From Halomonas eurihalina (lineage in GTDB: Bacteria; Pseudomonadota; Gammaproteobacteria; Pseudomonadales; Halomonadaceae): DNA of 64,000 nucleotides. Shown piece by piece: positions 1 through 64,000 of this stretch. How positions within the stretch are numbered: the first letter of the stretch is position 1; each line of letters starts with the position of its first letter. The translations under genes and the position numbers were made by a program. The stretch is taken from contig NZ_VTPU01000011.1 of NCBI RefSeq assembly GCF_008274785.1, positions 1 through 64,000 of the forward strand, read 5' to 3'. Below the pieces are notes generated by a model. That model was not told the origin of the DNA. It saw nothing but the letters and a program-made list of their open reading frames with translations, and ran no database searches.

Positions 1-208
1 GCAAAACAGGTGCTTCTGCCACCCTTCACCGCCTGCAACGTTGCCCGTCGCCGGCAGCGGATGCGTACTTTACGGATCTCAGGCCGGCGATGCAAGCCCT
101 TTGCGACAAGAACGTGAAGAAAAGATAGCAAGCCGATGACAGTTCATCCACAACCCCTCGCAACACAGACCGGCTGTGGACAACCTCTCGCCCCGGCCGC
201 CGACGAAA

Positions 209-229
209 ACGCCCGCTCGAGGCGGGCGT
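209..229 (-). terminator. Rho-independent terminator after pssA
   Basis: A GC-rich hairpin (GCCCGC / GCGGGC arms, TCGA in the loop) is followed on the minus strand by TTTT. It lies 26 bp beyond the pssA stop, where the transcript should end. Bases 1-208 hold no gene I can support. Confidence 0.7.
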
Positions 230-254
230 CCAGGCCTGGATGGAGCGGTTTCCG

Positions 255-1091
255 TCAGGACTTCTGGTGCGGTGGACGAAGCTTGCGCCACACAGCCAGC
301 ACGGGCCCCGAGGCCACATAGGTACCGAACAGCAGCAACAGCATCAAGGAAGGTTCGATGGAAATGACCACGAACCCCAGCACGATGGCCAGCAACACGA
401 CGAAGGGCACGGGGCCCTTGAGATCGATATCCTTGAAACTGTAGTAGCGGATGTTGCTGACCATCAGCACGCCGGCGGCTCCGACGAGGAACAGCATCCA
501 GAGCTTGAAGCCGAAAGCTTCGGCGTCAAAGCTGTGGAAGGTCCAGACACTCGCGGCTACCACGGCTGCTGCCGAAGGACTGGGCAAGCCGATGAACCAC
601 TTCTTGTCGACGCTGCCGATCTGCACGTTGAATCGTGCCAGGCGAAGCGCCGCACAGGCCACGTAGAGAAAGGCCACGACCCAGCCAGTCTTGCCGACGT
701 CCTGCAGGATCCAGATGAAGGAAACGAGCCCGGGGGCGACACCGAAGGAAAGCATGTCAGAGAGACTGTCGTATTCGGCGCCGAAATCGCTCTGGGTATT
801 GGTCAGCCGCGCGACCCGACCATCCAGCCCATCGAGGGCCATGGCGATGAAGATCGCGATCGATGCCGCCGTGAAGTCACCATTGATGGCAGCCACCACG
901 GCGAAGAAACCGGAAAACAGCGCCGATGTCGTGAACAGGTTGGGCAACAGGTAGATTCCCCTGCGCTTCACCTTTTTGCCGTCCTCCAGCGCTTCCTCGA
1001 CCACTTCCGATTCGCGGACGAAAGTCGCGGCCAGATCATCGTCATTCGGTTCACGCTTTTCGCGCTCACCGCTGCTGGGGTCTTGGCTCAT
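255..1091 (-). CDS. pssA: CDP-diacylglycerol--serine O-phosphatidyltransferase
   Basis: This membrane enzyme makes phosphatidylserine from CDP-diacylglycerol and serine, the first step towards phosphatidylethanolamine. The 278-residue product has the complete CDP-alcohol phosphotransferase signature DGx2ARx8Gx3Dx3D at residues 90-112, which supplies the metal and substrate ligands. About eight hydrophobic segments follow a charged cytosolic N-terminus of about 45 residues. It is the multi-pass type of PssA, not the peripheral E. coli type. It lies 140 bp downstream of ilvC on the same strand, an order shared with pseudomonads. The ATG follows a GGAAGA Shine-Dalgarno-like stretch. A 6-G/6-C inverted repeat at 1179-1206 between ilvC and pssA could reduce read-through, but it lacks a T-run. 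Confidence 0.95.
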   Translation of the reverse strand: MSQDPSSGEREKREPNDDDLAATFVRESEVVEEALEDGKKVKRRGIYLLPNLFTTSALFSGFFAVVAAINGDFTAASIAIFIAMALDGLDGRVARLTNTQSDFGAEYDSLSDMLSFGVAPGLVSFIWILQDVGKTGWVVAFLYVACAALRLARFNVQIGSVDKKWFIGLPSPSAAAVVAASVWTFHSFDAEAFGFKLWMLFLVGAAGVLMVSNIRYYSFKDIDLKGPVPFVVLLAIVLGFVVISIEPSLMLLLLFGTYVASGPVLAVWRKLRPPHQKS

Positions 1092-1231
1092 CAGTGTCTT
1101 CCATTGAGGCTGAAGGTACCGCCCATTCTACACACAGCAACCGGGATGGCTCACGATACATTGCATCCAAATACGCAACGGGGGGCACGGATAACCGCGC
1201 CCCCCGCCACTCCACCATTCGCATGGGTCGA

Positions 1232-3328
<2,097 letters not shown>

Positions 3329-3417
3329 AAGGCCCCTGCCCCGGCTTGCCCCTGTCAAAAAAGAGCACCAGAGTGGTACCGTTAGTGCGCTAAGCGTCAT
3401 CACAATAGAGGTCACCC

Positions 3418-4425
3418 ATGAAACTCGTCACCCTGGCCAGTCCCGGTGGACTGGATCGACTCCGCCTGCAAGAACATGACGCCCCCGGCGAGCCGGGACC
3501 CGGCGAAATACGCGTCAGGATCCACGCCAGTTCACTCAATTTTCATGACTACGGCGTAGTCAGCGGCGCCATGCCCACCGCCGAGGGACGGATTCCGATG
3601 TCGGACGGCGCCGGCGTGGTCGAGGCCATCGGCGAAGGCGTCGAGAACTTCTCGGTGGGAGACTCGGTGGTCTCCACCTTCTTCCCCACCTGGCTAACTG
3701 GCCCCGCCGAGGTCGGCGACTTCCACACGGTGCCGGGCGACGGCGTCGATGGCTACGCACGAGAGGCGGTGATTCGACCCCAGACCTGGTTCACGCATGC
3801 GCCACGCGGTTACAGCCATGCCCAGGCGGCGACACTGACCACGGCCGGGCTGACCGCCTGGCGCGCCCTGGTGGTGGAAGGCGGCCTCAAGGCCGGCGAT
3901 AGCGTGCTGGTACTGGGCACCGGCGGCGTCTCGATCTTCGCCCTGCAGTTCGCCAAGGCCATGGGCGCCACCGTCATCGCCACGTCCTCATCGGATGACA
4001 AGTTGGCAAGACTCGAATCGCTCGGCGCCGACCACACCATCAATTACCGCACGCTCCCCGAGTGGGGCGCCAAGGTGAAGGAACTTACCGCAGGCCGCGG
4101 CGTGGACCACATCGTCGAAGTCGGCGGCCCCGGCACCCTCGCCCAATCCATCGAGGCAGTGCGCATTGGCGGCCATATCTCGCTGATTGGCGTGCTGACC
4201 GGCCGTGGCGGCGACATCCCCACCGCCAAGCTGATGGCCAAGCAGGCCCGCCTGCAGGGCATCATCGTGGGGAGCCGGGCTCACCAACAGGAGATGATTC
4301 GCGGTATCGAGTCCCTCGGTATCGAACCGGTCATCGATCGCCACTTCGCGCTCGACGAGATCGCCGTGGCGTTTCGTCACCAGGAGTCGCAGAAGCACTT
4401 CGGCAAGATCTGCCTGGACATCTGA
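3418..4425 (+). CDS. Zinc-independent alcohol dehydrogenase / quinone oxidoreductase (MDR superfamily)
   Basis: This 335-residue medium-chain dehydrogenase/reductase has a GroES-like N-terminal half and a Rossmann half with GTGGVSIFALQFAK near residues 165-180. Cysteine ligands for catalytic or structural zinc are absent, which places it with the quinone oxidoreductase-like NAD(P)H-dependent branch. The substrate cannot be inferred. It follows ilvY by 89 bp on the same strand and ends at the terminator shared with ilvH. A Shine-Dalgarno-like AGAGGT precedes the ATG. Confidence 0.8.
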   Translation: MKLVTLASPGGLDRLRLQEHDAPGEPGPGEIRVRIHASSLNFHDYGVVSGAMPTAEGRIPMSDGAGVVEAIGEGVENFSVGDSVVSTFFPTWLTGPAEVGDFHTVPGDGVDGYAREAVIRPQTWFTHAPRGYSHAQAATLTTAGLTAWRALVVEGGLKAGDSVLVLGTGGVSIFALQFAKAMGATVIATSSSDDKLARLESLGADHTINYRTLPEWGAKVKELTAGRGVDHIVEVGGPGTLAQSIEAVRIGGHISLIGVLTGRGGDIPTAKLMAKQARLQGIIVGSRAHQQEMIRGIESLGIEPVIDRHFALDEIAVAFRHQESQKHFGKICLDI

Positions 4426-4448
4426 ACGACAGCACTCCTCCCCCAACG

Positions 4449-4475
4449 AAAAAGCCGCCCCTGAAGGGGCGGCTT
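4449..4475 (-). terminator. Terminator after ilvIH
   Basis: A perfect 10-bp stem (AAGCCGCCCC / GGGGCGGCTT) with a TGAA loop is followed on the minus strand by a T-rich run. It sits between the convergent MDR gene and ilvH. It is strongest in the minus direction but could stop both transcripts. Confidence 0.8.
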
Positions 4476-4547
4476 ACTGGATGCCAGCGGCATGACGTCA
4501 CATGGAGAGCGACGACGGCTCGGTCGCCACCGAAGCACGACCGCCGA

Positions 4548-5039
4548 TCACAGCGACAGTACCTTGTCGCCCCGGGCAATGCCCGAGACGCCGGTACGCG
4601 CCACCTCATGAATGCCTACCGGCGCCATGGCCTGCAGAAAGGCGTCGAGCTTTTCGGCATCGCCGGTGATCTGCACGGTGTACAGGCTCGGCGTCACGTC
4701 GACGATCTGCGCGCGGAAGATATCCACGGTACGCTTGACCTCGTCACGCGCCGCCCCCAGCGCCTTCACCTTGACCAGCATCAACTCGCGCTCGATGTGG
4801 CTGCCCTCGGTGAGATCCACCAGCTTGACCACGTCGATCAGCTTATTGAGATGCTTGGTGATCTGCTCAACCACCCGGTCATCCCCCACCGTGGTCACGG
4901 TCAAGCGGGAAAGCGTCTCGTCCTCGGTAGGCGCGACGTTGAGGGTTTCGATATTGAAGTTGCGTTGGGAAAACAGCCCCACCACGCGAGACAAGGCGCC
5001 CGGTTCGTTTTCCATCAGAATCGAGATGATATGGCGCAT
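4548..5039 (-). CDS. ilvH: Acetolactate synthase III, regulatory small subunit
   Basis: This is the regulatory subunit that activates the catalytic subunit and gives valine feedback inhibition. The 163 residues have the typical N-terminal ACT domain (MRHIISILMENEPGALSRVV, with the effector-site glycine) and the ALS small-subunit C-terminal domain. The start codon overlaps the ilvI stop by one base (TGATG), indicating translational coupling. Confidence 0.96.
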   Translation of the reverse strand: MRHIISILMENEPGALSRVVGLFSQRNFNIETLNVAPTEDETLSRLTVTTVGDDRVVEQITKHLNKLIDVVKLVDLTEGSHIERELMLVKVKALGAARDEVKRTVDIFRAQIVDVTPSLYTVQITGDAEKLDAFLQAMAPVGIHEVARTGVSGIARGDKVLSL

Positions 5040-6763
5040 CAGCTCCGCTCCGTCTTGGAAAGCAGCATGTCACGCATGGAGCCCAGGGGCACCTGCATCG
5101 GATAGACGTGCTCGTGCGGGTCGACCATGACGTCGAGGAACACTAGCTCGTGCTTGTCGGCAAAGGTCTTCTCCAGTGCCGGCTCGAGTTCCTCCAGCGT
5201 CTCCACCCGCAGCGCGGTGAAGCCATACGACTCGATGAGTTGCTGAAAGTCCGGCAGCGACTCCATGTAGGAATGCGCGTGACGCGACTTGTAGTTGAGG
5301 TCCTGCCACTGGCGCACCATGCCGAGCGAGGCATTGTTCAGATTGATGATCTTCACGCCACCGCCGAACTGCTTACAGGTCGACAGCTCCTGCATCATCA
5401 TCTGGAAACTGCCCTCACCGGTCACGCAGACTACCTGCTCGTCAGGGAAGTTCTGCTTGATGCCCATCGCCGCCGGAAAGCCGAAGCCCATGGTGCCGAG
5501 CCCGCCGGAGGTGATGAAGCGGTTGGGCTTGTCGAACTTGTAGTACTGGGCCGCGAACATCTGGTGCTGGCCGACATCGGTGGTGACGTACGCCTCGCCA
5601 CGGGTCTGCCGGCAGATCGCCTCGATGACCTCCTGCGGCTTGATCGGCTCGCCTTCCTTCGAGGGTTCGTAAAGCTTGCCACGACGCTCTTCGCGCCAAC
5701 CCTCGATGGTCTTCCACCATTCGTCGAGCGCCTCGGGATCGGCGATCTCGCGGCCCTGCAGCAGGCTGATCATCTCGTTGATCACGCTCTGTGCGGGGCC
5801 GACGATCGGCACGTCCGCGCGCACGGTCTTGGACACCGAGCTCGGATCGATATCGACATGGATGATCTTGGCCGTCGGGCAGAACTTCGAGGTGTTGTTG
5901 GTTACCCGGTCGTCGAAACGCGCCCCGATGGCGATGATCAAATCGGCATGGTGCATGGCCATGTTCGACTCATAGGAGCCATGCATGCCCAGCCAGCCAA
6001 GGCACTGATCGTCGCTCTGCGGGAAGGCGCCGATGCCCATCAAGGTGGTGGTGATGGGATGACCCAGCCGCTTGACCAGGTCGGTCAGGCCTTCGCAGGC
6101 CCGCCCGGTAACCACGCCGCCCCCGGTATAGAACACCGGGCGGCGCGCCTTGAGCATCAGCTCCACGGCCTTCTTGATCTGGCCGGTATGGCCGCGGGCA
6201 ACCGGGTTGTAGGAACGCAGTTTGACCTTTTTCGGATAGACGTATTCGTGACGCTCGGTCGGCGTGGTCATGTCCTTGGGAATGTCCACAACCACCGGGC
6301 CGGGCCGTCCGGTCGATGCCAGGTAGTAGGCCTTCTTGAGGATTTCCGGAATCTCGGACGGATGCCTGACCGAGAAGCTGTGCTTCACGATCGGGCGTGT
6401 CACACCGACGATATCGGTTTCCTGAAAGGCATCGTCGCCGATCAGGTGACTCATCACCTGACCGCATAGCACCACCATCGGAATCGAGTCCATGTAGGCG
6501 GTGGCGATGCCGGTGACAGCATTGGTGGCGCCGGGGCCCGAGGTGACCAATACCGTACCGGGCTTGCCCGAAGCCCGGGCATAACCATCGGCAGCATGGG
6601 TGGCGGCCTGTTCGTGGCGCACCAATATGTGCTTGACCTTGTCCTGGCGGAACAGAGCGTCATAGATGTGTAGCGCCGCGCCGCCCGGATAGCCATAAAT
6701 GTATTCGACGCCCTCATCCTGCAGGAAGCGGGCGATCATGTCCGCGCCGGAAAGCAATTCCAC
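5039..6763 (-). CDS. ilvI: Acetolactate synthase III, catalytic large subunit
   Basis: This ThDP-, FAD- and Mg-dependent enzyme condenses pyruvate with pyruvate or 2-ketobutyrate. It has the N-terminal pyrimidine-binding domain (YGYPGGAALHIYDAL; the catalytic Glu in HEQAATHAADGYAR), the FAD-binding middle, and the ThDP motif starting GEGSFQMMMQEL. The frame is open upstream, but the GTG at 6761-6763 follows GGGGAG and gives 574 residues, the length of E. coli IlvI. An upstream start would add a basic, non-homologous stretch. It is the first gene of ilvIH. Confidence 0.95.
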   Translation of the reverse strand: MELLSGADMIARFLQDEGVEYIYGYPGGAALHIYDALFRQDKVKHILVRHEQAATHAADGYARASGKPGTVLVTSGPGATNAVTGIATAYMDSIPMVVLCGQVMSHLIGDDAFQETDIVGVTRPIVKHSFSVRHPSEIPEILKKAYYLASTGRPGPVVVDIPKDMTTPTERHEYVYPKKVKLRSYNPVARGHTGQIKKAVELMLKARRPVFYTGGGVVTGRACEGLTDLVKRLGHPITTTLMGIGAFPQSDDQCLGWLGMHGSYESNMAMHHADLIIAIGARFDDRVTNNTSKFCPTAKIIHVDIDPSSVSKTVRADVPIVGPAQSVINEMISLLQGREIADPEALDEWWKTIEGWREERRGKLYEPSKEGEPIKPQEVIEAICRQTRGEAYVTTDVGQHQMFAAQYYKFDKPNRFITSGGLGTMGFGFPAAMGIKQNFPDEQVVCVTGEGSFQMMMQELSTCKQFGGGVKIINLNNASLGMVRQWQDLNYKSRHAHSYMESLPDFQQLIESYGFTALRVETLEELEPALEKTFADKHELVFLDVMVDPHEHVYPMQVPLGSMRDMLLSKTERS

Positions 6764-7193
6764 TGATGTTTCTCCCCTGGAGGTCTCGAGTGCGATCCGC
6801 GCCCAACGGGGCACGGGGTCGAGTGCGGCGGTATGCCGCTGCCGGACACGCCGGCACCTGATGCCAAACCCTGGCGTTTTGAGGCCCGGTTAGGGCCAGC
6901 ACTCTCGTCGGGAACACTGCTTGGCCGTTGCGCTTGCGACAACCATCAGTCATTCCCTCTCACGGCGGATCACCGCGTCGGGGCGTTGGCCAGGTCGGGC
7001 GGTTGGCCCGGACCCGGAAGTCCTTCGGCGGGTAAAGGCCTGCGGCCTACCCTTCGCGCGGAAATGGGGGATTGCCCGCTGGGGTCCGCGCCCGTATCAG
7101 GAAAGGTCAAGATTCCAATAGCGCTCGCGGAGTGTCAACCTTGGACACACTCTCTCCCCGGAATCATCACGTAACGATACCCTCGACGGCACG
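6764..7193 (-). other. ilvIH promoter and long 5' leader region
   Basis: The space between ilvI and the clpB terminator is about 430 bp with no supported gene. On the minus strand a TTGACA hexamer lies at 7133-7138, with only a weak -10 (GAATCT, 17-bp spacing). Downstream are hairpin candidates at about 7031-7050 (GGGTA-AGGCC / GGCCTACCC) and 6840-6856 (TGCCGG / CCGGCA). Short frames in the leader lack a run of Leu, Val and Ile codons, so classic ilv attenuation is not supported. The long structured leader may still be regulatory. Confidence 0.4.
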
Positions 7194-7230
7194 AAAAAAA
7201 CGCCCGACCGATCACGGGGATCGGCGGGCG
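7194..7230 (-). terminator. Terminator after clpB
   Basis: A 12-bp GC-rich stem with one bulged base (CGCCCGACCGATC / GATCGGCGGGCG) is followed on the minus strand by seven T residues. It lies about 70 bp past the clpB stop. Confidence 0.85.
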
Positions 7231-7298
7231 CACAAGGTCAGAACGCAACCTGTAGCGTCAGTGTAGTCGACACGGGTGGCGCCGATGGCGTCCGCTCA

Positions 7299-9878
<2,580 letters not shown>

Positions 9879-9964
9879 TCGCTTTCCTCCATCGGGGTAA
9901 CGACGCGTTCGGACGCGCCGCCTGCCCTGCAAAAAAACAGTCTGTCAATGTGTCTTGACACAAG

Positions 9965-9993
9965 TAATGGAGTCTGATTGAGGATTTTTCAAG
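9965..9993 (-). promoter_or_regulatory. Sigma-32 heat-shock promoter of clpB
   Basis: On the minus strand a CTTGAAA -35 element (9987-9993) is followed by a 14-bp spacer and CTCCATTA (9965-9972). This is close to the sigma-32 consensus CTTGAAA-N14-CCCCATnT. It lies about 90 bp upstream of the clpB start, as expected for this heat-shock gene. A TGTGTC/GACACA inverted repeat (9949-9962) lies near the predicted transcription start. Confidence 0.8.
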
Positions 9994-9996
9994 TCG

Positions 9997-10148
<152 letters not shown>

Positions 10149-10188
10149 CAGATTGTGCCCGCTCCCACACTAGAGCAAGAGCCGGAGT

Positions 10189-10239
10189 CGTTGCTCGTTG
10201 CTCGTTGCTCGTTGCTCGTTGCTCGTTGCTCGTTGCTCG
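10189..10239. repeat. Second heptanucleotide tandem repeat, CGTTGCT x 7
   Basis: Seven perfect copies of CGTTGCT occupy 10189-10237, plus a partial CG, and the array ends 4 bp before the pgeF stop codon. It has the same period as the neighbouring array but a different unit. The 40 bp between the arrays is unique sequence. No function is evident. Confidence 0.95.
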
Positions 10240-10243
10240 AAGC

Positions 10244-10999
10244 CTATTTCAGCCAGATCATACTGGCCATGCGGCCGGTCACGCCGTTGTCGCGACGATG
10301 GGAGTAGAAGCGGGGTTCGCAGGCGGTGCAGAAGTGCCCGCCGCTGATGTGGGAGACACCGAGCCGTTCGAGGCGCAGGCGCGCCAGTTTGTAGAGATCG
10401 GCCATGTAATGACCGAGCCGGTAGGGGCTTGGATCGAAGGCCTCCAGCGCCTCCGGCTGAACCGCGACGAAGGCCTGGCGAACTTCCGGGCCGACCTCGA
10501 ACTGGGCGTTGGAGATCGCCGGTCCCAGCCAGGCCATCTGCGACTCTGCGGGCACGCCCAGCGCCGCCACGGTGGCCTCGAGCACGCCGCCGGCCAGGCC
10601 TCGCCAGCCAGCATGGGCCACCGCCACCCGCTGGCCATCACGATCGCAGAAGAATACCGGCAGGCAGTCGGCGGTGAGCACCACGCAGGCGTGACCGCGA
10701 TCCCGAGCCACCGAGGCATCCGCCTGCGGCACATCGTCGGCGAAGTGCTGCTGCACTCGGCCACCATGTACCTGGTTCAACCATAGCAGGGGACGGTCGT
10801 CGCCGATCACCTTGCCCAGCTGGCGGCGACACAGCGCCACATGCTCCGGTTTGTCGCCGACATGCAGGGCCGGGTTGAAGGCGGCGAAAGCCTCCTGGCT
10901 CGGTCCGGTCTCCCGGGTCGTGACACAGGCCGCTACCGAGTCGGGAGCCGGCCAGTCGGGACGCACCAGCGTCGGATGAAGGTCGAGGGCGTCACTCAT
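10244..10999 (-). CDS. pgeF: Peptidoglycan editing factor PgeF (polyphenol oxidase/YfiH family)
   Basis: This DUF152/YfiH family cytosolic protein has 251 residues. It carries the conserved metal-site motifs NQVHGG (about 78-83), TADCLPV (about 108-114) and [11 protein letters not shown] (about 130-140), whose His and Cys residues bind the metal. In E. coli the protein corrects misincorporated amino acids in peptidoglycan precursors; some relatives show purine nucleoside or laccase activity in vitro. Its start overlaps the rluD stop by 4 bp, forming a coupled pair. Confidence 0.92.
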
Positions 11000-11955
11000 C
11001 GCATCGTCTCCCGGTCGTCACGGAGGAAATCGAGCAACATCAGCAAATCGTCCGGGAGCGGCGCCCGGAAGGTCATGGTGGCACCGGACGTCGGATGCAC
11101 GAAGGCCAACTTACGGGCATGCAGCGCCTGACGCGGAAACTCGCGCAGCACTTCCTTCAACGCGTCTCCGGCGCCGGCCGGCAATTTCAAGCGCCCGCCA
11201 TATACAGGGTCACCGACCAGTGGATAGCGCAGATGCGCCATGTGTACCCGAATCTGGTGAGTTCGCCCAGTCTCCAGCCGGCAGCGCACATGCGTGTGTG
11301 CCCTGAAGCGCTCGATCACCCGATAATGCGTCACCGCGGGCTTGCCGGAATCATTGACCGCCTGACGCTTGCGGTCGCGGGGATGACGACCGATCGGCGC
11401 ATCCAACGTGCCCCCCGCCGTCATCGTGCCGACGGCCACGGCATCGTATTCGCGAGACACGGTGCGCGCCTGGAGCTGCTCGACCAGGGCGGCCTGGGCG
11501 ACCAGCGTCTTGGCCACCACCATCAGGCCACTGGTGTCCTTGTCGAGCCGATGGACGATCCCCGCCCTGGGCACCACGCCGAGCGCCGGACAATGATGCA
11601 GCAGGCCGTTGAGCAGGGTACCGTCGGGATTGCCGGCAGCCGGATGCACCACCAGGCCGGGTGGTTTGTCGATGACCAGCACATCGTCATCCTCGAAGAC
11701 CACCTCCAGGGGGATGTCTTCCGGCTCGAAGCGGGCATCATCCTCGAGCTCGGCCACGAGCGTTAGCATCTCGCCGCCATGTACCTTGTCTCTGGGTCTG
11801 GCAGGGCTGCCATCGACGGTCAGCGATCCCGCCTTGATCCAGGCCTTGAGCCGTTCCCGGGAATAATCGCTGAACAGCTCGGCAGCCGCCTGGTCGAGGC
11901 GTAGACCGGCCATGCTGTCGGGAATGCGTTGATGAGCATCGAGGGTCTGTGGCAT
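10996..11955 (-). CDS. rluD: 23S rRNA pseudouridine(1911/1915/1917) synthase
   Basis: This enzyme forms pseudouridines in helix 69 of 23S rRNA, which is important for ribosome assembly. An N-terminal S4 RNA-binding domain ([20 protein letters not shown]) is followed by the RluA-type catalytic domain with [10 protein letters not shown], whose Asp is the nucleophile. The start at 11955 (MPQTLDAHQ) gives 319 residues, near the E. coli 326. The frame stays open to 12015, and neither start has a good Shine-Dalgarno, so the N-terminus is uncertain by 20 residues. Confidence 0.93.
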
Positions 11956-12115
11956 GAAGTCGTCAAGGGTCCGTCTGGGGAGTGGCCCGCTACCCGAAAA
12001 GCGTTGGTGCATCACATCCGGTGATGACTGCGTTTTATCGCAAGGTGCTTTATAGTGGGCGGATTCAGGCCGATTCTAGCACGGCCGCCCAGGGTTGTTT
12101 GACACGAGGATCACG

Positions 12116-12928
12116 ATGCGCGTTATCACGACCGGTACTCGCCTGGCCACCATGCTGTTGGCGACCGCCCTCCTGGCCGGCTGCGCCAGTACCAAGGAAG
12201 AAGAGCAGGCTCCGGATGTCGCGGAGGGCCAGCTGTATCAGGAAGGCCGCGCCGCACTGGAGGATGGCCGTTACACCACCGCCGTCAATCGGCTGGAGGC
12301 CATCGATACCCGCTATCCCTTCGGCGAGCACGCCGAACAGGCCCAGCTCGAGCTTATTTATGCCTACTATGAAACCAGTGACTGGGAAGCTGCCCGCGCT
12401 GCTGCCAGTCGTTTCATTCGCCTGCATCCCGACCATCCGCAGGTCGACTACGCCTACTACATGCGTGGCCTCGCAGCCTGGGAAGCCGGGCGCTTCAGTC
12501 TCGAGTCGCTACGCCTGATCGATATTTCCAAGCGTGACCTCGGCGCCACCCAGGATGCCTACTCCGACTTCCGGGATCTGGTCCGCCGCTACCCGAACAG
12601 CCAATACGCGCCGGATGCCCGCCAGCGTATCGTCTATCTGCGCAACCTCCTCGCTCAACACGAGCTAGAGGTCGCCGACTTCTACCTGCGCAAGGGCGCT
12701 TACCTGGCCGCCGTAAAGCGTGGTCGCTGGGTCATCGAGCACTACCCCGAAGCGGAGAGCACCCGCGATGCGCTGGCGGTGATGGTCGAGGGCTATCTCG
12801 GCCTGGACATGCCGGAACGCGCCAAGGAAAGCCTCCGCGTGCTGATCAAGAACGCACCGGATCACGAGCGTCTCGACGGCCGCACCTTCGACCCGCGCTA
12901 CGTCAAGGCCGACCCGATTTCGGCCTAA
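12116..12928 (+). CDS. bamD: Outer membrane assembly lipoprotein BamD
   Basis: This essential lipoprotein of the Bam complex inserts beta-barrel proteins into the outer membrane. The 270 residues begin with a signal peptide and a lipobox ending LLAGC (acylated Cys23), followed by five TPR-like repeats of the YfiO family. A GAGGA Shine-Dalgarno lies 5 bp before the chosen ATG. It is divergent from rluD, as in pseudomonads. Confidence 0.95.
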   Translation: MRVITTGTRLATMLLATALLAGCASTKEEEQAPDVAEGQLYQEGRAALEDGRYTTAVNRLEAIDTRYPFGEHAEQAQLELIYAYYETSDWEAARAAASRFIRLHPDHPQVDYAYYMRGLAAWEAGRFSLESLRLIDISKRDLGATQDAYSDFRDLVRRYPNSQYAPDARQRIVYLRNLLAQHELEVADFYLRKGAYLAAVKRGRWVIEHYPEAESTRDALAVMVEGYLGLDMPERAKESLRVLIKNAPDHERLDGRTFDPRYVKADPISA

Positions 12929-12941
12929 TAGAGGGAAAAGA

Positions 12942-13018
12942 GAAGAGGGAAGACACGCTAGCCCCAAGGTTTGGGGCATCGAGCAGCATCTTCCCTCTTA
13001 GCAGCATCTTCCCTCTTA
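12942..13018. repeat. 18-bp direct repeat and hairpin between bamD and nadE
   Basis: Two adjacent exact copies of GCAGCATCTTCCCTCTTA lie at 12983-13000 and 13001-13018. An inverted partner (AAGAGGGAAGA) sits at 12943-12953, and a perfect 7-bp stem GCCCCAA/TTGGGGC lies at 12961-12977. The two genes converge here, so the element may end transcription from both sides, although there is no clear T-run. Confidence 0.6.
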
Positions 13019-13075
13019 AAGGCGCGAAGCGCCGTGCTTCTCTCTTCCAGCGGTATCAACCGCGTTCTTCGGGCG

Positions 13076-14710
13076 TCATTCCCCCGGCTGCCAGCCGTTG
13101 ACGATGGGGTAGCGCCGGTCGCGGCCGAAGCCCCGGCGGGTCACGCGTACGCCGACCGGTGCCTGACGTCGCTTGTACTCACAGCGGTCGACCAGGCGCA
13201 CCACCTTGTAGACATCGTCACGCTCGAACCCGGCATCGATGATAGCTTCGGCGCTCATGTCACCCTCGATGTAACGCACAAGGATGGCATCTAGAGTGTC
13301 GTAGTCGGGCAGCGAATCGGTGTCCTGCTGATCCGGCGCCAGCTCAGCGGAAGGCGGCCGCTCGATGACGCGCTCGGGAATTGCCGGATCCTGGGTATTG
13401 CGCCAGCGAGCCAGGCGATAGACCCAGGTCTTGTAGACATCCTTGATGGCGTTATAGCCGCCCACCATGTCGCCATAGAGGGTGGCGTACCCTACCGCCA
13501 TCTCGCTCTTGTTGCCGGTCGACAGGACCATGAGCCCTTTCTTGTTGGAAATCGCCATCAACAGCACGCCGCGACAACGCGACTGCAGGTTTTCCTCGGT
13601 GGTGTCACGCTCAGTGCCGGCAAAGCTGTCGGCCAGGGTGCCCATGAAGGCTTCCACCATCGATTCGATGGGCAGCACCTCGTAGTCGACCCCCAGCATC
13701 CGCGCCTGCTCGGCGGCATCTTCCTTCGAGATATCGGCGGTATAGTGATAGGGCATCATCACCGCATGCACCCGTTGAGGCCCCAGAGCATCCACGGCAA
13801 TGGCCAGCGACAGGGCCGAATCGATACCGCCGGAAAGCCCCAGCACCACGCCCTTGAAGCCGCTCTTGTTGACGTAGTCACGCAGGCCGGTCACCAGCGC
13901 GCAATACAGGTTTTCCTCGGCACTGACGTCTTCATCGACCTCGCCCGCGCTCGGCGCCCAAGCACCCTGCTCATCGCGCACGAACTGCACCGGCATCAAG
14001 CCGACCGCCCAGTGCGGTGCCTGCACGCGCAACTCGCCATCAGCATCGACACAGGCCGAGCCGCCATCGAACACCAGTTCGTCCTGGCCACCGATCTGGT
14101 TGACGTAGACGATCGGCAGGCCCACCTCGCGAGCCCGCTGCTCGAGCAGCGCCAGACGCTCGGCGGGCTTGTCCTGGTGGAATGGCGAGGCGTTGAGCGT
14201 CACCAGGATGTTCGCCCCGGCCTCGCGCGCCTGCTGGACGGGTCCCTCTTCCCAGACATCTTCGCAGATCAACACACCGAGCTTGGCGCCCTTGTGCTCG
14301 ATCACCAGAGGCGCCTCGCCCACCGCGAAATAGCGCTGCTCATCGAAGACCTCGTAGTTGGGCAGTGCCTGCTTGGCATATTCGCCGAGCCACTCACCGT
14401 TGTAGAGCACGCCGGCCAGGTTCCAGTTGGCCCCCTCACGACGCCCCGGATAACCGACGATCACCATCACGTCGCGGGCCATCTTCTCGGCCATTCGCGC
14501 CCGGGCCTGGCGCAGGCGCGTTTCCATGGAGGGGCGCAACAGCAGGTCTTCCGGGGGATAGCCGGTCAGGAAGAGCTCGGGCAGCACCACGACGTCGGCA
14601 CCATGCTCGATGCGCGCCTCGCGTACCGTTTCGATAGCCCGCTCGGTATTGCCGGGAATATCCCCCACCAGCGGGTCTAGCTGGGCCATTACCAACGTCA
14701 GGTCTTGCAT
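13076..14710 (-). CDS. nadE: Glutamine-dependent NAD+ synthase
   Basis: This enzyme amidates deamido-NAD with nitrogen from glutamine. An N-terminal nitrilase-type glutaminase domain (catalytic Glu in LPELFLTGYPPEDLL, Cys in GVLICEDVWEEGP) is fused to an ammonia-dependent synthetase domain with the PP-loop LGLSGGIDSALS near residue 300. The start MQDLTLVMAQLDPLVGD at 14710 matches family N-termini; the open frame continues to 14776 without homology. It is 544 residues long and convergent with bamD. Confidence 0.95.
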   Translation of the reverse strand: MQDLTLVMAQLDPLVGDIPGNTERAIETVREARIEHGADVVVLPELFLTGYPPEDLLLRPSMETRLRQARARMAEKMARDVMVIVGYPGRREGANWNLAGVLYNGEWLGEYAKQALPNYEVFDEQRYFAVGEAPLVIEHKGAKLGVLICEDVWEEGPVQQAREAGANILVTLNASPFHQDKPAERLALLEQRAREVGLPIVYVNQIGGQDELVFDGGSACVDADGELRVQAPHWAVGLMPVQFVRDEQGAWAPSAGEVDEDVSAEENLYCALVTGLRDYVNKSGFKGVVLGLSGGIDSALSLAIAVDALGPQRVHAVMMPYHYTADISKEDAAEQARMLGVDYEVLPIESMVEAFMGTLADSFAGTERDTTEENLQSRCRGVLLMAISNKKGLMVLSTGNKSEMAVGYATLYGDMVGGYNAIKDVYKTWVYRLARWRNTQDPAIPERVIERPPSAELAPDQQDTDSLPDYDTLDAILVRYIEGDMSAEAIIDAGFERDDVYKVVRLVDRCEYKRRQAPVGVRVTRRGFGRDRRYPIVNGWQPGE

Positions 14711-14820
14711 GGGCGTAGAAATCTCTCGAGAATCCATCAGTACCGACATTGTCCCGCAAGGGCGGCCGACTCGCAAAGCCGACCGCCTCGAACACCCTCT
14801 CTCAGGGAGCCGCCCAAAGG

Positions 14821-15081
14821 ATGAATCTGTTGTTGATCCGCCTGATCATTTTTGCCGTGCTGTTCTTCGCCGGCCTCAAGCTTTACCGCATGTACCGCGA
14901 ATGGAAGCAGGACCAGAATGCCGACGGCCAGCAGGATGCATCGCCGGGCAATCCGATGGTGCGCTGCGCCTGGTGCAAGGTTCACCTGCCGGAGAGCGAT
15001 GCCCTGCGCGAAAAGGGGGAATGGTTCTGCTCCCCCGACCACCGCGACAAGTATCTCGCCGAACGCTCCTCGGAAGAATGA
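14821..15081 (+). CDS. PP0621-family membrane-anchored protein
   Basis: This 86-residue protein has one N-terminal transmembrane helix (LLLIRLIIFAVLFFAGLKLY) and a small cytosolic domain with a paired-cysteine signature (RCAWCKVHLPE, then WFCSPDHRDKYL). The domain resembles the short zinc-binding 'PP0621 family' seen beside pilin genes in pseudomonads. The function is unknown. An AGGGAG lies somewhat far before the ATG. It is divergent from nadE and convergent with thiO. Confidence 0.75.
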   Translation: MNLLLIRLIIFAVLFFAGLKLYRMYREWKQDQNADGQQDASPGNPMVRCAWCKVHLPESDALREKGEWFCSPDHRDKYLAERSSEE

Positions 15082-15118
15082 GCCAGCCCCGGGCGAGTTC
15101 CGCTCACCTCTTTTCCGC

Positions 15119-16207
15119 TCACGCCTCTTTCAGCCGATAGGGCGCCGGATCCACGATGGGCTCGCGACCCAGCAGCTCATCGACCAGCAGACGCGTCGAA
15201 GCCGGCGCCAGAACCAGACCATTGCGGAAATGGCCGGCGTTGACGTGCAGATTGTCGATGCCCGGCACCGCTCCGATGAACGGCACGCCATCCGGCGATC
15301 CCGGACGCAGCCCCGCCCAGTGATGCTCCACCTCGCAGTCGGCAAGCGCCGGCACGATGCCGGTCGCCGAGGTCCATAGCGACTCCCGCGCCGACTCGGA
15401 GAGCGATTTGTCGAATCCCGCTTCCTCCAGGGTTGAGCCGGCCAGCACCCGGCCATCGGCACGGGGAATGACATAGCGGCCATCCATCAGCACCACGCGT
15501 CGCACCAGCCCGGGCGGTGCCTTGAACAGAATCATCTGCCCCTTCACCGGCCGTACGGGCAGTTCGACACCGACCGTCACCAGCACCTCCGCAGCCCAGG
15601 CACCGCCGCACACGATGACCTGATCGCCATGCAGCTCGCCCTCGTTCGTCTCCACCGCAACGATGCGCCCACCCTGCTCGCGCAAGCCCTGGACCTCGCA
15701 ATGCTCGCGCAGCGTGACCCGCGGCATGTCCGCCAGTCGTGCGTGCAGCGCCCGGGCCAGGCGCGGATTGCGGATGCTACCCAGGGTCGGCATCCACAGC
15801 GCGTCCGCACAACCGGGCACCGCCTCGGGCTCCTTGTCGTACAGGAAGTCACCGGACACCCGCTCGAGCGGCTTGCCGACCTCCCGCGCCCAGGCCATGG
15901 CGTCCCGTTCGTCACCGACACGCAGGTACAGCAGGCCCTTCTGGCGATACTCGGGATCCACGCCCGTCTCTTCGAGCAGGCGCAGCGCGAGCTCCGGATA
16001 GCGCCCCTCCGACCAGGCGGAAAGACGCGAGATCGGCGCACTGTAGCGCCATGGATAGAGGGGCGAGACGATACCGCCGCCGGCCCAGGAAGCCTCGCGG
16101 CCACACTGCCCCCGCTCGACGAGGGTGACCGAATGACCGGCGTCGGCCAGTTGCAGGGTCGTCATCATGCCGATGACGCCCCCGCCGACAACAAGAAAAT
16201 CACTCAC
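15119..16207 (-). CDS. thiO: Glycine oxidase (thiamine thiazole synthesis)
   Basis: This FAD-dependent enzyme oxidises glycine to iminoglycine for the thiazole ring of thiamine in pathways using ThiG. It has a DAO-type fold with the N-terminal dinucleotide motif VVGGGVIGMMTTLQLADAG and the C-terminal GLRPGSPDGVPFIG. I use the GTG at 16205-16207 (VSDFLVVGGG), giving 362 residues, because the longer frame adds a basic, non-homologous stretch. It ends next to the PP0621 gene and is divergent from the pseudopilin gene. Confidence 0.88.
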   Translation of the reverse strand: MSDFLVVGGGVIGMMTTLQLADAGHSVTLVERGQCGREASWAGGGIVSPLYPWRYSAPISRLSAWSEGRYPELALRLLEETGVDPEYRQKGLLYLRVGDERDAMAWAREVGKPLERVSGDFLYDKEPEAVPGCADALWMPTLGSIRNPRLARALHARLADMPRVTLREHCEVQGLREQGGRIVAVETNEGELHGDQVIVCGGAWAAEVLVTVGVELPVRPVKGQMILFKAPPGLVRRVVLMDGRYVIPRADGRVLAGSTLEEAGFDKSLSESARESLWTSATGIVPALADCEVEHHWAGLRPGSPDGVPFIGAVPGIDNLHVNAGHFRNGLVLAPASTRLLVDELLGREPIVDPAPYRLKEA

Positions 16208-16278
16208 GAGACGTGTCCGAATTCGCTTACGGAAAGGGCGCGATATCCGGCTAACCTGACGCTTAGGCAGGAGGCCGC

Positions 16279-16833
16279 ATGCCACCGGATCGCATCACGC
16301 AAACTTACCATATCGACACGCCGAATGGCCCGGCACGGAAGCGTCAGGCTGGCCTGACGCTTCTCGAACTATGCGTGGTGCTGGGCATCCTGGCATTCAC
16401 CGTGGCCTGGGCAGGCCCCGGCCTCGGTGGCTTCATGGCCCGCAACGAAGTCGCCGCGGACGTCATGCGTCTCAAGGATGTCCTGGCGACGGCACGCAAC
16501 ACTGCCATCACCCGAGGCACGATCATCACCGTTTGCCCCAGCCGGGACGGACGACGCTGCATCGATGACTGGACCGCACCGCTGAGCATCCTGCAGGGCG
16601 AGATCGACCTGCCGCCGGACCAACGCATCCTCCTCGGACGACGCGGCGTCAGCCAGGTGACGGCCATCACCTATCGGCTCGACCATCGCCCCGTGCGCTA
16701 CCAGCCCACGGGGCGCGCCACCGGCCACAATGGCACCTTCCGCCTCTGTGGCCGGCGCGGCGAAGGCGCCTCGGTGATCGTCAGCAATTTTGGGCGTGTT
16801 CGGGTGGTTGATAACACGCCATCGGCCTGCTGA
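16279..16833 (+). CDS. fimT: Type IV minor pseudopilin (GspH/FimT family)
   Basis: The product has a class III prepilin signal: a basic 25-residue leader ending RKRQAG, a cleavage site G^LTLLEL with Glu at mature position 5, and a hydrophobic helix. The rest is a GspH/FimT beta domain with two Cys pairs (VCPSRDGRRC; LCGRR...SAC) that could form disulfides. FimT/FimU proteins prime or cap type IV pili and in some species bind DNA for competence. It is on the opposite strand to the other minor pilins, which converge on it. The FimT versus FimU assignment is uncertain. Confidence 0.8.
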   Translation: MPPDRITQTYHIDTPNGPARKRQAGLTLLELCVVLGILAFTVAWAGPGLGGFMARNEVAADVMRLKDVLATARNTAITRGTIITVCPSRDGRRCIDDWTAPLSILQGEIDLPPDQRILLGRRGVSQVTAITYRLDHRPVRYQPTGRATGHNGTFRLCGRRGEGASVIVSNFGRVRVVDNTPSAC

Positions 16834-16982
16834 GCCCTGCCCGAAAAGTGTCTGCGCTCGATTATACGGCGTTGAAAATCCGCTCAAATGCTCATTTACT
16901 CCCTGTAAATTCCGCGTTTTCGCAAATTTTCGCCTAGTCTAACCTTCGCTCGTCGACTTTTCAGACAAGGCCTCGTCGATTA

Positions 16983-18026
16983 TCAGGATTCCCAGCGCAA
17001 CAAGCGCTTTTCCCGGGGCGCATGGGGCAGCAGCGGGGCGCCGACGAGGTGTCGCACGACTGCCCCGCTCGACCGATGGATGTCGCCGTGTGCGATGACG
17101 GAGCCCTCCAGCATCGCCCCGGCTTCCAGGCGTGCATCTCCCGCCGCCATGAACCAGCCACGCGCCATCCCCGGTGCCTGGAAGTGAATGTCGCCGCTCG
17201 ACAGCATCGCCACGTCCACGAACGCCTCTCGGCCGACCTCTCCGGCCAGATGGACATCGCCCTGTGCGACCAGGGTGGCATTGTGGAAACGAGCCGCCAC
17301 CGAGATATCCAGGCGGCCCGCACAGTGGTAGACCCGTCCGGCGAGATCGCCGACCGCCTCGAAGTGGCAACGCGGCTGGCCGTTCTCATCGGCTTCCAGC
17401 GCCAGCGACACGGCGCCTTCCGGCGGCGAGGTGTCGACACCGGGAATCCTGACGCGATTCTCCCCCACACGGGACGCATTGCCATGTACCCGTCCCTTCG
17501 ACGCCTCTCCCTCCCCAGTCACGACGGTGCCGTCAGCCAGGAGGGCGTAGCGGGAAAACAGTTCGGCAAGGCGCGAAAAGACCACCGTGACCCGTACCGG
17601 CTCACTCACGGCCTGCACACGCGCATCGCCTTCCATCACCACCCCCATGGCCACGATGAAACGCCGCTGGAAGTCATCCTCGACAAGACGATAGGCGCAG
17701 CGAATCGGCGCCTCGCAGTCGCCTTGCCTGGCCACTTCACCCTGAAAGCGCGAGGGATCGATGAACTCGCGCCAGGTCAGCGCGTCGAGTGCCTCGCGTG
17801 ATGACTCGACGGTGATATCGCCAGGCTTTTTCAAGGCTGACCATCCACTGGAAGCGGCGGCCTCCGCCGCCATCCCTGCCTGCACCGATGCGTTGAGGTT
17901 GCCCGCCAGGCGTTCCGCGGTCAGCGCCGAGCGTAGCCCGGCCGCCCCCAGCATCACTGCCATGGCAAGCAGCACCAGCACGATGGGCAATGCCAGCCCC
18001 GCCTGGCGCTCCACGCCGTCTCTCAT
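16983..18026 (-). CDS. pilX: Type IV minor pilin PilX-like
   Basis: This 347-residue protein has a PilX-type N-terminus: ERQAG followed by LALPIVLVLLAMAVMLGAAGLRSALTAERLAGN cut here to its key parts: a conserved Leu-Pro and a SxxxERLAGN element. The usual mature Glu5 is not present, as is common in PilX. The C-terminal part is a PilX-like globular domain with many short beta stretches. The start overlaps pilW by 4 bp. It is the last gene of the minus-strand set and no pilY1 follows. Confidence 0.75.
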   Translation of the reverse strand: MRDGVERQAGLALPIVLVLLAMAVMLGAAGLRSALTAERLAGNLNASVQAGMAAEAAASSGWSALKKPGDITVESSREALDALTWREFIDPSRFQGEVARQGDCEAPIRCAYRLVEDDFQRRFIVAMGVVMEGDARVQAVSEPVRVTVVFSRLAELFSRYALLADGTVVTGEGEASKGRVHGNASRVGENRVRIPGVDTSPPEGAVSLALEADENGQPRCHFEAVGDLAGRVYHCAGRLDISVAARFHNATLVAQGDVHLAGEVGREAFVDVAMLSSGDIHFQAPGMARGWFMAAGDARLEAGAMLEGSVIAHGDIHRSSGAVVRHLVGAPLLPHAPREKRLLRWES

Positions 18027-18496
18027 GGCACCGACTCCCCGGCATAACGTACTGCCGCCTCGCGATCCATGCCATGAAGCACCAGGGGCTCCGATACATC
18101 GAGCGGCCGCAGGACGATTCGGTACAACCCCGCCCGACCGCCCACATCAGCCTGTAGCGGCTCACTCGCCGCGCAGCTCCTGGCCGTCGCCGCCAGACCA
18201 TCCACTAGCGGCTCGCCCGACACGCCGTCGTAAAGATTACAGCCCTCGCCGTTCACGGCGTCGACCAGCGTGTAGCGCCCCGGCTCCACGCCACCGCGCC
18301 GGATATCGCGCAGCAGGAACAATGCCCCCAGGGTCATGGCTTCCTGGCGCTCGCCCAGATCGTCCACCCGAGCCAGGTTCTCGACCCCGCCCAGATACAG
18401 GCGCCCTGCGCCCAGCAGGACCAGCATGCTCACCGCCAAAGCCACCAGCAGCTCGACCAGCGACATGCCGCTCTCGTCAACGCGCCCCGCGATCAT
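18023..18496 (-). CDS. pilW: Type IV minor pilin PilW-like (short)
   Basis: The prepilin motif is ESGMSLVELLVALAVSMLVL, with cleavage after Gly and Glu5 present. The protein has only 157 residues, well below the length of typical PilW, and lacks much of the C-terminal domain, yet it ends cleanly in a 4-bp overlap with pilX, so it looks like a naturally short form and not a broken gene. It overlaps pilV by 4 bp upstream. It is expected to take part in pilus initiation with PilV and PilX. Confidence 0.75.
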   Translation of the reverse strand: MIAGRVDESGMSLVELLVALAVSMLVLLGAGRLYLGGVENLARVDDLGERQEAMTLGALFLLRDIRRGGVEPGRYTLVDAVNGEGCNLYDGVSGEPLVDGLAATARSCAASEPLQADVGGRAGLYRIVLRPLDVSEPLVLHGMDREAAVRYAGESVP

Positions 18497-18894
18497 GGGG
18501 ATTCACCAGGCAGCCGGGTGGTATAGACGAAGGACGTCTCGCCCTCATCCGCCAGACGCGACGCCTGCCATTCGAGAGTCACCACATAGGTGCAGTCATC
18601 ACCAGCCGGCTCGACACGGCCCTGCAAGCCGGGAATCCTGGCACGCCAGCGCGTCTCCCAGTCCGCTTCCTCGGCCCCCAGGCCAGGGCAGCGGCCGGCT
18701 TCGAGGCGCGACCACAGCAACTCGACGGCATCCTGTGCCGCCAGGGATGCCAGGCCGCGCTGGTAGCCAACATGCGCGCCACGCAAGGATTCGAGCTGAA
18801 CCGACGCCATGCCCAGCAGCCCTACCGAAAGCACCAGCAGCGCCACCAGGGCCTCCAGCAACGTGAACGCTTGCTGGAATTTCGCTATCGCCAT
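18493..18894 (-). CDS. pilV: Type IV minor pilin PilV
   Basis: This 133-residue prepilin has a short leader (MAIAKFQQA) and the motif FTLLEALVALLVLSVGLLGMA, typical of PilV, with Glu5 of the mature chain. A small domain with a Cys pair follows. The residue before the cleavage site is Ala, not the usual Gly, a substitution tolerated by some PilD peptidases but worth noting. It is coupled to pilW by a 4-bp overlap. Confidence 0.8.
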   Translation of the reverse strand: MAIAKFQQAFTLLEALVALLVLSVGLLGMASVQLESLRGAHVGYQRGLASLAAQDAVELLWSRLEAGRCPGLGAEEADWETRWRARIPGLQGRVEPAGDDCTYVVTLEWQASRLADEGETSFVYTTRLPGESP

Positions 18895-18921
18895 GATCCA
18901 CGCCTCCTTCCGCTCCCTGGC

Positions 18922-19329
18922 TTACCAGCACGCCTCGGGCAACGTCCGCCCCGTCGCGTCGAGCGTCAGCACGCGACACGCCGTCTTGACGGCCTCACCG
19001 TCATGCGTGGCCGTCAGTCGATAATCAGTCGGCGCCAGAGACGCGGTGACACGGTAATACCCCGCCTCAGAAGGAGTCGGTGAGTCGATGCAATCATCAT
19101 AGGAGTGCGTACTGGTGCGGCAGCGTTCCAGGCGCCCTGCCAGCGTCATGAGTGCCGACCGCCCATCGGCGACTCGCGCCTCACCCACGGCATCCCCATA
19201 GCGCGGATAGGCAACCCCGGCGAGAATAGCGATGATCGCCACCACGATCATCAACTCGAGCAGCGTGAAACCGGCCTGCCCACGACGGACCTCGGATCGG
19301 CGCAACGCCCGCGACTTCGAGTGGCACAT
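18922..19329 (-). CDS. pilE: Type IV minor pilin PilE-like
   Basis: This 135-residue prepilin has leader MCHSKSRALRRSEVRRGQAG and mature start FTLLELMIVVAIIAILAGVAYP. The C-terminal domain contains RCRTSTHSYDDC and a final disulfide-like Cys pair (TACR...EACW). I use the ATG at 19329, preceded by AAGGGA; the longer open frame adds an unrelated stretch. It is first in the pilE-pilV-pilW-pilX set, which lies upstream of ispH in the pseudomonad order. Confidence 0.82.
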   Translation of the reverse strand: MCHSKSRALRRSEVRRGQAGFTLLELMIVVAIIAILAGVAYPRYGDAVGEARVADGRSALMTLAGRLERCRTSTHSYDDCIDSPTPSEAGYYRVTASLAPTDYRLTATHDGEAVKTACRVLTLDATGRTLPEACW

Positions 19330-19472
19330 ATCCCTTGCCTCGGCGTGATGTCCTGCCCTCAATATGGACCAGGATGCCGGTATCCGGTAGCGCCCGAAGC
19401 ACCTTGCCACGAAAAAGCCGGGCGACGAGGCCCGGCTTGACGAATGGAACATGACGCTCGACCAGCACCCTA

Positions 19473-20426
19473 CTAGCTGCTGGCGATAACCCGCTCGCGA
19501 AGCTCGCTGGGCATGGAGAAGGTGATCGTCTCGGCACGTCCATCGAGCTCTTCCGGCATCTCGGCTCCCAGGGCGCGCAATCGTTCGATCACGCCCTGAA
19601 CCAGCACTTCCGGTGCGCTGGCGCCGGCGGTCACGCCTACCGTCTCGACATTTTCCAGCCAGGCCGCGTCGATCTGTTCGGCGTTGTCGATCAAATAGGC
19701 CGGCGTGCCGACCCGCTCGGAAAGCTCGCGCAGCCGATTGGAGTTCGAGCTGTTGGGACTGCCCACCACCAGCAGCAGATCGCTCCCGGCGGCCAGCTCC
19801 CTCACGGCATCCTGACGATTCTGGGTGGCGTAGCAGATGTCATCCTTGCGCGGGCCCTGGATCTCCGGGAAGCGGTCGCGCAGGGCGTCGATCACGCGAG
19901 CGGTATCGTCCATCGACAGAGTCGTCTGGGTCACGAAGGCCAGCTGGCTCGGGTCCCGCACCTCGAGGCGTGCCACGTCCTGCTCATCCTCCACCAGGTA
20001 GATCTGGCCTCCCTGGGAGGTATCGTAGCGCCCCATGGTGCCCTCCACCTCGGGATGCCCCTGGTGGCCGATGAGGACGCACTCCTGGCCACGTCGGGCA
20101 TAGCGCAGCACTTCCATGTGCACCTTGGTGACCAGCGGGCAGGTGGCATCGAAGACCCGCAGACCGCGCCGTTCGGCCTCCTGCTGCACAGCACGGGATA
20201 CGCCGTGCGCCGAGAAGATAACGATCACGTCGTCGGGCACTTCATACAGTTCCTCGACGAAGATCGCACCGCGTTCGCGCAGGCTGTCGACCACGAAACG
20301 GTTGTGCACCACTTCATGGCGCACGTAGATCGGCGGGCCGAACACGTCCAGCGCCCGGTTGACGATCTCAATGGCACGATCGACACCGGCGCAGAAACCG
20401 CGGGGATTGGCCAGCTTGATTTGCAT
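19473..20426 (-). CDS. ispH: 4-hydroxy-3-methylbut-2-enyl diphosphate reductase
   Basis: This last enzyme of the MEP isoprenoid pathway makes IPP and DMAPP using a [4Fe-4S] cluster. The 317-residue product has the three cluster cysteines in [10 protein letters not shown] (Cys12), [11 protein letters not shown] (about 96) and [11 protein letters not shown] (about 197), plus the conserved His and Glu of the active site. It lies just downstream of fkpB. Confidence 0.97.
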
Positions 20427-20449
20427 GATTGCCTAGCCTCGGTGCTTGC

Positions 20450-20911
20450 CTAGTGGGTGGTAGCGGGCTGCACGTCCAGCACCTCTACTTCGAAGGTCAG
20501 GGTACGCCCGGCCAGGGGGTGATTGAAATCTACCTCGACCTGCGTGTCGCCGACCTGCTTGATGACCCCCGGCAACTCGCCGCCGCCGACATCGGCGAAG
20601 GACATCACCATGCCCATCTCCGGCGTCTCGTCACCGAAGTCGTCCCTGGCGATCATCTGGACGTTCTGGGGATTGTGCTGGCCGAAAGCGTGCTCGGGGG
20701 AAACCTCGTAGCTGCCGTTCTCACCGGCAGCGAGCCCCTTGATGGGATGCTCGAAGCCGGGCGGCAGGTTGCCGTCACCGACCTGGAAGGTGGCCGGCTG
20801 CTTGTCCCGGGTGGAATCGACCACAGTGCCATCCTCCAGCTTGAGGGTAAAATGCAGGGTAACCTGCATACCCTCGTCAATGCGATGGCCGTTCGCTTGT
20901 TGATCACTCAT
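20450..20911 (-). CDS. fkpB: FKBP-type peptidyl-prolyl cis-trans isomerase (SlpA-like)
   Basis: This 153-residue SlyD/SlpA-type isomerase has an FKBP half with an inserted flap domain (PEHAFGQHNPQNVQMI) and the signature FNHPLAGRTLTFEVEV. It lacks the His-rich tail of SlyD. The start MSDQQANGHR follows an AGAGAG Shine-Dalgarno; the frame is open for nine further codons. It forms part of ileS-lspA-fkpB-ispH, the same order as in E. coli. Confidence 0.92.
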   Translation of the reverse strand: MSDQQANGHRIDEGMQVTLHFTLKLEDGTVVDSTRDKQPATFQVGDGNLPPGFEHPIKGLAAGENGSYEVSPEHAFGQHNPQNVQMIARDDFGDETPEMGMVMSFADVGGGELPGVIKQVGDTQVEVDFNHPLAGRTLTFEVEVLDVQPATTH

Positions 20912-20934
20912 GGATGCTCTCTTGCAGATGATGT

Positions 20935-21465
20935 TCAACGCCGTCGTCTGGCGCGGCGACGTTCGCCGAACAGCGACTCGACGATCAACCCGATGGCGCC
21001 CAGGGTGATGCCGATGTCCGCCACATTGAAGGCCGGGTAGTACCAGCCGGCGAGGTGAAAGGACAGAAAATCCACCACATAACCATGCACCAGCCGATCA
21101 TACAGGTTGCCCAGCGCCCCGCCGATGACCAGGGCAAGCGAGGCGCCGAGCATCTTTTCGTCGGCACGCAGGCGCCGCATCCAGATGGTCAGTCCCACGC
21201 TCGCCGCCACGGCAATGGCCGCAAAGAACCATCGCTGCCAGCCGGGATGATCGGCCAGGAAGCTGAACGCCGCGCCGGTATTGTGCAGCAGCGTCAGGTT
21301 GAAGAACGGCAGGACCTCGAGCGGCCTGGCGTATTCCAGCAGGCTGGACGCCAATGCCTTGGTGCCCAGGTCGACGACGATCACCGCCACGGCGAGCCAC
21401 AACCAACGCAACGGCTGTCGCATGGGAGCCACCTCGGCTCCCTGCCTGGTGTCATGCTCTGGCAT
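20935..21465 (-). CDS. lspA: Lipoprotein signal peptidase II
   Basis: This inner-membrane aspartyl protease removes signal peptides from prolipoproteins such as BamD. It has four hydrophobic helices and the catalytic dyad in NLYDRL and FNVADIGI. The chosen ATG at 21465 (MPEHDTRQG) gives 176 residues, follows GGTGGG and sits 10 bp after the ileS stop. A basic tail (ERRRARRRR) ends the protein. Confidence 0.95.
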   Translation of the reverse strand: MPEHDTRQGAEVAPMRQPLRWLWLAVAVIVVDLGTKALASSLLEYARPLEVLPFFNLTLLHNTGAAFSFLADHPGWQRWFFAAIAVAASVGLTIWMRRLRADEKMLGASLALVIGGALGNLYDRLVHGYVVDFLSFHLAGWYYPAFNVADIGITLGAIGLIVESLFGERRRARRRR

Positions 21466-21475
21466 ACTACCCACC

Positions 21476-24310
21476 TCACGCATAATGACGGGTCTCGCCG
21501 GGGCCTTCCGGCAGGTTGCTGATGCAGCGACCGCACAGGTCTTCATGGCCGGCATGCTGGCCGACATCCTCGCGGTGGTGCCAGCAGCGCTCGCACTTGC
21601 GGTATTCGCTGGCCGCGACGGCCACCTTGAGCCCCTCGAGCTCGGTCGCCTCGGCCTCGCCGCCATCAGCCAGCGAGGCCAGGTGCACCTCGCTGGTCAG
21701 CATCACGAAGCGCAGCTCGTCGCCGAGACGGCTCAGCGTCTCCCGGAGCTCGTCGTCCACGTAGAGCGTCACTTCGGCAGCCAGGTTGCCCTTGATGACC
21801 TTGGCGTTGCGGGCGTCTTCCAGGCACTTGTTGACGGCCTGCTTGACGTTGAGCACGCGCTCCCAGAACTCGCGTCCCAGCTCGGCGCTCTCTTCCAGGG
21901 TGCCCAGGCCGTCGTAGTATTCCTCGAGCAGGACGCTGTCGCCCCGCTGGCCGGGGATATGCTCGTAGATCTCCTCGGCGGTGAAGCTGAGGATCGGTGC
22001 AATCCAGCGGACCAGCGCCTGGACGACGTGGTACAGCGCGGTCTGAGCGCTGCGCCGGGCCACCGAGTCCACCTGGGTGGTGTACTGGCGATCCTTGATC
22101 ACGTCCAGATAGAAGCCGCCCAGCTCCCGGGCACAGAAGCCATGCACCTGCTGATAGACGTCGAGGAAGCGGTATTCCTCGTAGGCACGCTGGATGCGCG
22201 CCTGCAACTGGCCGGCGCGATCCACCACCCAGCGATCCAGCGCCAGCATGTCATCGAAGGCCAGGGCATCGCGCTCGGGATCGAAGCCGTTGAGGTTGGC
22301 CAGCAGGAAGCGCGAGGTGTTGCGGATGCGTCGATAGACATCGGCGGTGCGCTTGAGGATCTGGTCGGACACGGCCATCTCGCCGGAATAGTCGGTCGAG
22401 GCGACCCACAACCGCAGGATATCGGCCCCGAGCTTGTCCATCACATCCTGAGGCGCCACCACATTGCCCAGCGACTTGGACTGCTTGCGACCCTTCTCGT
22501 CCACGGTGAAGCCATGGGTGAGCAGTTGGCGGTACGGCGGATGGCCGTCGATGGCCGAACCGGTGAGCAGCGAGGAATGGAACCAGCCACGATGCTGATC
22601 CGATCCCTCAAGGTACAGATCGGCGCGCGGCCCCTGATCGTGCCCCATCGGGTGCGAGCCGCGCATCACATGACGATGCGTGGTGCCGGAATCGAACCAG
22701 ACGTCCAGGGTATCGGTGACCTTCTCGTACTCCCCAGCCTCGTCGCCCAGCAGCTCGACCGGATCGAGCCGGAACCAGGCGTCGATGCCCTCGTGCTCGA
22801 CGCGCTTGGCGACCTCTTCCATCAACTCGACGGTGCGCGGGTGCAGCTCGCCGGTCTGCTGGTGCAGGAAGAAGGGAATCGGCACCCCCCAGTTGCGCTG
22901 GCGCGAGATGCACCAGTCCGGGCGGTTGGCGATCATCGAATGCAGGCGCGCCTTGCCCCAAGCGGGCGTGAAGGCAGTCGCCTCGACGCCCTCCAGCGCC
23001 TTGTCGCGCAGGCTGCGGCCGTCATGGCCGAGCATGTCCATGCCCACGAACCACTGAGCGGTGGCCCGGTAGATCACCGGCGTCTTGTGGCGCCAGCAAT
23101 GCATGTAGCTGTGGGTGATGGTGTGGTGGGCCAGCAGGGCGTCGACCTCATCGAGCTTGGCGACGATCTGCAGGTTGGCCTTCCAGATCGACTGCCCGCC
23201 GAAGAACGGCAGCTCGTCCACATAGACGCCATCGCCCTTGACGACGCTGATGAAGTCATCGAATTCGATGCCGTAGCGACGGCAGGACTCGAAGTCGTCG
23301 ACCCCGTGCACCGGCGCCGAGTGGACGATGCCGGTACTACCCTCCTCGACTTCTACATAGTCCGCCAGGAACACCGGCGCACGACGCTCATAGAACGGAT
23401 GGGCGAACTCGATCAACTCCAGTCGCTCGCCGGCGGCGGTGGCAATGATGTTGCCCTCGAGCCCGAAGCGTTCCAGGCAGCTTTCCACCAGCTCCTCGGC
23501 CAGCAGCAGCAGTCGCTCACCCACGTCGACCAGGGCATAGGTGAACTCGGGATGCACGTTCAACGCCTGGTTGGCGGGAATGGTCCAGGGGGTGGTCGTC
23601 CAGATCACCACGGCGGCGGGCTTGGGCAATTCGGTCACCCCGAAGGCGGCGGCCAGCTTGTCGTCCTCAGCGCAGGGGAAGGCCACGTCGATAGCATCGG
23701 ACTGCTTGTCGGCGTACTCCACCTCCGCCTCGGCCAGGGCCGAGCCGCAATCGAAGCACCAGTTGACCGGCTTGAGGCCCTTGAAAACGTAGCCACCCTC
23801 GACCATATCGGCCAGCGCTCGAATCTCGCCAGCCTCATTGACGAAGTCCATGGTGCGATAGGGATTATCCCAGTCACCGATCACCCCCAAACGAATGAAG
23901 CTCTCGCGCTGCCCGTCGATCTGCTCGGCGGCGTACTCGCGGCACAGCGCTCGGGCCTGCTCCGGCGCCAGGTGCTTGCCGTGGGTCGTCTCGACCTTGT
24001 GCTCGATGGGCAGGCCATGACAGTCCCAGCCCGGCACATAAGGGGCGTCGAACCCCGCCAGGTTCTTGGACTTGACGATGATGTCCTTGAGGATCTTGTT
24101 GAGCGCGTGACCGATGTGAATGCTGCCATTGGCGTAGGGAGGGCCATCGTGCAGCACGAAGAACTCACGTCCCCGACGCGCCTCGCGCAGGCGATGGTAG
24201 AGATCCATCTCCCGCCACTGGGCCACCCGAGCAGGCTCGCGCTTGGGCAGCATGCCACGCATCGGGAATTCGGTTTCTGGCAGATTCAGAGTGTGCTTGT
24301 AGTCGCTCAT
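21476..24310 (-). CDS. ileS: Isoleucyl-tRNA synthetase
   Basis: This class Ia synthetase of 944 residues (E. coli 938) charges tRNA-Ile. It has HIGH-type motif HIGHALNK near residues 64-71, the CP1 editing domain in the middle, KMSKS-type KQSKSLGN near residue 605, an anticodon-binding domain, and a C-terminal Cys4 zinc finger ([15 protein letters not shown]). The start [19 protein letters not shown] is the family N-terminus. It lies between ribF and lspA. Confidence 0.97.
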
Positions 24311-24320
24311 ATCCTGGGGG

Positions 24321-25352
24321 TCAGCCATCATCATGGTCGGCGGGCAGTCCCGCCGAGGAGTCGGAAAACACAGCCTCGCGCGCCAGCGGCGCCGATGCCA
24401 GAGGTAAGAAGTCTCCTGTCGCCGCTGTCTCGGCGAAAAAACGTCGCGCGCGGGCCTGGTCAGCACCGATCTGGGCCTTGAGGGCCTCGAGGCCATCGAA
24501 CTTCATCTCACCGCGCAGCTTGGCACAAGGCAGTACCGTCAATCGCTCGCCGTACAGGTCCTCATCGAAGTCGAACAAGTGCACCTCGAGTACCGGCCGC
24601 AGGCTGCCCACGGTGGGACGCCAGCCGATATTGGCCACCCCCTCGGCGTGTCGCCCGTCAGGCAATGCGGCCTTGACCGCGTAGACGCCCTGCAGGGCCA
24701 GCGGATGCGGTGGCTGCGGAAGGTTCGCCGTGGGCACGCCGATGGTCCGCCCGAGCTGGCGGTCGCGCACCACCCGGCCGCCAAGCCGGTAAGGCCGCCC
24801 CAGCATGCGGGCGGCCTGATCGAAATTACCGCACGCCAGCATGGTCCTGACTCGCGTGCTGGAGACGCGTTCGCCGTCCAACTGGAAGGTTCGGGTGTGC
24901 TCGACCTCGAAGCCCGAGTGGGCACCAACCGCCTGCAACAGTTCGAAATCGCCGCGCCGGTCGCAGCCGAAACGGAAATCATCACCCACCACCAGGTGAC
25001 GCACGCCCAATCCCTGTACCAGCACTTGCTCGATGAAGGCCCGGGCAGTCAGGCTGCGCAGGGCATCGTTGAAGGGCAGGCACAGCACGCGGTCGGCGCC
25101 GTGCTCAGCCAGCAGACGCACCTTGTCACGCAGCCGCGTCAGCCGAGGCGGCGCCTGGTCCCCGGCGAAGAACTCCCTGGGCTGGGGCTCGAAGACTACC
25201 ACCGTCGCCGGCAGCGACAACGAGCGCGCGCGTTCGAGCAACTGATCGAGGATCGCCTGATGGCCACGATGAACGCCATCGAAATTACCGATGGTCGCCA
25301 CGCAGCCATGATGCTCGTCACGCAGATTGTGCAATCCTCGAATCACTTGCAT
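24321..25352 (-). CDS. ribF: Bifunctional riboflavin kinase / FAD synthetase
   Basis: This enzyme phosphorylates riboflavin to FMN and adenylates FMN to FAD. The N-terminal nucleotidyltransferase domain begins with [15 protein letters not shown], and the C-terminal kinase domain carries GVPTANL (about 210). It has 343 residues; the tail past about residue 305 is a poorly conserved extension. It is upstream of ileS by 10 bp, probably in one transcript. Confidence 0.95.
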
Positions 25353-25435
25353 AGGCGTTGTTCGCGCAGAAAGTAAAGTGGTCGATTATAACGGACCAGG
25401 CGCCCCTTGACAGCCGCGCCGACATGGCCCTGGCT

Positions 25436-27061
25436 TCAGCTCTTCATTCGAAAGTGGCGCAACCGTACTCCCGTGACGGCCAGCCAGGCGAAGTACATCA
25501 CCGTTCCGCTCACCACCAGGGTTGCCATCCAGCCTGCGCGCCTCATCAACGACCAGTCGAGCCACTGGTGCCACTCCGGCGCCAGCCAGGCGAGCGTCAG
25601 GCCCATCACCGCGCAGCCACCGAGCAATTGCACCGCATACCGCCCCCAGCCCGCCTGGAAGACCAGAATGCCCCGCCGATACAGCAGGCCACCCAGCAAG
25701 CCAGCATTGAGAAACGCCGAAAGTGCCGTGGCCAACGCCAACCCTGCGTGCGCCAGCGGCCAGATCAGGATCAGGTTGAAGACCATGTTGGCACCCATGG
25801 CGATCATGCCGATCGTGACCGGCGTCTTGGTATCCTGGCGGGCAAAGAAGCCCGGCGCCAGCACCTTGATCAGCATGAAGGCTACCAGGCCCACGGCATA
25901 GGCACGCAGGCTCATGGCCGCCATATTGATGTCATGATCGGTCATGGCGCCATAATGGAACAGGGTGATCAGCAACGGCTCGGCCAGCACCACCAGTGCC
26001 AGCGCCGCCGGCAGCCCCAGCAGCAACACGGCACGAATTGCCCAGTCGAGCATCTGCGCGAAGCGTTCCCCGGACTGATCGGCGTGGCGCTTCGACAAGG
26101 CCGGCAGGATCACCGTGCCAATGGCCACCCCGAACACCCCAAGCGGCAACTCCACCAGACGGTCGGAATAATACAGCCAGGAGACGCTGCCAGCCGCCAG
26201 AAACGACGCCAGCACGGTATCCAGCAGCAGATTGATCTGGGCCACAGAAACACCGAACATCGCCGGCGCCATCAGTTTGAGCACGCGCCGCACGCCTTCG
26301 TGGGCGAACCTGGGCCAGGGGCGTGGCAACAGGCCCAGCCGGGCGAGGAACGGCACCTGGAAAGCCAACTGGGCCGCCCCGGCGATCAACACCCCCCAGG
26401 CCAGAGCCAGCGCGGGCTCGCTCACCAGGGGCGTTAGCAGCATGGCCGCGCCGATCAGTGACAGGTTGAGCAACACCGGCGTGAAGGCCGGCACAGCGAA
26501 GCGTCCCCAGGTGTTGAGCACACTCCCCGAGAAGGCCGTCAGCGATATCAGTAGCAGATAGGGGAACGTCAGCCGCAGCATGTCGACGGTGAGCGCCATC
26601 TTCTCGGGATCACGCGCAAACCCCGGCGCAAAGGCCCAGGCCAGCCAGGGCGCAGCCAGCATGGCCAGGGCGGTGATCAGCACCAGCACCGCCGTCAGGC
26701 TGCCGGCCACGGCATCGAGCAACTCGCGCACCTCATCCCGGGTGCGCTGGGTGGCATATTCGGACAGCACCGGCACGAAGGCCTGGTTGAAGGCGCCCTC
26801 GGCGAACAGCCGGCGCAAGAAGTTGGGCACCTTGAAGGCCACGAAGAAGGCATCCGCCCCCTGCCCTGCGCCAAACAACGCGGCGATCACCATGTCCCGG
26901 GCCAGCCCCATCACCCGCGACAGCATGGTCATGCTGCTGACGACCATGCCCGAGCGCACCAGTCCGCCTCGACGGGGTGCCGCTTGACGAGACGCCTCAT
27001 CAACGACCGCTGATGCGGCCTCGGGCGACGTCTGCTCGGGTGATTGTTGTCGATCGGTCAC
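25436..27061 (-). CDS. murJ: Lipid II flippase MurJ
   Basis: This 541-residue MATE/MOP-fold membrane protein moves lipid II across the inner membrane for peptidoglycan synthesis. It has about 14 membrane segments and typical blocks (MTMLSRVMGLARDMVIAALFG; FVAFKVPNFLRRLFAEGAFN). The start is a GTG preceded by AAGGA. It carries a 37-residue hydrophilic N-terminal extension before the first helix; a shorter start (MVVSSM) would remove it. Confidence 0.94.
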   Translation of the reverse strand: MTDRQQSPEQTSPEAASAVVDEASRQAAPRRGGLVRSGMVVSSMTMLSRVMGLARDMVIAALFGAGQGADAFFVAFKVPNFLRRLFAEGAFNQAFVPVLSEYATQRTRDEVRELLDAVAGSLTAVLVLITALAMLAAPWLAWAFAPGFARDPEKMALTVDMLRLTFPYLLLISLTAFSGSVLNTWGRFAVPAFTPVLLNLSLIGAAMLLTPLVSEPALALAWGVLIAGAAQLAFQVPFLARLGLLPRPWPRFAHEGVRRVLKLMAPAMFGVSVAQINLLLDTVLASFLAAGSVSWLYYSDRLVELPLGVFGVAIGTVILPALSKRHADQSGERFAQMLDWAIRAVLLLGLPAALALVVLAEPLLITLFHYGAMTDHDINMAAMSLRAYAVGLVAFMLIKVLAPGFFARQDTKTPVTIGMIAMGANMVFNLILIWPLAHAGLALATALSAFLNAGLLGGLLYRRGILVFQAGWGRYAVQLLGGCAVMGLTLAWLAPEWHQWLDWSLMRRAGWMATLVVSGTVMYFAWLAVTGVRLRHFRMKS

Positions 27062-27170
27062 GGTGCGATTCCTTGCCAGGCCAGATGGAATGGAAACAAC
27101 AAACCGTCAGTAACGATTTTGACGTCGCACGGCGACGGCCCGAAGGGCGACCGCCAGGGAAGACGGCCAC

Positions 27171-27193
27171 AAAAAAACCGGCCGTAGCCGGTT
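27171..27193 (-). terminator. Terminator after rpsT
   Basis: A perfect 7-bp stem (AACCGGC / GCCGGTT, loop CGTA) leads into seven T residues on the minus strand, about 70 bp after rpsT and before murJ. Confidence 0.85.
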
Positions 27194-27260
27194 CTTCGAT
27201 GGGGCACTCGCGAGATGGTTCGCGAACCTCGTTCACGAGCCCCATGGGCGTCCGGCGCGC

Positions 27261-27527
27261 TTACGCTGCCAGGGCCTTGATGCGCTTGTTGAGACGGCTC
27301 TTCAGGCGAGCGGCCTTCTTCTTGGAGAGCACGTCCTTGTCGGCGATGCGGTCGATGACCGGCTGGGCCTTTTTGAAGGCATCCATAGCCTGAGCATGAT
27401 CGCCGCCATTGATGGCCTTGATGACGTTCTTGACGTAAGTGCGAACCATGCTGCGCTGGCTGGCTTTCAGGACACGACGACCTTCCGCCTGACGGGCGCG
27501 CTTGCGGGCTTGCTTGGTGTTAGCCAC
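27261..27527 (-). CDS. rpsT: 30S ribosomal protein S20
   Basis: This small basic helical protein of the 30S subunit has 88 residues with the family start MANTKQARKRARQAE and the conserved SLKSRLNK-type C-terminal helices (KKKAARLKSRLNKRIKAL). A strong Shine-Dalgarno (AAGGAG) precedes it. It has its own terminator. Confidence 0.98.
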   Translation of the reverse strand: MANTKQARKRARQAEGRRVLKASQRSMVRTYVKNVIKAINGGDHAQAMDAFKKAQPVIDRIADKDVLSKKKAARLKSRLNKRIKALAA

Positions 27528-27602
27528 TGACTGTCTCCTTGGAGAAAGTTGTTACCGCCAAGCTCGGCGGTATTCAATAACATGTTGATCCAACAGGGAA
27601 AT

Positions 27603-27637
27603 AAAAAAATCCCCGTCGGCCTGGCCATCTGGCTGAC
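27603..27637 (-). terminator. Probable terminator after proB
   Basis: A 7-bp stem with one G-T pair (GTCGGCC / GGCTGAC, 9-nt loop) is followed on the minus strand, after GGGGA, by seven T residues. It lies between proB and rpsT. The 5-nt gap before the T-run makes it less certain. Confidence 0.6.
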
Positions 27638-27738
27638 CGCGCATGATGGCGCAGTCGCTTACGGGCCGTGTCTGAGAGGATGGCGTATCCTATCACGCCG
27701 TGCGAGGGCATGCCAGCCTGGTCGCAGTGCAGGGCCTC

Positions 27739-28878
27739 TTACAGGACGACCAGGTTATCGCGGTGTATAAGCTCCGGCGACTCCATGTAGCCGAGGATCG
27801 CCTCGATGCGATGACTGGGCTGGCCGAGCAGGCGACGCACTTCATCGACTCCATAATTGACCAGGCCCTTGGCCACCCGCTGCCCCTGTTCGTCGACGCA
27901 TAGCACCATGTCGCCGCGCACGAAGTCGCCCGACACCGCTTTCACTCCCACCGGCAGCAAGCTGGAGCCGCGGTCGCGCAGCACCTTCACCGCGCCGTCA
28001 TCCAGGGTCAGGTGACCGCGCACCTGGAGCTGCCCCGCCAGCCAGCGCTTGCGCGCCGCCATGGGCGCGCGCTCGGGCATGAGCAAGGTGCCCAGTTGCT
28101 CCCCCGCGGCGAGCCGGCCCAGCACGTCGCGCTGACGCCCACTGGCGATCACCGTGACCGCACCGGAGCGCGCCGCCAGACGCGCCGCCCGCACCTTGGT
28201 CGACATGCCGCCCCGCCCCAGCACACCGCCACCGCCGGCCACTTCGGCCAGCCGAGGGTCATCGGCGCGCCCCTCGGTAATCAGGCGAGCATTCGGATCG
28301 TGACGAGGGTCGGCATCGAAGAGCCCTTCCTGATCGGTCAGGATGACCAGGGCATCGGCTTCCAGCAGATTGGCCACCAGGGCGCCGAGGGTGTCGTTGT
28401 CGCCGAAGCGAATCTCGTCGGTAACCACGGTGTCGTTCTCGTTGACCACCGGCACCACGCCCAGTCCAACCAGGGTGCGCAGCGCGGAGCGTGCATTGAG
28501 ATAACGCTTGCGGTTGGAGAGATCGTCATGGGTCAGCAGGATCTGGGCGGTGGTCAGCCCATGGCGGGCGAAGTGGCCTTCGTAGCATTCGGTCAAGCCG
28601 TTCTGCCCCACCGCAGCGGCGGCCTGCAGGGCATGCACCTCGGAAGGACGCGTCTGCCAGCCAAGCCGCACCATGCCCGCCGCCACGGCACCGGACGACA
28701 CCAGCACCACCTCGATGCCGCGCCGATGCAGCTCGGCAATCTCGTCGACCCAGCCACCGATGGCCGGCTCATCGAGCCCTCGACCGTCGTTGGTCAACAG
28801 TGCGCTGCCGATCTTCACCACCACCCGCCGCATGCGCGTCAGCGCATCCCGGTCAGGCACTTGTTCGAGATCGTCCAT
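27739..28878 (-). CDS. proB: Glutamate 5-kinase
   Basis: This enzyme phosphorylates glutamate in the first step of proline synthesis and is feedback-inhibited by proline. It has an amino acid kinase domain starting [12 protein letters not shown] and a C-terminal PUA domain (about 280-370). I place the start at 28878, 5 bp after GAGGAA, giving 379 residues; an in-frame ATG six codons earlier is less well placed. Proline synthesis also serves osmotic tolerance in salt-adapted bacteria. Confidence 0.95.
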
Positions 28879-28884
28879 CGGTTC

Positions 28885-28945
28885 CTCGGTTTTCAAGATA
28901 CGGGCTGCGAGTCCCGAGCTACGGGCTGCGAACCGCGAGCATCAG
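28885..28945. repeat. Imperfect direct repeat between obg and proB
   Basis: TACGGGCTGCGA occurs twice (28899-28910 and 28920-28931), each followed within a few bases by a CGAGC. The 225-bp gap between obg and proB contains no gene. The GCGAG-like elements recall the unit of the clpB-pgeF array but do not form a tandem. Confidence 0.5.
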
Positions 28946-29103
28946 GGCCGAGCACAGCCAGCCACTTCATCCGCCACTTGCAGAAAATTGCCGAGCACTG
29001 CAAAGCGCAAGGCACACGGAGCGCAGAAAACGAGACATAACAAATAGTTAGACGAGCTTTCAAGCACCGCGCAACGCCGCGATTTGCGTGCGCAGGCATT
29101 TTC

Positions 29104-30297
29104 TCAGGGTGCGTATTCGACTTCGACATCATAATCATCATCGTCGAAGTCATCGTCATCCTCGTCGGCCGGCTTGCGCTTGCGCTTGCGACCCAGGCGA
29201 GACTCAGCGCGCGCTACCGCCTCGTCTTCCATGCGACGGCGCATCTCACCTTCGCGCTCGGCGGCCTCTGCGTCCTCGTTCTCCAACTGGCGCTGTTCAG
29301 TGAGCCAACGATGCACGGCCTGCACCAGGGCATCGGTCCCTTCGCCGCTGATCGCCGACAGGCGAAAAACGGGCCCCTGCCACGCCAGGCGCGCCACGAT
29401 GTCATCGGCCACGGCCTCGCGCTCCTCGGCGGGCAACAGGTCGAGCTTGTTGAGCACCAACCAGCGCGGACGCTCGGCGAGCGCCGGGGAGAATTGCCCC
29501 AGCTCGTGCGCGATGGCCTGGGCGGCCTCCACGGGATCGCTCTCATCGAAGGGCGCGACATCGACCACATGCAGCAGCAGGCGCGTACGCGTCAGGTGCT
29601 TGAGAAAGCGCAGCCCCAGGCCGGCTCCCTCCGAAGCACCCTCGATCAAGCCCGGCACGTCGGCCATCACGAAGTGTTCGTGCTGGCCGAGCTTCACCAC
29701 GCCGAGGTTGGGCACCAGAGTGGTGAACGGATAATTGGCCACCTTGGGCTTGGCCGCCGACACCGAGCGAATCAACGTCGACTTGCCGGCATTGGGCATG
29801 CCCAGCAGGCCGACATCCGCCATCACCTTCATCTCGAAGCGCAGATTGCGCCGCTCGCCCTCGGTACCTGGCGTGGTGCGTCGCGGCGCCCGATTGGTCG
29901 AGGACTTGAAGTGGATGTTGCCGAGCCCTCGACGCCCGCCCTGGGCGACGAGTACCACCTGTCCTGCCTCGGTCACATCGGCGATCACCTCGAGGGTATC
30001 CTCGTCGATCACCGTGGTGCCCACCGGTACCTTGACATGCAGATCCTCGCCGGCGCGGCCGCTCATCTGCCGCCCCTGCCCCGGCTGGCCGTTCTGGGCC
30101 TTGTAGAAGCGCTGGTACTTGAAGTCGATGAGGGTGTTCAGGGCATCGTCACCGATCAGGTGCACGCTGCCGCCATGGCCGCCATCGCCACCATCCGGGC
30201 CACCCTTGGGCACGTACTTCTCGCGACGGAAGCTCAGGCAGCCATTGCCGCCCTTGCCGGCTTCCACGATGATCGAGGCTTCGTCGACGAACTGCAT
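29104..30297 (-). CDS. obg: Obg-family GTPase (ribosome assembly)
   Basis: This essential GTPase acts in 50S maturation and the stringent response. An N-terminal glycine-rich Obg fold (to about residue 158) precedes a G domain with G1 [10 protein letters not shown]3 DVPGLIEGA and G4 NKLD. The C-terminal tail is strongly acidic ([13 protein letters not shown]). It is 397 residues long and follows rplU-rpmA, the widely conserved order. Confidence 0.96.
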
Positions 30298-30333
30298 TGT
30301 TCATTCTCCCGGCGATGCATGTCGCCATGATAC

Positions 30334-30365
30334 AAGAAGGCCCCGCCATGGCGGGGCCTTCTTGC
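30334..30365. terminator. Terminator after rplU-rpmA
   Basis: A perfect 32-bp palindrome (arms CAAGAAGGCCCCGCCA) lies between rpmA and obg. It can fold into a very stable hairpin ending CTTCTTG. The T-run is short, so it may attenuate rather than fully stop transcription into obg. Confidence 0.7.
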
Positions 30366-30383
30366 GACAGGTTCGAGGCGGTC

Positions 30384-30641
30384 TCAGGCGGAGACGATGC
30401 TCACGAACTTGCGATTCTTCGGACCCTTGGTCTCGAACTTGATCACGCCCTCGTCCAGTGCGAACAGAGTGTGGTCCTTGCCGATCCCGACACCGGTGCC
30501 GGCATGGAACTTGGTGCCACGCTGACGGACGATGATGTGACCCGGGGAAACAGCCTGGCCGCCGAACAGCTTGACGCCTAGGCGCTTGGATTCGCTATCG
30601 CGACCGTTACGGGTAGAACCCGCTGCCTTCTTGTGAGCCAT
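30384..30641 (-). CDS. rpmA: 50S ribosomal protein L27
   Basis: L27 lies at the peptidyl-transferase centre. The 85 residues begin [20 protein letters not shown], the direct (unprocessed) type, and contain [10 protein letters not shown]. It sits 34 bp after rplU. Confidence 0.98.
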
Positions 30642-30675
30642 TGCAAATACCTCGCTCGTTCAGGGGATTGACCGC

Positions 30676-30987
30676 TTACGCGGAGATCCCGGTGATCTTG
30701 ACTTCGGTGAACCACTGACGGTGGCCCTTGCGCGTCATGCTGTGCTTGCGGCGACGGAACTTGATGATCTTCACCTTCTCACCACGACCGTGGGAGACGA
30801 TTTCGGCGGAGACCTTGGCACCGTCGACATTCGGCGCGCCGACCGTGACGTCGTCGTCATTGCCCACCAGCAGCACTTCATCGAACTCGATGGTGTCGCC
30901 AGTCGGCACTTCCAGCTTCTCGAGCTTGAGCGTCTGGCCTTCCTGAACGCGGTACTGCTTGCCACCGCTCTTGATAACTGCGTACAT
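30676..30987 (-). CDS. rplU: 50S ribosomal protein L21
   Basis: This 103-residue protein binds 23S r[21 protein letters not shown] is the family N-terminus, and the conserved [14 protein letters not shown] lies near the end. The frame is open for seven more codons but the ATG at 30987 has the GGAGAG site. It is divergent from ispB. Confidence 0.98.
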
Positions 30988-31262
30988 GTTGCTCTCTCCA
31001 GGACTCATCGGGGGTTGGCTCTTCGTCGACCTGCTTCGAGTGGCACCCTTCTTGGCACCATCTGACAGGGAGCGAGATGAGTGGGTCGCGGATTATAGCG
31101 ATGAACACGCACACATTCAACATCTCCGCCCCATGCCCTCCCATGACCGGGCTCACAGTGGGGCAGGCACGCTTGACGCCCCCCAGGGGGCCCCATAGCA
31201 TGGCCAACACTTCGGTCAAATACCGACTGACCGCCCACTTCGTCTCATCGATATCGCCTTAC

Positions 31263-32264
31263 ATGCCAGCCACCACCGCGCCGACACAGCTCACCACCCC
31301 CGACACGCCCATCCACGCGGTGGTGGCCGAAGACTTTGCCGCCGTCAACCGCACCATCCAGACCCAGCTCGCCTCGCGCATTCCGCTGGTAGAGGCGATC
31401 GGCCAATACATCGTCGACAGCGGCGGCAAGCGCATGCGCCCCCTGCTGGTACTGCTGGCCGCACGCTCCCTGGGGTACGAGGGGGATCAGCACGTGGCCC
31501 TGGCCACCCTGATCGAGTTCATGCACACCTCGACACTGCTGCATGACGACGTGGTCGACGAATCGCACATGCGACGAGGCAAAGCCACCGCCAACGACGC
31601 CTGGGGCAATGCTCCCTCGGTACTGGTGGGCGACTTCCTCTATTCGCGCTCCTTCCAGATGATGGTCGGCGTCGGCTCCATGCGCATCATGGAGATCCTC
31701 TCGGCGGCCACCTGCACCATCGCCGAGGGTGAAGTCCAGCAGTTGACCAATGTCGGCAACCCGGATGTCGACGAGGCGGCCTACTTCGAGACCATCCAGG
31801 GCAAGACCGCCATGCTGTTCGAAGCGGCCTCGCACTGCGGCGCGATCATCGCCGACGCCACCCCGGAGCAGGAAGCCGCCCTGCAGGCCTATGGTCGCTA
31901 TCTCGGCCTCGCCTTCCAACTGGTCGACGACCTGCTCGACTACCGGGGCGATGCCGACACCATGGGCAAGAACGTCGGCGACGACCTGGCCGAGGGCAAG
32001 CCCACCCTGCCGCTGATCCAGGCCATGGTCACCGGCTCTCCCGAGCAGGCCAAGGTGATCCGCCAGGCCATCCGTCAGGGTGGTCTCGAGCGGCTCGACG
32101 AAGTTCTGGCCATCGTCCACGATACCGGCGCGCTGGACTACACCCAGCGCCGCGCGGAGGAAATGTCGGCCAAGGCCCTGGCCCAGCTCGAGGCCCTGCC
32201 GCCCTCCGCCTTCCGCGACAGCATGGAGCAACTGGCGCACCGCGCGGTGGACCGCCGCACCTGA
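31263..32264 (+). CDS. ispB: Octaprenyl diphosphate synthase
   Basis: This trans-prenyltransferase makes the polyprenyl tail of ubiquinone. It has GGKRMRP, the first Asp-rich motif LLHDDVVDE and the second LVDDLLDY, in 333 residues. The start is uncertain: 31263 (MPATTAPTQ) matches the family length, whereas an in-frame ATG at 31200 follows an AGGGGG but adds 21 residues. The exact chain length cannot be read from sequence alone; Halomonads commonly use Q-9. Confidence 0.93.
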   Translation: MPATTAPTQLTTPDTPIHAVVAEDFAAVNRTIQTQLASRIPLVEAIGQYIVDSGGKRMRPLLVLLAARSLGYEGDQHVALATLIEFMHTSTLLHDDVVDESHMRRGKATANDAWGNAPSVLVGDFLYSRSFQMMVGVGSMRIMEILSAATCTIAEGEVQQLTNVGNPDVDEAAYFETIQGKTAMLFEAASHCGAIIADATPEQEAALQAYGRYLGLAFQLVDDLLDYRGDADTMGKNVGDDLAEGKPTLPLIQAMVTGSPEQAKVIRQAIRQGGLERLDEVLAIVHDTGALDYTQRRAEEMSAKALAQLEALPPSAFRDSMEQLAHRAVDRRT

Positions 32265-32347
32265 AGCGCCGGCATAGCCACAAGGGCTTGCGCAGCAAGC
32301 TCATTTGCGTATAATACGCATCCGTTGTCGCCCACCGGGCCCAACAT

Positions 32348-32424
32348 CGGAGTATAGCTCAGCTTGGTAGAGCGCTGCCTTCGGGAGGCAGAGGTCGTAG
32401 GTTCGAATCCTGCTACTCCGACCA
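32348..32424 (+). tRNA. tRNA-Pro (anticodon CGG)
   Basis: A 77-nt cloverleaf folds by eye: acceptor stem CGGAGTA/TACTCCG (7 bp), anticodon stem CTGCC/GGCAG with loop TTCGGGA (anticodon CGG, reads CCG), TpsiC arm with GGTTCGAATCC, and an encoded CCA. Confidence 0.97.
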
Positions 32425-32435
32425 AGAACATTAGT

Positions 32436-32475
32436 AAAAACGGCCACTTAGCTCATCCGGGCAGTGGCCGTTTTT
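32436..32475 (+). terminator. Terminator after tRNA-Pro
   Basis: A perfect 13-bp stem (AAAAACGGCCACT / AGTGGCCGTTTTT) with a 14-nt loop starts 11 bp after the tRNA. The flanking A- and T-runs make it effective in both directions, so it may also end the transcript of the convergent islet. Confidence 0.92.
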
Positions 32476-32563
32476 CGTTGGTGGGGTTCATGCTGCAAGC
32501 AACATAGGCTCGGAGCACTCAATCAACATGATTGATGGCGACCTCGTCGGGTGTACTGTCCAT

Positions 32564-33529
32564 TTACCCAGTCGCCCGGGATGCTTGATCAAGCTTGGCA
32601 GGCTTCAACACCGCACGGACTGTTGTGACAACCCCCAAAACGACCAACATGGAACCTAACGACTCAAACCACGTCGGGAAACGTTGACTCGCCATCAGTC
32701 CAAACACTGTAGCAAACAATATTTCAACCGCAATCAACTGCCCCGTCAGAACCATTGGCAGCCTTTGAGTCGCGTAATTCCAAGCCCAGGCTCCCCCTAC
32801 AGAAGACAACGTCGCAAGCATTATCGCCCACAATAAAAACCAGGCGAGACTCGAACGATCAACACCAGAAGGAACAGGGTCCACCAGGTCAAATAGCATT
32901 CCCACTGGAATAAATACCAATGTCGCAAAACCAGCGCCCAGCATCATCAGCCCTGTGTACCCCCCCACGCTGAGGCCCGGCTTTCTATCAGTGAACCTCT
33001 GATTGAAAAGGCTGAATAATAGCCAGCACATCACTCCAGCGATACAGAACAGGAACCCAATCGTCGTTCTTTCACCAGACCCATAACCATCCACAAAGAA
33101 AAGTTCGACATTAACAAAAAACAAACCACCCACCGCCATCGCCAAAGGAAGAACCAATTTTCCCCAATGGATGGTGTTTTTATACAGATTACCCAGAACC
33201 ACCATAAATATTGGAACAGTGCCAATAACTGCCGGCGCCAAAACAGGGCCTGCAAAATAAGCACCTCCTACCACTGAAACTATGTACAACAGATACCCCA
33301 GAACCCCCATGGACATAGAGAGAAAAACTTCCATCACATTCATATCGCTCAGCTCTTTGCGACACTTATAAACGAACACCCCTCCAACCACGCCCGCAAC
33401 AACAAACCTTGCCACAATAAAATCATAATTACTGTAGGGACCTACCACATAAGGAGACACAAAATTCAATGCCCAGCTAAAAGTTGAAAACAGAGCTGCA
33501 AAGCAACCTAACAAAAACGAACTATTCAT
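32564..33529 (-). CDS. EamA/DMT-family transporter (islet gene)
   Basis: This 321-residue inner-membrane protein has about ten transmembrane helices in two EamA halves. Such proteins export or import small metabolites such as amino acids, but the substrate is not deducible. Base composition is clearly more A+T-rich than the flanks, and codon choice differs (AAA, TTT, ATA common). It lies 60 bp after the oxygenase gene on the same strand, so the two probably form an operon acquired by transfer beside tRNA-Pro. Confidence 0.8.
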   Translation of the reverse strand: MNSSFLLGCFAALFSTFSWALNFVSPYVVGPYSNYDFIVARFVVAGVVGGVFVYKCRKELSDMNVMEVFLSMSMGVLGYLLYIVSVVGGAYFAGPVLAPAVIGTVPIFMVVLGNLYKNTIHWGKLVLPLAMAVGGLFFVNVELFFVDGYGSGERTTIGFLFCIAGVMCWLLFSLFNQRFTDRKPGLSVGGYTGLMMLGAGFATLVFIPVGMLFDLVDPVPSGVDRSSLAWFLLWAIMLATLSSVGGAWAWNYATQRLPMVLTGQLIAVEILFATVFGLMASQRFPTWFESLGSMLVVLGVVTTVRAVLKPAKLDQASRATG

Positions 33530-33589
33530 ATATCACCAACACCATACAATTCGCCTCCACCCTCCCATCATGACTAATAAGCCATGCTT

Positions 33590-34515
33590 TCACTTAACCA
33601 GAAACCCTGAGAACTGTGAATTTCGAATCAGCTCTCCGTTCTCTATATCAGTAAACCTATCTGCATAGTTCGCCTGATCAGCCCGCCCCCAATTCAGGCC
33701 AAGCCCTAACCCTCCCCCACTTTCCGTTTCTCCAGCCAGCATATCTTTATCGAGCCTAGACTCCGAACCCAGCAATCGAATAGTAACAGCAGACCTCGTT
33801 TTCAACTCCCCTTTCAGCAACACATCGGACCTATGCCATGTCGTCTTTCTGAACAACAGCGCATCCCCCGAATCAAAATCATCCTGATGCTTATACTTTT
33901 CAAACAACTCCGTCAAAAAACCCGGCGTCTTATACACCTCCTTCAGCTTGCATGAAAGCTCATAAACCGACCTTCCTTCTGAAACTTCTTTAGAAAGCAA
34001 GCTTGACAACTGAAAGTTAGCGTAACCAGAGAAGACACTTTCCGGCATGTAGGCCATGCCACCACCTTGACTGTCCCTCCTCACTGGATCCAACGCAATC
34101 CATAAGCTATAACCAGGATCTCGAGGACGGATATACCTAAAGCTAATTGAATCATAGTGCCACTCAAACCCTTGCTTATCAGAAGAAAGCTCAAAACACT
34201 GGGCATCTGTAGCAATTACTGACGAACCAATCATCGAAACCAATATGTTTCTAAAATTCTCTGAACGGTAGAGGCTTTGAAAAAGCTCTGTATCACCAAG
34301 CCCATAGGCCATTCGGTTAAAGGTTCCACCATAGTCACCCCCCTTGACGAAACAGCAAGCCGAGAGGCCTCATCACGCACCCTGCCAACGCCCTCTTCGG
34401 TAAGAAAGGATTTTATTTTAACAAACCCATATTCTCGGAACCTTTCAACATCTTCATTACTCACACTACTCTTAGACACCAACCTATCTACTGATAACTG
34501 TGACACATCCCCCAT
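33590..34515 (-). pseudogene. Fe(II)/2-oxoglutarate oxygenase (phytanoyl-CoA dioxygenase-like), frameshifted
   Basis: Two overlapping frames encode one protein. The N-terminal part (from 34515, after a GGGAGGA ribosome site) reads to SSRG; the C-terminal part continues from there in another frame and holds the HxD iron ligands (EWHYDS) and the distal His (TTWHRSD). The join is at a run of six G on the minus strand (34338-34343). One extra G restores a single frame with ...SSRGGDYGGTFNRMAYG... and a 927-nt, 308-residue gene. It may be a sequencing error, a recent mutation or a phase-variable tract. The substrate is unknown. Confidence 0.75.
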
Positions 34516-34827
34516 ACCATCCTCCCACCATCAAACTGTTGACCATCTCCGCAAAACATCTCTCTATTTACAGAATCACCAATATGCCAGAAATTTTCTT
34601 GACAGAAAGCGACCTAACCTCTCCATAGAGCGACAAACATTATTAACAAATGTAGACACCCAGACTCTGCACAACACTCAAAGGCCATAAAAACATTAGA
34701 TACTTGAAAGTATACGTGAGCCACCAAGCTATGCGCTTGACGAACCATCGCTTGGTCAGGCTTTTCTTGGCCTCAGAATCCTCCAGACTCTATCCTTCCA
34801 AGTAGATGAGTGCGTTTTTGGGAGGCC
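34516..34827. other. A+T-rich intergenic end of the tRNA-Pro islet
   Basis: About 310 bp without a supported gene separates the divergent oxygenase and ADP-ribosylglycohydrolase genes. It shares the low G+C of the islet up to about 34720, then returns to the host-like composition. The islet promoter should lie near its start. I see no integrase remnant and no copy of the tRNA-Pro 3' end that would act as an attachment repeat. Confidence 0.5.
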
Positions 34828-35598
34828 ATGATGCTAGGCGCCATCGCGGGAGATATCATCGGCTCGGTGCACGAAGGAGCAGGCACCAAGCACCGCGAAT
34901 TTCCGCTCTTCACGCCCCAGAGCACCTTTACCGACGATAGCGTGCTCTGTGTGGCGGTGGCAGAAGTACTGCTCTCGGGCGGCAACTTCATCGACGCCTA
35001 CCCCGATTACTTTCACCGCTATCCAGATGCGGGCTTCGGCGGCGGTTTTGCGCGCTGGGCCGCAAGCCGGAGTCGCCACCCCTACTACAGCTGGGGCAAT
35101 GGCTCGGCCATGCGAGTGCCGCCGGTGGGCTTTGCGGCGACATCACTGGAGGAAGCACTGAGCCTGGCCAAGCGAAGCGCCGAGGTGACGCATGACCACC
35201 CCGAAGGCATCCGTGGCGCCCAGGCAGTGGCGGCAGCGATCTTCCTGGCCCGCCAGACCGACGACAAGGCAAGCCTACGACACGAGCTAGAAACGCGCTT
35301 CGGCTACGACCTCTCCCCCCGCCTGGACGAGATTCGCCCCGGCTACGGCTTCGACGTTTCCTGCCAAGGCTCGGTCCCTCCGTCGATCATCGCCTTCCTG
35401 GAAGCCGATGGCGTCGAATCGGCCATCCGCAACGCCATCTCATTGGGCGGCGACGCCGATACCCAGGCCTGCATGGCCGGTGCCATGGCCGAGGCCTTTC
35501 ATGGCGGCCTACCCGAGTCGCTGCGCCACGAGACCCTGGCCCGGCTGCCCAATGACCTGCGCCAAGTCGTGGAAGCCTTCGAGGCGCGCTATCGCTGA
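34828..35598 (+). CDS. ADP-ribosylglycohydrolase family protein
   Basis: The 256-residue product is a DraG/ARH-fold hydrolase. It has the N-terminal metal-binding element GAIAGDIIGS and FTDDSVL, and the C-terminal GGDADTQACMAGAMAEA, whose acidic residues bind the two Mg ions. Members remove ADP-ribose from proteins or small molecules; the target here is unknown and no ADP-ribosyltransferase is adjacent. GGGAGG lies 2 bp before the tandem ATG ATG, so the real start may be the second ATG at 34831. Confidence 0.85.
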   Translation: MMLGAIAGDIIGSVHEGAGTKHREFPLFTPQSTFTDDSVLCVAVAEVLLSGGNFIDAYPDYFHRYPDAGFGGGFARWAASRSRHPYYSWGNGSAMRVPPVGFAATSLEEALSLAKRSAEVTHDHPEGIRGAQAVAAAIFLARQTDDKASLRHELETRFGYDLSPRLDEIRPGYGFDVSCQGSVPPSIIAFLEADGVESAIRNAISLGGDADTQACMAGAMAEAFHGGLPESLRHETLARLPNDLRQVVEAFEARYR

Positions 35599-35684
35599 CC
35601 GCCTGCAGCCACCGCTCATCGAGCCGCAGCTCCCCCTATCAGCCATCAACAGAGGAGCAGGCAGTCAGGACACGAGCTCTTCCA

Positions 35685-37085
35685 TCATGCTCCCTTGCCG
35701 GAGGAGGCCACTGATTGTGCGCGAGCACTGGAAAGATGCACACGGCGCAGTTTGACGTTGTCACCGACCAAGTGCTTCTGCAGATCCTCAAGCGAGACAT
35801 TGCGCGTTTCCGGCATCAGGAATAGCACGAATATCAACTGCAACAGCATCATGACAGCGAAGAAGGCGAACACCGGGCCACCGCTGAAGGTACCCAGCAC
35901 CCAGGGCATGACCAGGGTGATCAAGGCCGCGAAGATCCAGTGAACCGAGCTGCCGAAGGATTGGCCGCGAGCGCGCACGTGGTTGGGGAAAACCTCGGCA
36001 ATGAACACCCAGATCACCGCCCCCTGGCTGATGGCATGAGCGGCAATGAACAGGCCCAGCAGCAGCGGCACCTCGATCCCCCCGAGGGCATCGCTGAAGA
36101 AGGCCCTCGATATCAGCACCAGTGATATCAGATAACCGGCAGAGCCGATGAAAAGCAGGGTGCGCCGCCCGAAACGATCGATCAGGGACATGCCGATCAT
36201 GGTGAAGACCAGGTTGACCAGACCAATGCCGGCCGTCGACAGCAGCGCCGCCTGACTCCCCAGTTCAGCGGCCTCGAGCACCCGCGGCGCATAATAGATG
36301 ATGAAGTTGATGCCGGAGAGCTGATTGAAGAAGGCGATCAGAAAGGCCAGCAGGATCGGCAAGCGATAACGGCGCGAGAAGAACCTTGCATGCGCGGTGC
36401 GCTCCTCGTCCTCGGCAGCGCGGATCGTAGCAATCTCCGCGTCAGTATCCGCCTCGGGGTTGATCAAACGCAGCACGCGAGATGCCTCCGCGACATCGTT
36501 GCGCTTGAGAATCAACCAGCGCGGGCTACGCGGCACTCGCGTAATCATCAGCGTGTAGAGCAGAGCGGGCACCGCCTCGATGCCCAGCATCCAGCGCCAG
36601 GCCCCTTCGGTGATCAGGCTGCCGATGATGTAGTTCGAGATAAACGCCATCAAGATGCCGAAGACGATATTGAACTGATACATGGCGACCAACAGCCCGC
36701 GATGCTTCGGTGGAGCGATCTCGGAGATGTAGGTGGGAGCGGCCACCGAGGAGATGCCCACGCCGATGCCACCGATCAGGCGGAAGATGGCGAACAGTAC
36801 CGGGTCCGAGACCACTGCGGACCCCACGGCGGATACCAGATAGAACACACCAATGATGAGCAGGGTGGCGCGCCGACCGAAGGTATCGGTGGGCCAGTTG
36901 CCGAAGATGGCGCCCAGCACGGTCCCCCACAGGGCCATGGACATGATCAGCAGGCCATGCTGCAGGTCACTTAATCCCCACAGGGCCTGGATAGGCTTGT
37001 CGGCGCCCGAGATCACCGCCGTGTCGAAGCCGAACAGGAAGCCGGCCAGAGCTACGGTGATCGACCATTGCACGATACGCGTCAT
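35685..37085 (-). CDS. Sugar porter family MFS transporter
   Basis: This 466-residue, 12-helix proton symporter of the sugar porter family has the motifs DTFGRRATLL and DRFGRRTLL in loops 2-3 and 8-9, PRSPRWLILKR after helix 6, NQLSGINFIIYY in helix 7 and PETRNVSLEDL at the end. These are diagnostic of XylE/GalP-type carriers. The exact sugar is not deducible. It is transcribed alone, behind two LacI-like operators. Confidence 0.88.
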   Translation of the reverse strand: MTRIVQWSITVALAGFLFGFDTAVISGADKPIQALWGLSDLQHGLLIMSMALWGTVLGAIFGNWPTDTFGRRATLLIIGVFYLVSAVGSAVVSDPVLFAIFRLIGGIGVGISSVAAPTYISEIAPPKHRGLLVAMYQFNIVFGILMAFISNYIIGSLITEGAWRWMLGIEAVPALLYTLMITRVPRSPRWLILKRNDVAEASRVLRLINPEADTDAEIATIRAAEDEERTAHARFFSRRYRLPILLAFLIAFFNQLSGINFIIYYAPRVLEAAELGSQAALLSTAGIGLVNLVFTMIGMSLIDRFGRRTLLFIGSAGYLISLVLISRAFFSDALGGIEVPLLLGLFIAAHAISQGAVIWVFIAEVFPNHVRARGQSFGSSVHWIFAALITLVMPWVLGTFSGGPVFAFFAVMMLLQLIFVLFLMPETRNVSLEDLQKHLVGDNVKLRRVHLSSARAQSVASSGKGA

Positions 37086-37126
37086 TGTCGTTGTCCTCTT
37101 CTTCTCAAGGGCATTGGCGATTCAAG

Positions 37127-37195
37127 TGAATCGATTCATCTAATAACCGAGGAGTCCAACAGTCATTGAACCAAGCCAATAGATGAATCGTGTCA
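37127..37195. promoter_or_regulatory. Pair of LacI-type operators upstream of the sugar porter
   Basis: TGAATCGATTCA (37127-37138) is a perfect 12-bp palindrome with the central CG typical of LacI/GalR operators. A near copy, TGAATCGTGTCA, lies at 37184-37195, 57 bp away. The two are embedded in an 11-bp inverted repeat (CGATTCATCTA / TAGATGAATCG, 37132-37142 and 37180-37190). They lie 42-110 bp before the transporter start. No LacI gene is in the window, so the repressor would be encoded elsewhere. Confidence 0.6.
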
Positions 37196-37302
37196 GCAAA
37201 GAGACATTACAGCAGCCCCGGCCGTGAAGTGCGCTCGAACTTTGGTATGAGAGGCATGCATGAACATGAACGCTGCCTGTCGCCAAGCAACTGGATACGG
37301 TC

Positions 37303-37353
37303 TTGATGATATTTGGCATCAACAACCAGAAAAGCGATGACAAATTTCATCAA
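37303..37353. promoter_or_regulatory. Paired inverted repeats, probable sigma-54 activator sites
   Basis: TTGATG-N8-CATCAA (37303-37322) and GCGATG-N8-CATCAA (37334-37353) are two copies of one dyad with the same 8-bp spacer. Their centres are 31 bp apart, about three helical turns, and lie about 80-110 bp before the -24 element of the following promoter. This is where enhancer-binding proteins bind. The likely protein is the EBP encoded at 40202-41806. Confidence 0.65.
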
Positions 37354-37423
37354 CAGTACTGCCATCAACCACCAAGAAGCGACATTAACGCTAAGTTTCA
37401 ACAAGTTATAAAACACACCGAAG

Positions 37424-37438
37424 TGGCACATCTCTTGC
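37424..37438 (+). promoter_or_regulatory. Sigma-54 promoter of the alcohol dehydrogenase locus
   Basis: TGGCAC-N5-TTGC matches the sigma-54 -24/-12 consensus exactly. It lies 73 bp before the iron alcohol dehydrogenase start, and the same locus encodes a sigma-54 activator. Confidence 0.85.
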
Positions 37439-37511
37439 TACATCGCTCCAGGGACTGGCGCCTATCAATGCGCCGGAAACTGGCCTTCGATCCCAACAAG
37501 AGATAGAGCCC

Positions 37512-38660
37512 ATGCACGTCAGTAGCTTCAAGACCGCCCATCGCCTGATTACCGGCCAACAGGCCTTGCACGAACTTCCCTCTCAGGCCAGCAAGCTTGG
37601 CATGCAAAAGCCACTGCTCGTCACCGACCGTGGCGTACGCGAGTCGGGCGCCCTGGATCTCGTGACGCCCCGAATGAAGGATCTGGATTACGCCATCTAC
37701 GATCGCGTGCCGCCTGAACCGGAAATCGAGATCGTCGAGGAATGCACCCAGGTCTTTCGACATGGAGGACATGACGGCTTGATCGCCGTCGGTGGCGGAA
37801 GCGCCATGGATATCGCAAAAAGCGTTTCCGTTTATGCCCGGCACAACAATACCCTGGAAACCTTGTTCGGCGAGGACAAGGTCGAATCATCGCGAGTGCC
37901 TCTGATCGCCCTTCCTACAACCGCCGGCACGGGGTCCGAAGTCACCAACATCGCCATCCTCGCCGACAACCAGCAAGGCACGAAGCGAGGCATCGTCAGC
38001 GACGACTTGCTGCCCGACGTTGCCCTGGTGGCCCCGGAAATGACGTTGAGTTGCCCACGTTCGGTGACCGCCGCCAGTGGTGTAGATGCCCTCGTTCACG
38101 CCATCGAGGCTTACCTTTCGAACTTCGCCAGCCCCCTCACCGATGCACTGGCGCTCAAGGCTATGACGCTGATCGTCAGGGCCCTTCCCAAGGCATTCGC
38201 CAACCCGAACAACCTTGCCGCACGCGAGGACATGGCCACCGGCAGCCTGATGGCAGGGCTGGCCTTCGGCAACGCCGGCGTCGGTGCCGTACATGCCCTG
38301 GCCTACCCTCTGGGTGGCCGTTACCACCTGGCCCACGGCGTGAGTAACGCCTTGTTATTGCCGCATGTCATGGCCTGGAACAAGCTGGCCTGCGTCGAAC
38401 GCTTCCAGGATATCGCTCACGCCTTCGGCGAACCGTGCCAAGGCTTGTCTGCCACCCAGATCGCCGACAACGTCATCGACCGATTGCATCGATTGTGCCG
38501 TGACGTCGAGATTCCCACGCAACTGCGGACATTCGATATCCCCGAATCCGCCCTTCCCGAACTGGCCGAAGCCGCCAGCAAGGTCGAGCGCCTTCTGCGT
38601 AACAATCCTCGCGTCCTGAGTCGTGACGATATCGAGCAGATCTACCGCGCTGCCTATTAG
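37512..38660 (+). CDS. Iron-containing alcohol dehydrogenase
   Basis: This 382-residue group III metal-dependent alcohol dehydrogenase has the NAD-binding GGGSAMDIAKS near residue 95, the PTTAGTGSEVT loop near 135, and metal ligands in ALVHAIEAYLS, GAVHALAYPLGGRYHLAHG. The natural alcohol is not deducible. It is first in a sigma-54 transcript with the permease 43 bp downstream. Confidence 0.88.
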   Translation: MHVSSFKTAHRLITGQQALHELPSQASKLGMQKPLLVTDRGVRESGALDLVTPRMKDLDYAIYDRVPPEPEIEIVEECTQVFRHGGHDGLIAVGGGSAMDIAKSVSVYARHNNTLETLFGEDKVESSRVPLIALPTTAGTGSEVTNIAILADNQQGTKRGIVSDDLLPDVALVAPEMTLSCPRSVTAASGVDALVHAIEAYLSNFASPLTDALALKAMTLIVRALPKAFANPNNLAAREDMATGSLMAGLAFGNAGVGAVHALAYPLGGRYHLAHGVSNALLLPHVMAWNKLACVERFQDIAHAFGEPCQGLSATQIADNVIDRLHRLCRDVEIPTQLRTFDIPESALPELAEAASKVERLLRNNPRVLSRDDIEQIYRAAY

Positions 38661-38703
38661 GCATTTCCTGCCTTGATAACAACACCAATAGTGGAGATAC
38701 GCC

Positions 38704-40152
38704 ATGAATCAATGGAAACAGCGTGCCGAAGGTGCGGAAACGCCTTATATCGCCATGGGGCCTTTCAAGCTCCGCCTTCCCTTCCTGCATTATCGCTTCG
38801 AGTTGCCCGACTATCTTCAGGGGCTATTGATGTGTGCGGTGGACCTGGCCGCCATCCCCCTGATGACGGAACTGCTGGGCATGCCCTTCGAAGCGGCGCT
38901 TGCCATCGTGATGCTGAACGGGGTGCTATATCTCCTGCACCACCTGTTTGGCGATCCCGTCGTCCCCGGCTGGATCACGCCAGCCATCCCTTTGCTGATG
39001 GCTTATGTGTCGGCGTTTCCCGAAGGTGAAGCCCGGGTCCATGCATTGATCGCCTTCCAGATGATGCTGGGGATCCTGGCCCTTTTCCTCGGGCGAACAG
39101 GACTGGCAGCCAGGGTAGTGAGTCTCATCCCCTCCGCCATCAAGGCCGGTGTGATCATGGGCGCCGGTCTGGCCGCCATCGTGGTGGTCTTCGACGAAGG
39201 GGGGCGTTTCTCGCAATACCCCTTCACCATCAGCATCGCCGTAGGTCTGGCCTTCTACCTGATCTTCTCTCGCCACTTCGCCAAACTGAAAGCAAGTGGC
39301 GGAGCCTGGGCCTCGCTCGGCAAGCTCGGCATTTTCCCCATCATCGTCCTGGCCATCATCATCGCGCCACTCTTCGGTGAAGCGCCCTGGCCCAACGTGG
39401 AGTGGGGGTTCAGCCAACCCGACTTCGCGCTGATGTTCAGCGAATACACCGTCTTCGGTGTCGGACTCCCGCCGCTGTCGATGTACGTCACTGCCATTCC
39501 CACGGTCCTTGCTGCCTATATCGTACTGTTCGGCGATGTACTGCAAAGCAAGGCCCTGCTCGACGAAGCCGACGACATGCGTCGCGATGAGAAAGTCGAT
39601 TACAACCCCGACCGCGCTCACATGATCTTCGGTGGACGCAATCTCGGCATGAGCGTGTTTGGCCCTGATGTGGTGATGTGTGGCCCGCTGTGGGCTGCCA
39701 TGCAGGTAGTGGTTACCGAACGCTACAAGGAGGGCAAGGCCGCCATGGACTCGATCTTCGGCGGTTCGGGATCGTTCCGCTGGGGCACCAATACCGGCCT
39801 GCTGCTGCTCCCCATCGTCAGCCTGGTACAGCCGATTCTCGGCATTGCGCTGGCACTTACCCTGCTGATCCAGGGCTATGTCAGCGTGCGCATCGGCATC
39901 ATGGAAGCGCGCAGCCAACGCGACCTGGGGATCGCCGGCGTGATTGCCGCGGTGCTGGTCATCAAGGGAGCCACCTGGGCCTTTGCGGTTGGCGTATTAC
40001 TGTGCCTGCTGATCTACGGTCGCCGTTTCTTCTCGGGAGAAAACGATGGCACCTTCGCCAAGGATCTGACCAGAGACACCACGCCCCAACGTCCCGCCTC
40101 CGACTCAACCAAGAGTCTACATGAGTCCGATGCCTCACTTGACGTACATTGA
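38704..40152 (+). CDS. NCS2-like (SLC23/SulP-fold) permease
   Basis: This 482-residue protein has about 12-13 hydrophobic segments and resembles putative nucleobase/xanthine-uracil-type permeases, with the conserved stretch SIFGGSGSFRWGTNTG near residue 355. I cannot assign the substrate. Its context, between an alcohol dehydrogenase and an enhancer-binding protein, suggests it imports the alcohol or a related compound that induces the locus. It starts after GGAG and has a polar C-terminal tail. Confidence 0.6.
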   Translation: MNQWKQRAEGAETPYIAMGPFKLRLPFLHYRFELPDYLQGLLMCAVDLAAIPLMTELLGMPFEAALAIVMLNGVLYLLHHLFGDPVVPGWITPAIPLLMAYVSAFPEGEARVHALIAFQMMLGILALFLGRTGLAARVVSLIPSAIKAGVIMGAGLAAIVVVFDEGGRFSQYPFTISIAVGLAFYLIFSRHFAKLKASGGAWASLGKLGIFPIIVLAIIIAPLFGEAPWPNVEWGFSQPDFALMFSEYTVFGVGLPPLSMYVTAIPTVLAAYIVLFGDVLQSKALLDEADDMRRDEKVDYNPDRAHMIFGGRNLGMSVFGPDVVMCGPLWAAMQVVVTERYKEGKAAMDSIFGGSGSFRWGTNTGLLLLPIVSLVQPILGIALALTLLIQGYVSVRIGIMEARSQRDLGIAGVIAAVLVIKGATWAFAVGVLLCLLIYGRRFFSGENDGTFAKDLTRDTTPQRPASDSTKSLHESDASLDVH

Positions 40153-40157
40153 GGCAA

Positions 40158-40182
40158 CGCCCGTCGGTCCTCCCGACGGGCG
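40158..40182 (+). terminator. Hairpin between permease and its regulator gene
   Basis: A perfect 10-bp stem (CGCCCGTCGG / CCGACGGGCG, 5-nt loop) is followed by CCTTTA. It lies 6 bp after the permease stop and 20 bp before the regulator start. It may end most transcripts of the first two genes while allowing some read-through into the regulator. Confidence 0.6.
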
Positions 40183-40201
40183 CCTTTACCGGAGGCAGGA
40201 C

Positions 40202-41806
40202 ATGCGGCACATCAGGGAAACTCAGAGCATGGCGGACGTCCGGCCACTCTTCGAGCAACAGGATGTCGGCGCTGTCGAGGTATTCGACAACGTCGGCCAG
40301 GCCATTGGCGTGCTGACCCAGAGCGATGTCGACACCGCCGTTCGGGAGGCCAGGCTCGAGAACCAGGTTGGCGAATGCCTTCGCTATCGCGTTACCGGCG
40401 ATTCCCCCTCGCTCGACATCGCCGATGTCTCGAGCCACGGCTTCGATCACGAACCATTGCGCTCGGTGCTGAATGCCCTGCACGACGGGGTCTACATCAC
40501 TGACGCCCGGGGTATCACGGTCACCGTCAACACGGCCTATGAGCGCCTCACCGGAATTCGGCGCGATGACGTGGTGGGCCGGCACATGGCCGACCTGGTC
40601 AAGGCCGGCTACATCTCGAAATCCGTGTCGCTGGAAGTGATTCGGGAACGTCGCCCCATCACCCTGGTGCAGAGCATCCGCGACCACGACAAGATCCTCG
40701 TCAGTGGCATGCCCTTGCTCGATAACGAGGGGGCACTACGCTATGTGATCACCAGCGTCCGCGACGTCACCGAACTACTGCGCGCCAAGCATGCCCAGGA
40801 ACAGCTCGCACAGATCCGCCGCATGCGCGAGGCCTATGATGTGGATGTCAGGCTCGACGACCAGCCACCGTGGTTGATCGTCAGCCCCCAATCCCGAGAG
40901 TGCTATGCACTGGCCAGGCGTATCGCCCCCACGCAGGTCAAGGTATTGATCCAGGGAGAAACAGGCACGGGCAAGACACTACTGGCCCGCTATATCCATC
41001 AGCATAGCGAACGTGCCGAGGGACCGTTTCTCGAGCTTAACTGCACCGCCATGCCAGAGGGGCTGCTCGAAGCCGAGCTCTTTGGCTATAGCCCAGGCGC
41101 TTTCACCGGGGCCGCGCCTCGTGGCAAGCAGGGCCTGCTGGATGTTGCCCACGGCGGTACCCTGCTGCTCGACGAAATCGGTGACCTCCCCCTGACCTTG
41201 CAAGCCAAGTTGCTCAAGGTTGTCGAGGAAAACCGCTTCCTGCCGGTCGGCGGCACCGAATTTCGCCATGCCAACATCCGACTGATCTGCGCAACCCACC
41301 GCGACCTGCAACAACAGGTCCATCTGGGCCAGTTCCGCGAGGATCTCTATTATCGTCTCAGCGTCGTGCCCCTGACACTGCCTCCCTTGCGCGAACGCCG
41401 AGAAGAAATCATTCCCCTGCTCAATCATTACCTGGAGCACTTCAACCAGCGCCACCATCAAGATCGATGCTGGCACCCCGAGAGCCTCGAACTTCTCGCC
41501 GGCCATGGCTGGCCCGGCAATATCAGAGAGTTGATCAATCTCACGGAACGCCTGGTGGTCGGCACCACCGAGCCGGAAATCACGCCACATTGGTTGCCTC
41601 ATGCTCCCGCTTCGCTCGAGAGACTCGATCCACCGGCCACCTGCGGCGGCTCCCTGCGAGAACAGGTCATGGAACTGGAACGCCAGTTGATCGAGACGGC
41701 GCTGGCCACTCACGGCACGACCCGCGCGGCTGCCGCAGCCCTCGGTATCGATCAGTCGACGCTGGTCAAGAAGGCCCGGCGCTGGCGCTGCTCACGCTCT
41801 GCCTGA
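40202..41806 (+). CDS. Sigma-54-dependent enhancer-binding protein (CBS-like, PAS, AAA+, HTH)
   Basis: This 534-residue activator has four parts: a CBS-like segment (about 8-55), a PAS sensor (about 85-205, LNALHDGVYITDARG), the AAA+ sigma-54 domain (about 235-460, Walker A GETGTGKT, GAFTGA loop intact, Walker B GGTLLLDEIGDL), and a Fis-type HTH at the end (AAAALGIDQSTLVKKARR). The start is 7 bp after GGAGG. It probably activates the alcohol dehydrogenase-permease transcript at 37424; the ligand is unknown. Confidence 0.88.
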   Translation: MRHIRETQSMADVRPLFEQQDVGAVEVFDNVGQAIGVLTQSDVDTAVREARLENQVGECLRYRVTGDSPSLDIADVSSHGFDHEPLRSVLNALHDGVYITDARGITVTVNTAYERLTGIRRDDVVGRHMADLVKAGYISKSVSLEVIRERRPITLVQSIRDHDKILVSGMPLLDNEGALRYVITSVRDVTELLRAKHAQEQLAQIRRMREAYDVDVRLDDQPPWLIVSPQSRECYALARRIAPTQVKVLIQGETGTGKTLLARYIHQHSERAEGPFLELNCTAMPEGLLEAELFGYSPGAFTGAAPRGKQGLLDVAHGGTLLLDEIGDLPLTLQAKLLKVVEENRFLPVGGTEFRHANIRLICATHRDLQQQVHLGQFREDLYYRLSVVPLTLPPLRERREEIIPLLNHYLEHFNQRHHQDRCWHPESLELLAGHGWPGNIRELINLTERLVVGTTEPEITPHWLPHAPASLERLDPPATCGGSLREQVMELERQLIETALATHGTTRAAAAALGIDQSTLVKKARRWRCSRSA

Positions 41807-41843
41807 GTCCGGTTCCCGACCAAGCTACACCTCGGGCCGGGCA

Positions 41844-42764
41844 TCACGTCGGCGCCATGTCGTCCCTCAGTCGCTCATCCAGCCAGGCCAGCAGTGCTCG
41901 GGGTGCGGCTCGTCGCGACGCGCCCCGGCGGGTGTAGATCGCGATGGCATCCCGCTGCGGCAGACTTTCCACGACCGGACGAACCAGCTCGTCCCTATCG
42001 ATGAGGTGCTGCGTGGTACGTCGCCAGCCCAGGGCAATTCCCTGCCCGGCGATTGCCGCCTGCAACAGCAACGGATAGCTGTCGAAGTCCACGCCCTCCC
42101 CGAGCACGAGATCGCCACGCCCCACGGCCCGCAACCAGTCCGGCCATTCCAGCCATTCCGCCGGCTCGACTCGATAATGCAGCAATCGGTGGTCGGGCAA
42201 GTCGTCGAGGCTCAACGGCTCCGCCTGCCCTTCCAGATAAGCGGGACTGCAGACAGGAAAGATTTCGTCCGCGGCCGTCAATGCCAACGGATGGGTACCG
42301 TTGGGGCGCCCACTGGTCTGCAGGGCCACGTCGAAGGGTTCACCGAATTCCGTGATGGGACGAGTCGAAGTCGCCAGCTTGATATCGAATTCGGGATGAC
42401 GCCGGTTGAAATCATCCAGGCGCGGCATGAGCCAATAAAAGGCCTCGCACAGCTGACAGAACAACACCACCTGCATATCGCGCCCCTCTCCTCTCAGCGC
42501 CTGCGCGTCGGAAGCGATGCTTTCCAGGGCCTGCGATACCGTCCGACCGAACTCTCGCCCCTCGCGGGTCAGGAAGACACGGCGGTGGCGGCGCTCGAAG
42601 AGCGTCACGCCCAGATCCTCTTCCAGCAGTCGAATCTGCCGACTTATCGCCGCCTGAGTCAGGTGCAGCTCGGCAGCAGCACGCGTGAAGCTCTCGAGTC
42701 TCGCAGCGGCCTCGAAAGGTCGTAGCGTCGCGAGCGGCGGCAGAGGCCGGGTAGACGAATCCAT
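41844..42764 (-). CDS. LysR-family regulator (GcvA-like)
   Basis: This 306-residue LysR regulator has the HTH at residues 10-65 (LHLTQAAISRQIRLLEEDLG, GcvA-type) and a two-lobed effector domain. It is divergent from the EamA transporter at 42858 with a 93-bp gap, the usual arrangement for a regulator and its target. It probably controls that transporter; the effector is not deducible. Confidence 0.85.
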   Translation of the reverse strand: MDSSTRPLPPLATLRPFEAAARLESFTRAAAELHLTQAAISRQIRLLEEDLGVTLFERRHRRVFLTREGREFGRTVSQALESIASDAQALRGEGRDMQVVLFCQLCEAFYWLMPRLDDFNRRHPEFDIKLATSTRPITEFGEPFDVALQTSGRPNGTHPLALTAADEIFPVCSPAYLEGQAEPLSLDDLPDHRLLHYRVEPAEWLEWPDWLRAVGRGDLVLGEGVDFDSYPLLLQAAIAGQGIALGWRRTTQHLIDRDELVRPVVESLPQRDAIAIYTRRGASRRAAPRALLAWLDERLRDDMAPT

Positions 42765-42857
42765 AACTATCCCTTATGCATCAGGACCCAGAAATCGTTT
42801 GAGGAGCAGACCGTAGAACCGCCACTCTCTTGACGAACATCAGCACGAGAGCCCGCA

Positions 42858-43817
42858 ATGAAGCCAAATGTTTCGCATGAAGACAACACAGCTCGGGGCG
42901 TGACCCTGATCGTGGGCGCGGTGTTCCTTCTCGCCCTGGCCGACGCTCTGGTCAAGTATCTAAGCGCAAGCATCACCCTGTGGCAACTCTATGTCCTCGC
43001 CTCATCGGTCTCGTTGCCCACCCTGGCCTGGCTGATCATCGCCCAGCGAAAAACACGCCCCCTATCCCTCATATCATGGCGCTGGGTCGGCATCAGGAGC
43101 CTGCTGCTGTTGCTGATGTGGATGGCTTACTATATGGCCCTGCCCTTGATACCACTGTCCGTGGCAGCCGTCGCCATTTACACGACACCGCTGTTCATCG
43201 CCATCCTGGCCTCCATGGGTGCCCGAGAGCCCCTCTCCATCAGAATATGGGGCGACATCCTGTGCGGCTTCGTCGGCGTCGTGGTGGTGCTCCGTCCCAC
43301 CGGCGACGCCTTCACGCCCGCGACACTACTACCGGTCATGGCGGCAGTGCTGTATGCCCTGGCGATGGTGGCGACAAGACGCTACTGCCAGAAGGAACAT
43401 CCGCTGACGCTGGCACTGGGTTTGAACCTGGCCTTCCTGGTGGCCGGTGGCGGTGCCAGCATCCTACTCGCCTTCACCGACACCTCATCCCTCGCCAAGC
43501 AGTCGCCCTTCCTGTTTGCCCCTTGGCAGCCCATCGGGATCGATGAACTCATCATCATCACCGCCTATGCCCTGCTGATGGTGACCGTCAACGCCAGTGT
43601 GGCCAAAGCCTACCAGATCGCCCCGTCCGCACTGGTCGGTACCTTCGATTACGCCTACCTGCTGTTTGCCGGCCTGTGGGGCTACCTGCTGTTCCATGAG
43701 GTCCCCGACGGAATGACCTGGCTGGGCATGGGCCTGATCCTGGCGTCAGGTTTGCTGGTGTTGAGACACACAGCCCTGGTGAAGCCGGGCATCTCGCTGG
43801 ACGACACCCACCACTAG
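42858..43817 (+). CDS. EamA/DMT-family transporter
   Basis: This 319-residue, ten-helix protein has two EamA repeats (first GVTLIVGAVFLLALADALVK, second from about residue 160). Such carriers move amino acids, polyamines or other metabolites. Together with the divergent LysR gene it forms a self-contained unit of host-like base composition. Confidence 0.85.
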   Translation: MKPNVSHEDNTARGVTLIVGAVFLLALADALVKYLSASITLWQLYVLASSVSLPTLAWLIIAQRKTRPLSLISWRWVGIRSLLLLLMWMAYYMALPLIPLSVAAVAIYTTPLFIAILASMGAREPLSIRIWGDILCGFVGVVVVLRPTGDAFTPATLLPVMAAVLYALAMVATRRYCQKEHPLTLALGLNLAFLVAGGGASILLAFTDTSSLAKQSPFLFAPWQPIGIDELIIITAYALLMVTVNASVAKAYQIAPSALVGTFDYAYLLFAGLWGYLLFHEVPDGMTWLGMGLILASGLLVLRHTALVKPGISLDDTHH

Positions 43818-43945
43818 CCCGGAGGCCTGACCACCGCTTTGTCATCGGCTACTCCGAATCCCGACAGGTATATCGGCTCGCTGCCCCGCCCCGCTTGGCT
43901 CTGTTACCCTTTGGCTTCCCGATATTCATCAGACGGCGTGATTCC

Positions 43946-44695
43946 ATGGCTGGCAGTTCCACCAAGCGGCGCCCCTATCAAGTGGCGGAAACCATCAAGC
44001 GTTGGATCGTCGAGAAGCAGCTCAAGCCTGGCGACCGGCTACCCGGCGAGGCGGAGCTGATGGAGCGTCTGGGAGTGTCGAAGGGCACCGTGCGGGAGAG
44101 CACCCGGGTGCTGGAGGCACAGGGGCTGGTGGAAACGCGTACCGGCCCGGGCGGCGGCGCCTTCGTGCACGCCATGAGCGAGGCCAGGGCGATCTCGCTG
44201 CTGAGCCACTACCTGTTCTTTCAGGACATCTCGATCCGCGATATCTACCAGATCCGCCTGGCGCTGGAACCGGAACTGGCAGCATCGCTGGCGGGTCGAG
44301 TCAGCCCTGAGGACATGTCGAGGCTGCGTGCCAGCCTGGAAAGCTACGCCGACACTGCCCGCGACGAGGAGGAAGAGCGCCAGCAGCACCTTGACTCGCT
44401 GAACTTCCACCTGATGCTCGCCGAGCTGTCGGGCGGCAACCCTCTGTTGTGCTTCATTATTCGCTTCACCACCCAGGTGCTCTCGGACCTGACCATCTAT
44501 CGGCGGCTCTACGAACCCGCCACGCACGATCTCGGCCGGACCGGCTGCCGCTTCCACGCCGAACTGCTCGATGCCATCGAGGCCGGCGACGCCGAACAGG
44601 CCAGGCGGATCATGCACGAGCACATGCTGTCCGCCCAGGCGGTGATGAACACCCAGGAAGCCCAGGTTCGCCGGGACTTCCTTTCCGAGGCGTGA
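43946..44695 (+). CDS. GntR-family regulator (FadR/FCD subfamily)
   Basis: This 249-residue regulator has an N-terminal winged helix (LPGEAELMERLGVSKGTVRE) and a helical FCD effector domain with metal/effector residues in DIYQIRLALEPELA and the later FHxxL and H positions (NFHLMLAEL, FHAELLDAI). The start at 43946 is chosen for the family N-terminus; an upstream TTG start is not supported. It is convergent with the amidohydrolase gene and likely controls the YfcC-DUF1028-amidohydrolase operon. Confidence 0.87.
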   Translation: MAGSSTKRRPYQVAETIKRWIVEKQLKPGDRLPGEAELMERLGVSKGTVRESTRVLEAQGLVETRTGPGGGAFVHAMSEARAISLLSHYLFFQDISIRDIYQIRLALEPELAASLAGRVSPEDMSRLRASLESYADTARDEEEERQQHLDSLNFHLMLAELSGGNPLLCFIIRFTTQVLSDLTIYRRLYEPATHDLGRTGCRFHAELLDAIEAGDAEQARRIMHEHMLSAQAVMNTQEAQVRRDFLSEA

Positions 44696-44701
44696 GCTGG
44701 G

Positions 44702-45949
44702 TCAGTCGCGTTTGGCGAGCCCACGCAGGAAGGCCATCAGCACTCGCGTGGCCGCATCGGCGTCTGCGGCGGTGATGGCCTCGTCGGGGTGATGGCTCAA
44801 ACCGTCGCGGCAGCGCACGAACAGCATGCCGATATCGGTCAGATCGCGCATCGCCAGGCCGTCATGGCCAGCACCGCTGAACAGCCGCTCGGCAGGCTGG
44901 CCGCATTCCTCGCTGGCCGCTTCCAGCGCCTCGATCATCCAGTCGGCGCAGTCCACCGCCTCGGCGCTATAGGTCTGCTCGATGTCGAGCGACAGCCCGC
45001 GTGTCTCGGCAATCTCGGCGAAGGCGTCGAGCAGTTGCGCGCGACCGGCCCGACGCACCTCAGCACTGGGCGAACGCAGCTCCAAGGTAAAGGTGGTCTC
45101 AGCGGGAATCACGTTCACGGCGTTGGGCCGCACATCCAGCTTGCCGACCACACCCACCAGATTGTCGGTGGCGTTGAGCACCCGATCGACCGCCGCCACC
45201 ATCTCGGCAGCACCGACCAGGGCATCACACCGCCCCGGCATCGGCGTGGTGCCGGCATGTCCCGCCTTGCCGGTAAGCGTGACCCGATGCCGTTCGATAC
45301 CGGTCAGCGCCGTCACCACGCCCACGGCATGATCACGCTGCTCCAGCACCGGCCCCTGTTCGATGTGGACCTCGCAGAAACCCAATACTCGCTCGGGATC
45401 ACGGGCCAGGGCCGGGATTGCCTCGGGGTCGCCTCCAAAGTCGCGTAATGCCTCGCCCAGCGTCATTCCGTCGGCATCTGTGGCGTCCAGGCTCTCCGCT
45501 TGAAAAGTGCCGGCCAGGGCGCGACTGCCGATCAGGGTCGACTGGAAACGCGTGCCCTCTTCATCGCCGAAGGCCACCACCAGGATGCCATAGGGCAGTT
45601 CAACACCCTGCTCACGCAGCGTTTTCAGCGCCATCAGCGGCAGGGCCACGCCCAGCATGCCATCGTACTTGCCGCCCTCGACGACGGTATCCTGATGGGA
45701 GCCGAGGATCAGCGTGCGTTCACCGGCCGCTGCCCGCGGGCAACTGCCCACCAGATTGCCTGAGGCGTCCAGGTGTGGCTCGAGCCCGGCTTCACGCATC
45801 CATCCTGCGATAAGTTCGAGCACGGCGCGGTGCTCCGCGCTGCAGAACAGGCGCGTCACGCCCGGACCGGGCAGGGAATGGCGCGCGGCCTCATCCAGCC
45901 ACGCCAGCAGGTCACGCCCCAGCGAGGCGTCTCGATCGTGCATCGACAT
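44702..45949 (-). CDS. M20 hydantoinase/carbamoylase-family amidohydrolase
   Basis: This dinuclear zinc enzyme of 415 residues belongs to the allantoate amidohydrolase / N-carbamoyl amino acid hydrolase group. Metal ligands are visible in GSHQDTV (His, Asp), GDEEGTRF (Glu), HIEQGP (His) and near the end SGAGHDG...SHHPDE. The substrate could be allantoate, ureidoglycolate or an N-carbamoyl amino acid. GGAGAG better fits a start at the second Met (45943). It lies about 98 bp after the DUF1028 gene. Confidence 0.85.
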   Translation of the reverse strand: MSMHDRDASLGRDLLAWLDEAARHSLPGPGVTRLFCSAEHRAVLELIAGWMREAGLEPHLDASGNLVGSCPRAAAGERTLILGSHQDTVVEGGKYDGMLGVALPLMALKTLREQGVELPYGILVVAFGDEEGTRFQSTLIGSRALAGTFQAESLDATDADGMTLGEALRDFGGDPEAIPALARDPERVLGFCEVHIEQGPVLEQRDHAVGVVTALTGIERHRVTLTGKAGHAGTTPMPGRCDALVGAAEMVAAVDRVLNATDNLVGVVGKLDVRPNAVNVIPAETTFTLELRSPSAEVRRAGRAQLLDAFAEIAETRGLSLDIEQTYSAEAVDCADWMIEALEAASEECGQPAERLFSGAGHDGLAMRDLTDIGMLFVRCRDGLSHHPDEAITAADADAATRVLMAFLRGLAKRD

Positions 45950-46047
45950 ACTCTCTCCAATTCATACCGACTACAGTGCATGCCGGCCCCAGTTCATGCG
46001 GAATACTTCCGGTACAGGATCGTGCCGATTCACGTCCGATGGGCGAA

Positions 46048-46752
46048 TCAGCGGTGCGGCAGGGAACGCAGAAACGCCTGGAAATCTTCGGACGCGACTC
46101 GACGCGCCAGGGCACGAAGTTCGATCACGGGATCCGCCTCGACCCAGTCCACGCGCAGATCGATCGGGGCCATGGTGAAGGACTCGATGCGCAGGGCGAC
46201 GGAACGACAGCCGCGGTGATCGCCGCCGGCCACCAGCCCCGCCTCGAGGGCATCGATCAACGCCGCCAGCAACTCGACGTCATGCGTCTCGCGAAAGCGG
46301 GGCGCCTTCCCTTGCTTCAGCACTGCATCGGGATCTTCACAGGTAGCTGCCAGGAAGGCCGTCACCATGGCCTCGGGCACGGCAGCGTCGGCCAGCATGT
46401 TGCCGGCCGCGGCCACGCCGGGACACCGGGCGGAGGCCACCACGGGTTGATTGTCGATACCGGTGTGCAGCGCCGACCGACCGTCGGCGTCCATCACCAG
46501 GCACTGGCGGCGCGAGGCACCGGCGTCTCCGGCGACCACGTCGTTCAAGGCGTCCTGGGCCGACAGGCCCTGCTCCAGGGCACGCCTCACCCCTTCGGGA
46601 TACCAGGGATTGGTGGTCAATCCCTGGGTGGCACAGGCTCCGAGCCCTCGCCAGCAGTGATTGACGTAGCCCCCCACCGCCACACTGCCGGTGGCGGCGA
46701 GGCTTGCCACGGTGCCGGTCTCGGGATGCACATGCAGCAGCGAAAGGGTCAT
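46048..46752 (-). CDS. DUF1028-family protein
   Basis: This 234-residue protein has the family pattern: N-terminal TLSLLHVHPETGTVASLAAT, an Ntn-hydrolase-like fold and the conserved GNML, VAAGGDHRGCRS-type block (AGGDHRGCRSVAL). The family has no assigned reaction but is often found with amidohydrolases and peptidase-like genes. It starts 2 bp after the YfcC stop, so it is translationally linked to the transporter; the open frame upstream overlaps that gene and is not used. Confidence 0.8.
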   Translation of the reverse strand: MTLSLLHVHPETGTVASLAATGSVAVGGYVNHCWRGLGACATQGLTTNPWYPEGVRRALEQGLSAQDALNDVVAGDAGASRRQCLVMDADGRSALHTGIDNQPVVASARCPGVAAAGNMLADAAVPEAMVTAFLAATCEDPDAVLKQGKAPRFRETHDVELLAALIDALEAGLVAGGDHRGCRSVALRIESFTMAPIDLRVDWVEADPVIELRALARRVASEDFQAFLRSLPHR

Positions 46753-46754
46753 GC

Positions 46755-48143
46755 TCAGTAGCCGGTCAGGTGGCCGACGACAAGCCCGCCCCAGCACAGC
46801 AGGTAGACCAGCGCCATGAAGGGCATGATGGCCTTGAGCCACTGGGCATAGGAGACCCGCCCCAGCGCCAGCATCGCCAGGGTCCCACCGGAGGTCGGCA
46901 CGATCAGGTTGGTCAGGCCGTCGCCGACCTGGAAGGCGGTAATCATCAACTGGCGGCTCATGCCCACCAGGTCGGCCACGGGCACCAGGATCGGCATGGT
47001 CACCAGCGCCTGTCCCGAGCCGGAAGGGACGAAGAGGTTGATCACGCCCTGCACCACGCTCGCCATGATCGCCGAGAACATGATGGGGATGCCCTCGATC
47101 AGGCCGCTCAGGGCATTGACGATGGTGTCGATGATCTGCGCCTGCTCGAGGATCACCTGGATCGATGCCGCCACGCCGATCACCAGCGCCCCGGCCGTCA
47201 CGCCGGAGGCACCTTCCATCATCTGCTTGACGATACCGTTGGCCGACAGGCCGTTGATGGCACCGATGACGATGGCCAGCAGCAGGAAGATGCCGGCGAT
47301 CTCGTTGATGTACCAGCCGGCGGTGAAAACGCCGAACAGCATCGCCACCAGACCGCCGACGAACACCAACAGGGTTAGCCAGTCGCGCCGCTCCATCCGA
47401 TACTCGTCGAGATGCTTGCTCAGCGCCTCGGCATGGGGAGATTCCTCGAAGTCCATCCGCGTGACCCGCTTGCAGATGTACAGCGACAACAAGGCCAGGG
47501 ACGTGATCACCATCAGGGTGCGCAGCCAGGCCCCGGAGAAGGTCGGCAGTTCGGCAATGCCCTGGGCCACGCCCACGGTATAGGGGTTGATCGGCGACAA
47601 GGCGAAACCCACGCCGATACCGCCCACCGCCATCGCCGTGCCCACCAGGCTCGAACAGCCCACGGCACTGGCAATAAGCACCGCGATGGGCACCAGGGCG
47701 ATATTGTTCTCGAAGCCGACGGCGACACCGAAGAATCCATAGATGAAGGTGCCCACGGTGATGATCAGGTTGCGTCTCGCCACCCCCACTCGTCGCACCG
47801 CCACGCCGATGGCATTCTCCAGCGCCCCGCTCTTCTGCAGGATGTGAAACAGCCCGCCGGCAATGAAAACGATGAACAGATACTGGGAAGCGGAAATCAG
47901 CCCCTTGGGAATCGCCACGAAGACATCGAAGGGATGAATCGCCGTCACGTCACCGAGGTAATGAAAGGAGCCGGGCACCACGGCGGTACGGCCATCGCGC
48001 ACCACGCGCTCGAACTCGCCGGCGGGAATGAAGAAGGTCAACACATAGGTGGCGACCAGGATCAGGAAGATCAGCACCATGGGGTCCGGAACGGTCCGGT
48101 ACCACGGCCTGCGCTCGCGCAACGTCTGCTCTTGTAGGCTCAT
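46755..48143 (-). CDS. YfcC-family carrier (C4-dicarboxylate/basic amino acid type)
   Basis: This 462-residue membrane protein has about 12 helices and the YfcC signature (PAGEFER, GxGVGFALSPINPYTVGVAQ, FVPSGSGQALVTMPILVPVADL). Relatives carry basic amino acids, dicarboxylates or short peptides. It is the first gene of the unit with DUF1028 and the M20 hydrolase, so its substrate probably feeds that enzyme. A palindromic operator lies about 40 bp upstream. Confidence 0.85.
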   Translation of the reverse strand: MSLQEQTLRERRPWYRTVPDPMVLIFLILVATYVLTFFIPAGEFERVVRDGRTAVVPGSFHYLGDVTAIHPFDVFVAIPKGLISASQYLFIVFIAGGLFHILQKSGALENAIGVAVRRVGVARRNLIITVGTFIYGFFGVAVGFENNIALVPIAVLIASAVGCSSLVGTAMAVGGIGVGFALSPINPYTVGVAQGIAELPTFSGAWLRTLMVITSLALLSLYICKRVTRMDFEESPHAEALSKHLDEYRMERRDWLTLLVFVGGLVAMLFGVFTAGWYINEIAGIFLLLAIVIGAINGLSANGIVKQMMEGASGVTAGALVIGVAASIQVILEQAQIIDTIVNALSGLIEGIPIMFSAIMASVVQGVINLFVPSGSGQALVTMPILVPVADLVGMSRQLMITAFQVGDGLTNLIVPTSGGTLAMLALGRVSYAQWLKAIMPFMALVYLLCWGGLVVGHLTGY

Positions 48144-48183
48144 GTCGTTGTCCTTGTTGGGTCAGGGATCGAGCATCGCCGTC

Positions 48184-48201
48184 AATTTATCATGATAAAT
48201 T
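48184..48201. promoter_or_regulatory. 18-bp perfect palindrome, probable GntR operator
   Basis: AATTTATCATGATAAATT is perfectly symmetric. It is the only such A+T-rich element in the locus and lies between the yfcC and EBP starts and ends, 41 bp before the yfcC start. Symmetry and position fit a site for the FCD-type GntR regulator at 43946. Confidence 0.65.
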
Positions 48202-48221
48202 AACGGGTCAAGAATCCCCTA

Positions 48222-49643
48222 TCAACGCGAGCGCTCGATACGCAGCCCATGTCGCCGCAACTTCCTCACCACGCTGGGCTGGCTGATGCCGAGGCGCTCG
48301 GCGATGGCATAGGTCGAGCTCGCTTCGCGACACAGTCCGGCCAGAATGTCGCACTCGGTGCGGGCCAGCGCGCTCTGGAGCGTCTCACCTCCGGCCAGGC
48401 CAGGGCGCCCGGGCGAGGCCTCACCTTCCATCATCGACGTTACGGCCCGCTCGGAGCCGTCCGGTTGCCCGGTTTCCTGCCGGGGCCGAATCACATCCTC
48501 GCCCGCCGAGAGCCAGGCACGCTCCAGCCAGTTCTCGAGTTCGCGCACGTTACCGGGCCACTCCCAGCCCATCAGCGTCTGCCAGGCATCGCGGGCGATG
48601 ATCTTGTCGCGGCCATAACGCGTGTTGAGACGCTGCAGGTGGCGCTCGACCAACCCGGGAATATCCTCGCGGCGCTCCCGCAGCGGTGGCAGGGTCACGG
48701 GAATGACATTGAGCCGATAATAGAGGTCCAGGCGGAAGTGGCCGGTCTCGACGCTGCGCGCCAGATCCTGGTTGGTGGCCACCACCAAGCGGAAATCGAC
48801 ACGCCTCGCCCGGGTATCGCCGAGCCGTGTGATGCAGCCATCCTGAATCACCTTGAGCAGCTTGGCCTGCATCGGCAGCGGCAGCTCGCCGACCTCGTCC
48901 AGAAACAGCGTGCCGCCCTCGGCCTGCTCCATCAATCCCGCCTTGCCGCCCGGCGCGGCGCCACTGAAGGCCCCCTGCCGATAGCCGAACATCTCGGATT
49001 CGAACAGGCTCTCGGGAATCGCCCCGCAATTGACGTCGACGAAGGGGCCCTTGTGCCGAGGGCTCCAGCGGTGCAGCTGTCGAGCGAAGGCAGTCTTGCC
49101 GACCCCCGACTCGCCGAGCATCAACACCGTGGCATCCGTCGGTGCCACCCGCTTGAGCAGCAGCGCGACCTCGCGCATCAACCCGCTGCGAGCCTCCAGG
49201 TCCGCCAGTTCGATCTCGCTGCCGGCCTCTTCGCCGCCACCCCGTCTCAGATGCTCGTTGAAGCGCCGCTGCAGCAGAGCGTACTCCTCCTGCAGTAACT
49301 GCAGGTCGGTGAGATCCATCGAGCGACTGACCACGGCGACCAGCTTGCCGGCATCGAACACCGGATGCGCCTGAGCGATGACGTGCCGGCCAGTGCTGGT
49401 CACCTGGGCCACCTGGGCGGGCTCGCCAGTACGCATCACTTCCAGGCTGACCGAGGGTCGCAGCACCCCCTCGGCTTCCAGCGCCTGAACCGTGGTACGA
49501 CACAAAGCTTCGCGGGACATGCCATATACCGCCGCCGCTGCCGGACTGACATCGCGTATTCGCCCATCAGCCTCGACCACGAAGAAGTGGTCGTGGGCGG
49601 TTTCGATGATGGTGCGCAGGGTCAGGGAGTCGAGATCGCTCAT
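48222..49643 (-). CDS. Sigma-54-dependent enhancer-binding protein (PAS, AAA+, HTH) of the guanidino operon
   Basis: This 473-residue activator has a PAS domain (about 10-115, IETAHDHFFVVEADGR), an AAA+ domain (about 150-375, Walker A GESGVGKT, Walker B GGTLFLDEVGEL) and a C-terminal HTH (IAERLGISQPSVVRKLRRHG). The sigma-54 contact loop reads GAFSGA, with Ser for the usual Thr. It is divergent from gbuA; two dyads and a sigma-54 promoter lie in the gap. It probably senses arginine, 2-ketoarginine or 4-guanidinobutyrate. Confidence 0.87.
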   Translation of the reverse strand: MSDLDSLTLRTIIETAHDHFFVVEADGRIRDVSPAAAAVYGMSREALCRTTVQALEAEGVLRPSVSLEVMRTGEPAQVAQVTSTGRHVIAQAHPVFDAGKLVAVVSRSMDLTDLQLLQEEYALLQRRFNEHLRRGGGEEAGSEIELADLEARSGLMREVALLLKRVAPTDATVLMLGESGVGKTAFARQLHRWSPRHKGPFVDVNCGAIPESLFESEMFGYRQGAFSGAAPGGKAGLMEQAEGGTLFLDEVGELPLPMQAKLLKVIQDGCITRLGDTRARRVDFRLVVATNQDLARSVETGHFRLDLYYRLNVIPVTLPPLRERREDIPGLVERHLQRLNTRYGRDKIIARDAWQTLMGWEWPGNVRELENWLERAWLSAGEDVIRPRQETGQPDGSERAVTSMMEGEASPGRPGLAGGETLQSALARTECDILAGLCREASSTYAIAERLGISQPSVVRKLRRHGLRIERSR

Positions 49644-49648
49644 GGCAT

Positions 49649-49718
49649 CGATTCATTCATGGATCATTGATCCACAAGTGTATCACTCGATCGATGCCAA
49701 TGATTCATCCATGAATCA
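49649..49718. promoter_or_regulatory. Two phased inverted repeats, probable EBP sites
   Basis: TGATTCATCCATGAATCA (49701-49718) has perfect 8-bp arms. CGATTCATTCATGGATCA (49649-49666) matches it at 15 of 18 positions. They are 52 bp apart, about five helical turns, on one face of the helix. The upstream one overlaps the 5' leader of the regulator, so the regulator may also control itself. A further TGGATCA/TGATCCA dyad (49660-49674) overlaps. Confidence 0.72.
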
Positions 49719-49759
49719 CTGGCGTCGCTAACTGACTGAAAAGTCGAAATATCATGACC

Positions 49760-49774
49760 TGGCACGCTTCCTGC
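49760..49774 (+). promoter_or_regulatory. Sigma-54 promoter of gbuA operon
   Basis: TGGCAC-N5-CTGC differs from the TTGC -12 consensus at one non-critical base. The conserved GG and GC are present with correct spacing. It lies 42 bp before the gbuA start. Confidence 0.82.
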
Positions 49775-49815
49775 TAGAAACAGAAGGACAATCACCACGA
49801 CTCGGGAAGCCAACC

Positions 49816-50766
49816 ATGAGCGACTTCAACCAGCCCCTCGGCGGTAACGAGATGCCGCGCTTCGGCGGCCCCTCCACCATGATGCGCCTGCCCACCCAGA
49901 ACGACGCCACCGGCCTCGATGCCGCCTTCCTCGGCATTCCCATGGACATCGGCACCTCGAACCGTCCGGGCACTCGCCTGGGGCCACGCCAGATCCGCGA
50001 TGAATCGCGCATGCTGCGCCCCTACAACATGGCCACCCGCGCCGCGCCCTTCGACAGCTTGCAGGTGGCCGACATCGGCGACGTGCCGATCAACACCTTC
50101 AACCTGCCCAAGAACCTCGACATCATCACGCACCACTATGACGCCGTGCTTGCCCAGAACTGCGTGCCCCTGACTCTGGGCGGCGACCACACCCTGACCT
50201 GGCCCGTGCTGCGCGCTATCGCCAAGAAGCACGGCCCGGTCGGGCTGATTCATATCGATGCCCACGCCGACATCAACGACCAGATGTTCGGCGAAGAGGT
50301 CGCCCATGGCTGCCCCTTCCGCCGTGCCCAGGAAGAAGGCCTGCTGGACAGCCAGCGCGTCGTCCAGATCGGCCTGCGCGGCACCGGCTATGCGGCCGAC
50401 GATTTCGACTGGTGCCGCGAACAGGGCTTCCGCGTCGTCACCGCCGAGGAGTGCTGGTACAAATCGCTGGCCCCCCTGATGGCCGAGGTGCGCGAGCAGA
50501 TGGGCGATGGCCCGGTCTACATCTCCTTCGACATCGACGGCCTGGACCCCTCAGTGGCACCGGGCACCGGCACCGTAGAGATGGGCGGCCTGACCGCCCA
50601 ACAGGGGCTCGAGATCGTGCGTGGCGCCCAGGGGCTCAACGTGGTCGGCGGTGATCTCGTCGAGGTCGCCCCGCCCTACGACACCAGCGGCAACACCGCC
50701 CTGATGGGCGCCACCCTGCTCTATGAGATGCTGTGCGTGCTGCCCGGCGTCCAATACCGCGACTGA
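49816..50766 (+). CDS. gbuA: Guanidinobutyrase (arginase/agmatinase family)
   Basis: This binuclear manganese ureohydrolase of 316 residues has ligands in LGGDHT, HIDAHADIND and SFDIDGLDP. The N-terminus (NQPLGGNEMPRFGGPSTMMRLP) and the ADIGDVPINTFNL block match Pseudomonas guanidinobutyrase (GbuA) more than agmatinase. It hydrolyses 4-guanidinobutyrate to GABA and urea. Assignment is strengthened by the AruI-like gene in the same operon. Agmatinase remains an alternative. Confidence 0.82.
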   Translation: MSDFNQPLGGNEMPRFGGPSTMMRLPTQNDATGLDAAFLGIPMDIGTSNRPGTRLGPRQIRDESRMLRPYNMATRAAPFDSLQVADIGDVPINTFNLPKNLDIITHHYDAVLAQNCVPLTLGGDHTLTWPVLRAIAKKHGPVGLIHIDAHADINDQMFGEEVAHGCPFRRAQEEGLLDSQRVVQIGLRGTGYAADDFDWCREQGFRVVTAEECWYKSLAPLMAEVREQMGDGPVYISFDIDGLDPSVAPGTGTVEMGGLTAQQGLEIVRGAQGLNVVGGDLVEVAPPYDTSGNTALMGATLLYEMLCVLPGVQYRD

Positions 50767-50832
50767 CACCCGAACACCTGGCCCGGCCCATCGGTCGGGC
50801 ATCCCCATTACAACGCCAAACAGGGTTTCACC

Positions 50833-52212
50833 ATGTCCTCCCTCGACTCCACAACATCTACCGCGACCGGCGGCCCCTTGGGAAAATCCGGGCTGCTCAA
50901 GTTCATCGTGCCGTCCTTGATCGGCATCGGCATGTTCCTGGTGCCCTTCTCGACAGGCGACACCATCAACATCGGCATGGGGCTGCTCGCCGATGGCCTC
51001 AAGGCGCTGCTCGGCGACGCCCTGCCGGCCATTGCCGTGGTCGTGCTGTGCCTCTCGGCACTGCTGACCCTGCTCATCAAGTTCACCAACCCCGCCTGGG
51101 CCCGCGACAATGCCCTGGGCGAGCTGTTCGGCATCGCGCCACTGTGGCTGGTGATGCGCCTGCTGGGCGCCGCCTTCGCGCTGATGACCTTCTTCCAGGT
51201 CGGGCCGGACGTGATCACCGCCTCCTTCACCGGCGGGGTGATGCTCAATGACCTGGCGCCGGTGCTGTTGACCTTCTTCTTCTTCGCCGCCCTCCTGCTG
51301 CCTTTCCTGGTCGATTTCGGCTTCATGGAGTTCATCGGCAGTCTGGTGCGCACACCCTTCCGGCTGATCTTCGGCCTGCCAGGACGCAGCGCCATCGACG
51401 CCACCGCCTCCTGGATGGGCTCGGGCACCGTGGGCGTGCTGATCACCACCCAGCAATACGAACAGGGCTACTACAACCGTCGTGAAGCCTCGGCCATTGC
51501 CACCAACTTCTCGATCGTCTCCATCGCCTTCGCCCTGCTGGTGACCAGCTTCATCGGCATCAACCACCTCTTCATTCCCTTCTACCTGACGGTCGTGGTG
51601 GCGGGGCTCATCGCCGCGGTGATCGTGCCGCGCCTGCCGCCGCTGTCGCGCAAGCCGAATACTTACTACGAACCGGCAGGCTGCCGTATTGCCGAGGAAC
51701 GTACCGGCTCCACCGGTCTGCTGCGCTACAGCCTGGGCATGGCCGTGGCGCGGGCCGAGCAGGCACCGGGGGCGCGCCAACTGCTGCGCCGGGCCCTGTT
51801 CAACGTCGCCGACATCTTCTTCGGCCTGCTGCCGCTGGTAATTGCCATCGGCACGGTCGCCCTGGTGTTGGCCGAGTTCACGCCGCTGTTCACCTGGCTG
51901 TCGTATCCCATGGTGCCGGTCCTCGAGTGGATGAACGTGCCCGAGGCCGCGGCCGCCGCGCCAGCCACCCTGGTGGGCTTTGCCGACATGTTCCTGCCGG
52001 CGGTGCTGGCCAGCGACATCGAGAGCGAACTGACGCGCTTCGTCATCGCCTGCCTGTCGCTGACCCAGTTGATCTACATGTCCGAGATCGGCGCCCTGCT
52101 GCTGAAGTCCAAGATTCCGCTCAAGCTCTGGGAGCTGGTCGTCATCTTCCTGCTGCGCACCGCCATCACCCTGCCGATCATCGTGATCATGGGCCACTGG
52201 CTGGTCGGCTGA
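50833..52212 (+). CDS. YjiH-family membrane protein (nucleoside-recognition Gate domain)
   Basis: This 459-residue protein has about ten membrane segments, with the Gate motif (IDATASWMGSGTVGVLITTQQYEQGYYNRREASAIATNFS) represented here by its key residues around 185-225. YjiH-type proteins are presumed transporters. Its place between gbuA and aruI suggests it carries arginine, 2-ketoarginine or 4-guanidinobutyrate. It ends 11 bp before aruI. Confidence 0.75.
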   Translation: MSSLDSTTSTATGGPLGKSGLLKFIVPSLIGIGMFLVPFSTGDTINIGMGLLADGLKALLGDALPAIAVVVLCLSALLTLLIKFTNPAWARDNALGELFGIAPLWLVMRLLGAAFALMTFFQVGPDVITASFTGGVMLNDLAPVLLTFFFFAALLLPFLVDFGFMEFIGSLVRTPFRLIFGLPGRSAIDATASWMGSGTVGVLITTQQYEQGYYNRREASAIATNFSIVSIAFALLVTSFIGINHLFIPFYLTVVVAGLIAAVIVPRLPPLSRKPNTYYEPAGCRIAEERTGSTGLLRYSLGMAVARAEQAPGARQLLRRALFNVADIFFGLLPLVIAIGTVALVLAEFTPLFTWLSYPMVPVLEWMNVPEAAAAAPATLVGFADMFLPAVLASDIESELTRFVIACLSLTQLIYMSEIGALLLKSKIPLKLWELVVIFLLRTAITLPIIVIMGHWLVG

Positions 52213-52223
52213 GGAGTATCGCC

Positions 52224-53855
52224 ATGCATGACACCGACCGACACGACATGACCTGCGCCGAACTGTTGATCCACCTGCTGCGCGATACTTACCAGGCGGA
52301 TACCGTCTTCGGCATCCCCGGCGTACATACCGTGGAGCTCTACCGCGGCCTGCACGACAGCGGCCTGCGCCACATCACGCCCCGCCACGAGCAGGGCGCC
52401 GGTTTCATGGCCGACGGCTATGCCCGGGCCACCAGCAAGCCCGGTGTCTGCTTCATCATCACCGGGCCGGGCATGACCAACATCGCCACCGCCATGGGAC
52501 AGGCACTGGCCGACTCCGTGCCCATGCTGGTGATCTCCAGCGTCAATCGCCGCGACACCCTGGGGCGTGGCCAGGGGCGACTCCACGAGTTGCCCAGCCA
52601 GCAACAACTGCTGGCCGGCGTCTCGCGCTTCAGCCATACCCTGCTCGACCCCGATGGGCTGCCGGAAGCCCTGGCACGGGCCTTCGCGGTGTTCGAGAGC
52701 CGTCGCCCGGGGCCGGTGCACATCGAGATTCCCATCGACCTGTTCGATGCTCCGGTTGCGCCACCCACGCATTGGCAGCGTCCGCGCTTGACGCCTCCGG
52801 CGCCCGATGCCACCGCCATCGAGGAAGCCGCCACCTGGCTGCGCACGGCCGAGCGCCCCCTGGTGCTGCTGGGCGGCGGTTGCGTGGACGCCCCCGATGC
52901 GGCCCGCCGCCTGGTCGAGGGTCTCGATGCGCCCGCCGTCACCACCATCAACGCCAAGGGGCTGCTGGGCCGCGATCATCCCCTGGACCTCGGCGCCAAT
53001 GCCTCGCTGCTGGCGGTGCGCCGCCTGGCCTACGAGGCCGACGTGATACTCGCCGTCGGCACCGAACTCGGCGAAACCGACTACGACGTGGTGTTCGACG
53101 GGGGCTTCGCGCTGACCGGCCGGTTGATCCGCATCGACATCGATCCCGAGCAACTGGCCCGCAACCAGCACGCCGCCATGGCCATCTGCGCCGACGCCGG
53201 CCTGGCCCTGGGAGCCCTGACGCGTCACTTCCCCGAGCGCCTCGCCCGCCGGGGCGCCGAGCGAACCCACGCCGCGCTGGATGCCCTCGGCCTGACGAAG
53301 GATCCCGCCTTCGCCAATTATGTACCGCTGTTCGCGACATTGGCCGAGGTGCTGCCCGAGGCCATCCTGGTCGGCGACTCCTGCGCCACCACCTATGCCG
53401 CCAATCACCTGGTCGCCCAGCCCACGCCCCGGCGCTTCTTCAACGCTTCCACCGGCTACGGCACCCTCGGCTACGGCCTGCCGGCGGCAATGGGCGCACA
53501 GCTCGCCCGTCCCGACCTGCCGGTCGTCGCGCTGGTCGGCGACGGCGGCATCATGTTCACCCTTCCCGAGCTGGCCTGCGCCGTCGAGGAGCGACTGCCG
53601 CTGGTGATCCTGCTCTGGCACAACCAGGGCTACGAGGAGATTCGCCGTTTCATGGACGATGCCGGCGTCGAGCGGCTGGGCGTGGATATTCGAGCCCCGG
53701 ACTTCCAGACGCTGGCAGCAGGCTTCGGCTGCGCCGCCACCCGGGCCAACGACTGCGACGGCCTGATACGCGCACTGACGCACCGCCCCACCGACGGGCC
53801 AATGTTGATCGAGATCGACGCCGCCGCCTGGGCCGATGCCATCGTTCGACCATGA
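52224..53855 (+). CDS. aruI: 5-guanidino-2-oxopentanoate (2-ketoarginine) decarboxylase
   Basis: This ThDP-dependent enzyme of 543 residues has the acetolactate synthase fold: N-terminal domain with the catalytic Glu (RHEQGAGFMADGYAR), middle domain, and C-terminal ThDP motif starting GDGGIMFTLPELA and ending with HNQGY. It matches AruI of Pseudomonas, which makes 4-guanidinobutyraldehyde. The substrate is supported by the flanking guanidinobutyrase and aldehyde dehydrogenase; sequence alone could not exclude another 2-oxo acid. GAGGAG precedes the ATG. Confidence 0.82.
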   Translation: MHDTDRHDMTCAELLIHLLRDTYQADTVFGIPGVHTVELYRGLHDSGLRHITPRHEQGAGFMADGYARATSKPGVCFIITGPGMTNIATAMGQALADSVPMLVISSVNRRDTLGRGQGRLHELPSQQQLLAGVSRFSHTLLDPDGLPEALARAFAVFESRRPGPVHIEIPIDLFDAPVAPPTHWQRPRLTPPAPDATAIEEAATWLRTAERPLVLLGGGCVDAPDAARRLVEGLDAPAVTTINAKGLLGRDHPLDLGANASLLAVRRLAYEADVILAVGTELGETDYDVVFDGGFALTGRLIRIDIDPEQLARNQHAAMAICADAGLALGALTRHFPERLARRGAERTHAALDALGLTKDPAFANYVPLFATLAEVLPEAILVGDSCATTYAANHLVAQPTPRRFFNASTGYGTLGYGLPAAMGAQLARPDLPVVALVGDGGIMFTLPELACAVEERLPLVILLWHNQGYEEIRRFMDDAGVERLGVDIRAPDFQTLAAGFGCAATRANDCDGLIRALTHRPTDGPMLIEIDAAAWADAIVRP

Positions 53856-53896
53856 GCCGACACGGCCTCAGGAAAGCCCCAGACAAGGAGCCCGAC

Positions 53897-55345
53897 ATGC
53901 AACGACTGACCCGTCAGTTCATCGACAATCAGTGGGTCGAAAGCCACGGCCAGCGACGCCTGGCCGTCACCGATCCTTATCGCCAGCGCCAGATCGCCGA
54001 GGTCACCGCCGGTGATCCCGCCGACGTGGATGCCGCAGTAGCGGCCGCCCGGCGAGCCCAGCCGACCTGGCAGGCACTCGACGGCGATGGCCGCGCGCCC
54101 TATCTCGAAGCCTTTGCCACGCATCTTGAGCAACACCGCGAGTCGCTGATGCGACTCTCGTCCACCAACAACGGCAAGGCGCTGGCCGAGACTGCGATCG
54201 ACCTGGACGACGCCATCGCCTGCTATCGCTACTATGCCGGCCAGGCCCGGGCCCTGGAGGCTCGTCAGGGGCGCCTGGTGGAACATGGCATGGACGGTGT
54301 CGCGGCACGCACCTACGAGGACCCGGCCGGCGTGGTCGGGCTGATCACGCCCTGGAATTTCCCGCTGGTGACCAGCGCCTGGAAGATCGCCCCGGCACTG
54401 GCCGCCGGCTGCACGGTGGTCTTCAAGCCCTCGGAAGTCACCCCGCTGCCGGAACAGGCCCTGGCCGACATCGCCGAGGCCATCGACCTGCCTGCCGGCG
54501 TGCTCAACCTGATCCACGGCGATGGCGAGGGTATCGGCGCTCCGCTCACCGCACATCCCGGTGTCGACAAGCTCTCGTTCACCGGCAGCAACCGCGTCGG
54601 TGAAAGCGTCATGCGAGCCGCTGCCGAGGGGATACGAGGCGTTTCCCTGGAGCTCGGCGGCAAGTCGCCGATCCTGGTGCTCGACGACGCCGAGGTGGAA
54701 CAGGCCGCCGACTGGGTGATGGCCGGTATCTACTTCAACAGCGGCCAGATCTGCTCGGCCACCTCGCGCCTGCTCGTCCATCACTCGCTGGCTGACGCCC
54801 TCTACGATGCTCTGGGTCGGCGCATCGACGCCATTCGCCTGGGCGACCCCTTGGGCGACGACACCGACATGGGGCCCATGACCAGCGCGCGCCAGCGCCA
54901 GAGCGTCGAAGACTATCTGGCCATTGCCGCCGAAGAGGGGCTGGTCGCGGTACGCGACGCTCGACATCGCGCTCTACCGGAGCAGGGCGAGTTCATCGCA
55001 CCAACGCTGTTTCGGGACGTGCCCACCAGCAGCCGACTGTGGCGCGAGGAAATCTTCGGCCCGGTGCTCTGCGCACGCAGCGTCGAAAGCGAAGCGGAAG
55101 CCATCGAACTCGCCAACGACTCCAACTTCGGCCTCGCTGCCACCGTGATCTCGGGTGATAGCGAACGTGCCCAGCGCGTTGGCCGAGCGTTGCGCGCCGG
55201 CAGCATCTGGTTCAACAGCGAGCAGTTGGTGATGCCGGAAGCCGGCTGGGGTGGTTTCAAGCACAGCGGTATCGGCCGCGAACTCGGTCCCTGGGGACTT
55301 GCCGCCTACCTGGAAGTGAAGCACCTGATCGGGCCGGCTAGCTAA
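53897..55345 (+). CDS. NAD(P)-dependent aldehyde dehydrogenase (4-guanidinobutyraldehyde type)
   Basis: This 482-residue aldehyde dehydrogenase has the NAD-binding FTGSNRVGESV, catalytic Glu in LELGGKSP and catalytic Cys in SGQICSATSR. It belongs to the betaine/aminobutyraldehyde dehydrogenase-like branch. In this operon it would oxidise the product of AruI to 4-guanidinobutyrate, the role of KauB in Pseudomonas. AAGGAG precedes the ATG; it is the last gene of the operon. Confidence 0.83.
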   Translation: MQRLTRQFIDNQWVESHGQRRLAVTDPYRQRQIAEVTAGDPADVDAAVAAARRAQPTWQALDGDGRAPYLEAFATHLEQHRESLMRLSSTNNGKALAETAIDLDDAIACYRYYAGQARALEARQGRLVEHGMDGVAARTYEDPAGVVGLITPWNFPLVTSAWKIAPALAAGCTVVFKPSEVTPLPEQALADIAEAIDLPAGVLNLIHGDGEGIGAPLTAHPGVDKLSFTGSNRVGESVMRAAAEGIRGVSLELGGKSPILVLDDAEVEQAADWVMAGIYFNSGQICSATSRLLVHHSLADALYDALGRRIDAIRLGDPLGDDTDMGPMTSARQRQSVEDYLAIAAEEGLVAVRDARHRALPEQGEFIAPTLFRDVPTSSRLWREEIFGPVLCARSVESEAEAIELANDSNFGLAATVISGDSERAQRVGRALRAGSIWFNSEQLVMPEAGWGGFKHSGIGRELGPWGLAAYLEVKHLIGPAS

Positions 55346-55364
55346 AAGTCGCGTCGTCGCGCCC

Positions 55365-55646
55365 TTATTCGTCGTGGCTCACTTGTAGCGTCGATTTCTT
55401 GGACGCGCCATGACTGGCCTGCCAGGAAAGCCGAATATCCAGGCGGTGATAGTCATCTTCCTTGCGAACCGTCACCTTGAGATTGATCAGCCCCTTGGGA
55501 GTCAGCCGGATCTCGCCGTCGCCGTCCGAGAACGACAGCACTCCCTTGGCCAGTCCCTTGGTGATGGCCTTGAGGATCTCCTGGGCACCCTTGATGCTCT
55601 GTAGCGATTCGTGCCGGAAGAGGTTCTTCTCGGGCTTCATGGACAT
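55365..55646 (-). CDS. Amphi-Trp domain protein (GAK system)
   Basis: This 93-residue protein is a single amphi-Trp domain: a helix near the N-terminus (QEILKAITKGLAKG), four short strands with ISFSDGDGEIRL-like spacing, and the conserved Trp in RLDIRLSWQ. The family is one of the namesakes of the GAK system and has no known activity. It is last in the minus-strand cluster; its start overlaps the phosphoesterase by 10 bp. It could be the substrate or carrier for the modifying enzymes upstream (inference). Confidence 0.75.
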   Translation of the reverse strand: MSMKPEKNLFRHESLQSIKGAQEILKAITKGLAKGVLSFSDGDGEIRLTPKGLINLKVTVRKEDDYHRLDIRLSWQASHGASKKSTLQVSHDE

Positions 55647-57022
55647 CCTGCCTTGTGCTTGGTGGCCGAGCGCCGGGAAGCTCCGCGGCCGTCGAGATAG
55701 GTTTCCGGCTCGAAAATCTTGGCATGCGGGTAGTCGTTGCTGATGCCGACCACCTTGCCTGTCGGTTGGATGATCGTCACGCCCACGCCATGCCCCTCGA
55801 GGCCCTCCTTGCGTCGGGAGTTGCGGTCCAGGGTGATATCGCCCTCGATATGCAGCATGCCGCGACGGATCATCAGCCGCTGGCCGGCGGTGAGATTGAG
55901 ATGGCCGTGTACGACAGCGTGAATGCCCTCGCGATAAACGTGGTCGACACCGCGCTCGGTAAGGGGAAAGTCGACCTTGCGGTACTTGGTTCGCAGCGTG
56001 TTGGCCAGAGGCCCATAGTAGAACGCGAAGGGGTCATCGACCACCATCGTGGTGAAGCACCGGTTCAGCGCCGCGATCCCTTCGTTCTCGATCCGCCGGG
56101 CGATACTGTCATCCAGCCCCGCGTGCACGAAAAGAAAGGAACCTTCCCGATGCACGAGCTGCATCGACTCGAAGAACCAGGCGAACTCCCCCTCCGGCCG
56201 GAGAAAGAGCTCACGCAGCTTGCATGCCGTCGCATAGACCTGGCGCAACGTCAGCCCCGCCCGCTCGCAGGACGCCTCGAAGCTCGACACTTTCTTGCGT
56301 AACCTGGCGAGCTCCTTGTCGATGGCCTTGTCGGACATCTGCCCCCGCGCCATCGATGGAAAAGCGTCGAACCAGTCATCGCCGGGCATGAGGCGACGCC
56401 GACAGGCCTTCTTGCCGGGCACATCCGCCAGCGGGTCTTCCTGCCATGCCAGATACTCGGCGTAGACCTCTTTGATCAACGGGATAGCCTTGTTACCCAT
56501 GCGCGCGAAGAGATGTTCGGTGCGCGGAGACGGCTCATGTTCAAGGGCCATCAGCCCCATCAACAGGCGCATATCATGATTGCCCGCCAGCAGCGTCACC
56601 TGGGCGCCGCTGTCCATCAGCCGACGCAGGCTGCGCAGCAGTGTCAGGTTACTTGGCCCCTTGTCCAGGCAGTCTCCGCCGATGACGAAAGCGCCTTTCC
56701 GCCCCCGTTTGGTCAGCTTGATGTCATCGAGCCCCGGGCCTGTCTTCTTCACCCCACCGGAGGCCACCAGGGAGCCAACGAAGGCCTCGGCATCGGCATG
56801 AGGGTCGGAGATAAAATAGATAGGGCGGTCAGGCCAGGTCCAGGGGCGATGGGCAACCGCTCGACGCAGCAGTCGGGAGACCACTTCCGGCGAGCTGCCT
56901 CCGCGCGCCTGGGCGTTGCGTCCGCCCGGCACCCAGGGCTCCACCGTCGTCGGCAGCCCCTGTATCACTCGCGATACTCCCTTGTAGCGAGGAATGTCGA
57001 TGTGCACCTGACCACTCGCCAT
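55637..57022 (-). CDS. Calcineurin-like metallophosphoesterase
   Basis: The 461-residue product has the binuclear metal motifs in order: SDPHADAEAF (DxH), GGDCLDKGPSN, GNHDMRL, VHAGLDDS and VVHGHLN. It is longer than typical Ser/Thr phosphatases because of an insert between GNHD and HAG (about 180-300, helical, basic). A 119-bp gap, the only one in the minus-strand cluster, separates it from the histidine phosphatase gene. The start follows AGGAG. Its substrate may be a phosphoprotein or a nucleotide-like compound. Confidence 0.82.
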   Translation of the reverse strand: MASGQVHIDIPRYKGVSRVIQGLPTTVEPWVPGGRNAQARGGSSPEVVSRLLRRAVAHRPWTWPDRPIYFISDPHADAEAFVGSLVASGGVKKTGPGLDDIKLTKRGRKGAFVIGGDCLDKGPSNLTLLRSLRRLMDSGAQVTLLAGNHDMRLLMGLMALEHEPSPRTEHLFARMGNKAIPLIKEVYAEYLAWQEDPLADVPGKKACRRRLMPGDDWFDAFPSMARGQMSDKAIDKELARLRKKVSSFEASCERAGLTLRQVYATACKLRELFLRPEGEFAWFFESMQLVHREGSFLFVHAGLDDSIARRIENEGIAALNRCFTTMVVDDPFAFYYGPLANTLRTKYRKVDFPLTERGVDHVYREGIHAVVHGHLNLTAGQRLMIRRGMLHIEGDITLDRNSRRKEGLEGHGVGVTIIQPTGKVVGISNDYPHAKIFEPETYLDGRGASRRSATKHKAGCP

Positions 57023-57141
57023 GCGCCGGCTCCTGGTGGGGGAAGAAATACGGCATAGCGTATGACACCAAGGTGACACCCCCGTGACAACACATGCCCT
57101 ACCGGCCGCTCGGCCAAGCGCAGGCACTTTTCGGACAGTGC

Positions 57142-57852
57142 CTAGTCATGGTGGCCTTCGCCGCTCTGCCGACGCTTCCAGTGCCCCCCGATGTGTCGCC
57201 AGCGCCCGTCCGGGAAGCGCTCCAGGTAGACCGGGGCAGCGTGGTACATGCTCAACCGGGCGATGTCGTCGAAGGCCAGTACCCCAAGCCGGTAAGCAGC
57301 ATGACGAAAGGCGGCCCCGTGGCCGACAAACAGCTTCGCCGTATCGCCTCGAACCTCGGCCGCCAGGGCGGCCATGCGAGACTCGAGATGATCGGCGACG
57401 CGCTCGCCGGCCTCCATCAGCGACTCCGCCCCCGGCAGAGGCAACCTAAAATGGCTGCTCGCCTTCCAGTTCGCGGGTAACGCGTCGCAGCGCGGGTCCG
57501 CCTCGACCGCCCGCACAATCTGCTCGAGAGTCAGGTTCGCCGCGCTCCCCAGCCCTCGCTCGGCCAGCGCCCCGAAGTCCTCGATGCGCAGCGGGAACCA
57601 GCAGTTGGCGAGCCCTTCGCGCAACCGCTCGGCGGTCTGCCAGGCCCGCAACAGCTCGGAGGTGTCGATCGTCTCGGCCAGCCGCCAACCTTCGGCTTCG
57701 AGCATCGCCCCTAACTCCCAAGCCGCCTTATCGGCTTGGGTCCGGCCTCGCTCGGTGAGCGGAAAAGGCTGGTGGGCACTGGGCGTATCGGGCAACTGAT
57801 GGTAGTCACCATGCCGAACGAGTACCGCGATAGTGCGCGGTGCCGAGCTCAC
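57142..57852 (-). CDS. Histidine phosphatase family protein
   Basis: This 236-residue phosphoglycerate-mutase-like hydrolase has the nucleophile motif LVRHGDY at residues 11-17 and the second His in FVGHGAAFRH (about 178). It could cleave a phosphomonoester or phosphohistidine. It is coupled to the preceding fusion gene by a 4-bp overlap. A hairpin (AGGCAC / GTGCCT, 57122-57143) lies just past its stop. Confidence 0.82.
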   Translation of the reverse strand: MSSAPRTIAVLVRHGDYHQLPDTPSAHQPFPLTERGRTQADKAAWELGAMLEAEGWRLAETIDTSELLRAWQTAERLREGLANCWFPLRIEDFGALAERGLGSAANLTLEQIVRAVEADPRCDALPANWKASSHFRLPLPGAESLMEAGERVADHLESRMAALAAEVRGDTAKLFVGHGAAFRHAAYRLGVLAFDDIARLSMYHAAPVYLERFPDGRWRHIGGHWKRRQSGEGHHD

Positions 57853-58826
57853 TCCGTGCTCCCGGTGGCAAGGCGCGCCGACAGCGCCCGAATCTCATGG
57901 GCGAGAGCGTCGCTCGCAACGAGCTCGGCAGCCTGTTCGGGCCCGACCCAACGACGGCTCCGCTGCGGCTCTTCGCGGGCGTGCTCGGGCTGCTCGCTGT
58001 CGACGCGCATGGCAAACAGCTCGACGTTGCAGGTCGCCCCCCACTTGGCCTGACGATAGCGAGCCGGCGCGACGGCAGAGATGGTCCCGCTGATGCCAGC
58101 CTCCTCAGCGGCCTCCTTGAGTGCTGAATCCTCGGGACTCAGCCCCGGCTCGACGATGCCCTTGGGCAGGCTCCAATGCCGATTGCCGCTCGATCCGATC
58201 AGCAGTATCTCCAGGACACCGTCATGCCAGCGATAGGGCAACACGGCGGACTGCGTGTAGTAGTAGGCCGGCCGCTCCCGGCGCTCGGAGCCATCCGGAA
58301 AGGGATAGGGAAAGCCCTCCGGCAACGTCCGGGCCCGGCGGATCTCGATCAGTCGCGCGGCGCCAGCGTCCAACATCGACCACTCACCGTCGAGGGCAAA
58401 ATGCGCCAGCGCGGCGGTGGGCAGCAACTTGCCGTCATCGGGCACCGGGGGCGGTTCGGGTAACAACCAATCCAGAAACGCCTCGAGGCCGGGATTGTGG
58501 CCAACCACCATGAGGCGCGTCACCGCCTCGGGGCAACGCGACACCACAGCGGCCAACGCCTCGGAGCCGGCATCGAGGAGGCTCGGCTCGATCACCACGT
58601 CGGCCTGCGTCAGCCCCATGGCCTTGGCGCATTTCTCGGCAGTGGCCCGGGCACGTTCAGCGGGCGAAGCCAGGATGCGGTCAGGCACCCGGTCCTGCTC
58701 GGCGAGCCAGGCCCCCACGCGCTGCGCGGCCAGTTTGCCGCGCTTCTTCAGCGGTCGCTCGACATCGCTCACCGGCTTCGACCAATCGGACTTCCCGTGG
58801 CGCAGCACCAGCAGCTCTCGAGACAT
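57849..58826 (-). CDS. SixA-type histidine phosphatase fused to a Nudix hydrolase
   Basis: Residues 1-165 form a SixA-like phosphatase (LVLRHGKSDW; VVGHNPGLE). Residues 185-325 form a Nudix domain with box GIVEPGLSPEDSALKEAAEEAG, in which the first Glu of the consensus is Leu and the Arg is Lys. The layout resembles mycobacterial MutT1 with the domains reversed. The Nudix half recalls the diphosphoinositol-polyphosphate type (SLPKG). Both activities would remove phosphate groups, so the protein may act in two steps on one pyrophosphate-bearing compound. Confidence 0.85.
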   Translation of the reverse strand: MSRELLVLRHGKSDWSKPVSDVERPLKKRGKLAAQRVGAWLAEQDRVPDRILASPAERARATAEKCAKAMGLTQADVVIEPSLLDAGSEALAAVVSRCPEAVTRLMVVGHNPGLEAFLDWLLPEPPPVPDDGKLLPTAALAHFALDGEWSMLDAGAARLIEIRRARTLPEGFPYPFPDGSERRERPAYYYTQSAVLPYRWHDGVLEILLIGSSGNRHWSLPKGIVEPGLSPEDSALKEAAEEAGISGTISAVAPARYRQAKWGATCNVELFAMRVDSEQPEHAREEPQRSRRWVGPEQAAELVASDALAHEIRALSARLATGSTE

Positions 58827-58828
58827 GG

Positions 58829-59929
58829 CTAGCCCTCCATCAAGGGATAAAGGTGCCCCTCGACCAGAGCGGAAAAATCGATACCGCCCGTCACCTCATA
58901 AACCGGAATCCCCTCGAGTACCGCCAGATAGGCCGCCTCGTCGAGCGGTTCCCCATCGGCCTCGAAGCGACCGTTGGCATGCTGATAAAAGGGGCCGGGT
59001 GATTTCATGATAGCCGCCAGCAGATCCCGGCGCGGTTCCAGATCCACCGCCGTGACCCGCGTCGGGCTCGCGTCGTCCCGACGCCAGTTGAGGACAACGA
59101 AAGCCGCCAGGGGCGCCTCGGCGATGAGACGCTGCGGCCCATAGAAGGTGGCGATGGGCACGTCGTGCTTCTCTTCCAACTCCCAGAGTTCGGCCGACGG
59201 CAAGGCTCGCAGCACTTCCCGACGTTCGGCCGGGATCAAGGCCTCGAGCCGAGAATTGTGCAACACCGTCCCCGGGTTGATGCGCGGCTGCTTGGGTACG
59301 CCTGCGGCCCGCACGCCGCTGCCCTGGCGCTTGAGAAACAACCGATCATTGGTCAGAAAGGCGGTCCCGGGATGCTCCAGGGCCCGCAGCATGGCCGTGG
59401 ACTTGCCGCCCCCCGAAAAGCCGGCGATGGCCAGCGCGCGGCCCTCATGCACTAGAGCCGCAGCGTGACAGATCCGCCAGTCCGCCTGCTGAAGGTGATT
59501 CATGTACTGGGCCAGAATGAAATTCACCACCTGATTGACGTTGGCACGACAGGGGCCAGCCGCGATGCGCTGCGTTGCGCTCTGCAAAAAGACCATACCG
59601 GTGCGAACCTTGCGCACCAGCCGGCCGCCCGGGAGATCGAGGATGCTGTCCTTGCGCCCGGTCTTGCCGGCCTCCCGGGACCAGTCGAGGAAATCCACCT
59701 TCAGCTCGGGGGCCTCCCGCTCGATGGCGATCACCTCGAGATCCGCTGTCTCACCCGGTACCAGGCAGTGCGCGAAATAGTCGCCCAAGGTATCGAGCAG
59801 CTCGGCCGAGTTCGAGCGTACGGCCAGGCGGGCCTGCCCCATGGCCAGAACCAAAGTCTGGTCGATGAGCTCGGTGACGCCGACCAGCGTGCGGGCCAAG
59901 GCACCGGGACTTTCGGTAGCAGCGCTCAT
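58829..59929 (-). CDS. HprK-related kinase B
   Basis: This 366-residue protein has a P-loop GFSGGGKST near residue 170 in a fold like the C-terminal half of HPr kinase/phosphorylase, with LTNDRLFL afterwards. The N-terminal 130 residues are specific to this family. The HprK-related B group is a named GAK-system component; no HPr partner is present, so its target is probably another protein or metabolite. Its start overlaps the ATP-grasp gene by 4 bp. Confidence 0.85.
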   Translation of the reverse strand: MSAATESPGALARTLVGVTELIDQTLVLAMGQARLAVRSNSAELLDTLGDYFAHCLVPGETADLEVIAIEREAPELKVDFLDWSREAGKTGRKDSILDLPGGRLVRKVRTGMVFLQSATQRIAAGPCRANVNQVVNFILAQYMNHLQQADWRICHAAALVHEGRALAIAGFSGGGKSTAMLRALEHPGTAFLTNDRLFLKRQGSGVRAAGVPKQPRINPGTVLHNSRLEALIPAERREVLRALPSAELWELEEKHDVPIATFYGPQRLIAEAPLAAFVVLNWRRDDASPTRVTAVDLEPRRDLLAAIMKSPGPFYQHANGRFEADGEPLDEAAYLAVLEGIPVYEVTGGIDFSALVEGHLYPLMEG

Positions 59930-60813
59930 AGCTCGCTCAGCACGTGGTCGAGGTAGGCGCCGGCGGCATCGATTCCCGCTCCTTCCAGAGCGCCGCGGAA
60001 ACCGCCAAAGGCAGACACCTCGAAGACAACCGGGCCGTCCGAGGTCTCAGCCACATCCACGGTGGTGAAGTCCAGATCGAAGGGCGCCTGGGCCCGGGTG
60101 GCCAGCTCGATGAGCTCGGCCGACGGCGTATAGGCCTCGTAGCGCCCGCCGCTGTGGATGGTGGTGTTCCAGGTATCGCCGCTCTGGGGTACCCGGGCAT
60201 AGGTGCCCAGGTAGCGCCCGCCGGCGAACACCATGCCCAGGTCGCGGCCGGGCAGCTCCACCCGGCGCTGCAGATACATCATCGGATTGTCAGCCCGAAA
60301 GGCTGCCACCTCGCGGCGCAGGGCCTCGGGCGACTGATCGGCGGAAATCACGCACATGCCACGCGCCTTGGTCGAGAACAGCGGCTTGAAGACCGCCTCG
60401 CCGAAGCGCTGGACCGCCTGGCAGGCGCTGTCCAGGTCTTCGGTGACCAGGGTCTCCGGCATCGGAATGCCCGCATTGCGCAGGGTAACGGTACAGCTCA
60501 ACCGATTGATCAGCCGCAGCATCGTCTCCGCCCTGCTGAACACCCTGACGCCCCGGGCCTCGGCCACCCGCAGTAATTCGAGGCGGTCCAAGCTGGTGGG
60601 GCTGTACTCGGCGCTGATCTTCTTGACGATCAAGGCATCCAGCTCGCCGAGGTCCTGCCCCCGATGCTCGAGGCGGCCCGAGGTCAGGTCGAGGCAGGTC
60701 TCATGAAGGTCAATCACCGCACGAAACCCGGTGCGCGCTTCGATGGCATCCGCCAACACCTCGGTGGACCACTTGCCGGGAATGCCCACCACGCCGATCT
60801 TGGGGTTAGTCAA
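59926..60813 (-). CDS. GAK-system ATP-grasp enzyme
   Basis: This 295-residue RimK-like ATP-grasp protein has a pre-ATP-grasp domain (KIGVVGIPGKWSTEVLADA), the ATP loop FKPLFSTKARGM (about 140-155), and Mg ligands in VDVAETSDGPVVFEVSAFGGFR. Such enzymes join a carboxylate to an amine. The start is TTG, preceded by GAAGGAG; there is no ATG alternative. It overlaps the kinase gene upstream by 8 bp. Confidence 0.85.
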   Translation of the reverse strand: MTNPKIGVVGIPGKWSTEVLADAIEARTGFRAVIDLHETCLDLTSGRLEHRGQDLGELDALIVKKISAEYSPTSLDRLELLRVAEARGVRVFSRAETMLRLINRLSCTVTLRNAGIPMPETLVTEDLDSACQAVQRFGEAVFKPLFSTKARGMCVISADQSPEALRREVAAFRADNPMMYLQRRVELPGRDLGMVFAGGRYLGTYARVPQSGDTWNTTIHSGGRYEAYTPSAELIELATRAQAPFDLDFTTVDVAETSDGPVVFEVSAFGGFRGALEGAGIDAAGAYLDHVLSEL

Positions 60814-62446
60814 CGAAAATCTCCTTCATGGGAATACGGAAGCGGTGCGCCTTCTGCGGATCGGCCGCCAGCACCAGCTCAAGCAAATAACGGGCCCGCA
60901 GGAACATGCTGTTGGCCAAGGCATTGTCGAGGATGAAACGCGTGGAGGTGGCGAAGGAACGCGCCAACCCCAGCGCCAGCCTCAATTCGAAGGTCACATC
61001 GTCCTGAGATATCGCATAACGACGCGCCATCCGGTAGAAGTCCTGGGCCAGTTGCATGATCCGTCGGCGCAGCGGGGCATCCTTGATCTGCAGGCGATAG
61101 TTGGAAACCATGAATACCGAGACATCCTGCACGTAATCCATGTAGCTGGAGCGATGAAGGTCGATGAAATTGATCCGCCGCTCGAGTGGATCGTAGATGA
61201 TGTTATCGACATTGAAGTCGCCATGGATGTACACCGAAAAGGGCGCTTCGAGGCCGGCTTCCTTGTCCCTGGCTCGCTCGACCAGGGTGTCGAAAGCAAG
61301 CAGATCGACGCCGCATACCGTTGCACCACTATGTTTGAATTCGGGATGAATCTTGTACACCTCGCCGAGACGTTTCTCGAGCTGCTGCATATGGTTGGCC
61401 GCAACCGGGATGTCGGTATGAGTCTCGCGCCAAACCGACTTCAGCGTCCGGGTCAGCCGTTTCAGCGCCTCGTCGAGTAACTCGGAAGACTCGTTGAGCA
61501 GGATCTGCTCGAAGGTGAAACCCGGCATGTGTTCAATGAGCAGCGCCGCCGACTGGCCGCGTTTCTTGTAGGAGAGAATCTTGGGCGCCAGACCGGGATA
61601 TATCTCGTGCCAGCTCTCAACTCCCTGGCGTTCTTCCTTGACCTTGCGCTTGAGGCCATCCTTGAAGATGGCCACATAGTCATCATCCTGGCCCGTCGAG
61701 ATCCCCGAAATACTACTGCCCGAACGGGTCTCGGCGATGGGCGCCATGCTGAAGTCCTCGTTCTCGCTGTCGGTCAAGTCCTCCACCAGCGATTGCAGCG
61801 AACAATAGCGCTCGAAGTTGACCGACTGCCCCAGATTGGCCGAGATGATCACCTCGCTGAGATGCAGCAGAACCTCACCCATCTGACGAATGGCCTGGGC
61901 CACGAAGAGCGCCCGGGTGAGATCCTCTGTGCGATTATGACGCCTCTTGAGCGCCGTGATGCAGTGACTCACCCGGCGCCGGACATCCTTCTGCAGGCTC
62001 GCCTCCAGTCGACCTATCTGCAGGGCCCGCTGAGTATTGCTGCCAGCGACCGCCTCTTCGACCTTGGCCACGCCAGAGCGCACCTGAGCCAGCATGGGAG
62101 GAAAGGTTTCCGGATCCAGTGCCGCCAGATCGTCCATGTCGACCAGTTGATGGATGCACTCGCGACTCAACTCGGTGAGACGATCAAGGTCCGTTGATAC
62201 CAGCTCCAGACTGCGCAGCAGACGGCGCCTGGCTTCCCCGGTCTTCTTGCGGGAAAGCCGCCTGATGCAATCGGCATGGATGCGCATCTTGAGGTTGCGG
62301 GCATAACCATCGCGCTCCGCAACACGCCGGGCGATGGCAGCCGTGGGGCTGGTAAAAAAGGCTTGCAGGTTGGCCAGTTGCGAATCCACCTCGACACACA
62401 GGAAACGCAGATTGTCCTGAATGCTCTCAGGGATTCGATTGGTCAT
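60806..62446 (-). CDS. Helical (PhoU-like) domain fused to APH-type phosphotransferase
   Basis: In this 546-residue protein, residues 1-250 are predicted helical and PhoU-like, and residues 270-546 are an aminoglycoside phosphotransferase/choline-kinase fold with the catalytic loop IHGDFNVDN and the metal motif NFIDLHR. An ATP-site Lys may lie in LAPKILSYKKRGQS. It probably phosphorylates a small hydroxyl-bearing compound. A PhoU-like half would let it sense phosphate or contact a partner (inference). It overlaps the Nudix gene by 20 bp. Confidence 0.8.
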   Translation of the reverse strand: MTNRIPESIQDNLRFLCVEVDSQLANLQAFFTSPTAAIARRVAERDGYARNLKMRIHADCIRRLSRKKTGEARRRLLRSLELVSTDLDRLTELSRECIHQLVDMDDLAALDPETFPPMLAQVRSGVAKVEEAVAGSNTQRALQIGRLEASLQKDVRRRVSHCITALKRRHNRTEDLTRALFVAQAIRQMGEVLLHLSEVIISANLGQSVNFERYCSLQSLVEDLTDSENEDFSMAPIAETRSGSSISGISTGQDDDYVAIFKDGLKRKVKEERQGVESWHEIYPGLAPKILSYKKRGQSAALLIEHMPGFTFEQILLNESSELLDEALKRLTRTLKSVWRETHTDIPVAANHMQQLEKRLGEVYKIHPEFKHSGATVCGVDLLAFDTLVERARDKEAGLEAPFSVYIHGDFNVDNIIYDPLERRINFIDLHRSSYMDYVQDVSVFMVSNYRLQIKDAPLRRRIMQLAQDFYRMARRYAISQDDVTFELRLALGLARSFATSTRFILDNALANSMFLRARYLLELVLAADPQKAHRFRIPMKEIFVD

Positions 62447-62912
62447 GGAAAACGCCTGTGTAAAGGGGCTCTGCCGTCCGTTCTCGGGATTCGATCAGGC
62501 GTGGCAGTTGGAGAACCAGATAGGCGGGCGAAAAGGCCAATCGGACGAGGTCGCGGACCTCGACCCATCGTACTTCGAGTTGGCGCTTGTCGGGGCTCGG
62601 GCCGTTATGCGGGGCATAGTCATCCGGCACGGCGCAGCGAAAGATGAAATCCACCTGATGGCGACGGGTAGCGGGCTCGGTACGCTTGAGCTTGAAGTAG
62701 TCGCAGACCTGAATCAGCGCAGGCGCCAGCACATCAGTACCGATCTCCTCGCGACACTCGCGCTGCAAGGCCGCCTCCAGGGGCTCCCCGGTTTCCTGGC
62801 CGCCACCGGGCAGCGCGTAGACATCATCCTCCTTCTGCAACAGCAGGATGTGGTCTTCGCGCAGAATCAGCGCTCTGGCCGAATTGCGCACACCGGGAAT
62901 CAGCTCGGCCAT
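62427..62912 (-). CDS. Nudix hydrolase
   Basis: This 161-residue single-domain Nudix hydrolase has the complete box GGGQETGEPLEAALQRECREEIG near residues 36-58. It is first in the minus-strand cluster, divergent from the CofD-like gene by 160 bp. It would cleave a nucleoside diphosphate linked to another moiety. Its long overlap with the next gene suggests coupled expression. Confidence 0.88.
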   Translation of the reverse strand: MAELIPGVRNSARALILREDHILLLQKEDDVYALPGGGQETGEPLEAALQRECREEIGTDVLAPALIQVCDYFKLKRTEPATRRHQVDFIFRCAVPDDYAPHNGPSPDKRQLEVRWVEVRDLVRLAFSPAYLVLQLPRLIESRERTAEPLYTGVFHDQSNP

Positions 62913-63072
62913 GCTCGGATCACTCGAAGTTTCAACGCTACTTCAAGCATGCCACACCCCGCATGAAATTTCCGTGAAACCAGGCCCCGTCCTTACCGCC
63001 GGGAAGGCGACAAGACGACCAAAAGCAGGCACTCTTGGCTAGGCGTTCCAGACACAAAGCCAGGAAAACGAC

Positions 63073-64000
63073 ATGGTCGACGTTCGCGTGACCCGCACCG
63101 CGCGGGTACCCGACCCTCTACGGGTCCAGCGCTACCACAAGGCCCCGGAACTCGGGCCGAAGCTGCTCTTCTTCAGCGGCGGTTCGGCCCTCAACGGCAT
63201 ATCTCGACGGCTACAGCACTATACCCACAACTCCATTCACCTGGTGACGCCCTTCGACTCAGGCGGCAGCTCCGCCAAGCTGCGCAAGGCCTTCGGTATG
63301 CCGGCCATCGGCGATCTGCGCAGTCGCCTGATGGCACTCGCGGACGACTCCATCCTGGGCCACCCCGAGGTCTGCCGACTATTCACCTACCGGCTGCCAG
63401 AGGAAGCCGAGCCGGATGCCCTGCGGGCCACCCTCGACACGCTGGCGCGCGGGCAGCATCCTCTGACCGGCGATATTTCCAATCCGATGCGCCGCTTGAT
63501 CTGCAACCAGCTCGGCTTCTTCCTCGAGGCAATGCCCGACGACTTCGACCTGCGCGGCGCCAGCATCGGCAACCTGATTCTGGCGGGCGGCTACCTGAAC
63601 AATCATCAGCAGCTCGACCCGATCACCTTCCTGTTCTCCAAGCTGGTCCACGTCCGCGGCACCGTCCGCGCCATCATCGACCAGGATTATCACCTGGCGG
63701 CCACCTTGACGGACGGCTGCCAAGTACTGGGCCAGCACCGCATCACCGGCAAGGAAGTTGCGCCGCTGGTCACGCCTATCGCCAGACTCGAACTCTCGGC
63801 CGACCGGGATACCTACGAGCCCGTTACCGCAAAGCTGCACAAGAGAAACCAGCGCCTGATCGCCTCCGCCGAGCTGATCTGCTACCCGCCGGGCAGCTTC
63901 TACTCCAGCCTGTTGGCCAACCTGCTGCCCCACGGCGTCGGCCGGGCCATCCACGCCAACCGCTGTCCCAAGGTCTTCATTCCCAATTCAAGCCCCGACC
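63073..64000 (+). CDS. GAK-system CofD-like protein (partial, window edge)
   Basis: The frame starts at ATG 63073 (GGAAAA site before it) and is still open at the last base, with at least 309 codons. It shows the CofD/YvcK pattern: FFSGGSALNGISRRL, then PFDSGGSSAKLRKAFGMPAIGDLRSRL, and ASIGNLILAGGYLNN. CofD transfers a phospholactate group between GTP-activated and acceptor compounds, whereas YvcK-like proteins bind UDP-sugars. The GAK group has no known reaction. The C-terminus lies outside the window. Confidence 0.87.
   Translation, partial: MVDVRVTRTARVPDPLRVQRYHKAPELGPKLLFFSGGSALNGISRRLQHYTHNSIHLVTPFDSGGSSAKLRKAFGMPAIGDLRSRLMALADDSILGHPEVCRLFTYRLPEEAEPDALRATLDTLARGQHPLTGDISNPMRRLICNQLGFFLEAMPDDFDLRGASIGNLILAGGYLNNHQQLDPITFLFSKLVHVRGTVRAIIDQDYHLAATLTDGCQVLGQHRITGKEVAPLVTPIARLELSADRDTYEPVTAKLHKRNQRLIASAELICYPPGSFYSSLLANLLPHGVGRAIHANRCPKVFIPNSSPD

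Follow-up and report, generated by a model that had tools for sequence, protein, structure and literature searches.

A GAK gene cluster of Halomonas eurihalina with a PhoU-kinase fusion and predicted PHO boxes, and its possible role in phosphate physiology

The GAK system (NCBIfam TIGR04354 to TIGR04358) covers a set of named protein families: an amphi-Trp protein, an ATP-grasp enzyme, an HprK-related kinase, a CofD-like protein, and XXXCH (TIGR04358), of which Desulfovibrio is a source. No published function for these families was found in the open-access PubMed Central literature. Several of the folds involved are known from other settings. HprK phosphorylates HPr, and RimK-type ligases use an Asp, a Glu, and an Asn as metal-site residues. 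PhoU takes part in phosphate signalling in the Pst/PhoR system, where it works with PstB and PhoR, and CHAD proteins bind polyphosphate. In eukaryotes, the inositol pyrophosphate cycle relies on PPIP5K, which contains a kinase plus a phosphatase, and on the Nudix enzyme DIPP.

We analyzed a window comprising positions 1-64,000 (forward strand) of contig NZ_VTPU01000011.1 of Halomonas eurihalina (GCF_008274785.1), for which a first-pass annotation had described a CofD-like gene and, divergent from it, eight genes on the minus strand. All nine genes are present, and are designated here by single letters (T, M, H, S, K, G, U, and N on the minus strand; C, divergent, on the plus strand). The features are as follows.

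55365..55646, minus strand: T, amphi-Trp protein, 93 aa (TIGR04354, 64 bits; cut-off 31)
55637..57022, minus strand: M, calcineurin/PPP-like metallophosphoesterase, about 461 aa from the ATG at 57022 (PF00149, 29.8 bits)
57062..57090, minus strand: three tandem PHO-box units with an 11-bp period, TTGTCAC-N4-GTGTCAC-N4-GTGTCAT (pattern scan of the genome)
57142..57852, minus strand: H, histidine phosphatase of branch 1, 236 aa (PF00300, His_Phos_1, 59.6 bits)
57849..58826, minus strand: S, fusion of a SixA domain and a Nudix domain, 325 aa (TIGR00249, 59.9 bits)
58829..59929, minus strand: K, HprK-related kinase B, 366 aa, Walker A GFSGGGKST (TIGR04355, 350 bits; cut-off 200)
59926..60813, minus strand: G, GAK ATP-grasp enzyme, RimK-like, 295 aa (TIGR04356, 448 bits; cut-off 300)
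60806..62446, minus strand: U, PhoU (residues ~1-207) joined to a kinase resembling APH and methylthioribose kinases (~208-546), 546 aa (structure model and motifs)
62427..62912, minus strand: N, Nudix hydrolase, 161 aa (PF00293, 60.4 bits)
63073..64000, continuing to contig position 64266, plus strand: C, CofD-like GAK protein (TIGR04357, 455 bits for the in-window part of the protein only; cut-off 340)

The genes are tightly packed, and the overlaps of 4-20 bp described earlier hold for T/M (10 bp), H/S (4 bp), K/G (4 bp), G/U (8 bp), and U/N (20 bp). They do not hold for S/K, which are separated by a 2-bp gap, or for H/M, where the spacer is 14 bp to the longest open reading frame of M (beginning with GTG at 57127) and 119 bp when M is taken to start at ATG 57022, which aligns with relatives. 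Assignment to GAK was borne out, with four of the named families scoring above the NCBI cut-offs in one cluster. Beyond position 64000, the C gene runs to contig position 64266 and encodes 397 aa (locus L009). TIGR04358 matched nothing in the genome of the window, and searches of two further genomes (G426 and G427), run without a positive control, were likewise negative. The model was also empty in all 14 control genomes, so an XXXCH gene may have escaped detection.

Relatives of the cluster were compared in 94 loci, taken from the best 80 of at least 493 confirmed relatives and therefore biased to close ones (judged by title, Roseibium and Labrenzia account for 15 of the 80); the clusters seen come from two phyla. 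A locus counted as well flanked if its sequence ran on for at least 1.5 kb past the outermost GAK gene; 33 fell short and were excluded, leaving 61. In these, U, G, K, and M were each found in 61/61 and H and T each in 60/61; N (41/61), S (35/61), and C (25/61) are less constant. The core order U-G-K-H-M-T is kept in 57/61, a count that allows H and M to lie about 0.3 or 0.6 kb apart. A planctomycete locus carries the complete core in a permuted order, and two Rhodobacterales plasmids have the same neighbours in the NCBI annotation. In the phylum of G426 (Rhodopirellula), K was detected in 2 of 119 genomes, one being the starting genome. The co-occurrence of the phosphatase genes thus exceeds chance, with the core genes each present in 60-61 of 61 loci; H and M are constant and S and N frequent. 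That the genes merely happen to adjoin has a practically negligible probability, and for the core it is ruled out by this co-occurrence. It could draw on the frequent absence of N, S, and C, and on L117, a locus outside the 61 because its U runs off the contig, in which H and M are missing between S and T. Against it, the surroundings of 16 other RimK-like genes and 18 stretches centred on C genes that stand alone contained none of these families. K was not seen in L114, one of the 33 excluded loci, and no relative of G was present among 46 candidates from viral contigs.

C is separable from the cluster. Of 38 GAK-positive genomes chosen because the visible part of their cluster had no C, 23 carry the gene at another place and in 15 none was found; in 18 loci with a stand-alone C gene, no shared phosphate context was seen.

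A profile search matched U to PhoU and APH, and its predicted structure (pLDDT 88.7) aligns over 205 residues of its N-terminal part with the PhoU structure 1t72 (Z 24.8, rmsd 2.2 Å); a sequence profile also matched PhoU 1xwm (E 4.6e-10). The kinase half is closest to methylthioribose kinases (Z 20-21.5), with aminoglycoside kinases also similar, and H408, D410, N415, and D429 are retained in 88/88 sequences. By its model, the PhoU part of U is a full fold attached to a kinase with an intact catalytic motif. By sequence, the kinase is of the small-molecule type, and PhoU is probably its input domain.

Catalytic residues were scored in proteins of 75-140% of the length of the window protein (kept/loci with a match: T 68/75, M 81/84, H 84/87, S 55/60, K 85/90, G 93/94, U 88/93, N 55/59, C 36/39). 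Five residues of H (R13, H14, R69, E98, and H178) are kept in 84/84. In M, numbered from the longest open reading frame, D108, H110, D152, N183, and H335 are kept in 81/81 and H409 in 80/81. As single-sequence queries, neither M nor H gave a PDB match at E 0.001. The whole S protein scores below the TIGR00249 cut-off of 74.5, and carries the SixA catalytic R9 and H10 (Arg-His-Gly) and the second histidine, H110; in the family of 55, R9 is present in 49, H10 in 47, and H110 in 46. The Walker A lysine of K (K176) is found in 85/85, and a 35-sequence profile of K, searched against the PDB at E up to 0.1, matched only ABC-transporter P-loops and one superoxide dismutase chain, with no HprK chain. 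G retains D253 and E265 of the RimK-type metal site, with the Asn of the RimK/LysX EVN motif replaced by Ser267 in 93/93. The kept residues of the kinase, the ATP-grasp enzyme, and the phosphatases are consistent with a cycle that builds and erases a phosphorylated product.

A link to phosphate is suggested by the PHO boxes. The triple box lies inside the operon, 39 bp upstream of the ATG of M, and is the sole perfect three-unit match in the 3.84-Mb genome. One other match with two or fewer mismatches was found, between pstS and pstC of a pstSCAB-phoU operon; a backwards control pattern also gave one match at this threshold. Both pst operons examined in this genome bear a PHO motif. Across loci, in-phase half-sites follow H in 6/83 (2/1660 shuffles) and three units follow it in 4/83 (none in shuffles), the latter in the window and in three Onishia taeanensis loci, which count once because the strains belong to one species. 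Scoring of two-unit upstream sites (at least 12 of 14 matches, observed versus shuffled) gave 8/89 versus 0/445 before U and 2/59 versus 0/295 before N; the signal before M was less clear over all loci (7/84 versus 6/420), and that before C (3/39 versus 2/195) came from the same three sites as U. The remaining genes gave 1/90 versus 1/450 (K), 1/75 versus 2/375 (T), 0/87 versus 3/435 (H), 0/60 versus 1/300 (S), and 0/94 versus 3/470 (G).

An E. coli-type PHO box with two or fewer mismatches precedes the first gene in 7/88 loci versus 11/716 control promoters, or 6/711 after removal of five GAK-linked sites (four are the GAK promoter seen from a divergent neighbour, and one is the L045 leader). 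With three or fewer mismatches, the counts are 15/88 versus 51/716 (p 0.003, kinship ignored). These stricter tests supersede an early simple-shuffle test (15/89 versus 3/445). In 15 of 17 alphaproteobacterial loci not even TGTCAC-N5-TGT was found before the first gene, and upstream of N in the window the best PHO site has four mismatches, which is the chance level. Predicted PHO boxes thus occur in a minority of the other loci, and before U in some other lineages.

The flanks contained genes for CHAD proteins, polyphosphate kinase, or Na/Pi-cotransporters in 20/94 loci versus 0/34 control loci, where the GAK flanks themselves had supplied the neighbour profiles and the control loci were shorter (295 kb in total, 16 with just 1.5-kb flanks). 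These phosphate-related neighbours are concentrated in related MAGs, and the Fisher tests ignore kinship. PPK1 was found in 40/42 GAK-positive genomes (not seen in G014 and G403) versus 72/112 GAK-less genomes. Enrichment of CHAD genome-wide was considered and rejected (7/14 GAK-positive genomes versus 195/398 overall). The first-pass annotation had noted neither the PHO box within the operon nor the completeness of the PhoU fold, nor the neighbouring genes linked to polyphosphate and phosphate transport.

From these patterns, we give roughly an even chance to the GAK operon being a horizontally mobile accessory operon, with a core of U-G-K-H-M-T and N, S, and C optional, that acts in phosphate physiology as a make-and-erase module. 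Low phosphate would lead PhoB to raise expression of the operon or, in relatives of Halomonas, at least of its M-T end. U and K would then phosphorylate a substrate, with PhoU serving as the input domain of U, and G would use ATP to join or activate the substrate. The phosphorylated product would be dismantled by H, M, and the Nudix proteins, and T, a small protein, may act as a binding partner. How much of a phosphorylated compound or carrier is present would depend on the balance between the two arms, and this compound or carrier would tune the stores of phosphate or polyphosphate. A build-and-erase cycle had been suggested earlier; GAK membership, the constancy of H and M, and the kept catalytic residues speak for it, while the amphi-Trp protein as its target has lost ground.

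That protein bears on the alternative of a protein-tag cycle, in which HprK-like K and U phosphorylate T, and the SixA-like protein and the other phosphatases strip it. T is small (93 aa), was found in 60/61 loci, and contains an F-x-H-x-S motif with H12 in 67/68 and S14 in 66/68; its other conserved positions (F, G, P, L, and W) look structural. E. coli SixA removes phosphate from the phosphocarrier NPr (PMC7948535). The candidate acceptors are nevertheless lost in two loci: L040 has Tyr in place of H12 and Ala in place of S14, and L041 has Ala in place of S14. L041 retains U, G, K, H, and M; L040 is the weaker counter-case because H is missing there. The SixA-Nudix gene occurs in just 35/61 loci, and K matched no HprK chain in the PDB. 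The model of T (one helix and four strands, pLDDT 81) likewise gave no clear fold match, with a best Foldseek E of 0.85 and a best Z of 2.5, HPr fold included. The phosphorylated tag is thus weakened, and we regard this reading as quite unlikely.

Salvage or house-cleaning of nucleotide-like or sugar phosphates in phosphate shortage, with the hydrolases freeing phosphate and the kinases priming the scaffold, is unlikely but fits several observations. The Nudix half of S has Ap4A hydrolases as its best PDB matches, along with DIPP1, M weakly resembles symmetrical Ap4A hydrolase (24 bits versus a cut-off of 176), U has a kinase half similar to methylthioribose and aminoglycoside kinases, and the PHO boxes would be expected. 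A pure salvage pathway has no obvious need for G, a RimK-like ATP-grasp enzyme, or for the P-loop kinase K, each present in 61/61, and would not obviously need a PhoU domain on its kinase. Synthesis of an F420- or methanopterin-like cofactor, with C as CofD, G as MptN/CofF, and H as alpha-ribazole phosphatase, appears very unlikely. It could account for the matches of the MptN model to G (143 bits; cut-off 350), of Pfam CofD to C (112 bits), and of a CobC-type model to H (32 bits; cut-off 163). It does not call for PhoU or PHO boxes, and sits poorly with the genomes that lack a detectable C (15/38) and with the invariant Ser of G in place of the EVN Asn.

If the make-and-erase cycle is true, it would be an extra layer of phosphate control alongside Pst/PhoR/PhoU. 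For the GAK families, the outcome is a wider fixed gene set in a phosphate/polyphosphate setting, with PHO boxes pointing to a likely regulator and PhoU as a probable input domain. Since a PHO box is a phosphate-starvation DNA switch, its presence in the operon makes the role of the operon testable, directly, by phosphate-starvation expression, polyphosphate content, and phosphometabolite profiles.

Compared with the GAK system as named, the present cluster unites the four named families. It differs in that the PhoU-kinase, the histidine phosphatase, and the metallophosphoesterase equal G, K, and T in constancy, and in that C is separable and no XXXCH gene was seen here. The predicted PhoB site before M, a perfect three-unit TGTCAY array, fits the tandem 11-bp CTGTCAY units of the Pho regulon. 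Residues 1-207 of U share the PhoU fold, but U has a C-terminal kinase, sits outside pst operons, and is only 8-16% identical to PhoU structures. It shares the fold and the H-G-D, N, and D catalytic motif of the APH/methylthioribose kinase family; unlike them it is fused to PhoU, and nothing marks it as a resistance gene. MptN and RimK match G over its full length, with D253 and E265 shared, whereas the EVNASPG of these ligases reads EVSAFGG in G. In outline only, the ATP-grasp enzyme, the histidine phosphatase, the Nudix proteins, and the link to phosphate control recall the inositol pyrophosphate cycle. By that analogy, a kinase gated by PhoU might act with an altered ATP-grasp enzyme to produce a diffusible and highly phosphorylated molecule that signals phosphate status, to be degraded by H, PPP-like M, and Nudix enzymes, with CHAD proteins as its target in some lineages. 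As a bacterial counterpart of that cycle the GAK operon is a long shot: G is RimK-like, H belongs to branch 1, and the cluster has no known inositol phosphate substrate, so that what we draw is a likeness of design and not a claim of membership.

The window spans bases 1-64000 of contig C2, and its locus belongs to the GAK system, which is named but uncharacterised. All four GAK families (amphi-Trp, TIGR04354; HprK_rel_B, TIGR04355; grasp_GAK, TIGR04356; CofD_rel_GAK, TIGR04357) exceed the NCBI cut-offs here, which bears out the membership proposed in the first-pass annotation. The genes, with the single letters used below, are as follows, minus-strand genes in transcription order:

N, minus strand, Nudix protein
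U, minus strand, PhoU domain plus kinase
G, minus strand, ATP-grasp protein
K, minus strand, HprK-related kinase B
S, minus strand, SixA-Nudix protein
H, minus strand, histidine phosphatase
M, minus strand, metallophosphoesterase
T, minus strand, amphi-Trp protein
C, divergent to the other cluster genes, ending at 64266, CofD-like protein

The members and arrangement described earlier stand, as does the expectation that C ends beyond 64000; the spacing required correction, in that S and K are separated by a 2-bp gap and H and M by a spacer. M most likely starts at the ATG at 57022 rather than at the longest-ORF start, giving a 119 bp spacer downstream of H. A dispersed repeat of ~32 bp also lies between H and M (57114-57148), and 11 further places in the genome (3.84 Mb, 60 contigs) match it with E below 0.001. 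Elsewhere in the window, a tRNA-Pro gene (32348-32424) borders a stretch of low G+C (32001-38000; 0.51-0.58 versus ~0.64 in the surroundings) that could be an inserted island.

The gene set was compared across 94 loci, comprising the window, 13 loci from 398 genomes of its phylum, taken as Pseudomonadota, and the best 80 of at least 493 relatives in named genomes, with layouts read using profiles made from the window proteins. Counts were restricted to 61 loci whose outermost GAK genes are flanked at both ends by more than 1.5 kb, 33 of the 94 being left out. All 61 contain U, G, K and M, and 60 each contain H and T (H is missing from locus L040, T from L126), with the core genes in order in 57; N (41/61), S (35/61) and C (25/61) are less constant. 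A planctomycete genome, the second from the phylum of Rhodopirellula, has the same members in a permuted order, H-M-T-T-U-G-K-C. These co-occurrence counts and the permuted set indicate that H and M are members of the cluster and not bystanders, as had been proposed for the phosphatase genes. C is an optional part: among 38 GAK-carrying genomes picked for its absence from the cluster stretch covered, it lies elsewhere in 23, and none was seen in 15, some of which are incomplete metagenome-assembled genomes (MAGs). The same neighbours appear in the NCBI annotation of two Rhodobacterales plasmids. Departures from the usual layout include U-G-H-M with K shifted ~2 kb away in some gammaproteobacterial MAGs and, among the 33 loci left out, one in which S and T flank no H or M (L117) and one in which no K was seen (L114).

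Several smaller features were observed in these loci. The amphi-Trp genes of the permuted operon are two tandem copies (L153, 7258-7995). A small gene of ~190 aa (e.g. L076:5967-6554), Nudix-like by eye and without a Pfam match, directly precedes the displaced K in L073, L076, L082 and L126 and follows T in L071. In the Lamellibrachia barhami endosymbiont (L089, 8363-14000), two ORFs take the place of a single U and the S gene is interrupted, which may reflect decay of this copy or an assembly error.

Residues whose catalytic roles we take from their families are kept almost throughout: H408, D410, N415 and D429 of the U kinase (88/88), the Walker A Lys of K (85/85), K143, D253 and E265 of G (93/93), R13, H14, R69, E98 and H178 of H (84/84), and the metal ligands of M (80-81 of 81). 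S keeps the two His of its SixA half in 46-47 of 55 sequences and the glutamates of its Nudix half in 54-55 of 55.

The predicted structure of U (pLDDT 88.7, pTM 0.62) is that of a PhoU protein fused to a kinase. Residues 1-207 of the model match PhoU structures (1t72; Z 24.8, rmsd 2.2 A, 205 aligned), and residues from about 208 to 546 match methylthioribose kinases (Z 20-21.5, rmsd 4.3-5.1 A), with aminoglycoside kinases scoring lower. A search with the sequence profile recovers both PhoU (E 4.6e-10) and APH (E 1.1e-4) as well.

A PHO box is built of 11-bp units. The whole genome was scanned for the three-unit, E. coli-type pattern TGTCAY-N5-TGTCAY-N5-TGTCAY with up to two mismatches. There were two matches: a perfect one between H and M (57062-57089, minus strand; ~0.001 expected by chance in this genome, by arithmetic with equal bases), and one with a single mismatch at C53:210684, between a PstS-family gene and PstC in a pst operon that also holds PstA, PstB and PhoU. 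Matches with up to two mismatches are not rare as a class, because the backwards control pattern also gave one. At a second pst locus (PstS and PstC, contig C11), the PstS gene has a site of two units; no PHO site was seen at a third binding-protein-family gene (contig C60). In E. coli, CTGTCAT is described as the most conserved motif of the PHO box, bound as direct repeats (PMC4415409).

Within 170 bp of the end of H, 6 of 83 loci have at least two GTCAY units in phase, versus 2 of 1660 shuffles, and 4 of 83 have three, versus none of the shuffles. Those with two or more are the window, Halomonas halmophila, Cobetia amphilecti and three Onishia taeanensis strains; a single unit is present in Halomonas almeriensis. 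In other lineages, a two-unit site precedes U (8/89 loci versus 0/445 shuffles). With up to two mismatches allowed, sites are found in 7 of 88 GAK first-gene promoters versus 6 of 711 other-gene promoters of the same loci (Fisher p 1.5e-4), the latter count excluding the L045 leader and GAK promoters seen from divergent neighbours. The 714 kb of cluster DNA hold 7 perfect two-unit sites, spread over 6 loci, versus 1 in 910 kb of flanks. By its position this sole flank site is that of L045, lying 41 bp upstream of a CHAD gene; ParA comes next, and then U-G-K-S-H-M. Close relatives are present among these loci (e.g. L040 and L041, both of genus g14), and the lineages are thus fewer than the loci. 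Counted against a link to the Pho regulon, even the shorter pattern TGTCAC-N5-TGT is absent upstream of the first gene in 15 of 17 alphaproteobacterial loci.

Neighbouring genes were counted with profiles built from the GAK flanks themselves, example proteins being identified with Pfam. Near the 94 loci were found CHAD (11), ParA (11), Na/Pi-cotransporter (13), PPK1 (5) and extra histidine phosphatase (6) genes, none of which occurred in 34 control loci (295 kb; 16 other RimK-like genes and 18 stretches around stand-alone C genes). CHAD, PPK1 or the cotransporter is present at 20 of the 94. CHAD occupies seven distinct arrangements; it lies, for example, between M and T in L047, ahead of ParA and U in L045 and ahead of N in Rhodopirellula (L125). 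This argues for an association that arose repeatedly, although several of these loci are related MAGs. Genome-wide, CHAD genes are not commoner with GAK (7/14 versus 195/398 overall). PPK1 is found in 40 of 42 GAK-carrying genomes versus 72 of 112 with G under the cut-off (p 3e-5, ignoring kinship; 79/120 before removal of 8 GAK-carrying genomes, 7 with PPK1). Specific binding of polyphosphate by CHAD domains has been reported (PMC6537752). A ParA-type ATPase gene accompanies CHAD in 10 of 11 CHAD loci (L045, L047, L063, L070, L071, L073, L080, L096, L106, L122), and the pair might possibly form a positioning system for polyphosphate granules. CNNM/CorC-type membrane proteins lie near 11 of the 94 clusters (L063, L070, L071, L073, L075, L078, L082, L084, L086, L089, L096).

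G exceeds the family cut-off in 13 of the 398 genomes, the window's own counted, with one further partial match. Among the best 80 of at least 493 relatives, its closest named relative is from Halomonas halmophila (84% identity). The G proteins of the alphaproteobacterium Labrenzia sp. 011 and of Rhodopirellula share 69% and 66% identity with that of the window; the G of genome G050, from the window's own family, is 56% identical. Relatives with E up to 1e-20 occur in 5 of 72,556 plasmid records. The higher identity to distant lineages than to G050, together with the patchy presence and the plasmid copies, suggests transfer of the operon as a unit. Many hosts among the best 80 are marine, saline or vent organisms, judged by name.

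The cluster had been read as a phosphorylate-and-erase cycle, possibly tagging T. T is predicted to fold as one helix and four strands, and no clear PDB match to that fold was found. H12 and S14 are nearly invariant; the loss of both in L040, and of S14 in L041, weakens the idea of a phosphate tag on T. L040 has lost H too, so its missing residues could reflect a more general decay of that locus. S14 stands just ahead of the helix (18-34) and could be its cap. A role for T as binding partner seems likelier than one as a phosphate acceptor that the system cannot do without. What the sequences show directly is the composition and linkage of the cluster, its retained residues, the PhoU fusion and the PHO boxes. 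In the proposed mechanism, the kinases and G would act on one substrate, and H, M and the Nudix enzymes would reverse their reactions, with PhoU as the putative input domain and phosphate or polyphosphate stores as the putative target.

G can be set beside known ATP-grasp ligases: Ser267 is present in 93 of 93 G proteins, whereas three aligned RimK and LysX-type chains have Asn at that position. The GAK system was already known by name. In the open-access literature we found no published description of a PhoU-kinase fusion, and on the same basis the extended core and the Pho-regulon link appear to be new.
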